This document shows positions 1 through 64,000 of a stretch of DNA of 64,000 nt, piece by piece. The stretch lies in contig NZ_AP022586.1 of NCBI RefSeq assembly GCF_010731695.1, positions 3,472,001 to 3,536,000 on the forward strand, given 5' to 3'. The position numbers were made by a program, and so were the translations under genes. This DNA is from Mycolicibacterium litorale. GTDB taxonomy: Bacteria > Actinomycetota > Actinomycetes > Mycobacteriales > Mycobacteriaceae. The notes beneath the pieces were generated by a model. It did no database searches. It was not told the origin of the DNA and saw nothing but the letters and a program-made list of their open reading frames with translations. Numbering within the stretch: position 1 is the stretch's first letter; every line of letters begins with the position of its first letter.

Positions 1-130
1 GTATGACATTTCCCGGTCCGAGGACGTCAGCCGACGCCGCTGCAAACGGCGGCGGTGATCTGCGATGCTTCACGAGACACCGCCGCGAATCTCCGACTCG
101 GCGGTGCGTCAACCCGCGCTCGAGGGCGGG

Positions 131-1780
131 TCAGGGGACGTTGAGCCGGCGCGCGAGATCCGGTCCACCCACCTCACGGATGAAGTCGGCGTCGCCGCAG
201 ACCACGAGTTGATCGCGGGCACGGGACAAGCCGACGTAAAGGCGTTCGCGGGAGCGCTCGAACTCGCCCTCCTCGTTGACCACGAGCACGACGCAGCGGC
301 GTTCAAGCCCCTTGAACCCCAGCACGTGCCCGTAGAACACCTGGTCGGTGTCCCAGAAGGAATCCCAGTACGCCGAGTGCCCGTCTTTCTGACGCTCCGC
401 CTGCTCCGGATGGCGGCTCCCGGTCGTCAACAGCGCCAGATCCTCCGGGCGCCAGCCCTCGTCGAGGAGAAGGTCGATCTGATCGTCGCCCGCGTCCATC
501 GCCTCGTCGCGGCTGCAGGCGACGAAGGTGACCGCCGGCCCTTCGCCGCCGAGGAACCGCATCGGGTGGTCGACGAGCGGCTGGAACGCGTTGGCGATCT
601 GGCGCGTGTTGCGCAGATTGTGGTCCAGGATCAACGGAGCCAGCGGCACCGGCGGTGACCCCACGCGGTTGAACACGCGCTGACCCTCGTCGGTGAACAC
701 ATACAGGCCGCCGTCGACCGGGTCGCGCAGGGCGGCCAGCAGCGGATCCCACCACGCGTCGGCGAAGTCCTGCGCCTCGTCCACCACGATCGAGTCGAAC
801 CGGTGCCCCGGCTCGAGTTGCGCTGCGAGATCGGCCATGTGGAGCGGAAGGTCGTGCTCCCAGAACTTGACCGTCTCCTCGGTACGGAGAGCCTCGTCGG
901 GCCCTTCCGGCGCGCCCCACTGCACGCCGAGAGCGTGGAACTCCCCGACGTACGCGGGTTGCTGCCGGCGCGGCCACGTGGCGGCGACGCGCTCGAGGTA
1001 CGACGCCAGGCCGTGGGAGTAGCAGACCAGCGCGACGCGTTGACCGCGCTGCGCCAGCCGACGCGCCTGTTCCATGGCGAGGAAGGTCTTGCCGCTGCCC
1101 GCGCCGCCGCGGACCTCGACGCGGGTGAGCAGACGGATGGCGTCGAGGATGACGGCCTGGTGCTCCGTCAAAGCGTCGGCGGCGTCCTCGTTGGCCAAGG
1201 CACGGGCGACGACGTCACGCTGCGGCAGACCGCGCCCGGACAGGGCGGTGTTGAGCTGATCGATGCCGTCCTTGGTGAGCAGCGGCCGGTCGAGTTCCTG
1301 ACGCACGAGGACATAGCGCAGCTTGTCGACGAGCTTGGGCAGATCAGTACGGTCGATCACCTTCCAGCGGGGGCACTCCGGTAGGCCGAAGTCGACCGGC
1401 AGTTCGGTGTTCGGCAGGACGACGACGTGGTCCCAGCGCAGCCGGCCCTGAGTCCAGCGCGGGTCCTTCTCGATGAAGTCCCGCAGCGCGTAGCAGGCTT
1501 CGCGGGCCTGGCGGACCGGTTCGATGGGGAACTCGCGACCGCCGCGGACCTGCCGCCAGCCATGGCCGTCGTGCCAGACCTCACCGCCCTTGACCTCGAT
1601 GCAGACGATGCCGGCACCCTCGATGGCGACGACGAAGTCGACCTCGTGGTCCTTGAGGTGGTCGGTGACGCGCTGGCCCGGCACCACGAGGTCGTTGGGC
1701 TCGAGCTGGTCGACCAGCGCCTGATAGGTACTGCGCTCGGAGCTCTTGAGGCGGGGGTGCTCATCAGGCGTGATGGTCAC
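131..1780 (-). CDS. NERD-domain UvrD/Rep-like DNA helicase
   Basis: A 549-residue protein that joins a nuclease-related domain to a superfamily 1 helicase. The N-terminal NERD-like part (about residues 15-130) shows DFVVA and IEVKGG, the D...ExK pattern of PD-(D/E)xK folds. Helicase motifs follow: Walker A GGAGSGKT (225-232), Walker B DEAQD (334-338) and a late GLSRARDQLVV motif VI. The start is GTG at 1780. Such proteins are thought to process or restrict DNA, but the substrate of this one is unknown. It is co-oriented with the MscS gene, 27 bases downstream of that gene's stop, so the two may share transcripts. The 130 bases beyond its stop hold nothing I recognise. Confidence 0.85.
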   Translation of the reverse strand: MTITPDEHPRLKSSERSTYQALVDQLEPNDLVVPGQRVTDHLKDHEVDFVVAIEGAGIVCIEVKGGEVWHDGHGWRQVRGGREFPIEPVRQAREACYALRDFIEKDPRWTQGRLRWDHVVVLPNTELPVDFGLPECPRWKVIDRTDLPKLVDKLRYVLVRQELDRPLLTKDGIDQLNTALSGRGLPQRDVVARALANEDAADALTEHQAVILDAIRLLTRVEVRGGAGSGKTFLAMEQARRLAQRGQRVALVCYSHGLASYLERVAATWPRRQQPAYVGEFHALGVQWGAPEGPDEALRTEETVKFWEHDLPLHMADLAAQLEPGHRFDSIVVDEAQDFADAWWDPLLAALRDPVDGGLYVFTDEGQRVFNRVGSPPVPLAPLILDHNLRNTRQIANAFQPLVDHPMRFLGGEGPAVTFVACSRDEAMDAGDDQIDLLLDEGWRPEDLALLTTGSRHPEQAERQKDGHSAYWDSFWDTDQVFYGHVLGFKGLERRCVVLVVNEEGEFERSRERLYVGLSRARDQLVVCGDADFIREVGGPDLARRLNVP

Positions 1781-1807
1781 GGCGTCGATGCTAGCGAGGT
1801 ACGCGGG

Positions 1808-2746
1808 CTATTCGTCGGCCATCGCGTACACCCGGCTCTGACGCGACGGCAGTTCGATGTCGTTCTCGTCGTAGGCGCGCAGGATGTCGCGACGTAGTCG
1901 CCGCTGCACCGACCACTGCGCATTCGGGCGCGTCTTGATGGTCATGCGCAGCGTCAGCAGGTCGGGCGACAGTTCCTGAACCCCCAGCATCTCCGGCTTG
2001 CCGAGCACCTTCGCGGCCAGCGCCGGGTCCTCGATGGCTTCCTCGGCGGCTTCGACCGCCACCCGTTCGGCCTGCGCGACGTCAGCGGTCAACGCGACCG
2101 GCATCTCGATGCGGGCGACGGCATAGTCCTGGCTCATGTTGCCGACACGGGCGATCTCTCCGTTGCGGACGTACCAGAGGGTGCCGTCGATGTCGCGGAC
2201 CGTCGTGACGCGCAGCCCGACGCTTTCCACCTCGCCGACGGCTTCGCCGAGGTCGACGGTGTCGCCGACGCCGTATTGGTCTTCGAGCAGCATGAACACG
2301 CCGGTGACGAAGTCGCGGACCAGGTTCTGCGCGCCGAACCCGATGGCCAGGCCGACGACGCCGGCGGAGGCGATGAACGGGGCGATGTTCACGCCGACCG
2401 CGTTGAGGACGGCCAGGACGACCCAGATGAGCATCACGATCGAGACGGTCGACTTGAGGACCGAGGCGATGGTCTGCGCGCGCTGCTGGCGTCGTTCGGC
2501 GGTCTTGGCGGCCACCGCGGATGGTGCGCGGTCGCGGAGGTGACGCAACAGCGGCGGCTTCTTGGCCTGCTCGGACGTGTCGCGGGCCTTACCTCGGCGG
2601 CCGGTGGCAGCGCGGTCGATCATGCGGTGCAGTACGTATCGGGCGATCAACGCGACGACGACGTAGGCGACGATCCGGATGGGTACCTCGATGAGCCAGT
2701 GTTTGTTGGTGTCAGTCCATTGGAAAGCGAGGTTGTAGACATTCAT
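1808..2746 (-). CDS. MscS-family mechanosensitive channel
   Basis: Small-conductance mechanosensitive channel of about 312 residues in the cytoplasmic membrane, which relieves turgor on hypo-osmotic shock. There is an N-terminal membrane segment (about 15-40) and a basic cytoplasmic loop. Next come a second segment and the glycine/alanine-rich pore helix typical of MscS (IASAGVVGLAIGFGAQNLV). The beta domain contains GVGDTVDLGEAVGEVESVGL and the RNGEI stretch. I chose ATG 2746 (MNVYNLAF): the frame stays open for 87 codons further upstream, but that stretch is not protein-like and runs into the OPT promoter region. The gene is divergent from the OPT gene. Confidence 0.88.
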   Translation of the reverse strand: MNVYNLAFQWTDTNKHWLIEVPIRIVAYVVVALIARYVLHRMIDRAATGRRGKARDTSEQAKKPPLLRHLRDRAPSAVAAKTAERRQQRAQTIASVLKSTVSIVMLIWVVLAVLNAVGVNIAPFIASAGVVGLAIGFGAQNLVRDFVTGVFMLLEDQYGVGDTVDLGEAVGEVESVGLRVTTVRDIDGTLWYVRNGEIARVGNMSQDYAVARIEMPVALTADVAQAERVAVEAAEEAIEDPALAAKVLGKPEMLGVQELSPDLLTLRMTIKTRPNAQWSVQRRLRRDILRAYDENDIELPSRQSRVYAMADE

Positions 2747-2909
2747 GATCAACGCCGCATACCCAGAATGCCCGTCGCCTATCGGACCCCACCGTTTCAA
2801 CGCATCTGTCCCACGCGGCCGCCGGATGCCAGGTTCGAGGCATAGCGTGTAGGACCTGCTGGTCGTGCGATGCCCGCCGACCCATTGCGCCCGACCGAGA
2901 GGATGCCGA

Positions 2910-4883
2910 GTGGCCGTCGACACGCCCGCCACACCGACGCTGCGCGAACTGACCGTCCGGGGGATCCTGCTCGGCGGTGTGATCACGCTGGTGTTCACCG
3001 CTGCCAACGTCTACCTGGGCCTCAAGGTAGGACTGACGTTCGCCACGGCCATCCCGGCGGCGGTGATCTCGATGGCGATCCTGCGCAACTTCGCCAACCA
3101 CTCCATCGTCGAGAACAACATCGTGCAGACCGTGGCGTCGGCCGCGGGCACGCTGTCGGCGATCATCTTCGTGCTGCCCGGTCTGATCATGATCGGCTAC
3201 TGGACCGGGTTCCCGTACTGGATCACCGTCGCGGTGTGCGCGGTCGGCGGCATCCTCGGCGTGATGTACTCGATCCCGCTGCGCCGAGCCCTGGTGACCG
3301 GGTCGGATCTGCCCTATCCCGAAGGCGTCGCGGCCGCCGAGGTGCTCAAGGTCGGCGAGCGCAGCGAGGGTGCGGCCGACAACCGCACCGGCCTGCGGAT
3401 CATCACGCTCGGCGCGGCGGTGTCGGCCGGGTTTGCGCTGCTCGCCAACCTCAAGGTGCTGGCCAATTCGATCTCGACCTACTTTCGCGTCGGAGCGGGC
3501 GGTTCGATGTTCGGGGCCAGCCTGTCGCTGGCGCTGATCGGCGTGGGACACCTGGTGGGGATGGCCGTCGGCTTCGCGATGCTCGTTGGGATGCTCATCT
3601 CGATCGCAGTGATCCTGCCGATCCGCACGATCGGGGACTTCGCGACGGGCGAGTCGGTCGCCGACGTCATCTCCGGCGCGTTCGCCAACGAGGTGCGGTT
3701 CGTCGGCGCCGGGGCGATCGCGGTGGGCGCGGTGTGGACGCTGCTGAAGATCCTGCGGCCGATCGTCAAGGGCATCACCGAGGCGCTGAGCTCTGCCCGC
3801 GATCGCCGGCAGGGGCAGCTGGTCGACATCACGCAGCGCGATATTCCGTTCCCCATCGTGGTGGGGACGATCGTGGTGATGCTGCTGCCGATCGCGGTGC
3901 TGCTGTGGGACTTCAGCCGCGGCACGGTGCTGCAGGGCAGTTCGGCCGGGATCATCGCCGCGAGTTTGGTGTTCATCTTCGTCATCGGGCTGGTGATCGC
4001 GGCGGTGTGCGGGTACATGGCCGGTCTGATCGGGTCGTCGAACAGTCCGATCTCTGGGGTGGGCATCCTGACGGTGCTGATCGCCGCGCTGCTGATCAAG
4101 GTGGTGTTCGGGCCTTCGAGTGGCGATCAGGCCACTGCGCTGGTGGCGTTCACGTTGTTCGCGGCTGCCATCACGTTCGGGGTGGCGACGATCTCGAACG
4201 ACAACCTGCAGGATCTCAAGACGGGTCAGCTGGTCGGGGCGACGCCGTGGAAACAGCAGGTGGCGTTGGTGATCGGCGTGTTGTTCGGGTCGGCGATCAT
4301 CCCACCGGTGCTCCAGCTGATGCAGACGGCGTTCGGGTTCTTGGGTGCGCCAGGGGCTTCCGAGAACGCGCTGGCCGCACCGCAGGCCGCGTTGATCTCG
4401 TCGCTGGCGAAGGGGGTGTTCGGTGGGTCGCTGGACTGGGGGTTGATCTGCCTGGGTGCCGCGATCGGGGTTGCGGTGGTGCTGGTGGACGAGATCCTGC
4501 ATCGCACAACACGGTTCGCGGTGCCACCGTTGGCGGTCGGGATGGGCATGTATCTGCCGATGAGCCTGATCCTGATCATCGCGGTCGGCGCGGTGATCGG
4601 GTACTTCTACAACCGGTGGGCGCAGCGCAGCGGCGGCGACGTGGAACGCAAGAAGCGTTTGGGCGTGCTGCTGGCGACGGGGCTGATCGTCGGCGAGAGC
4701 CTCTACGGGGTGGTGTTCGCGGGGTTCGTCGCCGGGACTGGCAACGAGGACCCGTTCGCGATCTTCACCGGTAACGACGGGAACCTGGCCTCGGTCATCG
4801 GGGTCGTCGCGTTCGCCGGGGTCATCCTGTGGTTGTACAAACGGACGCAGACGATTTCGAGTCGCGAGGTCGCCAAGGACTGA
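2910..4883 (+). CDS. OPT-family oligopeptide transporter
   Basis: A polytopic membrane protein of about 657 residues, hydrophobic throughout, of the oligopeptide transporter (OPT) superfamily, which imports peptides or metal chelates by proton symport. The signature NSPISGVGI lies mid-protein and the N-terminus has the family's NVYLGLKVGLTF segment. I chose GTG 2910 (MAVDTPATPTLREL) because a GAGAGGA ribosome site lies just before it; the frame is open upstream to 2865. It ends 22 bases from the convergent aldo/keto reductase. A degenerate copy of part of its 3' third lies at 6997-7170, so the gene or a relative was once partly duplicated here. Confidence 0.88.
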   Translation: MAVDTPATPTLRELTVRGILLGGVITLVFTAANVYLGLKVGLTFATAIPAAVISMAILRNFANHSIVENNIVQTVASAAGTLSAIIFVLPGLIMIGYWTGFPYWITVAVCAVGGILGVMYSIPLRRALVTGSDLPYPEGVAAAEVLKVGERSEGAADNRTGLRIITLGAAVSAGFALLANLKVLANSISTYFRVGAGGSMFGASLSLALIGVGHLVGMAVGFAMLVGMLISIAVILPIRTIGDFATGESVADVISGAFANEVRFVGAGAIAVGAVWTLLKILRPIVKGITEALSSARDRRQGQLVDITQRDIPFPIVVGTIVVMLLPIAVLLWDFSRGTVLQGSSAGIIAASLVFIFVIGLVIAAVCGYMAGLIGSSNSPISGVGILTVLIAALLIKVVFGPSSGDQATALVAFTLFAAAITFGVATISNDNLQDLKTGQLVGATPWKQQVALVIGVLFGSAIIPPVLQLMQTAFGFLGAPGASENALAAPQAALISSLAKGVFGGSLDWGLICLGAAIGVAVVLVDEILHRTTRFAVPPLAVGMGMYLPMSLILIIAVGAVIGYFYNRWAQRSGGDVERKKRLGVLLATGLIVGESLYGVVFAGFVAGTGNEDPFAIFTGNDGNLASVIGVVAFAGVILWLYKRTQTISSREVAKD

Positions 4884-4905
4884 GTTGAGGGCGTATGACC
4901 CCTCC

Positions 4906-5970
4906 TCAGCGCCGGGTTTCGATCTGGAGGTCACCGGCGGTCACCTTCCGGATGTGGTCACTGGCGAGCATGTCGTGGGGGTAGCCGAGTTCGATCGCAC
5001 TGGCCTGATTGAGCCGCTCCACTTGGGAGTCGGCCAGGTCGACCTCCAGCGCGCCGAGATTCTCTTCCACCTGCGCGGGGGTGCGGGCGCCGATGACCGG
5101 TGCCGTCACGTCCGGATTCCGCAGGACCCAGGCCAGCCCCACCTGGGCGGGAGTGTAGCCCAGCTCCGTGGCGACTTCCTTCACGACGTCGGCGATGGCG
5201 AGGTTACGTTCGGTGACCGTGCCTAAGGCGACGTTGAAGCTCCCGCGGGTGCTGCCCTCGGACGCGAGGCTGGTTGCGGTGAGATCGGCGCGGCTGTACT
5301 TGCCCGTGAGAATCCCGCCGGCCAGCGGTGAGTACGGAGTCACCCCAAGACCCATCTCGCGCGCCATCGGGATCAAGTCACGTTCCCCGGTACGTTCGAT
5401 CAGGCTGTGCTCGATCTGCAGCGCGACCAACGGCGACCAGCCGCGAAGATCAGCGATCGTCTGCAGACGTGACACCTGCCAGGCTGGGGCGTTGGAGACC
5501 CCCACGTACAGAACCTTGCCCTGCCGCACCAGATCGTCCAAGCCACGCAGGATCTCCTCGGCCGGGGTCGAGAAATCCCACACGTGCAGGAAGAGCAGGT
5601 CGATGTAGTCGGTGCGCAACTGCCGCAGACTGGCTTCGACCGATGCGAACAGACTCTTGCGGGATGAACCCCCGGAGTTCGGATTGCCGGGATGACGCAG
5701 TGTCGTGTATTTGGTCGCCAGCACCAGGTTTTCGCGGATATCCCGAGTGAATTCACCGAGCAGACGCTCAGAGCTTCCGTTGGTGTAGGTCGCGGCAGTG
5801 TCGATGAAGTTTCCGCCGCGGTCGACGTAAAAGTCAAACACCTCGCGGGCTTCGTCCCGATCGACGCCCCAGCCCCAATCGGTGCCGAAGGTGGCGGTGC
5901 CCAGTGCCAGCGGCGAGACCCGCACTCCGGAGCGGCCCAGTAACCGGTAGGTGTCCAAAGTGAGCGACAT
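4906..5970 (-). CDS. Aldo/keto reductase
   Basis: A 354-residue NAD(P)H-dependent oxidoreductase with an (alpha/beta)8 barrel. The catalytic tetrad can be seen: Asp and Tyr in NFIDTAATYTNGSSE, Lys in LATKYT and His in LLFLHVWD. The C-terminal cofactor-binding stretch WVLRNPDVTAPVIGARTPAQ is also present. The start ATG 5970 follows a strong AGGAGGAC ribosome site. Substrate unknown. It is divergent from the XRE regulator across a 115-base gap, the usual arrangement for a reductase controlled by its neighbour. Confidence 0.9.
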   Translation of the reverse strand: MSLTLDTYRLLGRSGVRVSPLALGTATFGTDWGWGVDRDEAREVFDFYVDRGGNFIDTAATYTNGSSERLLGEFTRDIRENLVLATKYTTLRHPGNPNSGGSSRKSLFASVEASLRQLRTDYIDLLFLHVWDFSTPAEEILRGLDDLVRQGKVLYVGVSNAPAWQVSRLQTIADLRGWSPLVALQIEHSLIERTGERDLIPMAREMGLGVTPYSPLAGGILTGKYSRADLTATSLASEGSTRGSFNVALGTVTERNLAIADVVKEVATELGYTPAQVGLAWVLRNPDVTAPVIGARTPAQVEENLGALEVDLADSQVERLNQASAIELGYPHDMLASDHIRKVTAGDLQIETRR

Positions 5971-6085
5971 GTGTCCTCCTGTGATTGTGATGTGCCGTCC
6001 TCACCAGGTTGTCGCCGCCGCACACCGCAGGTAAGGGAAAGAACTTCCTGGGAACACCAGTCCCACTCAGCTCGTTGCATCGTCA

Positions 6086-6919
6086 ATGGCAAGCCCTTCG
6101 GTGGATACGACTCAGGAGCTCGCCGCGTTTCTGCGGACCCGACGCGAGCGCCTGGATCCGGATGATTTCCGACTGCCAACCCGTCGCACGGCCCGGCGGA
6201 CCCCTGGCTTGCGCCGCGAAGAGGTCGCCGAACTCGCCGGGGTAAGCATCGACTACATCGTGCGACTGGAGCAGGGACGCGGATTGCGGCCCTCAGCGGA
6301 CGTGGTGGAGGCGTTGTCCCGGGCGCTGCGCCTCAACTTCGACGAACGGTCCTATCTGTTCGACCTGGCCCGGCAGCGGCCGCGCACCACTGACAAGCCC
6401 GCCACCACGGCAGTGGCGCCTTTGGCGCAGCTGGTCGACGACCTGTCGCCCATGCCGGCGATGCTGATGAACCACCGCTTCGACATTCTGGCATGGAACG
6501 ACGAGATGGCGCGGCTGCTGGTCGATTTCGGCACTCTGCCGCCGGCACAGCGCAATTCGATATGGCTGTGCCTGATGCATCCGGAGATTCGCGAGTTCTA
6601 TGTCGACCGTGAGCGGGTGTTGCGGGAAGGAGTCGCGCACCTGCGTTCGGCGTGGGCCGCGCACCCGAAAGATCAGGTGTTGACCGACCTCATCACCGAG
6701 TTGACCGGCTCCCACAAAGAATTCGCGCGCATGTGGGCACAGCAAGACGTCAAGATCAACGGTCGCGGGCAGAAGGTGATGCGGCATCCCGACGTCGGCG
6801 AGATCGCCGTCCACTTCGAGGTTTTCATGCCGCTGCAAGACACCGATCAGCGGTTGATGATCTGCCGCGCCGCCGACGAGTCGAGCAAGTCCGCACTGAA
6901 ACGGCTATGGGCTCAGTGA
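6086..6919 (+). CDS. XRE-family regulator with MmyB-like ligand domain
   Basis: A 277-residue transcription factor. Residues 10-80 form a Cro/C1-type helix-turn-helix (RREEVAELAGVSIDYIVRLEQ), followed by the MmyB-like ligand-sensing region (PAMLMNHRFDILAWNDEMARLL onwards, a PAS-like fold). This architecture is common in actinobacteria, often next to an oxidoreductase the regulator controls. Here the divergent neighbour is the aldo/keto reductase, so it probably represses that gene and itself through the 5971-6085 gap. I see no long palindrome there, only a short GGAA/TTCC pair around 6036-6048. Confidence 0.88.
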   Translation: MASPSVDTTQELAAFLRTRRERLDPDDFRLPTRRTARRTPGLRREEVAELAGVSIDYIVRLEQGRGLRPSADVVEALSRALRLNFDERSYLFDLARQRPRTTDKPATTAVAPLAQLVDDLSPMPAMLMNHRFDILAWNDEMARLLVDFGTLPPAQRNSIWLCLMHPEIREFYVDRERVLREGVAHLRSAWAAHPKDQVLTDLITELTGSHKEFARMWAQQDVKINGRGQKVMRHPDVGEIAVHFEVFMPLQDTDQRLMICRAADESSKSALKRLWAQ

Positions 6920-6996
6920 CGGCCCCGGGTGCGACCTGAGGACTCCCTCGACGGCGGCCCGGACCCAGCGGGTTTTCTAGATCCTTCGCATCTAAC

Positions 6997-7170
6997 GCGA
7001 TCATGCCGGTGCTCGACCTGATGCAGAACGCGTTCGGATTTCTGAGGGCGCCGGGCGCTTCGGAAAATGCGTTGGCCCGCAGCGCAAGACGCGCTGATCT
7101 CACGCTGGCCACGGGGGTGTTCGGCGAATCGTTGGACTGGTCACTGATCGGACTGGGTGCTTTGGCAACT
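6997..7170 (+). pseudogene. Fragment of an OPT transporter gene
   Basis: About 57 codons here match residues encoded near 4292-4465 of the intact OPT gene. AFGFLRAPGASENAL here corresponds to AFGFLGAPGASENAL there, then GVFGESLDWSLIGLGA to GVFGGSLDWGLICLGA. The nucleotide match is also clear over the first 80 bases, with one codon lost. Nothing of the rest of the gene is present. It lies between the XRE regulator and the toxin locus and is a decayed remnant with no expected product. The rest of the 6920-7211 gap shows nothing else. Confidence 0.7.
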
Positions 7171-7211
7171 GCCACATCCGATATGGCAGCCCTCCGCCCA
7201 CCGGTATCCGC

Positions 7212-7511
7212 TTATTGCGCCCGCCCATCCCTGTTTGTAGCGGGGCTCGGTGCGCGTCTTTGATGTAACGCGGCGAAAGACTCCTTGGGAGTCCTGCGGC
7301 CGGTATCCCAAACGTCGAGTGCCTCTTCGAGGCTTATATAGGAGGCGAAGAACAGAACTGATAGATCCGGTCCGACAAGAACTGTTCCTACGCCGCGTAT
7401 GTCGCTGGAAACGCGGATGATGCCATCGCGGACGTCGTACGCACGGCTGGCCGCCACCTCAGGATCGAGGTTCAGACACTCTGCCGCTACAGCAATCTGA
7501 TCTTTATTCAC
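7212..7511 (-). CDS. Probable immunity protein for the Tox-PL toxin
   Basis: A 99-residue soluble protein that I do not recognise by sequence. It begins with GTG at 7511, whose last bases overlap the TGA of the toxin gene (GTGA), so it is translationally coupled to it. A small unrelated gene directly behind the C-terminal toxin domain is the usual position of the cognate immunity gene in polymorphic toxin loci. The function is inferred from position and size only. Confidence 0.6.
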   Translation of the reverse strand: MNKDQIAVAAECLNLDPEVAASRAYDVRDGIIRVSSDIRGVGTVLVGPDLSVLFFASYISLEEALDVWDTGRRTPKESFAALHQRRAPSPATNRDGRAQ

Positions 7512-9475
7512 TTAGGCACCCCCATATCCCAGACAGTGACCGGCCCATTCGGGAGGTCCATATTGGGTGGCCAACCAACGATCTGTCCCGTCTGTCCGTC
7601 GACGGCATAGACACGCGACCCATCGTAATACGCGTTGAACCAATGGCCCGCGAATCCATTGGCTCTGTCCACGCCGACAACGGTATGCGCACCCGGTCCC
7701 TGGCTCACCAAGTACTGCTCGATTTCTGCTGGTGTCGCCGGTTCTTGCCGCAAGCCTGTCGCGGCTTCCATCTCAGGTACCGACAGAGTTCCAAGCCCAG
7801 CCGATGCATCAGGGACGTTACCGGTCAGCCGTTGGTCGACGGCTAACGCGCACTGACCACAATTTACCGCTCGTGCTGGATCGAACGGGTCCATATCAGG
7901 CCCACGGTTGATCTCCGGAAGCCATTGTTGGATATCGCTGATCGACTGCGGTGCGGAAGGGCCAATCGCGTCGGGGTAATCGAACCCATCGGGTGTCGGC
8001 GTAATCGGGTGATCACTGCCTCGCGGCAGACCTTGGTTCTCTACGGCGAATGGGGTGTGAGGAGCGACTGGCGGCACCATTTCTTGCTGTGCCGGAAACG
8101 ACGCTGGGCTATGGGGGGTTCTTGGAGTGTCAATGACTTCGTGGGGGATCCCGCTGCGGGCCACGTCATCGAGCGCGCTGAGCCGTGATGCGGCTGCCCC
8201 TTCCAGGCCGAACGGCAGCGTGGCGGCCGCGGCACCGGATTCGAAGGTTTTACCGCCAAGCCAGTATTCAGGGTTGTCTTGTAAGGCTTCGGCGTTTTCA
8301 GCGACTGACCGAGCAGTGGTGCCGTATGGGTCCATCGCGGTTTCCGCGAGACTGCCGCCGAGGTTCTTCCAAGCCTCTTTGAGAGGATCCCATCCGTTCC
8401 GCCCGGTCAGGTCGCGCACGGACTCCTCGGCGCTGCGCCAAGCGTCGCCGAATCCCTCCCCGAACCCCGGCTTGGGCGGTGGCGGCCCATCCGGTGGCGT
8501 GTAGGGCACGAGCGGCTTCTGAGCATTAGCCACCATGTCGTTGAGGCGCTGTTCGATCTGGTCAGCTGGGACGCCCTGCTGCTCCATGAGCCTGCGGGCA
8601 GTCGCCTTGAATTCCTCGACCTTGGCTGGGTCCAGGCGCGGCCCCTGAGCAGTAGGCGCCGGCTGTCCAGCTACCTCGTCAAGCGCCTCGTCGAGGTTGC
8701 GGGGCTGGCCGGGGTCGGTGGTCTTTGCCGGAACTAGCACCTCGTCCAGCGGGGACTTCGCGGTGTCTTCGGCAGGATCGGTGCCGGCCGGAGTACCGGA
8801 CGCGGCGTCTTTCGGGGTTTCCGGTGGCAGTAGGAGATCTCGCCATCCTCGTTGGTCGGCGTCGGATCCGGAAGCGTCGGTCCTATGGTCCACTAGTCGG
8901 ATCGTCGGGTCGCCGTCACGTCCATCGGTTTCGCCGTCGAACCGCATCTCTTTCAGCTCAGTGGCTTTCGCTTCCAGGTGCGCGCCGACGTGCGCGTCTG
9001 CTTGGGTAAGGCGTTCAGCTGCCCAACGGATGTCCTCGGCATGCTCTGCCGCCGCGATTTGGCGAGCCGCGGCGGTGTCCGAGTCGTAGGCACGGGTATC
9101 GGTGATCGACAGGTCTTCTGCGACCTCGAAGCCGTCGCTCTCTGCGGCTTCGATCGCGGCGAGGGCCTCCCGCTTGGCGGCGTCGATGTCGGTCACACCG
9201 TTCTCGGCCCGCCCTGCGGCCTCCCTCAACACGCCGCTCTGGCTACCGACGACGGCGATGTCGCTGGCCACCCGGGCAAGTGCTGCGTCTTTCGCGTCGC
9301 CCTCCCATAGGGTCCCGCCCGGGGAGACGATGTTTTGCCGGTGCTGATCGAATGCGTCATCGGAGGATGCCGCCGCGGCCCTCCACTGCGCAGCCCCGTC
9401 GGCAAGATGCTTAGTACTCCACTGCTCGATCTGGGAACGAGACGGTAGATCGGCGGCGGAAGCCGCAGGACTCAC
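7508..9475 (-). CDS. ESX-exported polymorphic toxin, C-terminal Tox-PL domain
   Basis: A protein of about 655 residues starting at GTG 9475, which overlaps the stop of the small upstream ESX-like gene (GTGA). The N-terminal 190 residues are helical with a central WEGDAKDAAL (WxG-type) motif, as in type VII secretion substrates. A long Pro/Asp/Glu-rich middle follows, then a helical segment around 490-520. The last 120 residues match the papain-fold toxin (Tox-PL, glutamine deamidase-like) pattern: NCGQCA (Cys539, Cys542), GHWFN (His611) and VDGQTG (Asp626), a Cys-His-Asp triad. Expected to deamidate or cleave a target-cell protein after export. The domain assignment is by motif; export and activity are inferred. 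Confidence 0.8.
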   Translation of the reverse strand: MSPAASAADLPSRSQIEQWSTKHLADGAAQWRAAAASSDDAFDQHRQNIVSPGGTLWEGDAKDAALARVASDIAVVGSQSGVLREAAGRAENGVTDIDAAKREALAAIEAAESDGFEVAEDLSITDTRAYDSDTAAARQIAAAEHAEDIRWAAERLTQADAHVGAHLEAKATELKEMRFDGETDGRDGDPTIRLVDHRTDASGSDADQRGWRDLLLPPETPKDAASGTPAGTDPAEDTAKSPLDEVLVPAKTTDPGQPRNLDEALDEVAGQPAPTAQGPRLDPAKVEEFKATARRLMEQQGVPADQIEQRLNDMVANAQKPLVPYTPPDGPPPPKPGFGEGFGDAWRSAEESVRDLTGRNGWDPLKEAWKNLGGSLAETAMDPYGTTARSVAENAEALQDNPEYWLGGKTFESGAAAATLPFGLEGAAASRLSALDDVARSGIPHEVIDTPRTPHSPASFPAQQEMVPPVAPHTPFAVENQGLPRGSDHPITPTPDGFDYPDAIGPSAPQSISDIQQWLPEINRGPDMDPFDPARAVNCGQCALAVDQRLTGNVPDASAGLGTLSVPEMEAATGLRQEPATPAEIEQYLVSQGPGAHTVVGVDRANGFAGHWFNAYYDGSRVYAVDGQTGQIVGWPPNMDLPNGPVTVWDMGVPK

Positions 9476-9750
9476 ACCGACACCGTGGTGATCGCGTCCG
9501 AGCTGGAGGAGTCGGTCCCCTCGTATTTGGCACCGCTCACCGATAGGTCGCCCGCCTGGTCGGTGATGCGGCTGGACTGGCGGCTCTGAAGAGAGGTAAG
9601 GGCCGCGTTCATTGCGGCGACCCCGGCGCCGCTGGGCTGGGCGACCGTGATCCCGCCGGAATCCGCGCCGACCAGCAACGATGCGACGGCACCGCTGGCG
9701 GCTGCGGCGACACGCAGCCCGTTCGCGTCGACTTGCAATTCGTTTGCCAT
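9472..9750 (-). CDS. Small ESX-type (WXG100/EspC-like) protein
   Basis: A 92-residue alanine/serine-rich protein, probably helical and without membrane segments, with start ATG 9750 (MANELQVDANGLR). It has no clear WxG, but its length, composition and position directly before an ESX toxin gene fit the small partner or chaperone proteins (EspC/DUF2580-like) that pair with large type VII substrates. The stop overlaps the GTG of the toxin gene, so the three genes down to 7212 form one operon. Confidence 0.6.
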   Translation of the reverse strand: MANELQVDANGLRVAAAASGAVASLLVGADSGGITVAQPSGAGVAAMNAALTSLQSRQSSRITDQAGDLSVSGAKYEGTDSSSSDAITTVSV

Positions 9751-10319
9751 GCCAACCCCCAATTGGCGATTCCGTTTGCTGGAAGGATACCGCAGGGCTG
9801 GCATGCGCAATACGCTCGATGCGAGCGAGCGGGTCCGGTTGGATCTCAGGTGTGTCCCGGGTACGAGTCTTGGTGAGTTGCCACCGACGAGCCGACTGCT
9901 GAGGCGCGCACACGAGGTGGAGGTGCTACGTCGAGCATGACGAACCGAAACAGGCTGGTGGCCTCCACCTCGAGGACGTCCTGGACAATACTGAGAGAGC
10001 GGCACAGTTGCCTTCCGGCTCGACGCCATGCTGATCCCGCAGCATCCCGTATACCAACCCCTCTGCCTGGCAACGGGGCACTGATACGTCCTAGGAGACC
10101 TGGCCTTCCCGGATATCGTCGGCCTCAAATGGCTCACGCGCACGAACCGGCGTTACACCGACGCCGACGAGGATGATCTCGGCAACATCGACATCTTGAG
10201 CCTGGAGGGGGCCGCGTTCACCGTCGAGGGCGATCGGGGACGCGTTCGCGTCGTGTCGGCGAAGCCCATCATAAAATTGAGCGACCAGGAGGCCGTTCGG
10301 CCTTTGGCGAAGGAGTGCG
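9751..10319. other. Intergenic region, possible remnant of a + strand gene
   Basis: A 569-base gap upstream of the Tox-PL operon, which should hold its promoter. From 10085 to about 10312 the + strand frame is open and protein-like (GNIDILSLEGAAFTVEGD), but it lacks a convincing start and runs into the opposing membrane-protein gene, so it may be a decayed fragment. On the minus strand a TTG-started 78-codon frame (10091-10327) overlaps the stop of the 101-residue membrane gene, but its composition looks antisense. I call neither a gene. Confidence 0.35.
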
Positions 10320-10625
10320 TCAGACAAACCCCATGGCCTGCACGAGGAGAAACCCCGGCAGGAACACGGCCAATGTCATTGGCGCCGAAATCAACCCGAT
10401 CAGCATTCCGCGTCCGATCTGGCCGGCGTTACCCGGTCGTGCTCTCAGCAGTGCCGCGATGGCGAGGTCAACCAGTAGGAGCGGCAGGACGAAGACGGCG
10501 AGCACAAACCACGGCAGGAACACCCACACGGCGACCTCGACGACGAGAATGTTGCCCAGCGCGGCCACGAAGGCAATGGGCCCATACGAACGCGTGACCT
10601 GCTGTGCCGCAGCACTATTCACCAT
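10320..10625 (-). CDS. Small membrane protein (101 aa)
   Basis: A protein of about 101 residues with three hydrophobic segments (around 15-40, 42-60 and 72-98), including VAVWVFLPWFVLAVFVLPLL. The start is ATG 10625, overlapping the last 7 bases of the preceding membrane gene; GTG 10622 is an alternative. It is the third gene of a run with the ESX-type protein at 10956-12416. It has no recognised family. Its position suggests a role tied to the upstream secreted protein, such as membrane immunity or an export helper; this is inference. Confidence 0.65.
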   Translation of the reverse strand: MVNSAAAQQVTRSYGPIAFVAALGNILVVEVAVWVFLPWFVLAVFVLPLLLVDLAIAALLRARPGNAGQIGRGMLIGLISAPMTLAVFLPGFLLVQAMGFV

Positions 10626-10942
10626 GCGAGGATCCATAATCCGTACACAAGACCGCCGACGAGGACAACCGCAAACGATCCGGCCAAACTGAGCGCCAGC
10701 CCACGTGCACGCGCCGATGCGGATCTGGTCAGTGCGGCGCATAGGACCGCGCCCAGGACGAAGACGACAGCGGCACTGATGAGGAAAAGGATGGCTCCGT
10801 TGGTGCCGGGATGCCACTTCCCGAGGAGCCACGAAGTCACGATGACGAGTGCCAGAACGAGTTGGGTCACGAACGGCGCCGACCACGTAGCGGTGGACCA
10901 GGCCCGTGAGTCCAAGTTGTTGAGTCGCGTGAGTGCTGTCAT
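10619..10942 (-). CDS. Small membrane protein (107 aa)
   Basis: A 107-residue protein with three predicted membrane helices (about 25-42, 50-72 and 80-106), ATG 10942. It begins 13 bases after the stop of the ESX-type gene and overlaps the next small membrane gene, so the three are probably co-transcribed. It has no recognised family. Paired small membrane proteins behind an ESX substrate with a unique C-terminus could be immunity proteins; the sequence alone cannot show this. Confidence 0.65.
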   Translation of the reverse strand: MTALTRLNNLDSRAWSTATWSAPFVTQLVLALVIVTSWLLGKWHPGTNGAILFLISAAVVFVLGAVLCAALTRSASARARGLALSLAGSFAVVLVGGLVYGLWILAW

Positions 10943-10955
10943 GTCACCTGCCTGA

Positions 10956-12416
10956 TCAAACGGGAGTCACGCCCGGGGGCAAGGGAATCGACGGAACGTG
11001 CGGTGGATCACCGGGGGCCCCGAACTCAGTCCACGGCAATGGGATCGGTACATCGTAATCAGGATTCCACCCTCCAGAATCGAATGGTGCAAAGGCGCTG
11101 CCGCCCGCCCCGATGTCGTGGTGCTGTGGGAGATTCACCATCGGTCCGGTGGAGTTACCGGCGATCGCCGGATCGATGAGCACCGTCCGAGTCGAGCCAT
11201 CGGGGAAGTTCTGATACACCTCCATGGAGGGATAGTCGGTCCGTGTCCCGTCGACACGCACGCCGTCGGCGGTGGGAGTGAAGACGAGATCACCATTGAC
11301 GGTCCACGGGTTGTTCTCCATCGGCCAGGGCGGGTCCTTGGCGATGTCAGGAGCGAAGGGATTGGCGGCCTCGTATTTGATGCGGACCGCCCCGTCATCG
11401 GTCTGTTGCACCACGGCTTCTGGTATCCCGACCTTGACCTGCCCGGGTCCGCCGTCGGGAGTGAGTTCGACGGAGGGGTTCTGCCGCATCACGACGAGAC
11501 CGTTCTCGTAGTCAATGTAGGTCGTCACCTTCGTGTTGGCAGGGTCGAAGTTCGGGTCAGCAGGCCTGATGTTCCCGAAGTCTCGCTTCCACGGTCCGCT
11601 GATCACATCCCGCTGTTCGATCCATTGGCCCACCCGAACGACTCCTTGACCGGGCACCGGACGGATCTTCACAACCCTGACTTCGGGCGGTACGCCGTCG
11701 GTGTCGGGATCGTAGCTGTGCGGATCGAGGGCCGCTGCGGTCTGCCAGTCAGTTGCTGACGATGGACCGCGACCGAAGATTTCGCTGAACGCATCGATCT
11801 GATTCTGGCGGCGGTTGGCGAGATCCTCGGCCTGCCCAGAAGGTGTCTGCTTGAAGTCGACGGTTCGAATGGTCGGGTCATGCTCGCTCTTCTCCTCGGC
11901 GGGCGCCTTCTCCCCTTTGCCTCCACCTACTCCGAGCCGTGCGTACTCGTTGCCGACCTGCCGAAGCTTTGCGCCGACGGCGTTCAGCTCGTTGTTCGAG
12001 GTCGACACGACCTCGCCGATCCGGGCAACACCCGTCTGCACGATCGGCACCAGCTTTGGCTCGTGCCTGGGACCGGCCGGTACAGACTGCGCCGCGGCGA
12101 GCACCCAGGATTTGATCGAGTCAAGGTTCTGCCGGCCCGTTGACACCACCTGCGCCGACTCCGTGATGTGCAAGCCAAGCCGCTTGTCGAGGCCCGCCAG
12201 CTGCGCGATCACGTGGGCGTGCTCTGCGTTCTTACCGCCGTAGGCGGTGGCCGCCTCGCCCGACCAGTATGGGCCGGGAGCTGCCGTATGGGCTGTCGCT
12301 CCGAGAGCCTGCAAGTGGCCGCTTTGGTCGAACGCATCCCCTGTCTCCGGCACCCCTGCTCCGAAGGTGTCGCGCGCCCGCGACCATGCCACCAGGAAGG
12401 CGTCGAGCGCGCTCAC
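10956..12416 (-). CDS. Large ESX-type secreted protein with unknown C-terminal domain
   Basis: A protein of about 486 residues. The first 170 residues are helical with a YWSGEAATAY motif at the expected turn, like the N-terminal domains of type VII secretion substrates. A charged, Gly-rich linker follows (GGGKGEKAPAEEKSEHD). The last 270 residues are rich in Val, Thr, Pro and Asp, with patterns suggesting beta structure (VTTYIDYENGLVVMRQNPS). I do not recognise this domain, and no catalytic motif stands out. I chose GTG 12416 (MSALDAFLVAW); the frame is open for 23 more codons. It is divergent from the gene at 12590 and followed by two tiny membrane proteins. Confidence 0.65.
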   Translation of the reverse strand: MSALDAFLVAWSRARDTFGAGVPETGDAFDQSGHLQALGATAHTAAPGPYWSGEAATAYGGKNAEHAHVIAQLAGLDKRLGLHITESAQVVSTGRQNLDSIKSWVLAAAQSVPAGPRHEPKLVPIVQTGVARIGEVVSTSNNELNAVGAKLRQVGNEYARLGVGGGKGEKAPAEEKSEHDPTIRTVDFKQTPSGQAEDLANRRQNQIDAFSEIFGRGPSSATDWQTAAALDPHSYDPDTDGVPPEVRVVKIRPVPGQGVVRVGQWIEQRDVISGPWKRDFGNIRPADPNFDPANTKVTTYIDYENGLVVMRQNPSVELTPDGGPGQVKVGIPEAVVQQTDDGAVRIKYEAANPFAPDIAKDPPWPMENNPWTVNGDLVFTPTADGVRVDGTRTDYPSMEVYQNFPDGSTRTVLIDPAIAGNSTGPMVNLPQHHDIGAGGSAFAPFDSGGWNPDYDVPIPLPWTEFGAPGDPPHVPSIPLPPGVTPV

Positions 12417-12589
12417 GCAATCCAGCGTATGCGCTGGGAGCTCCTCCCCCATGCACCAAACGCGCGTCGCGGGGAGATCGTGCATCCCCCGGACGATGTT
12501 TGCCTGGCGGGGAGGACCGGCAACTTAACACTGGAAGTGGATCCAGATGGCGGCGACACGGACTTGGCGGGCCACGCGAGAGGGCGACG

Positions 12590-13887
12590 ATGGCAGACGA
12601 AGAGCTCAACACCCCACCGGACGGGGCGGGCAACCTGCCCGCGACCTCCGAACCCACCCCCGGCGAGGTCGTGGTGTCCACGCAACCCGAAGGGCTCCTG
12701 GTCGGCGGTGACCCCGAGGCCGTCGAGGCCTACCTACAGCGGCTCACCGAGAACGCCGGATACGCCATCCAGGTCGTGGGGCTCGACAAGGTATCGCTGG
12801 GCAATGCGACCGGACTCGCCGCCAGTGCGGCGTCGATCCTCGGGCAATCCGCGAAGTTCGTGCAGCTACACCCCGACAGCATCAAGGCAGTGCGGAAGGG
12901 ACAGCTGATACCCGGGACGGACGGCTTCTTCCGCATGACAACTCGTGGTGCAGATAAGAAGTTCGTCAGCCAGTTGCAGTGGAAGCCGACGAACGTCAAC
13001 CCGGCCAAGCTCATGTCCGCGCAGATGCTCGCCGTGCAGATCGCGCTCAAGACGGCGATCAGCGAGGTCGAGGACCCGTCCAGCGCGTCGAGAACAAGGT
13101 CGAGGAAGTCCTGCGCCTCGCGCAGGCCACCCGCTCGGGTGATGTCCTCGGCGACCGCCTGTCGATCGAGCGCATGGTCAACTACCTCGACAAGCACGGG
13201 TCGTTCTCGGATACCGACTGGGATTGGATCTCGAGTGTCGGGCCGGGCCTGAACCGGACGGTCGAGCAGCTGCGCCAGCACGCCCTCGCCACGCTCAAGA
13301 CTTTCGACCCGTCACGACCGATCCAGGACCGCGCCGAGTTCGTCGTCAACGCGGTGGAGAACCAGCAGCTGGGCGAAACGCTGAGCCTGCTCGTCGTCGC
13401 CGAGGAGTCGCTGTTCCAGTGGCAGCGGCTGCGCATCGCCCGGGTGGAAGCGACCGAGCCACAACATCTTCAGAAGGTGCTCGACGACGCCCGCGAGCTG
13501 CTCGCCCACCAGATGGCCGCCGACGGAGAGCTGTACCGGCGGGCGCAGACCGTGCTCGACGCCGTCGCGAGAACCGAGGCGATCGACGGATTCCGCTTCT
13601 GGTCCGTCCAGGGGCTGACCCGAGACCTGCCCAAGCTGCGCGAGGACCTCGACCGCTTCGCCCACGCCCGTCGCGCGCAAGCCCTCGAGTGGTCGGAGAT
13701 CAACGCGCCCACCCCGAAGGAGGCGATCCAGGCCGCCGCCGACAAGGCTTCCGTTGCGGCGACGCAGGCACTCGAAGCCGCCACCGAGGGCTACACGGCG
13801 GTCAGCAACTTCTTCTCGAAGACGACGCGGGAAGGGTCGAAACTGTTCGGCAAGAGGCGATCCTGTGATCAGTCGGACGAGGAGTAG
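12590..13887 (+). pseudogene. Frameshifted hypothetical gene
   Basis: Two overlapping frames make one protein of about 430 residues. The first begins at ATG 12590 (MADEELNTPP) behind GAGAGGG and reads well to about 13075 (LKTAISEVED). The other frame continues without a gap (VQRVENKVEEVLRLAQ) to the stop at 13887. One base seems to be missing near 13073-13078, where GACCCGTCC would read through as GACGCCGTCC. The product is soluble and strongly helical, with probable coiled coil after the break and an alanine-rich helix before a basic tail. I do not recognise the family. It is either a recent loss of function or a sequencing error; the intact codon pattern on both sides favours a recent event or an error. 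Confidence 0.7.
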
Positions 13888-13894
13888 CCCGACC

Positions 13895-14656
13895 TCACGG
13901 CACGCTGCCGTGCCGGCACTGCACCGCCATCGGCGGCGCGTCGCCGAGCAGCGTCCCCAGCGGCGCAAGCGCACCGTCGTCGCGCAGGGCGACGACCGGC
14001 GGTAGCGACAGCCGCACCTCGACGATGGTCGCTCCTTCATCGGGCGCGGTCCGGCACCCGAACGCCACCCGCTCCCCCGCTCCCGTACCGAACGCCTCGT
14101 CGACGCGGTTGCGGACAGCGGTCAACGTCAGCCGGCCGCCGACCGCATCGCGCAGCACCGGATCGAGGACGGTACGTGCCTCATCGGTCAGGGCCGCCGC
14201 ATCGCCGAAGTAGGTGTCCGGCGCGACACCCGCACACGTGCCGTGGGCGTACCACTCGTGGTTCGTCAGCGACTGCGTGTTGACGGTGGCCGACTCCAGC
14301 CGGTCGCGGACGTGGTCGGACAACGGCACCGGCGGCAGCGCGGACTCGTGATCGTGAAACTGTTGTGGCACATCGCAATACTGGCGGTCGCGCGGCTGTG
14401 ACCACAGCCCGTGTAGCAGAAGCGTCTGCCCCGCCGAGGTGACCTCATCGGACCGGCATGCCGCGTTCTCCGGTTCGGCGGTGCAGAAGCTGGGCGCCCA
14501 GGTGAGGACCAGCCAGCTGGAGGCGGCGCCGTCGGAGACCAGTGCGGACGGGTTGGGCGTCTTGTCGAGGGCGGTGACGCTGTAGGTGACGGCGGCGACG
14601 ACGACCGTGGCCAGTGCTGCGGAAATCGACAATACGGCTACGTCGCCTCGCCGCAT
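13895..14656 (-). CDS. Ribonuclease T2 family protein, membrane-anchored or secreted
   Basis: A protein of about 253 residues. An N-terminal hydrophobic segment (about 6-28) acts as signal or anchor. Both RNase T2 active-site blocks are present: CAS I as LLLHGLW and CAS II as NHEWYAHGTCAG, each with its catalytic His. Cys residues near both blocks could form disulfides, as expected outside the cytoplasm. The enzyme cleaves single-stranded RNA through 2',3'-cyclic phosphates. I chose ATG 14656, preceded by AAAGGG; GTG 14671 in frame is an alternative. It is divergent from the membrane protein/RT operon. Confidence 0.85.
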   Translation of the reverse strand: MRRGDVAVLSISAALATVVVAAVTYSVTALDKTPNPSALVSDGAASSWLVLTWAPSFCTAEPENAACRSDEVTSAGQTLLLHGLWSQPRDRQYCDVPQQFHDHESALPPVPLSDHVRDRLESATVNTQSLTNHEWYAHGTCAGVAPDTYFGDAAALTDEARTVLDPVLRDAVGGRLTLTAVRNRVDEAFGTGAGERVAFGCRTAPDEGATIVEVRLSLPPVVALRDDGALAPLGTLLGDAPPMAVQCRHGSVP

Positions 14657-14765
14657 GGTGCACCCTTTCACCAGGGAGAGCAGCCATCAGCGCGCTGCAC
14701 GGCAACAGCGTCTCACAGCAATGCGCCGGCGTTGCCTGATCGCCGACGAAAGGTGCTGCGAACGT

Positions 14766-16859
14766 GTGGGCGTGGCCGGGTACCTTGCGGTGAACGACAT
14801 CGACCGCTGGTTCGCGCGCACCAGCCGCCGCGAGCACCGCACGGTGTCTCTGTACGGCTGCCTGCTGACCGGCAGGATGTTCGAGTACTTCCGCTACCGC
14901 CTGCGCTACGCGCTGCTCGTCGACGGCGCGACGTTCGTCGTCCACGTCGCCGAGTTCCTGATCATCCTCACCAGCCTCGGCGGGCTCGCGGCGTTCACGG
15001 TGATGATCCTGCGGGTCGGCAGCCTCATCGTCAGCGGCGCCTGGTGGGGACTGCTCGAGGTGATGCGCGAACGCGTGCGCGGACTTTCGTTGACCCGCGA
15101 CCGCGACGCCGTTGAGCGCGAGATCAGCAGCTGGCTGGTGCTGTCGCTGATCGTGGCGACGGCGGTGGCGGTCGCCGGCGCGGCGGTGGCGTTGTCACTG
15201 CTGCCCTCCACCGACGATCCGCTCGGACTGCTGTACGCGCTGCTGGTCGTCCTCGAGCTCGCGGTGCGAATGCCGGTGCGGGTCTTGCATTCCGGCATGT
15301 ACGCCACCCGGCGGATCTACCGGCCGCTGTGGACACTGTTCGCCCCGACCGCCGTACAGATCGTGGTCATCGGCGCCGGGGCGCTCTTCTACCCCACTGC
15401 CGCCGTGGTCGTCGCGATCATCGCCTCCAATGCGCTGTCGATCTGGATCACCGTCCACTTCGCGCTGCGCCTCTACCGACTCAACGGCGTCTCCCCGCGT
15501 CCCCGGACGGCGTCGCTGCGGGATCGGCTGCCGCGGTTCCCCGTCCGGCAGGGATTCGACGCCACGGTAGCCGGACTGGGTCTACGGCTCGACGCGATCG
15601 CCGTCCTCGCGATCGCCGGCATCTACGGCACCAGCACCCGGTCCTTCGACCTGACCGCCGGGTTCGAGGCGTGGCGCGACATCGACGCCTTCCAGTTCTT
15701 CTATTTGGTGCTGCCGCTGCTGCGCGGCGCCTACGAGTCGACGGCGGTCTTCTACTTCGATTTCGTTCGGCTGCGGCGCGTTCCGGCGCTGCGCGAGTAC
15801 CGGGTGCGGTTCTTCCACCGGCTGCTGATCGTCACGCCCGTGGTCACCCTGCACTTCTGGGGGCTCGCGGTGGTGCTGGGGCTGTTCGTGCTGCCCGGCA
15901 TCCCGTTCACGTTCCTGCTGGCGCTGCTGCCGCTGTTCATCGTGCGCAGCTTCATCGGCACCTACCAGGTGCGGTTGTTCGCCGAGGGGCAGTTCCGCGC
16001 GCTCAACATCACCATCGCGTTCTCGGCGGTGTTGTTCGCGCTGGTGTGGATCGACGTGAATCCCGCCTCGGATCTCCTCGAGCTCACCGCGGCGATGATC
16101 ACGCTGCTGATCGTGCACATCAATCTGCAACATCTCCGCGACCGCATCCCGCCCCCGCCGACCCAGTTGCCGCTCGGCGACTGGATCCGGGCGCTGGCCG
16201 CTGAACCGGGCCCGGTGCGCGCCGGGACGATCACCGTCCCGGAGTGGATTCCGGAGCGGCAGCGCGCCGCCGCGATCGATATGATACGGAAGACGTTGAC
16301 GGACAACGGATGTCTGGCGTTCTGTTCGGCGACGACGCTGGTGTTCTACACGCGCAGGGACATCGCGTGCGAGCCGCACCTCGAGGTGCAGACCGCCACC
16401 GGCGGCGCGGCCAATCGTGCTCAGTACTGGCGGGAGCCGGCCCCTGACGGACGTTCGGCGCTGGACCGCATCACGACGGCCCAGTGGCTCGCTCCGATTG
16501 CGGGTGTGCCGCAAGAGCCGCAGAGCCCGGAATGCCTCGCGCCGGAGTTCTTCGAGATCTTCCCCGACGGGGTGGTGGCCGCCCTGGACACCCGCGCGGG
16601 CGCGCAAGCCATGCGTGCGCTCGACGACGACCTGGTGCCGGCGATCCTGCCCGCGGCGATGAAGAGCCTCGACGACGACGCGTTGGTGGTGTCGGTGGCC
16701 GGGCGTTGGCTGTCGCCGATCTTCCACGAGAACAAGGTGCGGATGATCTTCCTGCTACCCCCGGATCCGGAGCCGGCGCAGTTCCAGCGTTGGCTGCGCA
16801 CGCTGCGGGCGTGGCGGCTCGGGCAGTGGGACCGGGAGGTCGCGGTCCATGGTGCTTGA
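14766..16859 (+). CDS. Large polytopic membrane protein, partner of the reverse transcriptase
   Basis: About 697 residues from GTG 14766. The true start is uncertain within 14721-14790; GAAAGG at 14748-14753 favours the later codons. The first 450 residues hold roughly 10-12 hydrophobic segments, spaced like an oligosaccharide-flippase/MATE-type exporter, though I see no diagnostic motif. The last 220 residues are soluble and acidic (from about TITVPEWIPERQRAAAID) and presumably cytoplasmic. The stop overlaps the RT start by 11 bases, so the two are translationally coupled and probably act together. I cannot assign a substrate or activity. The role may be to anchor the RT or be its effector; this is inference. 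Confidence 0.8.
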   Translation: MGVAGYLAVNDIDRWFARTSRREHRTVSLYGCLLTGRMFEYFRYRLRYALLVDGATFVVHVAEFLIILTSLGGLAAFTVMILRVGSLIVSGAWWGLLEVMRERVRGLSLTRDRDAVEREISSWLVLSLIVATAVAVAGAAVALSLLPSTDDPLGLLYALLVVLELAVRMPVRVLHSGMYATRRIYRPLWTLFAPTAVQIVVIGAGALFYPTAAVVVAIIASNALSIWITVHFALRLYRLNGVSPRPRTASLRDRLPRFPVRQGFDATVAGLGLRLDAIAVLAIAGIYGTSTRSFDLTAGFEAWRDIDAFQFFYLVLPLLRGAYESTAVFYFDFVRLRRVPALREYRVRFFHRLLIVTPVVTLHFWGLAVVLGLFVLPGIPFTFLLALLPLFIVRSFIGTYQVRLFAEGQFRALNITIAFSAVLFALVWIDVNPASDLLELTAAMITLLIVHINLQHLRDRIPPPPTQLPLGDWIRALAAEPGPVRAGTITVPEWIPERQRAAAIDMIRKTLTDNGCLAFCSATTLVFYTRRDIACEPHLEVQTATGGAANRAQYWREPAPDGRSALDRITTAQWLAPIAGVPQEPQSPECLAPEFFEIFPDGVVAALDTRAGAQAMRALDDDLVPAILPAAMKSLDDDALVVSVAGRWLSPIFHENKVRMIFLLPPDPEPAQFQRWLRTLRAWRLGQWDREVAVHGA

Positions 16860-18183
16860 GCCGGTCGACATCGACCAGTGCTTGGTCGACCCGGCGACCT
16901 ACGAGTCGACAATCCTGCGGATCTACGCCAAGCGCAACGAGCGGGGTATGGGGTTCCACGACGTCGCCGATGGCGTGACGTATTTCGATGCGGCCACCGA
17001 TCGAAAGGCGTTGTCCCGGGCCATCGCCGCGAGCATCGCCGAGGGCAGCTACGAGCCGCAGCCGGTCGATCTGTGGTTCCTGGAGACCAACGGCAAGCGC
17101 CGTGCGGCGCACATGCCGGGGTTCGTCGATCACATCGTGGGGTCGGCGTTGTTCAAGTTGCTGTCGCACAACGCCCGCTGCTACGGCCTGCCGGGCGTGT
17201 ACTCATATCTGCCGGGGGTGACGAACGTGGGCGCGATGCGGGCGTTCGCGGCGTTCATCCGTGACCACCGCGAACGGGTCGGACCGAGGGGCGGACCGGT
17301 GTACGTGCTGCAGTCCGACTTCGAGAAGTACGGCGACAATCTACCGGTCGGACCGGACGCCGCGCTGTGGAAGACCTTGCGGGAGGTGGCGTCGCTCGGC
17401 AACGGGCGTGGTGAGATCAGCGGTGGTGCATGGAATTTGATTACGGCACTGATCCGCCCGGTGGTGCGTGAGGAGGACGGTACCGAGTTCACCCGGCTCA
17501 ACGGGGTCGCGATGGGGACGCCACTGGTGCCGGTGCTCGGGAATCTGGCGGTGGTGCCGATGGACCGGGCGATCACCGATACCGACGGGGTGTTCTATGC
17601 CCGGTACAACGACGACTTCATGGTCGCCCATGGGGATCTCGCAGTGATCCACGAGGCGGACGCGCGGATCGACGGGTTGGTCGCGGAGCTGGGCGTCAAG
17701 CGGAAGCTGAGCAAGGAGTTGCGGACGGCGCTGTCGGTACACGGCCGGCCGTGCGAGGTTGACCCCGCCTACCGTGGCCGGGACCGGATCGACTGCCTGG
17801 GCATGTCCGTGACGGCTGTCGGGACGGTGACGCTGGGGCCACATCGGTTGCGTCGCTTCGTTGCCCGGATCGCGGCGCGGATCGATGCGGCGGCGCCGAC
17901 GTTGTCGGGGATGACGGCGCGGGAGCGGGCGGGCCATCTGGTTGCGGCGACGAATGTGATGCTGGATGTCAGCAGCCCGTTCGCGGTGGCCGGGTTGTCG
18001 GCACTGCTCGACACGGTGACGGATCGGGGGTCGCTGAAGGATCTGGATTACCGGATCGCGCGGAAGATCGCGCAGGCGGCGACGGGGACGCCGGGGGTGC
18101 GGGGGTTCCGGCAGTTGTCGCCGGAGGTGCTCTATCGGGAGATGGGTCTGGTGTCGTTGGTGGCGTTGCGGAATTCGCGGTGA
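16849..18183 (+). CDS. Stand-alone reverse transcriptase of unassigned group
   Basis: A 444-residue protein with the core RT motifs in order. RT1/2 region: YEPQPVDLW and TNGKRRAAHMPGFVDHIVGS (70-99). Motif A: LQSDFEKYGDNL (Asp157). Motif B: AMGTPLVPVLGNL (221-233), with Met-Gly where Gln-Gly is usual. Motif C: YARYNDDFMV (Asp255, Asp256). Motif D: GVKRKLSKE (282-290). Motif E-like: CLGMSVTAVG. All three polymerase Asp residues are intact. There is no maturase or HNH domain as in group II introns, no VTG motif as in retrons and no variable repeat as in DGRs. ATG 16849 has GGGAGG nine bases upstream and overlaps the membrane-protein gene. It probably belongs to the unknown-group/abortive-infection-type RTs often linked to phage defence; activity and template are unknown. 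Confidence 0.9.
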   Translation: MVLEPVDIDQCLVDPATYESTILRIYAKRNERGMGFHDVADGVTYFDAATDRKALSRAIAASIAEGSYEPQPVDLWFLETNGKRRAAHMPGFVDHIVGSALFKLLSHNARCYGLPGVYSYLPGVTNVGAMRAFAAFIRDHRERVGPRGGPVYVLQSDFEKYGDNLPVGPDAALWKTLREVASLGNGRGEISGGAWNLITALIRPVVREEDGTEFTRLNGVAMGTPLVPVLGNLAVVPMDRAITDTDGVFYARYNDDFMVAHGDLAVIHEADARIDGLVAELGVKRKLSKELRTALSVHGRPCEVDPAYRGRDRIDCLGMSVTAVGTVTLGPHRLRRFVARIAARIDAAAPTLSGMTARERAGHLVAATNVMLDVSSPFAVAGLSALLDTVTDRGSLKDLDYRIARKIAQAATGTPGVRGFRQLSPEVLYREMGLVSLVALRNSR

Positions 18184-18343
18184 TCTTGCGGATGTGCCTG
18201 TGGCGCGGTTAGGTTGAAGCTGGCGCGGATCCCGCACGTGTGCGGTCACTGCGAGAGGCCACAGAGGTTGCGGCTTTCGGTCTCTCTTTTTCGGCGTTTT
18301 TGCCCGCGCCTCTTACTTTGGGGTGCCTGAAGTCCGGCTCTCG
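18184..18343. other. Gap after the RT gene with T-rich tracts
   Basis: A 160-base gap between the RT stop and the convergent DUF3427 helicase remnant. It contains two T tracts (about 18286-18302) after a GAGAG...CTCTC pair (around 18251-18285) that could close a weak, imperfect hairpin. This may be a terminator for the RT operon or part of a small RNA. The pairing is too poor to claim either. Confidence 0.25.
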
Positions 18344-19782
18344 TCACGCCACGGCCGCCCTCGACGCGAGGTACACCTCCGTCGGCATGGGATGACGCAG
18401 GTGCCATGTGATGGCGATCGGCCGGTCGCCCTCGTGTGACACGTAGTCGGAGGGTCCGAGGAAGATGTACGGGGTTGGCCCCAATGCGTTCGTCTTGTTC
18501 TCCCGAACGAACAGCAAGATGTGTGAACCGCGTTCACGGTGTTGAAGGTACCGCTGACCGGTGGGCGACGCAGCCGAAGTAGTGGACTGCGACTCCCAGT
18601 GAAAGAGATCGCGGTTCAGCGCGTAGTCGCGGTACATCGTGGTCGGCGAGTAGTCGGTGTCGGTCTTTTTCAGCGTGATGAGGAAGGCGTCGGCGTTGAC
18701 CTGCGGACACCACGCGACTCCCTCCCTCATGGTGCTTGGTGAGCGCCCTTCTGCGGTCCACCCGAGTGCGGCGAGAATTTCTTCCCTCGAGTATCTCGCG
18801 TGCACCGCAAGCGGGACGTCGGCGAGGGCCGGGGCGAGCTCGACCAATGGCCGGGCAATGCGATGAGCGGCGCCGAAGGCGATGTCGATCACCTCACGCA
18901 TCTCGTCGATAACCGGTTCTCCGTCGAGAGCAGTCAAACCCGCTGCCGCATCGGTGAAGTCCCCGCCGTCGGGAAAGAGGCTGTAGAACAGCATCGCTAC
19001 GAAACGCTGCTCGGCTGAGCTCGTCAAGCGCTGCCCGTTGAGGAGCGCGGTGTAGGCGTCTCGACGAGTCTGATCGTCAAGGTGCGCTAGGGCCCGCACT
19101 CGTTTGACGAGACGTTGTTCCAGCGGCCCCTCAGGGGTTGTGAGCTTACCGGCGGTGCGACGCAACGACGTCCACGATTTGTCCTTCCGCAGGACGTCTT
19201 CCAAGCTGCGACCAGATGCATCCAGGAAGTTAGCGAGGTTGTCGTTGGGGTGCGCGCGCACTTCAGATACCAACGCCGCCCAGCGGGGCGTCACCTGCTG
19301 GCGGACGTTCTCGAGAACGAGGCGTTGGCAACGGCGTCGAGAATGATCTGGCTGCCGGACGGCAGGAATGGGAACCCGTGCTCGACCTGGCGCGCTAACT
19401 CTTTCCGACTGGCGCCCGTGAGCGCATGGAAGCGTTGATCGAACCGGAACTCGCGGCGCTGATGGCCGACAAAGTCGAGCGCGGTCAAGACTGCCTTTCC
19501 CCTCGTGAGGCGCAAGCCGCGGCCGAGTTGTTGCAAGAAGACTGTGGCGCTTTCGGTCGGCCGGAGAAACAGCACCGTGTCGACTTCGGGGATGTCTAGG
19601 CCTTCGTTGAAGAGGTCGACGGCGAAGATGATATTGATGTGGCGGTTCCGGAGTGCAGTTAGGGCGTCTTGCCGCTCCACCGCTGGAGCGTCAGCCGAAA
19701 CTGCCTGCGCCGGAATGCCGGCGGCAACGAATCGATCCGCCATGAAGCGGGCGTAAACAGCGCCTAAGTAAGTGCGATAGCG
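18344..19782 (-). pseudogene. 3' half of a DEAD/DEAH helicase with DUF3427 domain
   Basis: This holds the second RecA-like helicase lobe (NIIFAVDLFNEGLDIPEVD, then FLQQLGRGLR, motif VI) and the full DUF3427 C-terminal domain (to WHLRHPMPTEVYLASRAAVA). The first lobe with Walker A and DEAD/DEAH box is missing: coding similarity stops at YLGAVYARFMADRF, just inside a TAG at 19783-19785. A single-base frameshift near 19315 also splits the remainder into frames 19743-19291 and 19294-18344. Such helicases are typical of defence islands and often work with a PLD nuclease. The 5' part was apparently lost where the methyltransferase gene now begins. Confidence 0.85.
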
Positions 19783-19873
19783 CTACACGGTCACAGCTCT
19801 CGGATTGCCGTCTCATCGGGCAACCGGCCGTGCCGGATCGGGAGTGTCGGAAACTTGTCCTAGACTCAGGCCC

Positions 19874-21193
19874 GTGACTTGTCAGCCGATCGAGAAGGCG
19901 CCGGCGGCTCTGCGGCCTATTCACTATCTGGGCAACAAAAGCCGGTTTCTTCCATACATCGAATCTGCGGTTACAGATGTACGAAGAACCGACGGCGTCG
20001 CAGTCGACTTGTTCTCCGGGTCTGGAGTGGTAAGCCGCGCATTGGCGACGAGTCATGCAGTGATGGCTGTCGATATCCAGGCCTACTCAGAGGTGCTTGT
20101 CGGAGCGCTCACCCGCCCAGCCGCCTTCGACGATTCGCTCCTGGAAGCGATCACGGCCGGCGTGTCCGAACGTCTCAGTGGACTCCCCAAGGCGATTTGG
20201 GACTTGATTGACTATGAACAGCAGGCCCTCGACGCGGCCGATACGGGTCAATTGGCACATCTTCTGGAGACGGGCTCGCTTATTGCCGGTCGGCCATCCG
20301 GCTCAGCCTTCGAAGATGTCCATCGACGAGCCCGTCAGTCGGTCGAGCAACTAGGCAGCGGGCACATCATGCTGCGTTACTACGGTGGCGTATATTTTTC
20401 TTATCGCCAGGCTGTCGAACTCGATGCGATCGTCGCAATTGTTCGTGCCCTAACTGATGATCTCCGGACTACGGGCCTTGCCGCAGTCCTCGGCACAGCG
20501 AGTGATGTAACCTCGACCGTTGGCAATCATTTCGCTCAGCCCATCCGGCCGCGGGATCGCGACGGTCGTTTGAAGAATGGGTGGTCAGCCCGAATCTGCA
20601 AAAGCCGGTTAATGTCGGCAGTAGACGGGTTCAAACTATGGGTTGTGCGGTACCGAGGACTTTCGCACACCCCGTACGCATGTACGTCGGTCCGAGGCGA
20701 TTATCGAAATGTGTTGGCACGACTGCAAGAAGGCGACGTGGGTGTCGTTTACGCCGACCCGCCGTATACACGCGATCACTACAGCCGCTTTTACCACGTA
20801 CTTGAGACGCTCGCCCTAGGGGACGATCCCGGAGTCAGCGTGATCCCAGGTACGTCAGATGAGCCCAGCCGCGGGCTATACAGAGTGCAGCGGCACCAGT
20901 CTCCGTTCAGCATCCGCTCAGAGGTTTTGCCGGCATTTTCCCAGCTGTTCGGGCACTGCAAGCGCCTCGGCGCCCCGCTTGTCTTATCCTATTCACCCAC
21001 CGGAGCTGGGACCAAGGCGCGACCGCAGCCACGACTATTGACGGTGCCGCAACTCATTGACCTCGCTAAAGGGTACTTTGGGAACGTTACGGTCAGCGGC
21101 ACCGATCGAATTGCCCATAGCAAACTGAACAGGCGCCATTTCAACAGCGAGATCGATTACGATGCCGAGATACTCATCATCGCGCAACCGTAA
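19874..21193 (+). CDS. D12-class DNA adenine-N6 methyltransferase
   Basis: A protein of about 439 residues from GTG 19874 (MTCQPIEKAPAALRPIHYLG). The order is that of Dam-like class alpha enzymes: LGNKSRFLPYI (motif X), VDLFSGSGVVSRAL (motif I, SAM binding), a long variable target-recognition region, then VVYADPPYTRDHYSRFYHVLETL's DPPY motif IV. It methylates adenine N6. With the beta-class methyltransferase at 22282 and the PLD nuclease at 21209 it probably completes one restriction-modification system, each methylase protecting one strand of an asymmetric site. Base composition is clearly less GC-rich than in the flanks. Confidence 0.85.
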   Translation: MTCQPIEKAPAALRPIHYLGNKSRFLPYIESAVTDVRRTDGVAVDLFSGSGVVSRALATSHAVMAVDIQAYSEVLVGALTRPAAFDDSLLEAITAGVSERLSGLPKAIWDLIDYEQQALDAADTGQLAHLLETGSLIAGRPSGSAFEDVHRRARQSVEQLGSGHIMLRYYGGVYFSYRQAVELDAIVAIVRALTDDLRTTGLAAVLGTASDVTSTVGNHFAQPIRPRDRDGRLKNGWSARICKSRLMSAVDGFKLWVVRYRGLSHTPYACTSVRGDYRNVLARLQEGDVGVVYADPPYTRDHYSRFYHVLETLALGDDPGVSVIPGTSDEPSRGLYRVQRHQSPFSIRSEVLPAFSQLFGHCKRLGAPLVLSYSPTGAGTKARPQPRLLTVPQLIDLAKGYFGNVTVSGTDRIAHSKLNRRHFNSEIDYDAEILIIAQP

Positions 21194-21208
21194 TTGTTCT
21201 GTAGCCAG

Positions 21209-22264
21209 TTAGAGCCCAGTATTGGATAACTGCCAAAGGGCGGAAGTCGGCCAGGCAGAGCGCAGTTCGACGCTACTACACCGAATACGGCGCATCCGAT
21301 CGGCGCGACCGGACCAGCGATCCGTCAAGAGCCCGTCGACTTCTCCGTAGCCCGGTTCTCCGGGTAGCAACAACGTATAAAAGAAGTAGCCAGACTTCTG
21401 ACGGAGGAATACGCCTATCGGTCGACCCGTCTGCGGATAGTCCCTGCCCTTCGCTGCAGCGAGTTCGAAGCGGTAATTATCGCTCTGCACTTCCACACTG
21501 GGGCGATTCTCAACATCGCCGATTAACCCATCGGCATCGACGTGACGGAGGACGATACGGCGCTGCGGAGAACCGACTTTAGCGCCGAAAAACCGTTCGT
21601 AATTCTCAACGTCAAAGTTGGCTTGTGACCATCGGGTTGACGATTTCGGGATTTCGGCAACCAGTACCTCGTTCGTCGACGTGAGAACATTCGCGGTAGG
21701 TACGGCCGGCTTCAGCGAGGAACGCTCATTGCCGGTATTGCCCGCGACACGCTCCAGCACGCTAGCGGCGGTTATCGGCGCCATGTCGGCGCTCCGATCA
21801 TCGAGGAATGTTTTAATGGAATCGAGCGCGGACTTCGCTTCCGAACCAGTTAGGTGACTGACGGTAAAAGCTTCCCAGTTGCCGAGTAGCCCACCCATTG
21901 TCAAGTTGCCCGAACCAACGATAAGGCTGAGGTGGGAAGTGTGTTCGAACCAGCTAAGCTTTGGGTGGAACAGTGCAGTACCAGGGTTAAGAAAGGCGCT
22001 GACTTGAAGATAAGGATGTTTCGCCTGCAGATCGCATAAGCGCATCACCGCTCCGGTATCTGTCACGGTGTCGGTGCCCACCGTCAACCTAAACTCACTG
22101 ATTCCGACGAACTCGCTAAATATCTCGTTCGCGACCAGTGCGTCTGCGCCATATCTCGTAGCCCAAGCGAAGACGCCACCGCCGCGGTGTGCACCGATAG
22201 ATTCATATAAGAGGTGCTCCAGCAGGTTGCCGCTAAGCGGCTCAGGGCGCTGGAAGTGAAGCAC
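21209..22264 (-). CDS. PLD-superfamily restriction endonuclease, BfiI/NgoFVII-like
   Basis: A protein of about 351 residues from GTG 22264, with GGAGGG five bases upstream. The N-terminal half carries the phospholipase-D-type half site FHPKLSWF (HxK), then IVGSGNLTMGG. Enzymes of this kind (for example BfiI) cut DNA without metal ions as dimers sharing one site. The C-terminal half (from about 230; GRPIGVFLRQKSGYFFYTLL) resembles the B3-like recognition domain of BfiI in position and length; total length is also close to BfiI. It lies 17 bases behind the methyltransferase gene and converges on the D12 methylase. Family by motif, specificity unknown. Confidence 0.75.
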   Translation of the reverse strand: MLHFQRPEPLSGNLLEHLLYESIGAHRGGGVFAWATRYGADALVANEIFSEFVGISEFRLTVGTDTVTDTGAVMRLCDLQAKHPYLQVSAFLNPGTALFHPKLSWFEHTSHLSLIVGSGNLTMGGLLGNWEAFTVSHLTGSEAKSALDSIKTFLDDRSADMAPITAASVLERVAGNTGNERSSLKPAVPTANVLTSTNEVLVAEIPKSSTRWSQANFDVENYERFFGAKVGSPQRRIVLRHVDADGLIGDVENRPSVEVQSDNYRFELAAAKGRDYPQTGRPIGVFLRQKSGYFFYTLLLPGEPGYGEVDGLLTDRWSGRADRMRRIRCSSVELRSAWPTSALWQLSNTGL

Positions 22265-22281
22265 GGTTACCCTCCGTGTTG

Positions 22282-23550
22282 TTAGGCGCCAACTTCTTCT
22301 ACGCCGTCGGAGCTTACGCTGCACGCGACAACCGTGAATCCGGCCTGCGGTACTAAGTCGGTAGCTACGCGGAGGCGCGGGAGGGCGACCCGCTCAACAG
22401 TGCGACGACTTTGCTCAATTCCGATCCAGCGGCGACCCATCTGGTGGGCCGCGAGCGCCGTGGTTCCGGAGCCAAGATAGCAGTCCAACACGAGGTCGCC
22501 GGGATCGGTGGCAATTGCTACGATCTGCTCAAGTAGCTGGCGCGGTTTCGGAGTGTCAAATGCTGGCTCGCCGGGTAGCTCTTTGTGCAGAGCCTTCTTC
22601 GCAGACGTCGTGGACCCAACCTCATCCGCTCTCCAAATTGTGAATGGCGCAAGACCGGAGATCTCTGCCGCATAACGCTTCAGTCGGGGCTTGCCAGCGC
22701 CGGCGCGTGGCCAGTAGACGAGACCCTGAGCGTCGAGTTCGTTTAGGCGGTCTTGGGTGTACGTCCAGCAGCGCCCCGCAGGCGGATCATGCCGCGCGCC
22801 GGTGGGCGTAACAACGGTATAAAACTGGGCTGCAGTAGCATGGCCGGCCTGCACTGTCATCGGTACGGATCGCCACGGGCCGCGCGGATCGTCGTCAGGG
22901 TTACTGAACGCCCCAGTGTCAGGCAGCCCATTACGCAGACGCTTCCATGCGACAGGTCCTGCTGGAGCGTACACATGGATATAATCATGCATTGAGCTGA
23001 ACGCTTTTCGGTTGTCCCTCGAGGTCCGCTTTTGCCAGACTATGGTGGCTACAAAGGCCTCGGCGCCGAACACTTCGTCTAACACGCAGCGCGCACGATG
23101 CTGTTCGGAGTCGTCGAGGTGAACCCACACGCTGCCGTCGTCAGACAATAACTCCCGGATACGTATGAGATGTTCTCGGAAAACTGTGAGCCATGTTGAA
23201 CTATCCATCCGGTCCGCATAGTGACGAAATTGCTCACCTGTATTATATGGGGGATCGATATAGCAAAGCCGCACTTGACCGAGTGCATTTGCCGACTGAG
23301 ATTGAATTAGTGCGTCCATCGCCACCGCTGCATCACCCTCAATCAACAAATTGACCGGGCGTTCACCAACTTGAAGCACCGTGGATAACTCGATCCGGCG
23401 CCCCGTCGACAACGAGTCGAGCGATCGCCCTTCAGCGGTAGTATCTGTGGGCTTGCCAACCCATTTGAGCTCAACATCGGCTTGAGCGGCGCCCGTTACC
23501 TGCCGGGCGCGTGGCCTGCGTTGGTCGGAGCGTGCCTTCCGAAAGCTCAC
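22282..23550 (-). CDS. Class beta DNA adenine methyltransferase
   Basis: A protein of about 422 residues. Motif IV (YIDPPYNTGEQF) comes before motif I (LDCYLGSGTTALAAHQMGRRWIG), the order of class beta amino-methyltransferases; DPPY points to adenine N6. The target-recognition region lies between. I chose GTG 23550 (MSFRKARSDQ), preceded by GAGGGTGG; the frame continues open upstream to 23709. It is the first gene of a minus-strand pair with the PLD nuclease, so the methylase is made before the nuclease. The low GC of this block suggests acquisition by transfer. Confidence 0.85.
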   Translation of the reverse strand: MSFRKARSDQRRPRARQVTGAAQADVELKWVGKPTDTTAEGRSLDSLSTGRRIELSTVLQVGERPVNLLIEGDAAVAMDALIQSQSANALGQVRLCYIDPPYNTGEQFRHYADRMDSSTWLTVFREHLIRIRELLSDDGSVWVHLDDSEQHRARCVLDEVFGAEAFVATIVWQKRTSRDNRKAFSSMHDYIHVYAPAGPVAWKRLRNGLPDTGAFSNPDDDPRGPWRSVPMTVQAGHATAAQFYTVVTPTGARHDPPAGRCWTYTQDRLNELDAQGLVYWPRAGAGKPRLKRYAAEISGLAPFTIWRADEVGSTTSAKKALHKELPGEPAFDTPKPRQLLEQIVAIATDPGDLVLDCYLGSGTTALAAHQMGRRWIGIEQSRRTVERVALPRLRVATDLVPQAGFTVVACSVSSDGVEEVGA

Positions 23551-24208
23551 TAAACCACCCTCTCGTCTTCCGCCGGATGCGCGACTCGACAGTATCGTGA
23601 CCCAACGACAGTCTCGGTTAAGACGGGAACGCGTCGCTCCCCGGACTTCAAGCCATCGATCTGGCCGAGTCCCGCGAGGCGGGAGCTCTGCGTCCAAGCT
23701 TGGCGACATCTGAGGAGTTCAACCCTGTCGCTAGCTGCGGTTCCCGCAATGCGGCAACACTCTTGCTCATCGCAGCTTGCCAAACACCCACACCTGTTCA
23801 GGACCTGCTGTTTGCTCCTAGCATCGCCGTACGAGCGGCCCGACAGGCGGTGGCTGGTATGCGACAGCTCGCATCGTCGATCGCTTCACCGACCGTGCCA
23901 CCGATCCCTCCGCACCGCCGACTACGTCCACCTACGCCGCGCCCGCGTTGACCTCCGATCATTCATCTCGACCGTCCTGGCCACGGTGTCCCCGCTCGCG
24001 TACTACGCCTGCCAGGCCTACGCCGCGACCACCCCCGAGGGCGAACGCCGGGTGCTGCACGACCTGGAGACGGAGGGCATGTTCATCGACGACCTCGTAC
24101 TCGTCGCCCGCGGGCACTTCCCACCACATCATCTACGACGCCCGACTCTTCGGACGGAACCGACAGGCCGCATCTTGCTCGGCGAGCAGGTAGCGAGCCC
24201 CACCACCC
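23551..24208. other. Right edge of the R-M island, no supported gene
   Basis: A 658-base stretch between the methyltransferase start and the monooxygenase pseudogene. It should hold the R-M promoter. On the + strand a frame from 23749 to 24252 contains a protein-like piece (SPLAYYACQAYAATTPEGER, about 23985-24045, continuing to 24130) with high-GC codon use like the chromosome. The rest of that frame is poor, so this may be a remnant of a gene cut by island insertion. I do not recognise it. Confidence 0.35.
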
Positions 24209-25537
24209 TCACCCCGCCCGCGCCACCACCCGACCATCCGGTACCCGCGTGAGCCCCAGATGCCCCCGCAGCGTCGACGTTGTGTACTCCCGCCGGAACA
24301 GCCCACGGTCTCGCAAGATCGGCACGACGTGGTCGACGAACAGTTCCAGCCCCGAAGGGAACACATCCGGCATCAGGTTGAACCCGTCCACCGCACCCGC
24401 GACGAACCACTCCTCGATCGCGTCCGCGATCTGCTCCGGCCCGCCGACCACCAACCGGTGCCACGTGATCACCCGGTCCAGCAGCTGTCGCACCGTCAAC
24501 GACTCCCGCCGCGCCAGGTTCATCCATGATGTCCCGCGCCCCCTGCGACCCCGTGTCGGTCACCGCCCCGTCAAGCAGCCACTGCGGCAGCGGCTTGTCC
24601 CACGACAACTCGCTCACATCGACCGACAGCTGGCCCGCCAGATGCGCCAGCCGGCGCTCGCCCGCCAGCTCGTTGAGCTCGTCGTTGCGCCGCCGCGCCT
24701 CCTCCTCCGTGCTGCCCAGCACAAAGGACAGCCCCGGCATGATCCGTATCGCATCCCGCGGGCGCCCATATGCCACTGTCCGCGAACGCAACTCCGCAGC
24801 GTTACGCAACGCATCCGGCAGCGACGCCTGCGCGGCGAACACCCCGTCGGCGTAGCGCGCCGCCAGATCCAATCCGCCCGAAGATCCGCCCGCCTGGAAC
24901 AGCACCGGATGCCCCTGCGGCGTCCGCGGCAGCGTCAACGGCCCGTCCACACGGAAGAACTCGCCGTGATGGTCGATCGTGCGGATCGCCCCCACCCGGC
25001 TGAACGCACCCGTCTTCTTGTCCGCCAGCACCGCGTCGTCATCCCACGAATCCCACAGCGCCCGAACCACATCGATGAACGCCGGTACCGCTCGCGGCGG
25101 TCCGGCTGCCCGCCTCCGCCGAAGTTGTTCCACGCGTAGGGATCACTGCTCGTCACCACGTTCCACGCCACCCGCCCGCCGCTGAGGTGGTCCAGCGAGG
25201 CGAACCGTCGCGCCACGTTGTAGGGCTCCTCGAACGACGTCGACACCGTCCCGATCAACCCCAGATGCGTCGTCGCCGACGCCAACGCCGACAACAGCAC
25301 GATCGGGTCGAGCGCCAGCGGCGGCGCCACCAGCGGCTCGTCAGGCTTCTGAAACAGCGACGGGCTGTCCGCCAGGAACAACGCGTCCAGCGTGCCGCGT
25401 TCGGCGATGCGCGCGACGTTGATCCAATACGACAGATCGGTGAACCAGCTGGGGTCCGCGCCCGGGAATTACCATGCCGCCGGGTGCATTCCGTCGGACA
25501 GGACGTTGACACCCAGGTGCAACTGCCGCACGGTCAC
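24209..25537 (-). pseudogene. Broken LLM-class flavin monooxygenase (NtaA/SnaA type)
   Basis: Joined across three frames this reads as a nearly full-length FMN-dependent luciferase-like monooxygenase. It starts at GTG 25537, overlapping the upstream binding-protein stop (GTGA), with QLHLGVNVLSDGMHPAAW, then an in-frame TAA (25469-25471), then FPGADPSWF. LDHLSGGRVAWNVVTS follows, a frameshift near 25083, the central part (VLFQAGGSSGGLDLAARYAD) and a second frameshift near 24525 before the C-terminus. Three separate lesions make it a true pseudogene. Such enzymes strip sulfur or nitrogen groups from organic compounds and often sit beside ABC importers, as here. Confidence 0.85.
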
Positions 25538-26451
25538 GCCGGGTCACCCGGCAGCGCCAGCTTTTTCACCTCGGGGTCGGTCGCGATGAACTCCTGCACC
25601 CGCGGATCCTTGAACGCCTTGATGAGGTTCTCCACATTCTCGGTGTCCACATAATCGCTGCCCACCGTCAGGACCGAGGCGAACTCGTCGGGCGACTTCG
25701 GCGCGAAGATCAGCTTGTCCTCGCTCACCCCGGCCGCCAGGAACGACTCCGCGTAGCCGACGATCGCGTCGAGATCCCGCAGCGCGCGCGGCTGCGCCCC
25801 GAAGTCGAGCAGGGTGAACTGCAGGTTCTTCGGATTCGCGACGATGTCCTTGACCGTCAACGCCGTGATGTCCGCATCTGGCCGCAGCGTGACCAGACCG
25901 GTCTGCGCCAGGTACCAGATGCCCTGCGCGTTGTTGGCCGGATCGGCCAGCAGCCACACCGTCGCCCCATCCGGCAGGTCCTGCGGGCTCTTGTACTTGT
26001 CCGACCAGACCCCGAACACCCAGTGGAAGAACGGACCCGTCGCCGCCTCCTCCTTGAACGAGGGGTTCGCGTCGAGCACCTGCTGCAGCCAGTGCCGGTG
26101 CTGGAGGATCGTCCCGGCGTAGCGGCCGTCGCTGATGGCCTGGTTGATCTGCGTGCTGTCCCCCAGCCCGACCGCACCGACCTTCACGTCGTAGTCGGGA
26201 GCGATGTTCTCGGCGATGTACTCGATGATCGCCTTCTCGGCCGGATTGGAGTCGAGGTAGACGACATCGAGCGTCGCGCCCGCGGTCTCATTGGCCGAGG
26301 TCGTGCCGCCGCCGCGCTGCACCACGAAATAGGTTGCCGCCGCGATGATCACCAGCACGGCGATCAGGACCAGCGGCCAGCGGCGCCGCTTCTTCAGCGT
26401 GAAACCATGCGGGTCGGCCGGCTCGGCCGACACCGATTCATCGATGCTCAT
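25534..26451 (-). CDS. MetQ/NlpA-like substrate-binding protein, membrane-anchored
   Basis: About 305 residues from ATG 26451. A basic stretch and one hydrophobic helix (about 30-50) anchor it, instead of the lipobox usual in NlpA proteins. The binding domain follows (AGATLDVVYLDSNPAEKAII to the end), with conserved DGRYAGTILQHRHWL and FTLLDFGAQPRALRDLD. It should deliver a ligand (methionine or another small organosulfur compound or acid) to the MetNI-type transporter encoded divergently. It is about the same length as, and clearly homologous to, the protein at 28312, so the system has two receptors. It is followed, overlapping, by the broken monooxygenase. Confidence 0.85.
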   Translation of the reverse strand: MSIDESVSAEPADPHGFTLKKRRRWPLVLIAVLVIIAAATYFVVQRGGGTTSANETAGATLDVVYLDSNPAEKAIIEYIAENIAPDYDVKVGAVGLGDSTQINQAISDGRYAGTILQHRHWLQQVLDANPSFKEEAATGPFFHWVFGVWSDKYKSPQDLPDGATVWLLADPANNAQGIWYLAQTGLVTLRPDADITALTVKDIVANPKNLQFTLLDFGAQPRALRDLDAIVGYAESFLAAGVSEDKLIFAPKSPDEFASVLTVGSDYVDTENVENLIKAFKDPRVQEFIATDPEVKKLALPGDPA

Positions 26452-26492
26452 GAGATCAGCACTCTGACGCACCAACGTCGCAGCGCCCAGAG

Positions 26493-26527
26493 TTGCGATC
26501 ACCGCGATCCACTCACCGTGATCGCAA
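26493..26527. promoter_or_regulatory. Perfect inverted repeat in the divergent metQ-like/metN promoter
   Basis: TTGCGATCAC at 26493-26502 is repeated in exact inverse as GTGATCGCAA at 26518-26527, arms of 10 with a 15-base spacer. It lies between the divergently read binding-protein gene (start 26451) and metN-like gene (start 26610), where one regulator could control both. Probably an operator; the protein that binds it is not identifiable in this window. Confidence 0.6.
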
Positions 26528-26609
26528 AGCTGTTGGGCACTAGTCCCTTTTGGCACCGTGACCGCATCGGCGATGACGCCTGCGCACAATCTCCCCTCGA
26601 AGGGCAACA

Positions 26610-27605
26610 ATGATCGAGCTGACCGAGCTGACCAAGGTCTACGGCCACGGCGAGCACCGCACCGTGGTGCTCGACCGCATCAACTTCCGCGTCGACGCCG
26701 GCGAGATCCTCGCCGTGGTCGGGCCCAGCGGCGCCGGCAAGAGCACCCTGGCCCAGTGCATCAACCTGCTCACCGCGCCGACGTCCGGTTCGGTCGTGGT
26801 CAACGGCGAGGACCTGACCACGCTGTCGTCGCAGAAACTGCGTGTCGCCCGCCGTCGCATCGGCACCGTGTTTCAGTCGGCCGGCCTGTTCGAACGCCGC
26901 ACCGCGGCCCAGAACGTAGCCCTCCCGCTGGACTACCTCGGCGTCACCGCGGCCGAATCGCGTGCGCGCGTCGCCGGACTGCTCGACCGGGTCGGCCTGT
27001 CCGACAAGGCCGACCACTACCCGTTCCAGCTCTCCGGCGGCCAGAAGCAGCGCGTCGGCATCGCCCGGGCACTGGCGTTGCGCCCCTCGGTACTGCTCTC
27101 CGACGAGGCCACCGCCGGGCTCGACCCGACCACCACCGACTCCGTCGTCGCCCTGCTGCGCGAACTGCGCGACGACCTCGACCTGTCCATCGTGTTCATC
27201 ACCCACGAGATGGACACCGTCCTCAAGATCGCCGACTCCGTCGCGCGCCTCGACCGCGGCAGCATCGCCGAATCCGGCCGCCTGGTGGACCTGCTCACCG
27301 ACCCGCAGTCGGCACTCGGCGCCGAGCTGCGCCCGCAGGGCGTCGCCTCGAAACCGGCCGACAGCCAACAGGTCTGGCACGTCGTCTACGACTCCCCCGA
27401 CGTCCCGTCAGACTGGATCGCCCGCGCCTCGCTCGATCTCGGCGTCCCGATCGCGGTGCTCGGCGCGTCCGTGCAGGAGGTCCACGGCGTCACCGTCGGG
27501 TCCGCCACCCTGGGCATCGCCGCCGACCTCGGCCACCGGGCCACCGAGGTCCTCGCGCGCTACGGCCTGTCGACCGGCGAGAAGCGTGTGCGGAGCGCGG
27601 CATGA
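26610..27605 (+). CDS. metN: MetN-like ABC transporter ATPase
   Basis: A 331-residue cytoplasmic ATPase energising the importer. Walker A GPSGAGKS (38-45), Q-loop FQSAGLF, signature LSGGQ (141-145), Walker B VLLSDEATAGLDP (161-173) and switch His in ITHEMD. A C-terminal region (about 255-330; VPIAVLGASVQEVHGVTVGS) matches the NIL regulatory domain of MetN, which senses substrate inside the cell. ATG 26610 has GAAGGG just upstream. The stop overlaps the permease start (ATGA). MetN identity is by architecture; the true ligand could differ from methionine. Confidence 0.88.
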   Translation: MIELTELTKVYGHGEHRTVVLDRINFRVDAGEILAVVGPSGAGKSTLAQCINLLTAPTSGSVVVNGEDLTTLSSQKLRVARRRIGTVFQSAGLFERRTAAQNVALPLDYLGVTAAESRARVAGLLDRVGLSDKADHYPFQLSGGQKQRVGIARALALRPSVLLSDEATAGLDPTTTDSVVALLRELRDDLDLSIVFITHEMDTVLKIADSVARLDRGSIAESGRLVDLLTDPQSALGAELRPQGVASKPADSQQVWHVVYDSPDVPSDWIARASLDLGVPIAVLGASVQEVHGVTVGSATLGIAADLGHRATEVLARYGLSTGEKRVRSAA

Positions 27606-28315
27606 CCCAGTCGCTGCTGGCCAACGCCAAAGTCCCGATCAACGAACTGCCCGCCCTGCTGTTCCCGGCGCTGATGGACACCCTCATCATGGTCGGCATC
27701 GTCATGACCATCGTGGTGCTCGTCGGCGTTCCGCTGGGTGCGCTCGTCCACAATCTGGCCCCGGGGGGATTGTTCGAAAACCCGGCACTGCACACGACAT
27801 TGAGCTGGATCATCAGCGTCGGACGGTCGTTGCCGTTCTTGATCCTGATGGCCGCGATCATGCCGTTCACCCGCTTCATCACCGGCACCAACATCGGTAT
27901 CGCCGCCGCGGTGGTCCCGATGTCCCTGGCCGGGATCGCGTTCTTCACCCGCATCGTGGAGAACTCACTGCGCTCGGTTCCGCCGTCGGTGGTCCAGGTG
28001 GCGCGCGCCTCGGGCGGGTCGCGGCTGCAGATCATCCGCACCGCCCAGCTCACCGAGGCGGTGCCCTCGATCCTAGGCGGGCTGACCATCAACATCATCG
28101 CGATGATCGAGTACTCCGCGATCGCCGGAACGATCGGCGCCGGTGGAATCGGCTACGTCGCAGTCACTTACGGATACCAGCGCTTCGACCAGGGCGTCAT
28201 GCTGGCGACCATCGTCATTCTCGTCGTCACCGTCGCCGCGGTCCAGCTGATCGGTGACGCCCTGGTCCGCTTCACCACACCCCATGCCCGCGTGAGAGGA
28301 ACCGTCAACGCATGA
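27602..28315 (+). CDS. metI: MetI-like ABC transporter permease
   Basis: A 237-residue membrane permease with about five or six helices. The coupling loop EAVPSILGGLTINIIAMIEYS and the GAGGIGYVAVTYGYQRF stretch are typical of MetI/BPD-type permeases. It starts with ATG 27602 overlapping the metN stop and ends overlapping the next binding-protein start, so the three genes are tightly coupled. Confidence 0.88.
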   Translation: MTQSLLANAKVPINELPALLFPALMDTLIMVGIVMTIVVLVGVPLGALVHNLAPGGLFENPALHTTLSWIISVGRSLPFLILMAAIMPFTRFITGTNIGIAAAVVPMSLAGIAFFTRIVENSLRSVPPSVVQVARASGGSRLQIIRTAQLTEAVPSILGGLTINIIAMIEYSAIAGTIGAGGIGYVAVTYGYQRFDQGVMLATIVILVVTVAAVQLIGDALVRFTTPHARVRGTVNA

Positions 28316-29208
28316 CCACCACCGATGTCGACAAGTCCGACGACCACGGCTTCGAACTCAAGAAACGCCCCACGTGGATCTGGATCGCCGCCAGTCTCGT
28401 GGTCGTGGTCGCGTTGATCGTCGCCGGCCGGTTCCTGTTCTTCGGCAAGACGGAGTCGCCGAACGAGATTGCCGGTGCGACACTGATCGTGGCGACGAAC
28501 GAGGGCAACGCCGCCGAACAGGCCCTCATCGAATACATCTCCCGCGAGGTCGCGCCCCGGCACGGCATCAAGGTCGGGTTCCGCGGCCTGGCCGACAGCA
28601 ACACCATCAACCGCGCGGTCAGCGACGGTGAAGTCGCCGGCACGATCTATCAGCACAAGCTGTGGCTGGGGCAGGTGCTCGAGGCCAACCCCGACTTCCA
28701 GGAGGAGGCCGCCACACCCGTGTTCCGCTGGGGCTTCGGCATCTGGTCGGACAAGTACACCGACGTCAACCAGCTGCCCGACGGCGCCAACGTCTCGCTG
28801 TACTCCGATCCCGCCAACGAGGCCCAGGGCCTCTGGCTGCTCGAACGCGCAGGCCTGATCACGCTCAACCCGGCCGTCGACAAGTGGACGGCGACGCAGA
28901 AGGACATCGTCGCGAATCCGAAGAATCTCAAGTTCACGCTGCTCGACTTCGCCGCGCAGTCCCGCTCGCTGCCCGACCTCGACGCGGCGGTGGGCTACAC
29001 CGAGTACTACCTGGCGGCCAAGATCCCGCTGCAGCAACAGATCTTCGCCCCACCCGCTCCGGACGAGTTCGCCGGACAGCTGACCATCGGCAGCCGCTGG
29101 GCCGACACCGACAACATCAAGAAGCTCGTCGAGACGTTCAAGGATCCGGCCGTCCAGCAGTTCCTGGCCACCGATCCCAGCGTGAAGGGCATCCTGCTGC
29201 CGCTGTGA
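28312..29208 (+). CDS. Second MetQ/NlpA-like substrate-binding protein
   Basis: A 298-residue protein homologous to the one at 25534. It has an N-terminal membrane anchor (about 22-45: IWIAASLVVVVALIVAGRFL), then the binding domain with DGEVAGTIYQHKLWL and FTLLDFAAQSRSLPDLD. There is no lipobox Cys. ATG 28312 overlaps the permease stop (ATGA). Its position inside the operon makes it the primary receptor; the divergent copy may widen specificity or respond to different conditions. Confidence 0.87.
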   Translation: MTTTDVDKSDDHGFELKKRPTWIWIAASLVVVVALIVAGRFLFFGKTESPNEIAGATLIVATNEGNAAEQALIEYISREVAPRHGIKVGFRGLADSNTINRAVSDGEVAGTIYQHKLWLGQVLEANPDFQEEAATPVFRWGFGIWSDKYTDVNQLPDGANVSLYSDPANEAQGLWLLERAGLITLNPAVDKWTATQKDIVANPKNLKFTLLDFAAQSRSLPDLDAAVGYTEYYLAAKIPLQQQIFAPPAPDEFAGQLTIGSRWADTDNIKKLVETFKDPAVQQFLATDPSVKGILLPL

Positions 29209-29217
29209 CCTCGATGC

Positions 29218-29994
29218 TCAGTCGACGCCGAAGCGTTCCTCGATGAGTCGTTCGTGCGCTCGTCCGTCCGTGAGCTCGGCGCGATCCTCCGGATGACGCC
29301 AGTAGTGCCGCACCATCCAGTACAAACCCACTCCGCGGGGAACGTAGAGGTCGGCGCCCTCGATAATCACCTCACTGCCGTCGTTCAGCGCCAGCACGAT
29401 CGCCTTTCGGGTTCGCTTCTTCTCTGGTGTGTCCAGGACATCGTCGATGTCGTCCCACGCGTAAAACTTGGTGCGGATCACATCGGTGTTCTCGACACCC
29501 GCGGGGGTCAATCGGACGTACCCCCAGCCGTTCCTGCGCCGCCAGCCCTTGATCAGCCGCCCGACGACCAGTATGACGACGACGGCGAAGGCGTACGGCG
29601 AGGCTCGTCGCGGAAGACTCGACGTGGACATGTCCAGCACCCCGGTGAAGTACAGGACGTTGTACAGCACAGCTGTCGCAATGAAGGTCAGCAGCGAGAC
29701 GAACCCGAAGACGGCCATCCAGCGGTCCGGCAGCACAGTGGTTCCTGATGAGTCGTGCCGCACGCGATATGGCACGAAACCGTAGGAAGCGCGCGCTATT
29801 CCGACGGCCACGGGCAGTGGGCTGGCGGCGAGCAGAAGGAAGAACACCGCCGTCGGGTAGCTGCCACGGACGGCCGCCGATACGGCGTACTCCAATCCGA
29901 AGCCGATGAGGAGGAAGCCGAACGCAAACAGCCAGCGGTACCTCGTGCGCGCACGCTGCCACGCATCGGGCTCGGGCAGGTTCAGTACGGGCAC
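29218..29994 (-). CDS. Membrane protein following an ESX toxin candidate
   Basis: A 258-residue protein with four probable membrane helices (about 22-38, 47-65, 94-118 and 133-148). A soluble C-terminal part follows that looks like a bacterial PH-type domain (RLTPAGVENTDVIRTKFYAWDD). GTG 29994 overlaps the upstream gene by 13 bases, so it is coupled to it. In polymorphic toxin loci the gene directly after a membrane-acting toxin is usually a membrane immunity protein, and I infer that role here. The family is not recognised with certainty. Confidence 0.65.
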   Translation of the reverse strand: MPVLNLPEPDAWQRARTRYRWLFAFGFLLIGFGLEYAVSAAVRGSYPTAVFFLLLAASPLPVAVGIARASYGFVPYRVRHDSSGTTVLPDRWMAVFGFVSLLTFIATAVLYNVLYFTGVLDMSTSSLPRRASPYAFAVVVILVVGRLIKGWRRRNGWGYVRLTPAGVENTDVIRTKFYAWDDIDDVLDTPEKKRTRKAIVLALNDGSEVIIEGADLYVPRGVGLYWMVRHYWRHPEDRAELTDGRAHERLIEERFGVD

Positions 29995-31361
29995 AAGACG
30001 TTCCCCACCGCCTCACCCAGGTCGGCCCCTTTCCAACCCCCGAGCAAGGATCCGCCGAACGCGAACAGCGGAACGGCGCCAACTGCAAGCGGGCCGGTCA
30101 CCGCACCTACGGCCGCGCCCGCGGCTGCGCCCGCCTCAGCACCCGCCCAACCGCCCCCTGCTCCACCGATACCGCCGAACGCCGCGATGCACGCATCCCG
30201 GCCCGACTCGGCCATCACCATGTCGAACACGGTGGTCGCCAGACCCAGCGCAGGCCCACCGAACTTCGCCGCCTTGCCGATGTCATCGACGGACCGCGCG
30301 GTGAGCATGGGAAGCCCGCGGCCATGGTCCACATGCTTCTCCAGGCCGGACAGCACCGCTCCCGCGCCCAGGGACATCTTGTCGATCAGCTCCACCGGCA
30401 CCGCCTGATGCCGACCGCCGGCGGTGGTGAACCCGGCATTGCGGTATCCCGTCGGGTCCATCGACATCGTGAAGTTCGACCCGTCGGGCCACGTGACCGA
30501 GGTGTAGTCGCAATCGCTTCCGAGGTCGTGCCACGAACTCGACCGCGAGACCTCCTCACCCGTCTTGTCGAACTGCTCGACGGTGATGAACTCCTGCCGG
30601 TCCGGCCAATCGAACGGGTCCTTCCGCGTGATCTCCTGCCTACTGCCGTCCTGCATGAACACCGTCGTCACCTCCTCGCCGTACGCACTCTCCGACTCGA
30701 CGACCTCCCGGACGGTGATCGACATGTCGCCCTCACGCAAGGCCTCCTGCTGGAGCATGCCGACTGGATTCCGTGGATCCGGCACCTGATCCTGGGGCTT
30801 CTGCGGCGCAAGCGGTATCGCGAACGCTTCATTCGACGGGCTAACTGCGACGAACCCGAAACGCCCGCCAGCCTCGGACACCGCGCTGGCCATCCCTTCG
30901 TCCGCATCGCCCACCGCGGTCAGCAAGCCGTTGATCGCACTCTGTTCCGCGGCCGCAAGCTTGACCATCTCGGCGAAGTCCTCCGCCGACATTCGCACCG
31001 GATCGATGAGCACCACCCACTGATCGGTCACGCTCAGCGGCCCGGCATCCACCTGGTCGGCCCTGGCCAGCAGCGCCGCCCGCGCCGCACCGATCGCGTC
31101 GGCGCCGTTGCGCAGCGCGGTCGCGACCGCGTGCGCGTACTCCGAGAACTCGGTGGCGTCGGCGTTCGCCCGCCCGAACATCGCGCTTGCGGCGTCATGG
31201 GAGCGACCCTCCCATGCCCGCGTTTCGGGCATCCGACCGCACGCGGTGTCGACGCCCTTGACCACGGCGGCCACAGTGTCCGCCGCCGCGCCGACTGCAC
31301 CCGCCGACGCGGCCAGCGCGTCGGGGTTCCAGCTTTCCAGCGTTGTCCGTGACGGCAACAT
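29982..31361 (-). CDS. ESX-secreted protein with C-terminal glycine-zipper membrane domain
   Basis: A 459-residue protein. The first 150 residues are helical with a WEGRSHDAASAMF (WxG-type) motif, as in type VII substrates. A mixed middle (about 190-340; DPFDWPDRQEFITVEQF, WPDGSNFTMSMDPTGY) follows. The last 90 residues are a hydrophobic Gly/Ala-rich repeat with glycine every third or fourth residue (GAEAGAAAGAAVGAVTGPLA), like pore-forming or membrane-inserting domains. It follows the EspC-like gene by 3 bases and overlaps a membrane-protein gene. Probably an exported membrane-acting toxin; no enzymatic motif seen. Confidence 0.7.
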   Translation of the reverse strand: MLPSRTTLESWNPDALAASAGAVGAAADTVAAVVKGVDTACGRMPETRAWEGRSHDAASAMFGRANADATEFSEYAHAVATALRNGADAIGAARAALLARADQVDAGPLSVTDQWVVLIDPVRMSAEDFAEMVKLAAAEQSAINGLLTAVGDADEGMASAVSEAGGRFGFVAVSPSNEAFAIPLAPQKPQDQVPDPRNPVGMLQQEALREGDMSITVREVVESESAYGEEVTTVFMQDGSRQEITRKDPFDWPDRQEFITVEQFDKTGEEVSRSSSWHDLGSDCDYTSVTWPDGSNFTMSMDPTGYRNAGFTTAGGRHQAVPVELIDKMSLGAGAVLSGLEKHVDHGRGLPMLTARSVDDIGKAAKFGGPALGLATTVFDMVMAESGRDACIAAFGGIGGAGGGWAGAEAGAAAGAAVGAVTGPLAVGAVPLFAFGGSLLGGWKGADLGEAVGNVLCPY

Positions 31362-31364
31362 CGT

Positions 31365-31649
31365 TCAGAACAGCCCGTCGAACTGTCCTGCGAGCGCGCC
31401 GTCTGCCACCTCGAATGTGTCACCCGCGCCGCGTACTGCCTGACCCATCTTCGTCACGTTGTCCGCCAGCTGTGTTGCCATCCGACTGAAGTGTTCCCCC
31501 ACCGTCCACACCGCCCACTGCGTCGTCGAGCCAGGCAGTGCGTCGCCTGCGGACGACGTCTTGCCGCCCACGTCCGCTTCATCGATATCCGCCGCTGCGA
31601 TATCCACCTGATGGGCAAATGCACGCAGTACTTCCGGGTCTACCAGCAT
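31365..31649 (-). CDS. EspC-family (DUF2580) ESX secretion partner
   Basis: A 94-residue helical protein starting MLVDPEVLRAFAHQVDIAAA. The opening VDPxxLRxxA and the amphipathic helices fit the EspC/DUF2580 type VII substrate family, which is exported with or helps export a larger partner. The large protein starts 3 bases downstream of its stop. A decayed second copy lies at 32765-32925. Confidence 0.78.
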   Translation of the reverse strand: MLVDPEVLRAFAHQVDIAAADIDEADVGGKTSSAGDALPGSTTQWAVWTVGEHFSRMATQLADNVTKMGQAVRGAGDTFEVADGALAGQFDGLF

Positions 31650-31730
31650 CGCCGCCTCCTGCAGCCGCTTCCTTGACCTTTCGATTCTGCGGTATCGCAG
31701 GCACCTCCGACTCCGCTAATTTTCCGCGAG

Positions 31731-32693
31731 TCACACCTCCGTCGGCGCAGGCCCGCCGCGACACGAGTGCAGATACGCCGGATAGTCCCACGTCCGCAGG
31801 AACTCCTCGGCGGCACGCAACCCCCGCTGGTAGAGCGCGTCGCGCTCCTCGGCGCTGATGTTGAAATCAAGGGTGCCGACGGAGTCGGTGGGGACGAAGA
31901 TCGTCCGCGCCACCGTGCACCGGTCGTCGATGTAGGCGGCGTCCTGATCGCTGATCAGCGTCTCCAGCGCCCCGAACGCCAACGACAACGGACCCCGGAT
32001 CTCATGCGTCGGCACCCTCCCGACCGGTGCGGACAGCCGGATCCCGAACGTCGGCCAGCGCGGTTGGTCGTCGGAGCTGTCGAACAACTGGACCGGGAAG
32101 TTCGACAGCAGCCCGCCGTCGACCCACGTCGCCCCGCTCACCTCGACCGGTTCGAACGCGAACGGCACCGCCGACGAGGCGCGAACCGCCCGCGCGACCG
32201 GGAACTCGTCGGGGTCCACACCGTAGTTGGGCAGATCCCACGGGATGCGGACCAACCGGCGCCGGGAGAGATCACTCGCGGTGACCACCAGCGACCACGC
32301 ATTGCGCTGCGGGTCTTCGCCGGTGCGCAGATCGCCGAACGTGCGGACCCCCAGCCCGCCGAGCAGCTCCGTCAGCAGGTTCTCCAGGTACTCGCCTCGG
32401 TACAGCCCGTTCTTCGCGGCGAGCGAGAGCGCCGGACCCACCACCGGTATCCGCGTGAGCAGGGTCGGGTCGGCGAACTTCGAGTAGTCGATCTCTCGGG
32501 CGAGTTCGTCCAGACGCGACAGCGGCTCCCCGGCGGCCTGCAATCCGGCGATCAACGAGGCCACCACCGCGCCCGCGCTCGAACCGGCGACCCTGGGAAA
32601 CTCGTATCCCGCGGCGGCGAGCGCATGCACGGCTCCGACCAGACCGATACCGCGGACACCGCCGCCTTCGCACACCAGATCCGCACGGTTCAT
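31731..32693 (-). CDS. Patatin-like phospholipase
   Basis: A 320-residue lipid acyl hydrolase of the patatin family. Oxyanion loop CEGGGVRGIG (8-17), nucleophile GSSAG (Ser39) and the second half of the Ser-Asp dyad WVDGG (Asp192). No signal peptide, so probably cytoplasmic or exported by another route. It sits between an intact and a decayed EspC-like gene on the same strand, ending 82 bases before the intact one, so it may belong to the ESX locus. Confidence 0.88.
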   Translation of the reverse strand: MNRADLVCEGGGVRGIGLVGAVHALAAAGYEFPRVAGSSAGAVVASLIAGLQAAGEPLSRLDELAREIDYSKFADPTLLTRIPVVGPALSLAAKNGLYRGEYLENLLTELLGGLGVRTFGDLRTGEDPQRNAWSLVVTASDLSRRRLVRIPWDLPNYGVDPDEFPVARAVRASSAVPFAFEPVEVSGATWVDGGLLSNFPVQLFDSSDDQPRWPTFGIRLSAPVGRVPTHEIRGPLSLAFGALETLISDQDAAYIDDRCTVARTIFVPTDSVGTLDFNISAEERDALYQRGLRAAEEFLRTWDYPAYLHSCRGGPAPTEV

Positions 32694-32764
32694 CTTTCGA
32701 GGCTAGGCCGCATCGGCCCGGTGGGTCACCCGCGCCGCGGTTCCCCCGACTCGTCGTCGTCGTG

Positions 32765-32925
32765 CTCGGTGACCGCCGAGTCGCCCGCGTCGTCGACCCA
32801 GGCAGCGCATCGCCCGCGGAAGAAGTCCTGCCGCCCAGGCCGCCCACGCCGGTAGCCGCCGTCGCGATATTTACCCGACCGGCACACGCGCGCAGAACCG
32901 CTGGGCTCAGTATCGGCACCCTCAT
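32765..32925 (-). pseudogene. Decayed duplicate of the EspC-like gene
   Basis: Read from ATG 32925 this gives MRVPILSPAVLRACAGRVNI and then TSSAGDALPGSTT, matching the intact EspC-like protein (VDPEVLRAFAHQVDI, TSSAGDALPGSTT) before the similarity breaks off. The upstream leader is also duplicated: both copies are preceded by a GGAAA(A)TTAGCG stretch and a region reading PQNRK. So promoter and gene start were duplicated and this copy was then truncated. No product expected. The rest of the 32694-33004 gap shows no other gene. Confidence 0.65.
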
Positions 32926-33004
32926 CCATGATCTTCCGATTCTGCGGCACAGCTGACACCCCCAACTTCGCTAATTTCCTGCACCGATGCGCTAAGACAG
33001 ACAA

Positions 33005-34228
33005 ATGCCGACCGCCTTCCGCTACCCGCCCACCGGCCGCCGCGCCCGGCTGACCAGAGCGGCCCGCAAGATCGGCATCGACCTCCTCCCCGACGAGACC
33101 ACCGCCCAGAAATTCATCGCCGGCCTGACCGCAGGCGACCCCACCGCCGAACGATTCGTCGCCGAGACCTACCACGGCGACCTCGGGGCGCGGAAGGCCC
33201 GCGACCTCGTCGAGCGCGCCCAAACAGACGGCATCGACACCGTCGAAGAAGCGCCCGACTCGATGCGTGACCTCTTCGCCGAATTCGAACAACGCCCCGC
33301 CTGGCTCGACCCCGACCTCCTCGAGCAGGGCGCCGCCGTCTGGCGCCGCTGGGCCTACGCCCTCGGCGCCCTCGGCAACGCCGGCACCAACGACACCTAC
33401 ACCGAGGGCTGGCTCGCCGTCCCCCTCTCCCTGTCCGGCGGCTACGCCGGCGACCGGGCGCTACACCGCTACCTCGAAACCTCGAAGTGGTGGATCGAAG
33501 TCTGCCGCCCCGGCGCCCTGCTCACCCCAAACTCCCTCGCCCGCAACATCTCTCTGCATGTGCGCATCATGCACGTCAGCGTCCGTGACCGCGTCAAACA
33601 CCACCCCGAGTGGAACAGCGAACGCTGGGGCCTGCCCATCAGCCAGTCCGCCATGCTGCTCACCCTCCTCGGCGGGAGCGTCGCTCCCGCCCTCGGCCTC
33701 TTCGCCCTCGGGCACCTCACCTCCCCGCACGAGATGCGCGCGGTCCTGCACTTCAATCGCTACTGCGGCCACCTCGTCGGTGTCCGCTGCGACGGCTACT
33801 TCCCCGAAACCGTCGCCGACGCCTGGCGCATCCTGTTCCTGGCCGACTCCGCCCGCAGCTACGACAGCGCCGGCAGCGGAAGCGAGCTCGTCGAATCCTT
33901 CGTCCCTGCTTTTGAACCCACGTCGGCCCACAAGGGTCTCCAACGGCTGAGAGCCGAGTACCACTACCGCATCCAAGCCGGCTACCTCGGCCTCTACATG
34001 CTGCCCTGGAACCGACGCCGCTACCGCCTGCCCTCGGCGCTCCCCGGCATCGCCCTGCTCCTCGCCCGAGCCCCGTTCATCGCCGCCCTCGAAATCGCCC
34101 GGCGCCTCAGCCCTGCAATCGACCGAATGTGGCAAACCGCGAACCTCAAGAGGTGGGAGCGCTGGCTCGAATGGCAGTCCGCCGGCAAGGCCGCGACGTT
34201 CGAAGCCGCTGCGCCACTTCGTCGCTGA
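33005..34228 (+). CDS. MpaB-like (DUF2236) oxygenase-family protein
   Basis: A 407-residue protein of the DUF2236/MpaB family, related to latex-clearing protein, a heme-dependent oxygenase. The family region spans about 60-330. It includes WRRWAYALGALGNAG and a HVRIMHVSVRDRV stretch, whose His residues are candidates for heme ligands, then HFNRYCGHLVGV. The Arg-rich N-terminus has no clear signal peptide. Mycobacteria carry many paralogues, mostly uncharacterised; the substrate is unknown. Confidence 0.8.
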   Translation: MPTAFRYPPTGRRARLTRAARKIGIDLLPDETTAQKFIAGLTAGDPTAERFVAETYHGDLGARKARDLVERAQTDGIDTVEEAPDSMRDLFAEFEQRPAWLDPDLLEQGAAVWRRWAYALGALGNAGTNDTYTEGWLAVPLSLSGGYAGDRALHRYLETSKWWIEVCRPGALLTPNSLARNISLHVRIMHVSVRDRVKHHPEWNSERWGLPISQSAMLLTLLGGSVAPALGLFALGHLTSPHEMRAVLHFNRYCGHLVGVRCDGYFPETVADAWRILFLADSARSYDSAGSGSELVESFVPAFEPTSAHKGLQRLRAEYHYRIQAGYLGLYMLPWNRRRYRLPSALPGIALLLARAPFIAALEIARRLSPAIDRMWQTANLKRWERWLEWQSAGKAATFEAAAPLRR

Positions 34229-34354
34229 GCCATCACGCACAGCTATGCCCGAGCGACCCCACAGCACATTCCCAGGACTAGATCCACTACGGACGCTCGT
34301 TGTTCAAAGTGACGACCACAGAAGCCGTCACCGATCGTCCACGGGAGCGTCCCC

Positions 34355-37300
34355 ATGCCAACTCCAGCCAACGAGCGCGAAGCGCGGCTCCTCCGCCGCT
34401 TCGACCAGCTGACCTCACACGACGCGCAACTCGTTGCCGCCCAACCTGATCCAACTATCACCGAAAGCCTCAACGGGCCCGACGTCCGGCTCACGGACGT
34501 CATCCGCACCATCATGACCGGCTACGCCGACCGCCCCGCCCTCGGCCAGCGCGCGGTGAAATACGTCACCGACGCCACCGGCCGGACGGTCACCGAACTG
34601 CAGCCGCGCTTCGACACACTGACCTACCGGGAGACCTGGGGACGGGTGCAGGCGCTCGCCCACGCGCTGGCCGGCAACCCCGTCCGCCCCGGTGACCGGG
34701 TCGCCACGCTGGGCTTCATCAGCGCCGACTACGCCATCGTCGACATGGCCCTTGCGCTGACCGGAGCCGTCGCGGTGCCGCTGCAGACCAGTGCACCCTT
34801 GACCCAGCTGCACCCGATCGTGGCTGAAACCGAGCCCGTGGCGATCCTCTCCAGCATCGACGACCTCAGCGACGCCGTCGAACTCGCGCTCACCGCTCAT
34901 GCACCGCAGCGGTTCATCGTGTTCGACTTCCACCCGCAGGTCAACGACCACCGCGAGGCGTTCGACGCCGCCACCGCTCGGCTCCGCCCGCGACACCTGA
35001 CCGTAGAGACCCTCGACGACGTCATCGCACTGGGCGGGCCGGGCATCGACGAGCTGCAGATCCACCGTGGCAACCCGGATGACCTGCAGCTGCTGATCTA
35101 CACCTCCGGCAGCACTGGCGCGCCGAAGGGTGCCATGTACACCGACCGCCTGGTGGCGGGCTGCTGGCGCAGGTGGTTCACTCCCGACTGGGACGCCGAC
35201 GACAGGTTGCCGGCGATCACCGTGAACTTCATGCCGATCAGCCACGTGATGGGCCGGACCATCCTGTACTCCACGCTCGGCGTCGGCGGGACCGCCTACT
35301 TCGCCGCCCGCAGCGATCTGTCGACGCTGCTCGACGATCTCGCGCTCGTACGCCCGACGCGGCTCGACTTCGTCCCGCGGATCTGGGAAATGCTCTTCCA
35401 GGAGGTCCAGAGCGAGGTCGAGAAGCGGCTCGCTAACAGCCCGGCGGGCGCGAACCGCGACGCCGTCGAGCACGAGGTGATGACCGAGAAGCGCGAAAAC
35501 CTCATCGGAGGGCGGCAATTCGCGGCGATGACCGGCTCCGCACCGACGTCACCGGAACTGCGTGCCTGGGTCGAGGACTTCATCGACGTCCACCTGGTCG
35601 ACGGCTACGGCGCCACAGAGGCAGGGGTCACGCTCATCGACGGGCGGGTCCAGCGTCCACCGGTCACCGACTACAAGCTGGTCGACGTGCCGGACCTGGG
35701 CTACTTCACCACCGACCGGCCCTACCCACGCGGTGAGTTGTACCTCAGGTCAACCAATCTCATCCCCGGCTACTACAAGCGGCCCGACGTGACCGCCGAG
35801 CTCTTCGACGCCGACGGCTGGTACCACACCGGCGACGTGATGGCCGAGACCGGACCCGATCAACTGCAGTACGTCGACCGCCGCAACAACGTTCTCAAAC
35901 TCTCGCAGGGCGAGTTCGTCACGGTCTCCAAACTCGAAGCCGTCTACGGCGGCCACCCGTCGATCCGTCAGATCTTCGTCTACGGCAACAGCGCCCGCTC
36001 CTACGTGCTGGCGGTGATCGTGCCCACCGATGACGCGCTGGTGAGCGTGGGCGGCGACGTCGACGCGGTCAAATCGCTGCTGAGCGAGGCGTTGCAGAGT
36101 GTCGCACGCGAGGCCGGCCTGCAGTCCTACGAGATCCCCCGCGACTTCCTGGTCGAGACGCGCCCGTTCACTCTCGAGAACGGCCTGCTCACCGGCATCC
36201 GCAAGTTGGCCCGCCCGCAACTCAAGGAGTACTACGGGCCCGCTCTTGAAGGGCTCTACACGGAGTTGGCCGACAGCCAGGCCGAGGTGCTGCGCGAGCT
36301 GCGGCAGAACGGCGCCGACGGACCCGTGCTGGAGACGGTCACCCGGGCCGCCGAAGCATTGCTCGGCGCCGCCGCGGCCCACACCGCACCGGACACCGCG
36401 TTCACCGATCTCGGCGGAGATTCCTTGTCTGCGTTGACATTCGCGAATCTCTTGCACGACATCTTCGCCGTCGACGTGCCGGTCGGCGTGATCGTCAGCC
36501 CGGCCAGCGACCTCGCCTCCATCGCCGCCTACATCGAGGCGCAGCGCACCGGCGGCGCCAAGCGGCCCACCTACGACGCAGTGCATGGCCGCGACGCCAC
36601 CGAGGTCCACGCGAGAGACCTGACGCTGGACAAGTTCCTCGACGCGACCACCCTGGCGGCCGCAGCGGACCTGCCCGGACCCAGCGGCGAGATCCGCACG
36701 GTGCTGCTGACCGGCGCCACCGGGTTCCTCGGCCGGTATCTCGCCCTGCAGTGGCTGGAGCGGATGAACCTCGTCGGCGGCACGGTCATCGCGTTGGTCC
36801 GCGCCAAGGATGACGACGGCGCGCGCGCCCGCTTGGACGCGACGTTCGACAGCGGGGACCCGAACCTGCTCGCCCACTATCGGGAACTCGCGGCCGACCA
36901 CCTCAAGGTGCTCGCGGGCGACAAGGGCGAGGCCGACCTCGGTCTGCGCCGCGCGGACTGGCAGCGACTGGCCGACACCGTCGACCTCATCGTGGATCCC
37001 GCGGCGCTGGTGAACCACGTGCTGCCCTACCGGCAGCTGTTCGGGCCGAACGTCGTCGGCACCGCCGAGCTCATCCGCGTCGCCCTGACCACGCGGATCA
37101 AACCGTACGTCTACGTCTCGACGATCGGCGTGGGGGACGGCATCGCACCGGGCCGCTTTGTCGAAGACGCCGACATCCGGCAGATCAGCGCCACCCGCAG
37201 CATCGACGACAGCTACGCCAACGGCTACGGCAACAGCAAGTGGGCCGGCGAAGTCCTGCTGCGCGAAGCGCACGACCTGGCCGGCCTGCCGGTGTCGGTG

Positions 37301-37885
37301 TTCCGCTGCGACATGATCATGGCCGACACCAGCTACGCCGGGCAGCTGAACGTGCCGGACATGTTCACCCGCCTGATGCTGAGCCTGGCCGCAACCGGCA
37401 TTGCCCCGAACTCGTTCTACGAGCTGGATGCGGGTGGCAGCCGCCAGCGGGCCCACTTCGACGGTCTACCAGTCGAATTCATCGCCGACGCCATCTCCAC
37501 GCTCGGCGCCGCGGTGCAAGAGGGGTTCGAGACCTACCACGTGATGAACCCCCACGACGACGCCATCAGCCTGGACACCTTCGTCGACTGGCTCATCGAG
37601 GCCGGCTACCCGATCACGCGGGTGCCTGGGTACGCGGCGTGGCTGGAGCGGTTCGAGACCGCGCTGCGGGCGTTGCCGGAGAAGCAGCGCCAAGCATCGC
37701 TGTTGCCGCTGATCCACAACTATCAGAAGCCCGAGCACCCGATCAACGGCTCGCTGGCGCCGGCCGATCACTTCCGCGCCGCGGTGCAGGAGGCCAAGAT
37801 CGGGCCGGACAAAGACATCCCGCACCTGTCGGCGCCGGTGATCGTCAAGTACCTGACCGACCTGGAGCTGCTCGGGCTGCTCTAG
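34355..37885 (+). CDS. car: Carboxylic acid reductase
   Basis: A 1176-residue three-domain enzyme reducing carboxylic acids to aldehydes with ATP and NADPH. The N-terminal adenylation domain has LLIYTSGSTGAPKGAMY (about 246-262) and the late motif YVDRRNNVLKLSQGEF. A carrier-protein domain follows with DLGGDSLSALTF, whose Ser (about 689) takes phosphopantetheine. The C-terminal thioester reductase has LLTGATGFLGRYL (about 783-795) and the Tyr958-x3-Lys962 pair (YGNSK). Length and order match mycobacterial and Nocardia CARs (FadD9 type). Activity needs a phosphopantetheinyl transferase not encoded here. The reductase at 37921 follows after 35 bases. Confidence 0.95.
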   Translation: MPTPANEREARLLRRFDQLTSHDAQLVAAQPDPTITESLNGPDVRLTDVIRTIMTGYADRPALGQRAVKYVTDATGRTVTELQPRFDTLTYRETWGRVQALAHALAGNPVRPGDRVATLGFISADYAIVDMALALTGAVAVPLQTSAPLTQLHPIVAETEPVAILSSIDDLSDAVELALTAHAPQRFIVFDFHPQVNDHREAFDAATARLRPRHLTVETLDDVIALGGPGIDELQIHRGNPDDLQLLIYTSGSTGAPKGAMYTDRLVAGCWRRWFTPDWDADDRLPAITVNFMPISHVMGRTILYSTLGVGGTAYFAARSDLSTLLDDLALVRPTRLDFVPRIWEMLFQEVQSEVEKRLANSPAGANRDAVEHEVMTEKRENLIGGRQFAAMTGSAPTSPELRAWVEDFIDVHLVDGYGATEAGVTLIDGRVQRPPVTDYKLVDVPDLGYFTTDRPYPRGELYLRSTNLIPGYYKRPDVTAELFDADGWYHTGDVMAETGPDQLQYVDRRNNVLKLSQGEFVTVSKLEAVYGGHPSIRQIFVYGNSARSYVLAVIVPTDDALVSVGGDVDAVKSLLSEALQSVAREAGLQSYEIPRDFLVETRPFTLENGLLTGIRKLARPQLKEYYGPALEGLYTELADSQAEVLRELRQNGADGPVLETVTRAAEALLGAAAAHTAPDTAFTDLGGDSLSALTFANLLHDIFAVDVPVGVIVSPASDLASIAAYIEAQRTGGAKRPTYDAVHGRDATEVHARDLTLDKFLDATTLAAAADLPGPSGEIRTVLLTGATGFLGRYLALQWLERMNLVGGTVIALVRAKDDDGARARLDATFDSGDPNLLAHYRELAADHLKVLAGDKGEADLGLRRADWQRLADTVDLIVDPAALVNHVLPYRQLFGPNVVGTAELIRVALTTRIKPYVYVSTIGVGDGIAPGRFVEDADIRQISATRSIDDSYANGYGNSKWAGEVLLREAHDLAGLPVSVFRCDMIMADTSYAGQLNVPDMFTRLMLSLAATGIAPNSFYELDAGGSRQRAHFDGLPVEFIADAISTLGAAVQEGFETYHVMNPHDDAISLDTFVDWLIEAGYPITRVPGYAAWLERFETALRALPEKQRQASLLPLIHNYQKPEHPINGSLAPADHFRAAVQEAKIGPDKDIPHLSAPVIVKYLTDLELLGLL

Positions 37886-37920
37886 TCCCCTGGGGGTGTC
37901 GACCGTCTACCGTGGAAGCC

Positions 37921-38391
37921 ATGGCCGGAAACATCGACGCCGCCCACCCTCCGCCGGCGCTGCTCAAGGTCGTCAACCCCACGCTGCGGTTCGCGCTGCG
38001 TACGCCGCTGGGCGCCGTGCTCAAGCAGTTCATGGTGGTGAGCTTCACCGGTCGCAAGACGGGCCGCCGGTACTCGGTCCCCGTTAGCGCCCACCACCTC
38101 GACGGTGAGCTCTACGCGATCCTCGAGGCCGGCTGGAAGCACAACTTCGGCGACGGCGCCCCGGCCGACGTCCTCCACAACGGCCGCACCACCCACATGC
38201 ACGGTCAGCTCATCAACGACCCCGAGGCCGTCGCCGACATCGTGCACCGCGTCGCGACGTCCTACGGCGCCAAGAAGGCACAGCAGATGATGGGCCTGAA
38301 ATTCCGCGACAACAACGTCCCGTCGAAGGACGAATTCGTCGCCGCGGCGCGGCAAGGCCTTGCGGCCATCCGACTCACCCCCGCCACGTGA
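37921..38391 (+). CDS. Ddn-like F420H2-dependent nitroreductase-family protein
   Basis: A 156-residue protein of the deazaflavin (F420)-dependent nitroreductase/quinone-reductase family. It has the split-barrel core VVSFTGRKTGRRYSVPVSAH, followed by AGWKHNFGDG and a hydrophilic C-terminus. It probably uses F420H2 to reduce quinones or other substrates. It is 35 bases after car, probably in one operon. Its stop (TGA 38389-38391) overlaps a GTG (38388) that begins the broken ppk2 copy, showing that ppk2 once followed directly. Confidence 0.85.
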   Translation: MAGNIDAAHPPPALLKVVNPTLRFALRTPLGAVLKQFMVVSFTGRKTGRRYSVPVSAHHLDGELYAILEAGWKHNFGDGAPADVLHNGRTTHMHGQLINDPEAVADIVHRVATSYGAKKAQQMMGLKFRDNNVPSKDEFVAAARQGLAAIRLTPAT

Positions 38392-38472
38392 CGGAGTTCG
38401 ACCTCGAGGCGCTGTCGACCGCCCACCACGGTTACACCGCCCGCGACGATGACGACGACGATCGCGTCCTGC
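38388..38472 (+). pseudogene. Duplicated 5' end of ppk2 (broken copy)
   Basis: These 85 bases repeat the first 85 bases of ppk2 (39438-39522) with five mismatches at an offset of exactly 1050. The copy reads M-TEFDLEALSTAHHGYTARD from GTG 38388, in GTGA overlap with the preceding stop, then loses similarity after about 28 codons. The original gene order was therefore F420 reductase-ppk2. A segment of about 965 bases carrying the nuclease-like gene now separates this fragment from the complete copy. Confidence 0.85.
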
Positions 38473-38499
38473 CCTCAACACCTTCGAGAAGGCTAGGTC

Positions 38500-39363
38500 T
38501 TGAGCGAATCTTCGCGTGAGCAGAAGCGATCTGCCGACAACGTCTGGGCGGAGGTGCAGTACCGATCGCGGCAATGGATGGAAGCCAGCACACCCGTCTA
38601 TACCCTCAGCCGCAACGTGCCGAATTACATCATCGGAGTTTCAGACACTCACATCCATCGCCGCTCCGCGGAAGGCCATTCCGTGGACCAACAGACGACC
38701 ATTTCGCGCCGCATGATCGCGACACTCTGGAGTGAATTGTCCCGCGATGGCCAGACGAGCAAGGCAAGCATCACACACGTCCTTCGATTCACTTACGCCC
38801 TCCTGCAACGGAGCGTTCCAGGCATCGCATTCGATCCGGATCCCTACTTCCGATTGGTTCTCGTAGATTCCGACGAGGCCAACCGCGAGTTCGACCCGAC
38901 AGCCGACCCGACGCCAGGCCTTGCCCCGTTGCCAACCCGAACCGGAGGCTCCGGCCGCTCAATCGGGGGTGGCGGTGGCGAGGGTCCTATCCACGCAGCG
39001 ATCAAAGCCAAGATCAAGAATGATCCGGTCGCAGCGGTCGGGGAACGACTCACCTTTCTCTCGGAGGATCTATCAGAACGCCTTGGCGACGAAATTCGCT
39101 TCGCCACAGGTGACCGGGTGGATCTGCTCATGAAGGATCAAGACGGAAATTACGTAGTCATCGAGGTCGAGCCGACGATAGGCCCGCACGATGATGTCGG
39201 CTTCCTGCAAGCGGCCAAATATTGGGTACTGCTGGCCGTCTCGAAACGCATTGCGCTTGATCGGGTCCGACGTATGGTCGCGGCCACCTCGGTTGACCGC
39301 GGCCTACGCGAGCTCTACGAAGCTCGGTATGGCATCGAGTGGCGGGAAGTGTCGCTGCCGTAG
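38500..39363 (+). CDS. Putative PD-(D/E)xK-fold nuclease, possibly inactive
   Basis: A 287-residue protein from TTG 38500 (GAGAAGG upstream). The N-terminal half is unrecognised. After a Gly/Ser-rich linker (about 148-163) comes EGPIHAAIKAKIKNDP, then DRVDLLMKDQDGNYVVIEVE, which resembles the C-terminal nuclease domain of NucS-like enzymes. There the acidic ExK would end in Lys, but here it reads EVE, so the catalytic Lys is absent or moved. The gene is less GC-rich than its neighbours and is bracketed by a direct repeat of the ppk2 start, so it was inserted. A defence or DNA-repair role is possible; not proven. Confidence 0.6.
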   Translation: MSESSREQKRSADNVWAEVQYRSRQWMEASTPVYTLSRNVPNYIIGVSDTHIHRRSAEGHSVDQQTTISRRMIATLWSELSRDGQTSKASITHVLRFTYALLQRSVPGIAFDPDPYFRLVLVDSDEANREFDPTADPTPGLAPLPTRTGGSGRSIGGGGGEGPIHAAIKAKIKNDPVAAVGERLTFLSEDLSERLGDEIRFATGDRVDLLMKDQDGNYVVIEVEPTIGPHDDVGFLQAAKYWVLLAVSKRIALDRVRRMVAATSVDRGLRELYEARYGIEWREVSLP

Positions 39364-39437
39364 TCAGCGTCTGCATCCGGTGCGAGCACCTTGCCAGCGA
39401 CAGGTCCGCGTTACCGTTTTCTGCTACACGTGGTGCT

Positions 39438-39522
39438 ATGACCGAGATCGACCTCGAGGCGCTGTCGACCGCCCACCACGGTTACACCGTCCGCGACGAT
39501 GACGACGACGATCCCGTCCTGC
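39438..39522 (+). repeat. Right copy of the 85-bp direct repeat
   Basis: The first 85 bases of intact ppk2, nearly identical to 38388-38472. Forty of these bases (39449-39488) match without a gap or change. The repeat brackets the inserted nuclease-like gene. Confidence 0.85.
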
Positions 39523-40316
39523 TCGACCGCGCCGGGAACCCGATCGAGACCTGGCGAGAGCGCTACCCCTACGACGAGCGGATGCCCCGCGCCGAATACG
39601 AGTGGCTGAAGCGCAAACTGCAGATCGAGCTGCTCAAGGTGCAGCGGTGGAGCAAGCGGACCGGCGCGCGCCACGTGATCATATTCGAGGGCCGCGACGC
39701 CGCAGGTAAGGGCGGCACCATCCAGCGGTTCATGGAACACCTCGATCCCCGCTATGCGCGCACGGTCGCACTCGAGAAGCCGACAGAGCAGGAGCGGTCG
39801 CAGTGGTACTTCCAGCGCTACGTCGCACACCTGCCGACCGCCGGTGAGATCGTGCTGTTCGACCGGTCCTGGTACAACCGCGCCGGCGTCGAGAAGGTGA
39901 TGCGCTTCGCGACCGAAGAGCAGCAAGCGGAGTTCATGCGCCAGGCGCCGGTGTTCGAGGAGATGCTCGTCAACGACGGCCTGCACCTCACGAAGTTCTG
40001 GTTCTCGGTGTCTCCGGCCGAGCAGCGCACCCGGTTCGCGATCCGGCTCGTCGACCCGCTGCGGCACTGGAAGTTCTCCGACATGGACATCGAAGCGGCA
40101 AGGCGCTGGGACGACTACACCCGCGCCAAAGAGGAGATGTTCCTTGCCACCGACACCGACCACGCACCGTGGATCGTCGTCAACACCAACGACAAGAAGC
40201 GCGGACGCATCAACGCCATGCGCTTCCTGCTCTCGAAGTTCGACTACGACGACAAAGACTGCGACGTCGTCGGCGAGCCGGATCCGCTGATCGTCGGCCG
40301 CGCGCTGGCCGATTAA
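39438..40316 (+). CDS. ppk2: Polyphosphate kinase 2
   Basis: A 292-residue PPK2-family kinase that transfers phosphate between polyphosphate and nucleotides. Walker A EGRDAAGKGGT, lid-region QWYFQRYVAHLP and Walker B-like EIVLFDRSWYNRAGVE are all present. The N-terminus is acidic (RDDDDDDPVLL). ATG 39438. Its TAA overlaps the TAA of the opposing cyclase gene. PPK2 could recharge nucleotide pools, which fits the CAR reaction that consumes ATP and releases AMP; this link is inference. Confidence 0.92.
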   Translation: MTEIDLEALSTAHHGYTVRDDDDDDPVLLDRAGNPIETWRERYPYDERMPRAEYEWLKRKLQIELLKVQRWSKRTGARHVIIFEGRDAAGKGGTIQRFMEHLDPRYARTVALEKPTEQERSQWYFQRYVAHLPTAGEIVLFDRSWYNRAGVEKVMRFATEEQQAEFMRQAPVFEEMLVNDGLHLTKFWFSVSPAEQRTRFAIRLVDPLRHWKFSDMDIEAARRWDDYTRAKEEMFLATDTDHAPWIVVNTNDKKRGRINAMRFLLSKFDYDDKDCDVVGEPDPLIVGRALAD

Positions 40317-41650
40317 TCCCGCACCGCGAAGACCGGCCATCGCTGCGGGATGCCCTTGAGCTCATGGCGGCCGCGGTCGGCGAATTCGATGCGCGATCCG
40401 AGCACCAGCGGCGGCACCACCCCGGACACCAGCACCTCCCCGGGCGTCGCGAGCGCCATGATGCGCGCGGCGATGTGCACCGCGATGCCGTGGACGTCGC
40501 CGTCGGCCACCTCCACCTCGCCGGTGTGCAACCCGGTGCGGATCCTGAGGCCGAGCTCGGCGACCCCTTCGCCGATCGCCCGCGCACAGTGGATCGCCCG
40601 CGCCGGACCGTCGAATGTCGCCAGCGCCCCGTCCCCGGTGAACTTCACGACCGCACCGCGCGCACCGCTCACCTCACGCTCGACGATGCGGTCGTGCGCG
40701 GCGAGCAGCGCCGTCCACTGATCGTCGCCCAGGGCCGCGGCCAGTTCGGTGGAGCCCACGATGTCGGTGAACAGCACGGTGGACAGCACCCGGTTCGACT
40801 GCGGCACCGCGCGACCGCCCGTGACGAACGATTCGATCTCGTCGACCACACGGTCCGCATCGCCGGCGAACCACGCGTTGTCCTCGCCATCCAGCTCGAC
40901 CAGCCGCGCATGCGCGATCCGGCCGGCCATGTCCACCGCATGGTCATGACGGACGTGCCGGTCACCGCGCCGAGGCAGCAGCAGGGTCGGCGCCTGGACA
41001 CTGCCCAGTGCGGGCCGGATATCGGTGTGCAGGAACAGCTCCAGAATCGCCCGGAAATGCGCGGGACCGCCGGCCAGCCGCTCGTTGCGCGCCCACCACC
41101 GCCGCTTCGCCGCGTCGCCCGACCAGCTGGGCGCCAGCCGGTCCACCACCGCGCCGCTGCCCACCGCCTGCGCGGCCACGTCGAGATACCTCGCCAACAC
41201 CGGTTCGGGCATCCCCACGGGATGGTCCGGGCCACGCACATACCGCGCGAACGGACTGCACAGCACGAGCGAACGCACCCGATGCGGATGGCTGCCCGCG
41301 AGCAGCAGCACCGGCAGCCCCGACTCCGACATCCCGAACACCGTCGCGGACTCGCTGCCCACCGCGTCGAGCACCGACACCAGCCCGTCCGCCCACGATT
41401 GCATCGCCGGGCGGTCCTTGATCGGCACGGCATCGGAACTCCCGGTGCCGAGCAGATCCGTCAGGATCAGCCGGCTGAACGACGCCAGATGGCGTAGGTG
41501 CCCGGCGACGGTGGGTTCATCCCACAGCAGATCGATCGGGAACGTCGCCGTCGGCACGAAGAGCAGGTCCGGACCCGCGTCACCGACAACCTGATACGCG
41601 AGATGGGCGTCGCCATCCCGCGCGTACAGCGTCTCCGGGGCGGACGCCAT
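40313..41650 (-). CDS. Alpha/beta hydrolase fused to a class III nucleotidyl cyclase domain
   Basis: A protein of about 445 residues from ATG 41650. The first 265 residues form an alpha/beta-hydrolase fold with a nucleophile elbow VFGMSESGLP. The rest is a class III cyclase homology domain: VLFTDIVGSTELAAALGDD (metal-binding Asp), VVKFTGDGALATFDG (second Asp) and RIRTGLHTGEVE. Mycobacteria have several hydrolase-cyclase fusions; the hydrolase part probably binds a small ligand and sets cyclic AMP output. No membrane segment. The stop overlaps that of ppk2 on the other strand. Confidence 0.85.
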   Translation of the reverse strand: MASAPETLYARDGDAHLAYQVVGDAGPDLLFVPTATFPIDLLWDEPTVAGHLRHLASFSRLILTDLLGTGSSDAVPIKDRPAMQSWADGLVSVLDAVGSESATVFGMSESGLPVLLLAGSHPHRVRSLVLCSPFARYVRGPDHPVGMPEPVLARYLDVAAQAVGSGAVVDRLAPSWSGDAAKRRWWARNERLAGGPAHFRAILELFLHTDIRPALGSVQAPTLLLPRRGDRHVRHDHAVDMAGRIAHARLVELDGEDNAWFAGDADRVVDEIESFVTGGRAVPQSNRVLSTVLFTDIVGSTELAAALGDDQWTALLAAHDRIVEREVSGARGAVVKFTGDGALATFDGPARAIHCARAIGEGVAELGLRIRTGLHTGEVEVADGDVHGIAVHIAARIMALATPGEVLVSGVVPPLVLGSRIEFADRGRHELKGIPQRWPVFAVRD

Positions 41651-41759
41651 GGCACGAGCATGGCACGACCGCGACATCCGCGTCAGCGACTGTGAACCAT
41701 CCGGCGCCTGCCCTCGTATCACCCGGTAGGGCCCTGTCCGCCCGAGCCGAAAGGACGAC

Positions 41760-43952
41760 GTGCTGGAACGCATCGCACGGCTGGCCATCAGCGCGCCGCG
41801 TGGCGTCCTCACCGTTGCGGCGGCACTGGCCGTCGCCGCGGCCGTCTTCGGCATCCCCGTCGCGAAGACGCTGTGCGCCTGCGGGTTCGAGGATCCGACC
41901 TCCGAATCATCAGCGGCGGCGCGCCTGCTCTCCGAGAAGTTCGGTCAGGGCGACGTCCAGATGCTGATCGTGGTCGAGTCACCCGACGGCTACCGCAGCG
42001 CGGCCGCCCGCGACGTCGGCACGGCGATCGTCGACCAGCTGCGGCGCTCCCCGCACGTCTCCTCGGTCACCTCCCCCTGGACGGTCCCGCCCTCCGCGGC
42101 AACCGAGCTCATCAGCACCGACAGCAGCGCCGGCCTGATCATCGCCGGTATCACCGGCGGGGAGACCGGATCTCAGCAACACGCCAAGGCGCTGTCCGAC
42201 GAGATCACCGGCGACCGGGGCGAGGTCACCGTGCGCTCCGGCGGCGTCGCCATGGTCAACGCACAGATCACCACACAGTCCCAGCATGACCTCCTCCTCA
42301 TGGAGTCGATCGCGATCCCGCTGAGCTTCCTCGTGCTGGTCTGGGTGTTCGGCGGTCTGCTCGCCGCCGCGGTGCCCGTCGCCGTCGGCGGGCTGGCCAT
42401 CGTGGGCGCCCTCGCCGTCCTGCGCACCGTCACGGTGTTCACCGACGTGTCGATCTTCGCGCTCAACCTGAGCGCGGCGATGGGCCTGGCCCTGGCGATC
42501 GACTACACCCTGCTCATCATCAGCCGATACCGCGACGAGCTGGCCGAGGGCGCCGACCGCGACAGCGCGCTCACCCGGACCATGGTGTCTGCGGGCCGCA
42601 CGGTGGTGTTCTCCGCGACGACGGTCGGCTTGTCGATGAGCGTCATGGCGCTGTTCCCGATGCACTTCCTGAAGTCCTTCGCCTATGCCGGTGTCGCCAC
42701 CGTGACGTTCGCCGCGCTGGCCGCGGTCGTGCTGACACCCGCGGCCATCGTTGTGCTGGGCCACCGGTTGGACGCGCTCGACGTCCGGCGCCTCGCGCGA
42801 CGCGTGCTGCGCCGTCCCGAGCCGGTGCGTCGTTCCGTCGAACAGTGGTTCTGGTACCGGTCGACGACGTTCGTGATGCGCCGGGCGATGCCGATCGGGG
42901 TGGGCGTCGTCGTCCTGCTCCTCACCCTGGGCGCCCCGTTCCTCGGTGTGAAGTGGGGGTTTCCCGACGACCGTGTGCTGCCGCCGTCCGCATCCGCGCG
43001 CCAGGTGGGCGACCAGCTGCGCACCGACTTCGCCGGCAACTCGGCCACCGGCGTGTCCGTCGTCATCCCCGACGCAAAGGGGCTGCCACGCAGCGAGATC
43101 CAGCGTTACGCGGACGAACTGGCGCGCGCACCCGACGTCGTCAACGTGTCGGTCACCGGCGAGGAGCAGGGCAGCGTTCTGCTGACTGTCGACAGCTCGG
43201 CCCCGCTGTTCTCCGATAGATCGGATATTCAGCTCGACCGGCTGCACGCGGTCCCCCGCCCCGGCGACCGACCCGTCTACATCGGCGGCACCGCGCAGGC
43301 CAACCGCGACAGCGTGCACGCCATCACCTCGCGGCTGCCGGTCGTGCTCGGCCTGATCGCCGCCATCATGTTCGTGCTGCTGCTGTTGCTGACCGGCAGT
43401 GTGGTGCTGCCACTGAAAGCGTTGCTGCTCAACGCCCTCTCGCTGACCGCCGCGTTCGGGGCGATGGTGTGGATCTTCCAGGACGGCCACCTCGGTGCGC
43501 TGGGGACGACGCCGACGGGGACGCTCGTCGCCAATGTGCCGGTGCTGCTGTTCTGCATCGCGTTCGGCCTGTCGATGGATTACGAAGTGTTCCTGGTCTC
43601 GCGGATCCGCGAGTTCTGGCTGGCGTCGGGCGCCGACGGTGACGCCCGTCCGCCTCGCGTGCGCAACGACGAGAGCGTGGCACTCGGCATCGCCCATACC
43701 GGCCGCGTCGTCACCGCCGCCGCGCTGGTCATGACGATCTCCTTCGCGGCGCTGGTGGCGGCGAATGTGTCGTTCATGCGGATGTTCGGCCTCGGCCTCA
43801 CACTGGCCGTGCTCGTCGACGCCACGCTGGTCCGGATGGTGTTACTGCCGGCGTTCATGCACCTGATGGGCCAATGGAATTGGTGGGGACCGGCACGGTT
43901 GAACCGATCGACGCGCCCCCTCGTTTCCAAAGTGTGTCTGCCACAAGCGTGA
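41760..43952 (+). CDS. MMPL-family (RND) transporter
   Basis: A 730-residue membrane protein in two repeats. Each has a first helix, a periplasmic domain and a cluster of helices. The proton-relay pairs are visible as [15 protein letters not shown] in the first half and [15 protein letters not shown] in the second. It is shorter than large MmpL lipid exporters and more like the short MMPL group. GTG 41760 follows AAGGA. It overlaps the type III PKS gene, so it probably exports that pathway's lipid product. Confidence 0.9.
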
Positions 43953-45001
43953 TCGCCGGCGTCCGCGGGGAACTACCACCCCGGCGCTACACCCAGAGCG
44001 AAGTCACCGAAGCGCTGCTGGACAGTCCCGGCTGGCGGCCCTTCGAAGACCTGGTCCGCAGTTTGCACGTCAGCGCGAAGGTCAACAATCGCCATCTCGT
44101 GCTGCCGATCGAGGCCTATGCGACGATGACCGACTTCGGTGAGGCCAACGACCACTTCATCGAGCACGCCGTCGATCTGGGCTGCGCAGCGGTCGACGGT
44201 GCGTTGACCGAAGCGGGACTGAAACCCGCAGACGTCGACCTGATCATGACCACGACGGTGACCGGCCTCGCGGTGCCGCCACTGGACGCGCGCATCGCCG
44301 CGCGCCTGGGCCTGCGCCCCGATGTGCGGCGCGTACCGATCTTCGGCCTGGGCTGCGTCGCCGGCGCCGCCGGACTGGGCCGGATCAACGACTACCTGCG
44401 CGGTGCCCCCGACGGCGTCGCGGTGCTGCTGGCGGTGGAGTTGTGCTCGCTGGGCCGCCGGACCGAACCCACCATCGCCACCCTCGTCGGCAGTGCGCTC
44501 TTCGGCGACGGAGCGGCCGCGGTCGTGGCGGTCGGTGAACGCCGCGCCGAACGGATCGCCGCTGCCGGCCCGGACATCGTGGACTCGCGTGCGCATCTCT
44601 ATCCCGACTCGCTGAGCACGATGGGCTGGGACATCAGTGCCGCCGGCTTCCAGTTGGTGCTCTCCGCGGATCTGCCTGCGGTGATCGAGCAGTACCTGAG
44701 CGATGACGTCACCGAGTTCCTGGCGATGCACGGATGCACGATCGCCGACATCGCCGCCTGGGTGAGCCATCCCGGCGGCCCGAAGATCCTCGAGGCCGTC
44801 ACCGCCGCCCTCGATCTGCCCGACGACGCCCTCGAGCTGACCTGGCGTTCCCTCGGAGACGTCGGGAACCTGTCGTCCGCGTCGGTGCTGCACGTCCTGC
44901 GCGACACGATCGCCAAACGCCCGCCGTCGGGAAGCCCCGGACTCCTGATGGCGATGGGGCCGGGATTCTGTTCCGAACTCGTGCTGCTGCGCTGGCACTG
45001 A
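43934..45001 (+). CDS. Type III polyketide synthase (chalcone/stilbene synthase family)
   Basis: About 355 residues from GTG 43934; GTG 43949, which overlaps the mmpL stop, is the other option. The catalytic triad is complete: Cys141 in [11 protein letters not shown], His279 in WVSHPGGPK and Asn312 in GNLSSASVL. It condenses a fatty acyl starter with malonyl units to give alkylpyrones or alkylresorcinols, as mycobacterial Pks10/Pks11/Pks18-type enzymes do. The next two genes encode likely methylation and hydroxylation of the product. Confidence 0.92.
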
Positions 45002-45504
45002 TGTACCGGCGCCTCATCATCGCGGTGGCGTTGGAGCGCCTCGCTGAACTGGTTGTGTCCCACCGCAATCTGTCATGGAGTCGGGCACACAGCGGCACGG
45101 AGTACGGGGCTCGGCACTACCCGTTGATGATCGCGCTCCACACCGGTTTGCTTGCGGGATGCCTCATCGAGGTCTATGCACGGCGACGGCCCTACGTCCC
45201 GGCGCTGGGCAGGCCGATGCTGGCGGCGGTGCTGGCGGCCCAGGGTCTGCGCTGGTGGTGCATCGGCACTCTGGGACGCCAGTGGAACACCCGCGTCATC
45301 GTCGTTCCCGGGGCGTCGCGCGTGAGCGCCGGCCCGTACCGATACCTGGCACACCCCAACTACGTCGCCGTGGCCGTCGAGGGCGCCGCCCTACCGCTGG
45401 TCCACAGCGCGTGGATGACGTCGCTGTCGTTCACTGTGCTCAACGCCCTCCTGCTGCGGACGCGGATCCGCGTCGAGGACGCCGCCCTGGCCAGGCTGGC
45501 GTGA
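45001..45504 (+). CDS. ICMT-family methyltransferase
   Basis: A 167-residue membrane protein of the isoprenylcysteine carboxyl methyltransferase family. It has about four helices and the C-terminal signature GPYRYLAHPNYVAVAVEG. ATG 45001 shares a base with the PKS stop (TGATG). In phenolic-lipid clusters such as Streptomyces srs, the matching enzyme O-methylates the type III PKS product; I infer the same here. Confidence 0.87.
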   Translation: MYRRLIIAVALERLAELVVSHRNLSWSRAHSGTEYGARHYPLMIALHTGLLAGCLIEVYARRRPYVPALGRPMLAAVLAAQGLRWWCIGTLGRQWNTRVIVVPGASRVSAGPYRYLAHPNYVAVAVEGAALPLVHSAWMTSLSFTVLNALLLRTRIRVEDAALARLA

Positions 45505-46526
45505 TCGACCTGCTGGTCGCCGGCGGCGGCCCGGCCGGGCTCGCGACCGCACTGCACGGGGCGGCGGCCGGCCTCGACGTCGTGGTGGTCGAACGGCGCC
45601 GCGGACCGATCGAGAAGGCCTGCGGCGAAGGGTTGATGCCCCATGCGGTGGAGCATCTGAGCCGCCTCGGGGTGGATCCGCCGGGGGTGCCGTTGCGGGG
45701 CATCCGCTACCTCGACGGTGACCGGTGTGCCGATGCGCCCTTCCGGGCAGGGCCCGGCCGCGGTGTGCGCCGGACAGCCCTGCACACCGCCATGCTGGAG
45801 GCGGCGGCCGAAGCCGGAATAGCATTCCTGCACACGGATATCTGCACAGTGCACCAGGACTCGGCGTCGGTCCGGATGGGCGATCTGCGCGCGCGCCACC
45901 TGGCCGCCGCGGACGGGCTGCACTCACCGATTCGCCGATCTCTGGCTCTCGAGCAGCCGGTCGGCGGTCCGCGCCGGTGGGGAATCCGCCGGCACGTGAG
46001 GATCTCGCCCTGGACCGACCACGTCGAAGTGCACTGGGCAGACGACGCGGAGGCGTACGTGACACCGGTCGCCGACGACTGTGTGGGTATCGCGGTGCTG
46101 ACGTCACGTCGCGGCGGATTCGACCAGCATCTCGACGAATTCCCGGGCCTGCGCAGGCGGGTAGCCGGATACCCGCACGGACCCGACATGGCAGCGGGGC
46201 CACTGCGCCAGAAGGTCAGCCGGCCTAGCTGTGGCCGCGTGCTCCTCGTCGGTGACGCCGCCGGCTACATCGACGCGCTGACCGGAGAGGGGCTGGGCAT
46301 CGCGTTCGCCACGGCCGAACTCCTGGTCGGTTGCATCGCCGCAGGCCGCGCCGACGACTACGACCGGCGATGGCGGCAGGTGACCCGGCGCTACCGGCTG
46401 CTGACCGCGGGAATCCTGCAGGCGAGCACTTCGGCACCGTTGCGCCGCGCCGTCGTTCCGGCGGCCGACGCGTTTCCGGGCGTGTTCACCGGCTTGGTGA
46501 ACCGGCTCGCGCAGGGACCGCGATAG
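45501..46526 (+). CDS. FAD-dependent monooxygenase/reductase of the phenolic-lipid operon
   Basis: A 341-residue flavoprotein of the PHBH/geranylgeranyl-reductase-like fold. N-terminal dinucleotide motif VAGGGPAGLATALHGA, a conserved CGEGLMPHAVEHL and the second FAD motif VLLVGDAAGYIDALTGEGLG. GTG 45501 overlaps the ICMT stop (GTGA). By analogy with SrsC it may hydroxylate the resorcinol or phenol ring to a hydroquinone or quinone. It closes the operon that begins with mmpL. Confidence 0.87.
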   Translation: MIDLLVAGGGPAGLATALHGAAAGLDVVVVERRRGPIEKACGEGLMPHAVEHLSRLGVDPPGVPLRGIRYLDGDRCADAPFRAGPGRGVRRTALHTAMLEAAAEAGIAFLHTDICTVHQDSASVRMGDLRARHLAAADGLHSPIRRSLALEQPVGGPRRWGIRRHVRISPWTDHVEVHWADDAEAYVTPVADDCVGIAVLTSRRGGFDQHLDEFPGLRRRVAGYPHGPDMAAGPLRQKVSRPSCGRVLLVGDAAGYIDALTGEGLGIAFATAELLVGCIAAGRADDYDRRWRQVTRRYRLLTAGILQASTSAPLRRAVVPAADAFPGVFTGLVNRLAQGPR

Positions 46527-46546
46527 CCGCTACTACGCGCCGAGCC

Positions 46547-46744
46547 TCAGTGCCAGAATCCCCGCGACTTCCGCTTTCGCTCATCGCCTTCCACGTTCAC
46601 CCAGTCACCCGAGGCGTAGGAATGCCACTCTTTGGCGCCCTGCCGGACCACGTCCAGGCTGCCGTCGGTGCGCTTGACGTACGCGTCGCCGAATCGCATG
46701 TACTCGTCTGCGCCGCCGCCGGGCAGCATCACCGTGACGGTCAT
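46547..46744 (-). CDS. Small hypothetical protein (65 aa)
   Basis: A 65-residue soluble, charged protein (YMRFGDAYVKRTDGSLDVVR ... WVNVEGDERKRKSRG). Not recognised. It starts one base after the stop of the 52-residue gene, so the two form a small operon. High-GC codon use fits the chromosome. Confidence 0.6.
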   Translation of the reverse strand: MTVTVMLPGGGADEYMRFGDAYVKRTDGSLDVVRQGAKEWHSYASGDWVNVEGDERKRKSRGFWH

Positions 46745-46745
46745 G

Positions 46746-46904
46746 TCAGCGCATCTTCTCGGGAATCGAGTTCAGCGCGTGCAGGACATGCACGGCAAGC
46801 GCGCGTGCCGCTTCGCTGTCGAGGTCTGAATGCGTGGTGATCGTGTTCTTGACCAGATCGACACGCAGGTCGTAAGGAGTGCGGAACGTTGTGGACGATG
46901 CCAT
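46746..46904 (-). CDS. Small hypothetical protein (52 aa)
   Basis: A 52-residue protein from ATG 46904 (MASSTTFRTPYDLRVDLVKN), the first of a two-gene unit. The frame is open upstream to 47075, but a GAAGGA site before 46904 favours this start. Probably a beta-strand segment then a helix. Family unknown. Confidence 0.6.
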   Translation of the reverse strand: MASSTTFRTPYDLRVDLVKNTITTHSDLDSEAARALAVHVLHALNSIPEKMR

Positions 46905-47002
46905 CGAATGTCCTTCATAGCCGGGCTGTATCGCTCGAAGTCGAGCTGCCCGGTAGTCCCTACAGTACGCCCTGTGCGGCTGTCGGCTGCCAGTAGGGCC
47001 GG

Positions 47003-48133
47003 TCAGACGAACGCCGGGCGCGTGGCGAGCATCTTCTGCGCCAACCGCAGATAGCTTCCCGTCACCACCGGCCACGCCATGGTCGGCGCCAGACGCCTAC
47101 CTTCGCCCGCCAGCGCGCCGGCCAGACGCGGTTCGGTCAGCACCCGGCGCAGCGCGCTCGCCATCGCGGCCGGATCGTCATGGTCGACGACGATCCCCGC
47201 TCCGGTGCAAAGCAATTCGACCGCGTGCGGGAAAGCCGTGGCCACCACGGGCCGCCCGCTGGCCACTGCCTGGGCCAGAACACCGGACGCTGCTTGGTCG
47301 GTCGAGTCGTACGGCAGTACGACCGCGGCCGCAGAGCGCGCCATGTCCGTCAGCGCCGTCTGACTCCGGTAGCAGTCGTCGAATCGCACCGAGTCCGCCA
47401 CTCCGAGCCGCTGAGCCCGGTTGATGCAGAACCGCCGGTATGCCTCGCCCTCTGCCGCGGAGACTCGCGGATCCGTCTGCCCCACAACGAGATACTGTGG
47501 CCGTCCCGGAACATCGCTCAACGAGGGCATCGCATCGATCACCCGCTCGATACCCTTCCCGGGACCGATCAGCCCCCACGTGAGCAGAGTGGGCCGCCCT
47601 GCGCGTTTCGGCGCGGCCCCGCGCGGCAGGGTGACACCGTGCGGGATCGTGCTGATCTTCATGGGATCCACGCTGTAGCCCAGGCGCAGTCGCGAATTCG
47701 CGGCATCAGAGATCACCACCACGCGGTCGGCCTTTGCAATGATCGACTCGAGCACCGAACGCTGTGCTGTCGTGGGGTTCTTCGGGATCGTGTGCGCCAG
47801 GACGATCGACGGCACCTGCAGCGCGTCGAGGATGTCGAGCACATGCTCGCCGGCCGCGCCGCCGTAGATGCCGTCCTGGTACTGGACAAATGCCACGTCG
47901 TAGCGGTTGAGCAGCGCCGCGCACGTCTGCACCGACCCGTCGGCGACCTGACCGACCACCCGCAGATCCGTCGGCGCGGCGTCATCGTCAGCCACCCGAA
48001 CCACGCCGACATCGGCACCCAAAGCATTCAACCCGTCACACAGAGCGGCACTGAACGCCGCCGCCCCGCAGGGTGTCGGCGCGAAGGTACTGAGCACACC
48101 GAAGCTCGGCGGACGCGTAACATGTTGCGGCAT
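47003..48133 (-). CDS. Glycosyltransferase family 4-like protein
   Basis: A protein of about 376 residues from ATG 48133; TTG 48154 is possible. It has the two Rossmann halves of GT-B enzymes: an N-terminal acceptor domain (FGVLSTFAPTPCGAAAFSAA) and a C-terminal donor domain with LLTWGLIGPGKGIERVIDAM. The late motif reads SGVLAQAVASGRPVVATAFP where the family has ExGxxxxEA. It transfers a sugar from a nucleotide donor; acceptor and pathway unknown. Confidence 0.85.
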   Translation of the reverse strand: MPQHVTRPPSFGVLSTFAPTPCGAAAFSAALCDGLNALGADVGVVRVADDDAAPTDLRVVGQVADGSVQTCAALLNRYDVAFVQYQDGIYGGAAGEHVLDILDALQVPSIVLAHTIPKNPTTAQRSVLESIIAKADRVVVISDAANSRLRLGYSVDPMKISTIPHGVTLPRGAAPKRAGRPTLLTWGLIGPGKGIERVIDAMPSLSDVPGRPQYLVVGQTDPRVSAAEGEAYRRFCINRAQRLGVADSVRFDDCYRSQTALTDMARSAAAVVLPYDSTDQAASGVLAQAVASGRPVVATAFPHAVELLCTGAGIVVDHDDPAAMASALRRVLTEPRLAGALAGEGRRLAPTMAWPVVTGSYLRLAQKMLATRPAFV

Positions 48134-48378
48134 AACGACAGACGAAGCAGTCAATGGTGAGTCCCGACTCGCGGTTGTGCACCGGCGCAGCCGACGTGAG
48201 CGGATGCTCGATGGGATCAGCGCGGATGGCCGACCCGGCCGGACTGGCTGGGCTCCAACTCCTTCGACGCTACACCCTGCAACACGTCCTGGTCGACAGC
48301 TACGGGCCCATGAACTGCCGATACGGGGTAGGGTCGGAGGATCGGGACCATTCAGGCCCCCAATTCAAAGGGCCGACG

Positions 48379-48516
48379 ATGTCTGACAAGTCACCCCGAC
48401 AGACCATGAGCAAGAAATCCGGCAAGAGTCTCAAGGAGAAACGCGTCGACAAGCACGCCAAGGCGTCCGCGAAGCTCTCGTCCGCCGACGCACTCCTTAA
48501 TGCCAAGAAGCACTGA
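48379..48516 (+). CDS. Small basic protein (45 aa)
   Basis: A 45-residue lysine-rich protein (MSDKSPRQTMSKKSGKSLKE ... AKKH) from ATG 48379, with AAAGGG seven bases upstream. Disordered or helical with alternating Lys and Ala, so it may bind nucleic acid. Similar short basic proteins are common in actinobacteria, but none has a function I can name. It overlaps the start of the next, broken gene. Confidence 0.6.
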   Translation: MSDKSPRQTMSKKSGKSLKEKRVDKHAKASAKLSSADALLNAKKH

Positions 48517-49355
48517 CCCACAACACCTTTCACTCGGCGTCCTGGCCCACTCGCGGAAGCCGGACGAACGCCGCCTGCCGATCCACCCGGCACATCTGAG
48601 CAGAATCGATCCTCAACTCCGCGGCCGGATCGCTCTCGAAACCGGCTACGGATCGGACTTCGGTGCCACCGACGACTCGCTTGCCGAGTTGGTCGGCGGG
48701 ATCCGCACGCGTGAGCAGCTGAACGACGAGTGCGGGGTGCTCCTGTTGCCCAAGGTGCAGGCGGAGGACCTGGCCGAGATACCCGTCGGGCGAATCGTCT
48801 GGGGCTGGCCCCACTGCGTGCAGGACACAGCGCTGACCCAGGTCGTTGGGCCAGCACGACGGCGGCACGTGGGCCGACACGCCCGAGAACGGGAGCATCC
48901 CGGTCGCCGATTTCCTCGCGGCCCACGACATCGTCGTCAACTGCGTGCTGCAGAACCCTTCGGCACCGCTGATCTTCCTGACGGAGGACGACCTGTCCGC
49001 GTTCACACCGGGCAGCCTGCTCATCGACGTCTCTTGTGACGTCGGCATGGGCTTCAGCTGGTCGCAGCCCACGACGTTCCGCGAACCCGCCGTCGAGAAG
49101 GGAAACGGACTGCTCTACTACGCCGTCGACCACAGCCCGTCGTATCTGTGGAACTCCGCGACCTGGGAGATCAGCGAGGCACTGCTGCCGCATCTGGACA
49201 CCGTCCTCGCCGGACCGGACGCCTGGGCCGACAGCGACACCATCTCGCGGGCCATCGAGATCCGCGGCGGCGCCGTCCTGAACTCCGCGATTCTCGACTT
49301 CCAGCAGCGCGCCGCGGATTACCCGCATCCTTTGCTGAAGCATCACGTGCGGTGA
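48500..49355 (+). pseudogene. Broken N5-(carboxyethyl)ornithine synthase/alanine dehydrogenase-like gene
   Basis: The first part (ATG 48500 to about 48840; GVLAHSRKPDERRLPIHPAH ... WGWPHCVQDTALTQ) is the N-terminal domain of the alanine dehydrogenase/transhydrogenase-like family, best matching carboxyethylornithine synthases. The C-terminal part continues in another frame from about 48850 (HDGGTWADTPENGSIPVADF ... to 49355). Around 100 residues in between, the NAD-binding Rossmann domain, are missing, so an internal deletion plus frame change has removed the cofactor site. A real pseudogene, not a single-base error. Confidence 0.75.
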
Positions 49356-49481
49356 GAACCGCAGCTAACTTATGCCCGTGGCAAACCGCGACCGTTAGCT
49401 CCGGCGATGTGCCCGACCAGCCAGTTCGCTCCCCGGTTGGCAATCCCCAGACACGCCAGACATAGTGACGACGTAACGCGT

Positions 49482-49498
49482 CTGCCGATTGACGGCAG
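49482..49498. promoter_or_regulatory. Short inverted repeat upstream of the methyltransferase pair
   Basis: CTGCCG (49482-49487) and CGGCAG (49493-49498) face each other across ATTGA, about 75 bases before the first methyltransferase start in a 218-base gap. It could be an operator or a small hairpin; there is no T-run, so it is not a typical terminator. Confidence 0.3.
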
Positions 49499-49573
49499 GC
49501 GTAGTCTCGGCACCGTGTCGAGCAGAAGGCACCCTGTGTTCAGCATCGAATAGCAACTTCACCAGGACGGACC

Positions 49574-50506
49574 GTGGCAGATACATCGAGCGCAGCACCC
49601 AAGGCCGAGTCCGCGTGGCTCTCGAAGTCCGCTTCGCAGACCCGTGGGTCGGACAAGGGCGAAGTCCAGTTCCACTACGACATCAGCAATGAATTCTTCA
49701 AGCTGTGGCAGGACCCGAACCAGGTCTACAGCTGTGCCTACTTCGAGAAGGACGACTACACCCTCGAACAGGCCCAGATGGCCAAGATCGACCTGTCCCT
49801 GAGCAAGCTGAAGCTCGAGCCCGGGATGACCCTGCTCGACATCGGCTGCGGCTGGGGCGCCACGATCATGCGCGCCGTCGAGAAGTACGACGTCAACGTC
49901 ATCGGCCTGACACTCTCGGAGAACCAGAAGCGCCACATCGAAGAGCACTGGTTCGCCAACGCGAAGAGCGATCGGAAGATGGAAGTCCGCCTGCAGCCCT
50001 GGGAGGACTTCGACGGCCGGGTGGACCGCATCGTGTCGATCGGCGCGTTCGAACACTTCGGCTTCAACAAGTACGACGACTACTTCAAGAAGACGTTCGA
50101 CTGGATGCCCGAAGACGGCGTGCAGATGCTGCACACGATCATCATCCCGGAGGATGAGGAGATCAAGGCCAAGAAGCTCCCGCTGACCATGTCACGGGTG
50201 CGCTTCATCAAGTTCATCATGGACGAGATCTACCCCGGCGGCCGTCTGCCGCTGGCCTCGATGGTCAAGGAGCACGCGGTCAAGGCCGGCTACACGGTCA
50301 CCCGCGAGCAGCACCTGCAGCCGCACTACGTGAAGACCCTCGACACCTGGGCCCGCAATCTCGAGGCCCACAAGGACGAGGCCATCGAGATCACCAACGA
50401 GGAGATCTACGAGCGATTCCTCAAATATCTGGACGGTTGTGCCGATCTGTTCCGGCAGGGCTACACCGACGTGGCGCAGTTCACCCTGGAAAAGGCTCCC
50501 GTTTAG
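49574..50506 (+). CDS. Cyclopropane mycolic acid synthase-family methyltransferase
   Basis: A 310-residue SAM-dependent methyltransferase modifying double bonds in meromycolic acyl chains. Family motifs: FHYDISNEFFKLWQDP, YSCAYFEKDDYTLEQAQMAK, SAM loop LLDIGCGWGAT, VIGLTLSENQ and IGAFEHFGFNKYDDYF. The tail QGYTDVAQFTLEK resembles PcaA and the middle resembles CmaA2, so the exact product (cis- or trans-cyclopropane, or methyl branch) cannot be set by eye. GTG 49574. A paralogue follows after 62 bases. Confidence 0.9.
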   Translation: MADTSSAAPKAESAWLSKSASQTRGSDKGEVQFHYDISNEFFKLWQDPNQVYSCAYFEKDDYTLEQAQMAKIDLSLSKLKLEPGMTLLDIGCGWGATIMRAVEKYDVNVIGLTLSENQKRHIEEHWFANAKSDRKMEVRLQPWEDFDGRVDRIVSIGAFEHFGFNKYDDYFKKTFDWMPEDGVQMLHTIIIPEDEEIKAKKLPLTMSRVRFIKFIMDEIYPGGRLPLASMVKEHAVKAGYTVTREQHLQPHYVKTLDTWARNLEAHKDEAIEITNEEIYERFLKYLDGCADLFRQGYTDVAQFTLEKAPV

Positions 50507-50568
50507 CCAATCTAGGCAATCTGCGTTATACAGTTCAGGATCTTTTTGAGAAACGGAGGATGGCGCGG

Positions 50569-51453
50569 ATGACGGACAGCGGGTCGGGGGGCTCGGGATC
50601 GATGAAGGTGGCGTACGAGGACGTTCAGGCCCACTACGACATCTCCAACGAGTTCTTCGGGCTGTGGCAGGACCCGACGCGGACGTACAGCTCCGCCTAC
50701 TTCGAGCGTGAAGACATGACGCTCGAAGAGGCGCAGCTGGCCAAGATCGACCTGGCACTCGGCAAGCTCGACCTGCGGCCCGGGATGACGTTGCTCGACG
50801 TTGGCTGCGGCTGGGGCGCGATGATGAAGCGCGCGATCGAGAAGTACGACGTCAACGTCATCGGCCTCACCCTCAGCAAGAATCAGCAGGCGCTCGGCCA
50901 GCAGATCCTCGACGGGATCGACACGCAGCGGTCCCGCGAGGTCATGCTGCGCGGCTGGGAGGAGTTCGAACAGCCGGTCGACCGCATCGTCAGCATCGAG
51001 GCCTTCGAGGCTTTCCCGAAGGAGCGCTACAAGGCGTTCTTCGATCTGTGCCACCGCATCATGCCGGACGACGGGCGCATGGTGCTGCAGACGATCATGG
51101 GGCACCCGCTCAAGCGCTGGCCGGAGCTGGGGGTGCCGATCACCATGTCCGATCTGCGGTTCATGCGCTTCATCGCCAAGGAGATCTTCCCCGGCGGTTC
51201 GGTGCCGTGCGACGAGGACGTCATCGAATTCTCAACGGCAGCAGGATTTTCCGTCGCGGAGCGCGACGATCTGACCGCCAGCTACGTCCGGACACTCACC
51301 ACATGGGCGCAGAGCCTCGAGGCGCAGCGTGAGCAGGCGATCGCGGTGACGAGCGAAGAGGTCTACGACCGCTACATGAGGTACCTGCTGGGCTGCGCGG
51401 ACTTCTTCAACCGCAACGTCAGCTACGTCGAGCAGTTCACGCTGGTCAAGTAG
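50569..51453 (+). CDS. Second mycolic acid methyltransferase, UmaA-like
   Basis: A protein of about 294 residues from ATG 50569, chosen over ATG 50560 because GGAGG (50555-50559) is nine bases upstream. It has the family motifs AHYDISNEFFGLWQDP, LLDVGCGWGAM and VIGLTLSKNQ. Where the first enzyme reads AFEHF this one has AFEAF, and its end (NVSYVEQFTLVK) and FMRFIAKEIFPGG block are closest to UmaA. It probably acts on meromycolates, possibly with a different outcome from its neighbour. In an operon with it. Confidence 0.88.
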   Translation: MTDSGSGGSGSMKVAYEDVQAHYDISNEFFGLWQDPTRTYSSAYFEREDMTLEEAQLAKIDLALGKLDLRPGMTLLDVGCGWGAMMKRAIEKYDVNVIGLTLSKNQQALGQQILDGIDTQRSREVMLRGWEEFEQPVDRIVSIEAFEAFPKERYKAFFDLCHRIMPDDGRMVLQTIMGHPLKRWPELGVPITMSDLRFMRFIAKEIFPGGSVPCDEDVIEFSTAAGFSVAERDDLTASYVRTLTTWAQSLEAQREQAIAVTSEEVYDRYMRYLLGCADFFNRNVSYVEQFTLVK

Positions 51454-51558
51454 AAGTTTGCGAAAGCACACGTTGACACATCCCCTTCTCAAATGAGCCC
51501 GCATCCGCTTCATCGGTGAGCGACACTGACACCCGGAACATCGCCATCCGGGGGGATC

Positions 51559-54500
51559 ATGTCCGCGAACACGCAGCAGGAACAATCGACCGGGACCACA
51601 CCGAGGCGCACCCTGCGGCTCGCTCTCGCGATGCGCGGCGGAGTCAGCCTGGCGGTCTGGATCGGCGGCGCCGTCGCCGAGATCGACGTGTTCCGCCGCG
51701 CCTGCAGCGGCGGGCCCACACCCGCTCCCGGAAGCCGCGGTGCGCGGTACCGGGAAATGCTCCACCGCACGGGCAAGTACGGCTCGGTCGAGATCGACAT
51801 CCTCGCCGGTGCAAGCGCCGGCGGACTGAACGCCGTGCTGTACGGGCTGGCGCAGACGTGCGGATCCCGACTCGACGACATCGCCCACTCCACCTGGATC
51901 CAAGACGGGGGAATGTGGGAGCTGTTGCGCGAGCCGGGGTTGGGCCGCGTGCCGTCGGTGCTGCGCGGTGACGAACACTTCTACGTCGTCATGCGCGAGG
52001 CGCTCAAGCGGATCGCGGACAAGAGCGAAGGCGCGTACGCGGTGCAGCGGTTGACCGTCGAGCTGGCCGCCACCCTGCTGACCGACGAGTCCGACTCCGA
52101 CCGCGCCAACCGCGCCCGCTTCTCGTTCCTCACCAGCCAGGGCACCATGGGGTCGCGGCAGAGCACCATCCCCAACGGCGCGGAGGCCGGCACCCCCGAC
52201 GGCGAGAGCGCCCTGGACCGGCTGGCGCTGGCGGCCCGCGCCACATCGTCGTTCCCCGGTGCGTTCGAACCCGCGAGCATCTACTCGGTCACCCCCGCAG
52301 CGCCCGACGCCCAGAGCGAAAGTCCCTCCATCCCACCGTATTTCGAACCGCGCAAGAGGGGTGACCTCGCCCGCGGTACCCGCAGGGAGTCGCGGCCCGG
52401 CGGCCGGGACGCCGGGTTGGGGGTCAACATGTCCGCGGCGTTCCCGTACGCCGAATGGTATTCGTTGACGGCCGAGCGGGACTCAGAGGAGGCGGTCGTG
52501 GAGAGTCCGTACAACGTCGTCGACGGCGGGCTCTTCGACAACATCCCGATCGACCGGGCGATCCGGGCGATCAAGCTGGCCCCTGCCAGCGGTCCGTCAG
52601 AGCGGTTCCTGCTGTATCTCGATCCCGAGCCGCCCGCGCGTGAGTCGACAGAAATCGACGCAACGCGCAAAGATTCGGCACTCAACTGGTTGCCGGTGAT
52701 CAAGCGGTCACTGAGCCTCAAACAACGCGCCGAAACCGCCCAGGACGAGCTCGGACTCCTTCTCGAGCACAACGATGCGGTATTGGCCAACCGCGGCCGC
52801 TTGGAGGCGTTGGCCAGTCGGCTTCGGGCGAATTCTCCGGGTGCGCCGCCGTTCATCGATCCGCAGGCCTACGTGCAGTACCGCATCGCCGCCGATTCGG
52901 CCCGGATCGCCTCACTGCTGACCAACCCGTGGGAGGAGCTGTGCCAGCCACCGCGTCTCGGCGGTGACTACATCCCGCTCAATCGTCAGCTCGCGTTGAC
53001 GGTGAAGGATCAACTGGCCGCTTCCTACAACGGCACGACCGGGATCGAAGCGCGACTGGCGTCCGACGTGGTGGCGATGGCCGCGCAGGTGCGGGTGCTG
53101 ATCGCCTGGGCGCGCAGCCTCGAGAGCCTGCTGCAGGAACTCGCTGATTATCCCGATCCGCAGGGCGAGCGCGCGCTCGCCGGAGCGACCATCTCGGCCT
53201 GGAAGCTGACGCTGTATCGGTGGCTGAGTGTCCTGGTCGCGGCCAAGCACCGCGCCGTCGACGAGGTGCTCGTCGACCCCCTGCGGAGCGACCGTGAACG
53301 GTTCGAAACCTACCCACTGGCCGACCGCATGGACGAGTGCTTCAACGCGCAGGACGACCTGCTCCTCACCGACGAGCTGGCCGAAATGCTCTGCGCTCCG
53401 TCGTCGCCGGCCGATGACATCCAGTTTCACCGGTACCTCGCCGACGGCGATGAGTTCACAACAGGCACCCCTCTGGCCGAGAACCTCACCAGCGCTGTGG
53501 CCACTGCTCGCGCATGCCTGCTGAATGACTCCTCGCCCGTCGTGGCCGGGTTGCCCACGCTGCAGCCACCCGTGCCTGACAAGGTTCGGATCTTCACCGA
53601 ATCCGTCTACGCCCTCTTCTACGACGCCCCGCTCGACGACGCCTCCGTCGCGGACATCACCATGTTGTTCTGCCAGACCGGCATTCCCGACACCGCGTCC
53701 ATCGTGAAGTTCGACCGGATCACCAGCACTGAACCGGCGTCAACAGAAGTGGTGGACACGGGCGTGCTCGTACGCGCAGCGCGCGCAACACTTCTGCGGT
53801 CCTGGCTCCGGCGTCCTCCAACCGACGTTGTCCGGTTGCAGCAGGTGTTGGACATGGACCCGAGGGAGCTGGTGTCGTCGTCGGACGCCAAGCTGGCCGG
53901 CAATGCCCTGGCCCGCTTCGGTGGGTTCTTGCTCACCAACTGGCGACGCAACGACTGGCAGTGGGGGCGACTCGATGCCGCCGCGGCCCTGACCCGGATC
54001 ATCGACGACAGCTATCCGACACCGCCTGAGGACGAGAACGCGCGGGAGGCACAGCGAGACAACGACATCGAGTTCCTTCAGGGGTCCATCTGCGCCGATG
54101 CCCGCACCGCCGGAGACACCACCGCCGACGGCCGGTTGGTCACCGAAACCGTCGGCGGCCAGACCCTTGATGCGCTCACCCCGCACTACCGCTTTGCGCT
54201 GGCCTCGCGGATCGTTCCGCTGCTCTCGCGCGCCGTGTTGCCCGCGGATTCGGCCGGCTGGCCGGCGAAGGCCGCACAGTGGGCAGCGCACCTCGCTCTG
54301 CTGCGGCCCCTTGCCGTACCGCTGCCGCTGGTCGCCGACCCGTTGCGGCTGGTGCTGGCGCTCGCCGCGATCCTGCTCTCCTCGGCGCTGCTCGGTGTCT
54401 CGGACAGCCCCCGGCCGCTCCACATCGTGTACATCCTCGTGCTCATCGGGCTCGGAGGGGCCATCGGAGTCGCCACCGCACGAATCCATTCTCGGTGGCG

Positions 54501-55308
54501 CACAATGCGAAAGACTTTTCCTCCTGAGGACGACAGCCGACAGGCCTGGCGGGACCTTCTCGCCGCTTCCGATCGCGGGCGGTACCGCGCCGCCTCCGGT
54601 CTCCTGGCCCTTATGGTGGTGGCCGTCGGCGTCTGGCATCTGGTCGATCTGGTGAGGCACTGGGACTCGGGGAGGTCCTCCGATCCCGGATACCTTGCGG
54701 TCCCCTTCGAGGCATTCGCGGCGTTGGTGACGCTGGCGGTCGCCGCGTACCGTTGGCTGTTCAAGAAGTCGGCCGAGATCGAGGTCGAGGGGATCCGCGC
54801 CGTCGGTGCGAAGCATGGGGTCAGACGATTCGTGGGAGTCCTGTCGGCGCTCGCCTTGATAGCGGTGGTCCTGTCGACGCCGGACGTGCCGAAAGCGTGG
54901 CGGCCGGAATGGTTGACACCCACTCAGGCGGCCGCCGTGATCGCCGGGGTGACGGTGGCCGTGCTGGTCGGGGTCTCGCTGTGGGGGTGGGCGGCCGGAC
55001 GAGGTCTCGCGATCTGTGTCGTGGCGATCACGCTGGCCGCCGCTCTTCTGCAATACGTCTTCGACGTGTGGTGGAAGAGTAGCGGCAACCGTGTCCTCGA
55101 CATCCTGCCCGTGCTCACGTGGATGGTGTTGCTGGGCAACGTGATCGCGGTGCTGCCCTGCCGGCGTGCGAACTACGGCGACCCTGCGGCCGTCAGCGTG
55201 AGCCGAGAGCGCCCCTCCGGAACGTCGACGACAGCTCCCGCCGGTGCGCCGTCGAGTTCCACCGCCGTCCCCGGCGGCAGTGACGCCAGCCGGACCCGCA
55301 CCGGGTGA
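51559..55308 (+). CDS. Giant patatin-related protein (DUF3376 type)
   Basis: 1249 residues. The N-terminal patatin domain begins ALAMRGGVSLAVWIGGAVAE, with nucleophile GASAGG (about 83-88) and the Asp of VVDGGLFDNIPID (about 320). A long central region of unknown fold (DUF3376-like) follows. The last 300 residues hold roughly seven or eight membrane helices with charged loops, so the enzyme is membrane-bound. It probably hydrolyses lipids at the inner membrane. ATG 51559 follows GGGGGG. The last 136 bases overlap the 3' end of the opposing hydrolase gene; both frames look real there. Confidence 0.85.
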   Translation: MSANTQQEQSTGTTPRRTLRLALAMRGGVSLAVWIGGAVAEIDVFRRACSGGPTPAPGSRGARYREMLHRTGKYGSVEIDILAGASAGGLNAVLYGLAQTCGSRLDDIAHSTWIQDGGMWELLREPGLGRVPSVLRGDEHFYVVMREALKRIADKSEGAYAVQRLTVELAATLLTDESDSDRANRARFSFLTSQGTMGSRQSTIPNGAEAGTPDGESALDRLALAARATSSFPGAFEPASIYSVTPAAPDAQSESPSIPPYFEPRKRGDLARGTRRESRPGGRDAGLGVNMSAAFPYAEWYSLTAERDSEEAVVESPYNVVDGGLFDNIPIDRAIRAIKLAPASGPSERFLLYLDPEPPARESTEIDATRKDSALNWLPVIKRSLSLKQRAETAQDELGLLLEHNDAVLANRGRLEALASRLRANSPGAPPFIDPQAYVQYRIAADSARIASLLTNPWEELCQPPRLGGDYIPLNRQLALTVKDQLAASYNGTTGIEARLASDVVAMAAQVRVLIAWARSLESLLQELADYPDPQGERALAGATISAWKLTLYRWLSVLVAAKHRAVDEVLVDPLRSDRERFETYPLADRMDECFNAQDDLLLTDELAEMLCAPSSPADDIQFHRYLADGDEFTTGTPLAENLTSAVATARACLLNDSSPVVAGLPTLQPPVPDKVRIFTESVYALFYDAPLDDASVADITMLFCQTGIPDTASIVKFDRITSTEPASTEVVDTGVLVRAARATLLRSWLRRPPTDVVRLQQVLDMDPRELVSSSDAKLAGNALARFGGFLLTNWRRNDWQWGRLDAAAALTRIIDDSYPTPPEDENAREAQRDNDIEFLQGSICADARTAGDTTADGRLVTETVGGQTLDALTPHYRFALASRIVPLLSRAVLPADSAGWPAKAAQWAAHLALLRPLAVPLPLVADPLRLVLALAAILLSSALLGVSDSPRPLHIVYILVLIGLGGAIGVATARIHSRWRTMRKTFPPEDDSRQAWRDLLAASDRGRYRAASGLLALMVVAVGVWHLVDLVRHWDSGRSSDPGYLAVPFEAFAALVTLAVAAYRWLFKKSAEIEVEGIRAVGAKHGVRRFVGVLSALALIAVVLSTPDVPKAWRPEWLTPTQAAAVIAGVTVAVLVGVSLWGWAAGRGLAICVVAITLAAALLQYVFDVWWKSSGNRVLDILPVLTWMVLLGNVIAVLPCRRANYGDPAAVSVSRERPSGTSTTAPAGAPSSSTAVPGGSDASRTRTG

Positions 55309-57425
55309 TCGGTCGACACCGCGATCGTCGACCGCGGCAGCGTCGCCAGCCCGGCGCGCACCACGTCCACCGCCACCCCGGCGACCCCACTGAGATCCAA
55401 CGTCAGCCACGGCATCGGGTCGACCTCACCGCCGAGCTGCCATGTCATTTCCGTGAAGAGCCCGGGTGTCGGGTCGAAGTCGGGGATGACGCCGCGCCGG
55501 CGCTTGATCGTGCGCGTCCGGTCGGGCCGCGCGTAGGACCGGGCGTCGACCTTGGCGCGCCTCCCCCTCTGCGCCGTCACGTCGTCCGCGGCGCGTAGCT
55601 CCGACACCCACCACACCCGGTGCGGGCCGATGCCGAGATCCTCGCGCACCAGCTGCGGATACCACGCGAATGTGATGTGCCCCGGATCTGCCTGGCGCAG
55701 ACCGGTTCCCATGTGCGCGACCGGATCGTCGAAGTCGTCCTTGAGCAGGAACGCGATGTGGTCCTCGACCGGATACGCGGCGAACCGGTATCGGTAGCCG
55801 AGCCGGTCCAGCTCGAACACCTGCTGGACGATGCCCGGGAACGGGACGAATTGGTCGAGGCCGCCGTGGGCGATGACGAACGGCAGCCACCGGGCGTTCG
55901 CGAGCAGCGGCCAGGTGTCCCCCTCTCGCGCGCAGTGTGACGTGGGGTCGAAGTCGGCCGGCGCCTCGACCCCGCGCACCAGCCGCACCCCGCACGTCGG
56001 CGGGCCGGCCAGCACGACCGCCTGGGCGAACACCTCCGGATAGCTCAACCCCAGCTTGTACGTGCCGTACCCGCCCATCGAGTACCCGGCGATCACCGTG
56101 CGGTTCGGGTCGGCGCCGAGCTGTTCGACCACCCGGGCGAACACCTCCCACACGTCGAGTTCGCCCTCGTCGAAGTACCAGCACGCCGGGCCCCGTGCCA
56201 AGGGGGTGACGACGATCGAGTTCCGGCCGTCGCACACCTCGTGCAGCAGCTTCGGATCGAACGCGGCGTACTGGTTCTGCCCCAGCGCCAGCGAGTGCAG
56301 CATCAGGGTCAGCGGCAGTTTCCGTCCCGGCGCGTATGTCGCGGGCAGGCACACCGAGTAGGGCTGCACCCGGCCGAGGAACTGGGGCTTGGTGTCGAGG
56401 ATGTTGCCGTCGCCGACGCCCTGCCCCAGCTCGATCGACGACACGTACCAGCGGGTGGACGTGCCGGTCACCACCGGTTCGTCGTCGGTCCGGCGGGCGG
56501 CGAGCTGATCCCACGGCACCGCCAGCGAGAACTGCGACACGTCGCCGTCGTCGAGCGCATCGGCCTGCGCCTGATCCGACCAGAAGTTCAGGTGCACCTT
56601 CTCCTGCTCGCGGGTGCGGAACGCGAGGTTGTACACGTTGGGCTGGCCCGGCCCGGCGCCGCGCACGAACGGCACCTCGGCGAACCCGTCACCGTCCTCG
56701 TCGGCCAACCCGGCCCCCAGGCGCACCGTCCACGTGCCTGACGGTGCGACGAGGGGCCGCGGGACCTTGGCGAGGAACGTGCGCGACTCCATGTCGGCCC
56801 GGTGCTCCACCGCGGTGCGCGTCCCGGTGGTCAGGTCGATCAGCCACGCCCCCTGTCCAGACATCAGCAGTGCCAGATCGATCCCCGCGGAGCGGACACC
56901 GGCGTTCGCCGGCCACTCGTTGGTGCCGCCCGCAGAGCGGTCGGTGTCGAATGTGAACAGGCCGATGGGGATCGCGCTGTCCAGCAAGGTGTTCCAGTCG
57001 ATCCGCCACCACGTGTGCGTGGTGTCCAGTCCGATCGCCACGCGGAAAATGTCGGCCCCGTTGTCGGCGGCGGGCCCCTCCGGATACACGTAGGTGCCCC
57101 GCGCCGGCGCCCCGCCGGTGGGCACCCGGACCGGAACCCCCGACGCGCCGTGGTCGTCGTAGAGGAAGTCCGTCCAGAACAGCGCCCCCTCCGCGAACCG
57201 GCCCGTGCCGCAGGTCCGGGGGAAATGCTCCCCGAACGGCCAACTCGCGGGTGCGGGCAGTGCCGGCTCGCGTTGCAGCGCCGCCGGCGGCACACCCTCG
57301 GGCATCCCGTCGAGGACGACGAGGTCCGCCGCGGGCGCCGGCGACGGGGCGATCGCGTTCGCGACCGCACCGACGACGCGGCGCGCGACCCGGACCGGGA
57401 GCAGGGCGGTGGAGATCAACGACAC
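55173..57425 (-). CDS. Large alpha/beta hydrolase (prolyl-oligopeptidase/esterase-like)
   Basis: 750 residues from GTG 57425. The N-terminal half is beta-rich (substrate or sugar-binding-like; TWTVRLGAGLADEDGDGFAE). The central domain has the nucleophile elbow GYSMGGYGTYKLG (Ser about 447), with FVIAHGGLDQFVPF and YPVEDHIAF giving the Asp and His. The C-terminus is beta-rich (VELDGAPAGAVVDVPEGRSR). A hydrophobic N-terminal stretch ending near SPAPAADLV may be a signal. Acts as an esterase or peptidase; substrate unknown. It lies 47 bases after the ketoacyl-synthase gene, probably co-transcribed. Confidence 0.8.
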   Translation of the reverse strand: MSLISTALLPVRVARRVVGAVANAIAPSPAPAADLVVLDGMPEGVPPAALQREPALPAPASWPFGEHFPRTCGTGRFAEGALFWTDFLYDDHGASGVPVRVPTGGAPARGTYVYPEGPAADNGADIFRVAIGLDTTHTWWRIDWNTLLDSAIPIGLFTFDTDRSAGGTNEWPANAGVRSAGIDLALLMSGQGAWLIDLTTGTRTAVEHRADMESRTFLAKVPRPLVAPSGTWTVRLGAGLADEDGDGFAEVPFVRGAGPGQPNVYNLAFRTREQEKVHLNFWSDQAQADALDDGDVSQFSLAVPWDQLAARRTDDEPVVTGTSTRWYVSSIELGQGVGDGNILDTKPQFLGRVQPYSVCLPATYAPGRKLPLTLMLHSLALGQNQYAAFDPKLLHEVCDGRNSIVVTPLARGPACWYFDEGELDVWEVFARVVEQLGADPNRTVIAGYSMGGYGTYKLGLSYPEVFAQAVVLAGPPTCGVRLVRGVEAPADFDPTSHCAREGDTWPLLANARWLPFVIAHGGLDQFVPFPGIVQQVFELDRLGYRYRFAAYPVEDHIAFLLKDDFDDPVAHMGTGLRQADPGHITFAWYPQLVREDLGIGPHRVWWVSELRAADDVTAQRGRRAKVDARSYARPDRTRTIKRRRGVIPDFDPTPGLFTEMTWQLGGEVDPMPWLTLDLSGVAGVAVDVVRAGLATLPRSTIAVSTDHPVRVRLASLPPGTAVELDGAPAGAVVDVPEGRSRLTLTAAGSP

Positions 57426-57472
57426 CGGCCCGACGTTAGGGCGAAAGTCCGGTTATGGCGGGCGGTTCGGGG

Positions 57473-58723
57473 TCAGTAGGCGCCGAACACCAGCGCGACG
57501 TTGTGTCCGCCCAGGCCGAACGAGTTGCTGACCGCGTAGCGGTAGTCACCGCGCCTGGCCTCACCGGCGACCACGTCGAGGTCGACGTCGGGGTCCTGGT
57601 GGTGCAGGTTGAGCGTCGGGGGCACGACCCCGTCCCGCAGCGCCTGCACCGTGATCACCGCCTCCACCGCGCCGGCCGCGCCGAGGGAATGCCCGAGCGC
57701 CGCTTTCGGTGCGTACACAGCCGGGTGGTGTCCTCCCAGCGCATGCCGGATGGCCCGGGCCTCGGCCACATCGCCGAACGACGTGCCGGTGGCGTGGGCG
57801 TTGACGTGGTCGATGTCCGACGGCCCGAGGCCGGCCAGGTCGATCGCGTGTGCGATCGAGTCGCCGGCGGGCACACCGCTCGGATCGGGTTCGACGATGT
57901 CGTAGCCGTCAGAGGTCATCGCCGCCCCCATCAGGCGGCCCAGGATGGTCGCGCCGCGCGCCTTGGCGTGGTCCTCGGTTTCGATGAGCAGCAGCGCACC
58001 GCCCTCCCCGAACACCATGCCCTCACGGTCCTTGTCGAACGGGCGGCAGGCGCCGACCGGATCGTCGTTGTTCGTGGACAGCACGCCCATGCGGGAGAAG
58101 GAGCCCACCGGGACGGCTTCGATCCTGGTCTCCACGCCGCCGCAGATCGCGATGTCCGCCTCGCCGAGCACGAGTTGGCGCCACGCCTGGGCGATGGCGG
58201 CCGCGCCCGAGGCATCGGCCATCAGCGGGGAGATGATGCCGCCCTTGGCCTGCCGGTCCAGTCCCACCGCGGCCGCGGGCGCGTTCGGCATGTACATCTG
58301 CACCGCCAGCGGCGACACCGCGCGCAGCCCCTTCTGCCGCCAGTCGTCGTACTGTGCCGGGATCTCCTCGGTGGAGCCGAGCGCCAGCCCGATCGACACC
58401 ATCAGCCGTCGCGCGTCGATGTCCGGTGTTCCCGCGGCCTCCCACAGCCGACGGCCCAGCACCGTCGACATCTTCTGCATGTACGACAGCCGGCGCAGTT
58501 CGACGCGATTGAGGTGTTCGTCGAAGTCCTCCCGTAGCTGACCGCCGATGCGCACCGGTGAGCCGAGCTCGTCGACGAACCAGGAATCCAGCCCGCGGAT
58601 ACCGCTGTTCCCGGCCAGCAACCGCTGCCAGGTGTCCTCGGCGTCAGGTGCCAGCGCCGTGGTCGACGCGACCGCGGTCACCACCACGTCCGTGAACCCA
58701 CTGCCTGTTCTCAACTTGGCCAT
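57473..58723 (-). CDS. KasA/KasB-like beta-ketoacyl synthase with catalytic Cys replaced by Asp
   Basis: 416 residues from ATG 58723 (AAGGA upstream), the length of KasA, and homologous along its whole length to the FAS-II condensing enzymes of mycobacteria. The two catalytic His are present (His310 in NAHATGTSFGD, His345 in ALGHSLG), as are the Lys of PKAALGHS and the end FGLGGHNVALVFG. But the nucleophile block, SACSSG in KasA, reads MADASG, so residue 170 is Asp (codon 58214-58216). It cannot form the usual acyl-thioester. It may be a malonyl-ACP decarboxylase, a chain-length-type partner or an inactive regulator. Confidence 0.9.
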   Translation of the reverse strand: MAKLRTGSGFTDVVVTAVASTTALAPDAEDTWQRLLAGNSGIRGLDSWFVDELGSPVRIGGQLREDFDEHLNRVELRRLSYMQKMSTVLGRRLWEAAGTPDIDARRLMVSIGLALGSTEEIPAQYDDWRQKGLRAVSPLAVQMYMPNAPAAAVGLDRQAKGGIISPLMADASGAAAIAQAWRQLVLGEADIAICGGVETRIEAVPVGSFSRMGVLSTNNDDPVGACRPFDKDREGMVFGEGGALLLIETEDHAKARGATILGRLMGAAMTSDGYDIVEPDPSGVPAGDSIAHAIDLAGLGPSDIDHVNAHATGTSFGDVAEARAIRHALGGHHPAVYAPKAALGHSLGAAGAVEAVITVQALRDGVVPPTLNLHHQDPDVDLDVVAGEARRGDYRYAVSNSFGLGGHNVALVFGAY

Positions 58724-58817
58724 GCCTGCGAATTCCTTCACTACTCGCTTGACGACGTTGAGTTGCTGCGTACAGGATAACGCTGCGGCAACGGGTTTTT
58801 CGTCCGCGGCAAGCGCG

Positions 58818-60635
58818 TCAGCGCACCGCCCCGTTGATCGCGGGGTCCTCGATCATGCCCTTCTCGACACCCCACATCGTGGCGATCGTGCGGTACTCGC
58901 CGGTGGCCATCACGTATTCGAGCGCCTGGCGCAGCGACTCGGCCAGCGGCGACCCCTTGGCAACGGGCCATCCGTAGGGCGCGGAGTCGAACACCTCACC
59001 CGCGGGTTCCAGCGCACCGCCGGAGGTCTTGATGGCGAATCCGGTGACCGGCGAGTCGGCCGACATCGCGTCCACCTCACCCGCGATCAGCGCCGCGGTG
59101 ACGTCGTCTTGTTCGGTGAACACGACCTTCTCGATGGGCTCCCGCCCGGCCGCGACGCACGCCTCACTCTTGGCGGGCAGTTCCTCGGTCTCCTGGATCA
59201 CGCTGTAGGCCACACCGACTCGCAGTCCGCACGCGTCCGCCGGGTCGACCGCCGCCCCGGCGCGCTGCGCCCACAGCGTGCCGGCCTCCAGGTAGGTCAC
59301 GAAGTCGACCGTCTTCTCGCGCTCGATCGTGTCGGTGATCGACGACATGCCCACCGTGAACGCCCCCGATTGCACCGACGGGAGCACGCTTTCGAATGCG
59401 GTCTCGCGGAACTCCGGCACCAGCCCCAGCGTCCGCGTCACGGCCTTCATCAGGTCCACGTCGAACCCGACGATCTCTCCGTAGGCGTCGCGGAACTCGT
59501 TCGGCGCGTAGGGCACGTTGACGCCGACGACCAGCCGGCCCGACTCGCGGACGTCCGCGGGCAGTGTGGCGGCGATCGACGGCACCGCACCCGGTGTCGG
59601 CACCGGCGTCGGCGTCGCGGTGTCCTCGGCCACCACCACCTGCCGCGGGGCGCGGGTCCGGTCAGGCCACCCGCTCCACTGCCACGTCACGACCCCGGAG
59701 ATCACCACCAGCACCAGCCCGGCGCCGACCACCGCACCCGCGCGGCGGGTCAGTCTGCGCCGCACCGGGATCCGCGCGGACCGCGCCGAGTGCCTTCCCG
59801 AGCGGCTCGACCAGCGCATCGGGGAGGTCAACGCCCGCCGCGCCGCCGCCGCGAGCTCCGCCGCGGACTGGTACCGGTGCTCGGGTTTCTTGGCCATGCC
59901 CTTCTCGATCACGGCGTCGAACGCAGCCAACCGGGCGTCGGTCGCCGACGGTTTGGGCACGGGCTGGACGATGTGGCCGGCGATCTGCTGTTCGAGGCTG
60001 TCGGCCGGGTACGGGCGCGCGCCGGTCAGGCACTCGTAGAGCACGCAGGTGAGCGCGTAGATGTCGGATCGCGGATCGATCTTTCCCCCGTTGAACCGCT
60101 CCGGCGCCATGTAGGCCAGCGTGCCCAGGGTGCTGCCCGCCGTCGTCATCCCGGGCTCGCCGGCGCTGCGGGCCAGGCCGAAGTCGATCAGGTAGACGAA
60201 GTCGCGTTCGGTGATGAGCACGTTGGACGGTTTGACGTCGCGGTGGATCAGCCCGGCCGCGTGCGCGGCGTCGAGCGCAGTGGCCACCTGTTCGACGACC
60301 TTGACGGCGAAGGACGGCAGCAGCGCTTCGCCGTTCTCCTCCAGGATGGTGCCGAGATTGCGGCCTTCGATGAGCCGCATGTCGAGATAGAGCCGGCCGT
60401 CGATCTCGCCGTAACTGTGGATCGGCACGACGTGCGGGTCCTGCACGCCGGCGGCGGCCTGTGATTCGCGCCGGAATCTGCGCTGGAACGTGGTGTCCTG
60501 GGCGAGGTGCGGCGGCAGCACCTTGAGGGCGACGATCCGGTCGGTATGGGTGTCGTAGGCCCTGTAGACCTCGCCCATGCCGCCTCGGCCGATCAGCTCC
60601 TGGAGCTGGTAATGCCCGAATGGTGTCGCGTCCAC
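58818..60635 (-). CDS. Ser/Thr protein kinase with extracellular SBP_bac_3 sensor
   Basis: 605 residues. N-terminal Hanks-type kinase (1-265): GRGGMGEVY, Lys38 in VALKVL, HRDVKPSN (131-138), DFG (151-153) and GTLAYMAPE. A basic juxtamembrane region follows, with one membrane helix (about 299-320) and a Thr/Pro linker. The extracellular type 3 solute-binding domain (about 366-590) includes GRLVVGVNVPYAPNEF and IVGFDVDLMKAV. It probably senses an amino acid or other small solute outside and signals by phosphorylation. All catalytic residues are present. Divergent from the MarR gene. Confidence 0.92.
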   Translation of the reverse strand: MDATPFGHYQLQELIGRGGMGEVYRAYDTHTDRIVALKVLPPHLAQDTTFQRRFRRESQAAAGVQDPHVVPIHSYGEIDGRLYLDMRLIEGRNLGTILEENGEALLPSFAVKVVEQVATALDAAHAAGLIHRDVKPSNVLITERDFVYLIDFGLARSAGEPGMTTAGSTLGTLAYMAPERFNGGKIDPRSDIYALTCVLYECLTGARPYPADSLEQQIAGHIVQPVPKPSATDARLAAFDAVIEKGMAKKPEHRYQSAAELAAAARRALTSPMRWSSRSGRHSARSARIPVRRRLTRRAGAVVGAGLVLVVISGVVTWQWSGWPDRTRAPRQVVVAEDTATPTPVPTPGAVPSIAATLPADVRESGRLVVGVNVPYAPNEFRDAYGEIVGFDVDLMKAVTRTLGLVPEFRETAFESVLPSVQSGAFTVGMSSITDTIEREKTVDFVTYLEAGTLWAQRAGAAVDPADACGLRVGVAYSVIQETEELPAKSEACVAAGREPIEKVVFTEQDDVTAALIAGEVDAMSADSPVTGFAIKTSGGALEPAGEVFDSAPYGWPVAKGSPLAESLRQALEYVMATGEYRTIATMWGVEKGMIEDPAINGAVR

Positions 60636-60742
60636 CGTTGTACTCCTCGGCAGCGGCCAGTCGGTGTGTCGACTGAAATTACCCCACGTTTGCCGAGAAT
60701 GTCGCCACTCGTATCGACGTACCCGTCAAAACTGCCGTCGAA

Positions 60743-60768
60743 GTTTACTTATGGCAAATTTGGTAAAC
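60743..60768. promoter_or_regulatory. Candidate operator between kinase and MarR genes
   Basis: GTTTAC (60743-60748) and GTAAAC (60763-60768) form an inverted repeat with a 14-base spacer in an AT-rich patch of the 333-base gap 60636-60968. It could bind the MarR protein encoded just downstream. The rest of the gap shows nothing else I can support. Confidence 0.4.
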
Positions 60769-60968
60769 CGTAGGGAAACCCCCGATTCCTCGGCGCATCC
60801 CTGCGTCGGACACTTGCGGCAACGAACAGCCGTGGGGGACGGCCGGTCGTCCGCATGGGACCGAGAAGGGGGCAACCAGTGATTCAGCAGGTCGCGGACC
60901 GACAAACCAGCATCGACCACCGCGCGGACGGGGAACACCGCCGCGCCGGCAGTAGGGGAACCTTCCAA

Positions 60969-61463
60969 GTGACAGCTACGGGGCGTACCCCGAGTGACAT
61001 GCCGGGCCTCGACATCGGCGAGCTCAAGTCCTGGCAAAACTATCTGGATGCCGCGCTGCGGCTGCAAGCCAAACTCAACCACGACCTCAACGAGGCCTGT
61101 CGGCTGACGCTGGAAGACGTCCGACTGCTGCACGAACTCGCCAAATCGGCCACCGGTTCGGTCCGGATGGGTGCGCTCGCGCAGACTTTGGTGTCGACCC
61201 CCAGCCGGGTCAGCCGCCGAGTCGACCGGCTCGAGGCGCGCAATCTGGCGCACCGTGCGTCGAGCGATCGGGACGGCCGCTACGTGCTGGCCACCATCAC
61301 CGACGAGGGCCGCTCGCTGCTCGACAAGGCGATGGCCGTCTACGGCCAGACCGTGCGCACCCACTATCTCGACCCACTCAGCCGGCCGCAGACCGCCGCG
61401 ATGGCGGAGAACTGCCGACGGATCAACGCGGCACTGTCCCCCGAGCTCCGCGCGGCCAACTGA
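60969..61463 (+). CDS. MarR-family transcriptional regulator
   Basis: About 164 residues from GTG 60969 (MTATGRTPSDMPGLDIGEL). The winged-helix region includes LEDVRLLHELAKSA, MGALAQTLVSTPSRVSRRVD (recognition helix) and the wing ASSDRDGRYVLATITDEG. Probably a dimeric repressor responding to small molecules. It may control itself and the divergent kinase gene. Upstream open codons to 60855 look non-coding. Confidence 0.88.
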   Translation: MTATGRTPSDMPGLDIGELKSWQNYLDAALRLQAKLNHDLNEACRLTLEDVRLLHELAKSATGSVRMGALAQTLVSTPSRVSRRVDRLEARNLAHRASSDRDGRYVLATITDEGRSLLDKAMAVYGQTVRTHYLDPLSRPQTAAMAENCRRINAALSPELRAAN

Positions 61464-61627
61464 TTCCGTTGCGCCCCCTGGCTAACTGACGTCGAGGATA
61501 GTTTGCAGAGTCTGATGTTGAACATGCAACGAGGCGGCGGCGAAAACCGGTCCTGAGCACCCGCTCGGCACGAAATCATACCGGGGGTCGGTTTCCGTAT
61601 CGCTTTGCTGTTTGCGATCATGACGTA

Positions 61628-64000
61628 GTGGACGTGCTGCGGAACACGCCGGCCGGATCGTCGGCTGTCGCGGAGTTCCTCAACGCCGTCCCCCACGGTC
61701 CGGCGGGGCTCCTGGTCGAGGGGGAGGCCGGGATCGGGAAGACCCGATTGTGGCTGAGCGGGGTCGAGGAAGCGCACCGCCGCGGATACCGGGTGTTGTC
61801 GGCGCGCGCTGGTCAAGCCGAGACGTCGTTGGCGTACGCCGCGGTCGCCGACCTCCTCGAGGACGTCGATCCGGAGATCACCGCGCACCTGCCCGTCGTG
61901 CAGCGCCTGGCCCTCGACCGGCTGCTGTTGCGCGGCGACGCCGACGGCCCCGAGACGGACCACCGCGTCGCCGCTGCCGCCGTACTGAGCACCGTCGAGA
62001 CCCTGTGCCAGGCGGCGCCGTTGATCGTGGCCGTCGATGACGTGCAGTGGCTCGACGTGTGCAGCCGCGACGTCCTCGGATTCGTCGCACGGCGGCTCAG
62101 CTGTCCGGTCGGCCTGCTGCTCACCGAGCGCACCGAGGAGTCCCTCAACCACACCGAATGGCTGCAGCTCGCCCAGCCCGACCGATTGCGCCGTCACCGC
62201 GTTGCACCGCTTTCCCTCGGTGGCCTGCACGCGATGCTCTCGGAGCGGCTCGGTCGCTCGTATCCGCGGCCGACTCTGATCAGGATCGCCGAAACCTCCG
62301 GAGGCAACCCGCTTTACGCGCTCGAACTGGCCCGCGCGATGGCCGAGCAGACCGCCGCGGGCGAACCCACCCTGCCCGCATCCCTGACCGATGTCGTGCG
62401 CCGGCGCATCCAGGGCATCGACGAGGTGGTGCGCGACGTGCTGCTCGCCGCGGCATGCGTGGCCGCCCCCACGGTAGACCTGGTGGCCAGCGCCACCGAG
62501 AAGACACCGGAGGAAGTGCTCGAGCTGCTGGAAGCCGCCGAAGCGCAGGGTCTGGTCGAGATCGACGGGCTGACAGTACGATTCGCCCATCCCCTGCTCG
62601 CGCGCGGCGTGTATTCCGAGGCCGGCCCGGCCCGGCGCCGTCACATGCACCGCAGGCTTGCAGGGGTGATCTCCCAACCCGAGCAGAAGGCGCGCCATCT
62701 CGCGCTCGCCGCGACCAGTCAGGACGACGACACGCTCGCCGCCCTCGATGCGGCCGCCAACGCGGCGCGCGCCCGCGGCGCACCCGCCGCGGCCGCCGAA
62801 CTGCTCGAGTTCGCGATGCGGCTCGGCGGGGACACCGATCTGCGCCGCTTGCAGGCCGCCGCCCATTACTTCACCGCTGGAGACAGCGGGCGCGCCGAGG
62901 AACTGCTCGAGAGCACGCTGCCACGGATGCCGCACGGGCCGCTGCGGGCCATCGCGTCCATGCAGCTCGCCGGAATAGTCATCGACCACAACGACTTCCA
63001 CCGGGGGCTCGGACTACTCGACGAGGCGCTGGCCGACTGTGAATCCGACCAGACCCTCGAAGTGCACTGCCTGCTGTCGCTGAGCATGGCCCAGACCAAC
63101 GCGGGTGACCACGAACCGGCGTTGCGCAATGCCGACCGTGCCGTGGCGATCGCCGAGCAGACGGGCCAGCTCCAGCTAATCGGACAGGCCCTCACCGTGC
63201 GGCTGTTCGTCCGCTTCATCTTCGGATTCGGTGTGGACCAGCAGGAGCTGCAACGGGCCCTCGACGCCGAGGATCCGAACGACGAGGTGCCGCTGCCGTT
63301 CCGGGCCACCGTGGTGGCCGGGCTCCTCAACTCGTGGACCGGTCGCCTCGACGAGGCGTACGCCACGCTGCAGGATCTGCGGCGCCGCAGTCTGGACCGG
63401 GGCGCCGACCGCGACCTGCTTGCGATCTCCGTGAGCGGAACCCTGCTCGAACTCTGGCGCGGACGGCTCGACGAAGCCGCCACCTACGCCGACGACGCCG
63501 TGGAACGCGCAGAGCAGGTCGGCGGGGAGAACTCACGCCTGGTGGCCCTCGGCGTGCGCGCCATCGTCAGCGCCTTCGCCGGGCGGGTGCGGGCCGCCCG
63601 CGCCGATGCGGAAGCGGCGCTGGACATGGCCCGGCGCAGCGAGGTCATGCGGATGACGTGGTGGCCGCTCGGGGTGTTGATCTTCCTCGAGGTGTCGCTC
63701 GGAAACTACCCGCAGGCGCTCGTCACGCTGGAACCCCTGATGGACGACTTCCTGCGGACTCCGGGCAACGAGATCTTCGGCTCCTTCTTCGTGCCCGACG
63801 CGGTCGAAGCGCTGGTGGCGGTGGGGCGAAGCGCCGAAGCGCAACCCCTGATCGAGAGATTCGAGAACGACGGCCGGCGCCTCGACCGCCCCTGGCTCTC
63901 GGCGGTCGCGGGGCGGTGCCGGGGGATGGATCTGGCCGCCCGCGGAGACGTCGACGGTGCGGTCGCCGCGGTGACCGAAGCGATGACCCACCACGACCGG
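61628..64000 (+). CDS. LuxR/MalT-like AAA regulator, 3' end outside the window
   Basis: The frame is open from GTG 61628 to the last base (791 codons), with no stop. The N-terminal AAA ATPase has Walker A EGEAGIGKTRL and Walker B IVAVDDVQWLD. It is followed by the NPLYALELAR sensor region and then helical repeats of the TPR kind. This is the plan of large LuxR-family regulators (AfsR/MalT type), whose HTH would lie past the window end; that part is inferred. The gap 61464-61627 should hold its promoter. Confidence 0.85.
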   Translation, partial: MDVLRNTPAGSSAVAEFLNAVPHGPAGLLVEGEAGIGKTRLWLSGVEEAHRRGYRVLSARAGQAETSLAYAAVADLLEDVDPEITAHLPVVQRLALDRLLLRGDADGPETDHRVAAAAVLSTVETLCQAAPLIVAVDDVQWLDVCSRDVLGFVARRLSCPVGLLLTERTEESLNHTEWLQLAQPDRLRRHRVAPLSLGGLHAMLSERLGRSYPRPTLIRIAETSGGNPLYALELARAMAEQTAAGEPTLPASLTDVVRRRIQGIDEVVRDVLLAAACVAAPTVDLVASATEKTPEEVLELLEAAEAQGLVEIDGLTVRFAHPLLARGVYSEAGPARRRHMHRRLAGVISQPEQKARHLALAATSQDDDTLAALDAAANAARARGAPAAAAELLEFAMRLGGDTDLRRLQAAAHYFTAGDSGRAEELLESTLPRMPHGPLRAIASMQLAGIVIDHNDFHRGLGLLDEALADCESDQTLEVHCLLSLSMAQTNAGDHEPALRNADRAVAIAEQTGQLQLIGQALTVRLFVRFIFGFGVDQQELQRALDAEDPNDEVPLPFRATVVAGLLNSWTGRLDEAYATLQDLRRRSLDRGADRDLLAISVSGTLLELWRGRLDEAATYADDAVERAEQVGGENSRLVALGVRAIVSAFAGRVRAARADAEAALDMARRSEVMRMTWWPLGVLIFLEVSLGNYPQALVTLEPLMDDFLRTPGNEIFGSFFVPDAVEALVAVGRSAEAQPLIERFENDGRRLDRPWLSAVAGRCRGMDLAARGDVDGAVAAVTEAMTHHDR

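Follow-up and report, generated by a model that had tools for sequence, protein, structure and literature searches.

Comparative analysis indicates that the window (the whole 64,000-nucleotide stretch of Mycolicibacterium litorale DNA studied here) carries a four-part unit, made of an exported RNase T2, a membrane protein with a MOP fold, a reverse transcriptase (RT) and a structured RNA of about 96 nt. This RT/RNA/membrane/RNase unit, apparently undescribed, occurs in some mycobacteria and in at least one unrelated alphaproteobacterium. We put at about 50% the probability that the best explanation as a whole is a four-part unit in which the RT copies the RNA, the membrane protein is gated and the RNase is released.

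Composition and distribution of the unit

Analysis of 198 sampled Mycobacterium genomes indicated that the RT and the membrane gene occurred in the same 21 genomes (hypergeometric 9e-29, related genomes being non-independent draws). Five genomes with weak RT matches (E 8e-6 to 1e-3, 21-34% identity) were excluded from the RT-positive count. The RNase T2 gene adjoined the membrane gene in all 21 RT-positive genomes and was found without the RT in 4 others. The structured RNA was detected in 20 of the 21 (E ≤ 6.4e-19); in G153, the sole RT-positive genome without it, the RT is truncated and the RNase T2 gene is split. In a wider count, the RT unit was present in 44 of 396 Mycobacterium genomes. 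The preliminary description had named two outcomes that would refute it, and neither occurred: the two genes are conserved together, and the RT falls in no modelled DRT class. It had also proposed a two-gene system, which has to be revised, as the RNase T2 and the RNA belong to the unit as well. Nor is the unit confined to mycobacteria: all four parts were found in an alphaproteobacterial metagenome-assembled genome (L013, with the unit at 1871-7960 and the RNA at 2814-2908), so that the unit spans two phyla. Since the RNA of L013 is located between two RNase T2 genes, elsewhere than in mycobacteria, its link to the unit is independent of position.

The RNase T2 gene (13895..14671, minus strand) was identified with the Pfam Ribonuclease_T2 model (55.2 bits, cut-off 26). 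Its product has an N-terminal hydrophobic signal or anchor (residues 7-38), and the catalytic domain is predicted to lie outside the cytoplasm. It resembles E. coli RNase I in this predicted export and in its catalytic motifs HGLW and HEWxxHGTC (HGLW and HEWxxHG[TSV]C in unbroken relatives), matches the RNase I model weakly (26.5 bits of 436), and differs in being genetically tied to an RT. The divergent region separating it from the membrane gene (14672..14789) varies in length between loci: most others have a gap of roughly 8 to 210 bp, L098 one of about 650 bp. The divergent RNase T2 neighbour noted previously is real and is part of the unit.

The genes of the unit displayed dN/dS values of 0.12-0.35 (three comparisons each). 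Three of the four genomes carrying the RNase T2 without the RT were compared with intact loci; the RNase was found among genes that flank intact units, and the RT and membrane gene had both been lost. A search with the RT class matched 8 of 296 genomes, two being Mycobacterium with a window-type RT and six being weak (E 4e-8 to 1e-4); the RTs of the four weak genomes scanned were group-II-like or UG5. At the protein level, relatives of the RT also included proteobacterial sequences (P0242-P0247) and a group with about 30% identity (P0275-P0287).

Restriction-modification genes are indeed present near the window unit, as first reported, but none was seen beside the other fetched loci, and the defence setting built on them is weak. 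Each flanking gene family was found in at most 7 of the 33 loci. In a comparison with PADLOC that covered 101 flanking proteins from 19 loci alone (101 of 102 chosen ORFs, one ORF of 2102 residues being left out), each of the 25 families listed, out of 32, matched a single protein at E ≤ 1e-20. Plasmid records contained no copy of the unit and gave 7 RT matches (<27% identity, ≤61% of the query), which were group II- or Cas1-annotated or unannotated. Phage records also contained no copy, one unannotated record matching the RT at 27.6%, and viral contigs gave no RT match. The context thus gives no clear support for placing these loci within defence islands, and a defence role of the unit is plausible.

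This setting bears on an envelope or physiological role, in which the MOP-fold protein would move a lipid-linked or small substrate, the RNase T2 would handle extracellular RNA and the RT and its RNA would regulate the transporter. The absence of the unit from plasmid, phage and viral records, the lack of a clear defence-island context, a fold shared with MATE, WzxE and MurJ and the correlated distances between the unit's genes (r 0.89-0.95) are all consistent with such a role. The patchy presence of the unit in Mycobacterium looks accessory, however, and the varying flanks and joint loss of RT and membrane gene are those expected of an accessory system. We consider this role a serious possibility, albeit a rather unlikely one.

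A reverse transcriptase outside the modelled classes and its membrane partner

The RT gene (16849..18183, plus strand) encodes a 444-residue protein recognised by the generic PADLOC RT model (2.3e-14). It was described from the start as complete, with three aspartates and a YNDD motif, and the alignment agrees: YNDD occupies residues 253-256 (17605..17616), and D157, D255 and D256 are kept in 50 of 50 aligned relatives. The Met-Gly of motif B, also noticed earlier, is a trait of the core family, a few members having Thr or Leu. The AlphaFold2 model (pLDDT 94) matched the GsI-IIC RT (E 4e-15) and DRT9 (E 5e-15) in Foldseek searches.

The RT did not fit any of the modelled UG/DRT, retron or group II classes (51.5 bits at most), whereas five UG RTs scored 336-784 bits on their own class models. 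The best class model was Drt9 from PADLOC (44.4 bits), with 25.3 bits on UG26 and 20.9 bits on UG17; the group II intron model TIGR04416 gave 42.7 bits against a cut-off of 300. A phylogeny had been proposed as a check, and the tree built, which held only four UG classes without DRT2/3/9/10 and had some long branches, placed the RT on the UG side with a support of 96/85. Group II intron and CRISPR-RT identities were dropped, models and tree disagreeing with both; the former had already been set aside in the preliminary description. Nothing in the locus pointed to a DGR. Collectively, the data support an RT that stands alone and belongs to none of the classes modelled.

The lineage might thus already be known by name, as a rare census UG group that PADLOC does not model or as a far relative of UG26; the main UG/Abi census is reportedly that of Mestre et al. 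(2022). The position in the tree agrees with this, as do the matches of all 25 members of A1 to UG26 (E ≤ 1e-3, best 2.4e-31) and the scores of two distant relatives, P0275 and P0286, on that model (82-84 bits). Against it, the window RT itself scores poorly on both UG26 and its best model, and no system combining an RT, an RNase T2 and a flippase appeared among the papers listed by text searches, as judged from titles and abstracts. A lineage already named appears unlikely to us.

Two further features of the RT may be relevant to its priming. A serine near the C-terminus, Ser436 (codon 18154..18156), is found in 49 of 50 relatives, the remaining one having a gap, and comparison with DRT10 makes it a candidate for protein priming. 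No tyrosine beyond residue 250 was conserved in at least 90% of the 50 aligned rows.

The start of the RT gene overlaps the end of the membrane gene by 11 bases (16849..16859), as previously reported, which may reflect translational coupling. The membrane gene (14790..16859, plus strand) was originally started at 14766, where a possible GTG codon exists; 14790 is likelier because relatives begin at M-N-D-I-D-R-W. Structure and topology predictions agreed with the flippase-like protein proposed initially. The AlphaFold2 model (mean pLDDT 84) has 12 long transmembrane helices followed by a soluble C-terminal domain, predicted to be cytoplasmic (approximately residues 466-697 counted from 14766; 16161..16856). 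Structural matches covering residues 26-465 point to a fold of the MATE, WzxE and MurJ type, and the modelled protein can be assigned a MOP-superfamily fold on this basis. Unlike those transporters, it has an extra cytoplasmic C-terminal domain and no match by sequence in Pfam (up to E 1), NCBIfam (up to E 0.01) or, using a sequence profile, the PDB. PADLOC models gave no match up to E 0.1.

A conserved structured RNA

Starting 34 nt after the RT stop codon, model matches and covariation define a noncoding RNA of 96 nt (18218..18313, plus strand). In the consensus fold, a closing helix (18222-18228/18304-18310) encloses one hairpin (18232-18235/18242-18245) and a large hairpin (18253-18259/18280-18286) with an inner stem (18264-18268/18273-18277). 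Joining the large hairpin to the closing helix, a U-rich linker (18287..18303) is unpaired in the consensus and is a candidate template. The 46 distinct sequences aligned have a nearly invariant hairpin loop and 7-13 U in a linker of 13-17 nt. Direct repeats occur in the linker; their A-B-A' pattern was non-significant in many sequences and is mostly explained by U-richness.

The fold is supported by covariation, with two-sided changes at 12 of 23 pairs in these 46 sequences. Paired cells made up 98.5% of the alignment, a value that none of 500 shuffles reached, slid controls giving 47-56%. G-U pairs outnumbered A-C combinations (143 versus 9), which favours an RNA on the RT strand. Folded alone, the window RNA was not unusually stable (z -1.1; reverse strand, z -2.2), and the L013 RNA adopted the same shape as the consensus. 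The model found the RNA in 48 of 49 different loci, contigs L002/L112, L006/L115, L007/L116 and L011/L110 being the same and counted once. As 17 of the 20 RNA-positive genomes had supplied sequences to the model, an independent test is provided by the loci outside it, all 25 of which matched (L013, L098-L100 and 21 of L110-L134). Rfam gave no match up to E 1 in positions 12000-20000.

Several other matches were not counted. Those in G059 and G061 (E 0.003 and 0.006) were considered false positives because they lie inside long ORFs, which presumably encode NADH dehydrogenase subunits. The match in L087, a decayed copy, has four broken pairs (26 bits, E 4e-4), and the one in L101 is weak (19 bits, E 0.03); both may be chance or remnants. 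Viral-contig matches to a 19-base motif of the RNA look like chance (best model score, 14.8 bits).

A possible promoter precedes the RNA (18186..18215), with TTGCGG and TAGGTT separated by 18 nt. A TANNNT motif precedes the RNA in 21 of the 48 loci, against a mean of 5.9 and a maximum of 14 in 300 shuffles; a consensus scanner for sigma-70 promoters found none.

The element could instead be a mere terminator or a 3' regulatory element, leaving the RT to work without an RNA partner. Helix 3 and the run of five U that follows were indeed called intrinsic-terminator-like. Nonetheless, the closing helix, which is conserved (98.8% paired), lies past the U run, a terminator has no need of a nearly invariant hairpin loop, and the element of L013 lies upstream, between RNase T2 genes. 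We regard a mere terminator as very unlikely.

Retrons also combine an RT with a structured RNA, and some have membrane effectors, so the RNA could be an msr-msd, its closing stem corresponding to the a1/a2 pair and the membrane protein to the effector. What favours this reading is that an RNA with a closing stem lies next to genes for an RT and a membrane protein. The RT itself does not agree: it scored below 20 bits on PADLOC retron models, on which six retron-type RTs reached 384-585 bits in the same scan, scored 25 bits on the NCBIfam retron St85 model (cut-off 235) and branches away from retrons in the tree. The retron RT motifs NAxxH and VTG are absent here and scattered among relatives (6/50 and 7/50), and the mycobacterial RNA comes after the RT. 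A retron-like system seems to us even less probable than a terminator.

Known RT systems and a possible mechanism at the membrane

The closest parallel is DRT10, which consists, in the part of the published account available, of a UG17 RT, a 137-nt ncRNA and a SLATT membrane protein that the system needs, with a conserved serine near the RT C-terminus and a template beside a stable stem-loop (PMC12632851). On that account, in both systems a membrane protein and a small structured RNA encoded in cis accompany the RT, and the conserved C-terminal serine and the candidate template next to a stable stem-loop have counterparts here. They differ in RT lineage (only 20.9 bits on the UG17 model), in the membrane partner, which is a 12-TM MOP-fold protein rather than SLATT, in the additional exported RNase T2 and in the RNA, which is shorter and, in mycobacteria, encoded after the RT. 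DRT9, as outlined in the sources available, is a UG28 RT with an RNA and only sometimes SLATT; its product is poly-dA made on a U template, for which the U-rich linker would be the candidate counterpart here. It provides the best class-specific PADLOC match, a similar fold and a U-rich RNA stretch; its score is nevertheless low, and its C-terminal priming tyrosines are without counterpart here. DRT3, according to the part of the report available, has a cis ncRNA 3' of the RT gene, as here, with a short repeat template, but comprises two RTs (PMC13174585), where this unit has one RT accompanied by an RNase and a transporter-like protein. The accounts available also attribute short-templated cis RNAs to Class 2 DRTs. 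The literature searches made here gave no description of such an RT-ncRNA system in mycobacteria.

By analogy with DRT10 and its SLATT protein, our best reading is that an RT-RNA particle may act at the membrane, here with another RT lineage, RNA and partner together with an exported RNase. The RT would likely bind the RNA and copy a short stretch of it iteratively, most plausibly the U-rich linker, yielding A-rich or short-repeat DNA; as in Class 2 DRTs, synthesis might be primed by the RT itself, on its conserved C-terminal serine. With less certainty, we hypothesise that the membrane protein is gated by the particle of RT, RNA and DNA, which would bind to its cytoplasmic C-terminal domain, and that a trigger such as a phage alters the DNA product, whereupon the membrane protein lets stored RNase T2 reach RNA. 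Alternatively, the membrane protein could damage the cell in some other way; in either case the outcome would be abortive infection. Keeping the nuclease away from the cytoplasm would account both for no antitoxin having been seen and for the persistence of the RNase T2 alone. The specific proposal that DNA made on a small RNA is the gating ligand of a flippase-fold protein, whose opening brings the stored RNase to RNA, is speculative and should be held as doubtful; if true, it would represent a two-compartment nuclease toxin governed by reverse transcription.

RNA-templated RTs that have membrane partners (DRT10 and, in some cases, DRT9) came to light only recently, and this unit bears on how their DNA product drives the effector. 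It stands apart by its RT lineage, by an RNA that matches nothing in Rfam, by a partner of transporter fold and by an exported RNase, and it occurs in two phyla. The unit would provide an independent case for cDNA controlling membrane proteins, an idea that could be tested by direct readout because the unit's enzyme has a known substrate, RNA.

A conserved genetic unit

At the window locus, an ORF on the plus strand (16849-18183) encodes a 444 aa reverse transcriptase (RT) whose catalytic aspartates D157, D255 and D256 were each kept in 50/50 aligned relatives. The RT gene overlaps by 11 bases the membrane-protein gene on the same strand, which ends at 16859 and probably starts at 14790, where its relatives begin. 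Motif B is Met-Gly, typical for the close relatives of this RT (the core family). The preliminary description had reported the intact aspartates, the overlap and the Met-Gly motif, and all three were confirmed. An RNase T2 gene (13895-14671, minus strand; Pfam, 55.2 bits vs a cut-off of 26) lies upstream of the membrane-protein gene, in divergent orientation.

Analysis of 198 sampled genomes of the genus Mycobacterium identified strong RT matches (E ≤ 6.3e-145) in 21 of them, and the membrane protein was found in exactly the same 21. Weak RT matches in five further genomes (E 8e-6 to 1e-3, 21-34% identity) were judged to be other RTs. RNase T2 homologs were present in 25/198 genomes, the 21 RT-bearing ones and 4 others, and adjoined the membrane gene in 21/21 RT-bearing genomes. 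Hypergeometric odds were 9e-29 for the RT and membrane gene and 1e-24 for RNase T2, with related genomes being non-independent draws. The pairing of the proposed two-gene system (14766..18183) was thus upheld across genomes, but the system is larger than two genes: RNase T2 also belongs to it, as does a structured RNA.

All three genes were present, with unchanged order and orientation, in all 12 named collection loci (11 mycobacterial, 1 alphaproteobacterial). A larger sample contained the RT in 44/396 genomes, at 46 loci, including two loci each in G506 and G655 (8% contamination). Those of G506 (L111 and L113, ~62 kb apart on contig C1) are complete four-part units; their RTs share 92% and 87% identity with the window RT. 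At 25 further loci, the membrane gene was found in 24 and RNase T2 in 22; the three loci without a part were cut by contig ends. No flanking gene family occurred in more than 7/33 loci, vs 28-30 for the three unit genes, a count in which the simple gene caller overlooked some RNase T2 copies recovered by tblastn. Distances between unit genes correlated (r 0.89-0.95, 23-24 loci). dN/dS values of 0.12-0.35 (window vs three relatives) indicated purifying selection on each of the three genes. Collectively, the genome comparisons indicated that the RT, membrane gene and RNase T2 are one unit.

RNase T2 was found without the RT in 4 of the 198 genomes. In G156, G098 and G106, the three of these four covered by a comparison of surroundings, RNase T2 retains its catalytic motifs and sits amid genes that flank an intact unit elsewhere, with RT and membrane gene both absent, indicating that these two genes were lost together. 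The truncated RT, split RNase T2 and weak RNA match (no better than 26 bits) of G153 indicated a decayed copy of the unit.

A structured RNA associated with the unit

Alignment of the DNA of ten loci revealed a ~96-nt stretch behind the RT that is much better conserved than its flanks. In the window, it spans 18218-18313 on the RT strand (+), beginning 34 nt past the RT stop. RNAalifold predicted two hairpins within a closing helix, and an inner stem in the larger of the two; Rfam gave no match to this RNA. A covariance model trained on 23 sequences detected it in 20/21 RT-bearing genomes (E ≤ 6.4e-19), the exception being the decayed G153. Since 17 of these 20 genomes had contributed sequences to the model, the 198-genome scan is chiefly a test of absence elsewhere. 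Its other matches comprised a solitary, degenerate copy in G018 (E 3e-8), plus hits in G059 and G061, both dismissed as chance matches inside ORFs. The lone copy (L095:8119-8214, minus strand, equivalent to G018:C46:21118-21213; 48.5 bits) has unrelated genes on both sides, and neither the RT, the membrane protein nor RNase T2 was matched in the 16-kb stretch that holds it; G018 also carries a normal copy elsewhere. Presence was tested independently on 25 loci outside the model (L013, from an alphaproteobacterial MAG, L098-L100 and 21 of L110-L134). All 25 matched, L013 with 48 bits and the others with at least 88.9 bits. Overall, 52/53 sources matched, corresponding to 48/49 different loci when contigs fetched twice are counted once.

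Across 46 distinct sequences, in an alignment fitted to the covariance model, 98.5% of cells were paired and two-sided changes occurred at 12/23 pairs. None of 500 shuffles was as good, and slid partners gave 47-56% pairing. The unfitted 23-sequence alignment gave a like but weaker picture (98.4% paired, 5 pairs with two-sided changes). The counts of G-U pairs (143) and A-C mismatches (9) favour the RT strand as that of the RNA. The window sequence folded by itself speaks against this strand, its stability being unremarkable there (z -1.1) and z -2.2 on the opposite strand. A promoter dedicated to the RNA is possible: a TANNNT box precedes it in 21/48 loci, where 5.9 were expected (no more than 14 in any of 300 shuffles), although a sigma-70 consensus scan found no promoter.

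The RT and membrane protein of L013 are 44% and 32% identical to those of the window. This locus has two tandem RNase T2 genes (1871-2740 and 2979-3809, 31% identical to each other) and a single match to the RNA model, built without L013 (2814-2908, E 9e-10), which folds alone into the same shape (z -3.1). The RNA sits between the two RNase T2 genes and not behind the RT; because its position differs, it is more than a 3' element of the mRNA that encodes the RT. Comparison of these loci indicated that the unit crosses phyla, being shared by mycobacteria and an alphaproteobacterial MAG.

Relationship to known reverse transcriptases

Among PADLOC models, the window RT scored highest on the generic RT model (51.5 bits), followed by Drt9 (44.4), a Cas1-RT model (40.3) and UG4 (36.1), with lower scores for UG26 (25.3) and UG17/DRT10 (20.9). 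As a yardstick, five RTs of known UG classes from related genomes scored 336-784 bits when run against their own models; for six retron-type RTs the range was 384-585 bits. NCBIfam cut-offs were also missed widely (group II, 42.7 bits vs 300). UG26 was matched by all 25 RTs of the set A1 (best E 2.4e-31) and, with 82-84 bits, by the distant relatives P0275 and P0286; UG26 may therefore be the nearest numbered group. P0275-P0287 form a related RT group (~30% identity, mostly YSDD-type motifs) known as proteins only, one of them from a Verrucomicrobiae MAG.

In a 43-RT tree, the core family was a single clade (100/100), sister to the ~30%-identity group (96/95). It fell on the UG side (96/85), apart from group II and retron RTs, to which nothing had pointed in the preliminary description. 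The tree covered just four UG classes (with long branches in some) and no DRT2/3/9/10 sequence. For the predicted RT structure (pLDDT 94), the GsI-IIC and DRT9 RTs were matches of similar quality (E 4-5e-15). Literature searches on RT with RNase T2, RT with flippase/MATE and DRTs in Mycobacterium yielded no paper presenting the unit in its title or abstract, the lists of the principal UG RT census lying outside their coverage. This census is reportedly that of Mestre et al. 2022.

Possible mechanism and genomic setting

Published work describes Class 2 DRT systems as making repetitive DNA on a short template that lies in an RNA encoded in cis (PMC12483538, PMC12632851, PMC13174585). DRT3 has a downstream RNA with an ACACAC template (PMC13174585), and the product of DRT9 is poly-dA copied from a U tract (PMC12483538). 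The candidate template in our unit is a U-rich linker (7-13 U in 13-17 nt) that adjoins the large hairpin and is unpaired in the consensus. DRT10 makes tandem repeats and depends on a SLATT membrane protein as well as on a C-terminal serine for priming (PMC12632851); the unit has a membrane protein with a predicted cytoplasmic domain, and a C-terminal serine kept in 49/50 RT relatives is a candidate primer.

We hypothesize that the RT binds the RNA (probability about 0.85) and would copy part of it. The U-rich linker is a tentative choice for the copied part, slightly more doubtful than an even bet. The DNA product or particle would then act on the cytoplasmic domain of the membrane protein. 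RNase T2 could be a nuclease stored on the outer side, reaching RNA once the membrane protein is triggered; this gated step is speculative and rather unlikely.

In the window, the unit does lie beside restriction-modification genes, taken earlier as a sign of a defence setting, but other loci gave no clear sign of one: among 101 proteins flanking the unit at 19 loci, each of the 25 PADLOC families listed, out of 32, matched a single protein (E ≤ 1e-20), a count taken on these flanking proteins alone. Plasmids, phages and viral contigs contained no close RT relative at the sensitivity used. Also in the window, a minus-strand gene (7508-9913) has a C-terminal papain-fold toxin/glutamine deamidase domain (Pfam Gln_amidase, 29.4 bits vs a cut-off of 24.1) and another (10956-12485, minus strand) encodes an EspA/EspE-family protein (76 bits); the pair resembles a toxin locus linked to type VII secretion. 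At 18344-19743 (minus strand), a DUF3427 ORF abuts an ORF for a helicase C-terminal region; these two ORFs resemble a type IV restriction-like enzyme in its C-terminal half, the front part being absent from the ORF list. The patchy presence of the unit, its changing flanks and its repeated loss are compatible with a role as an accessory defence system.
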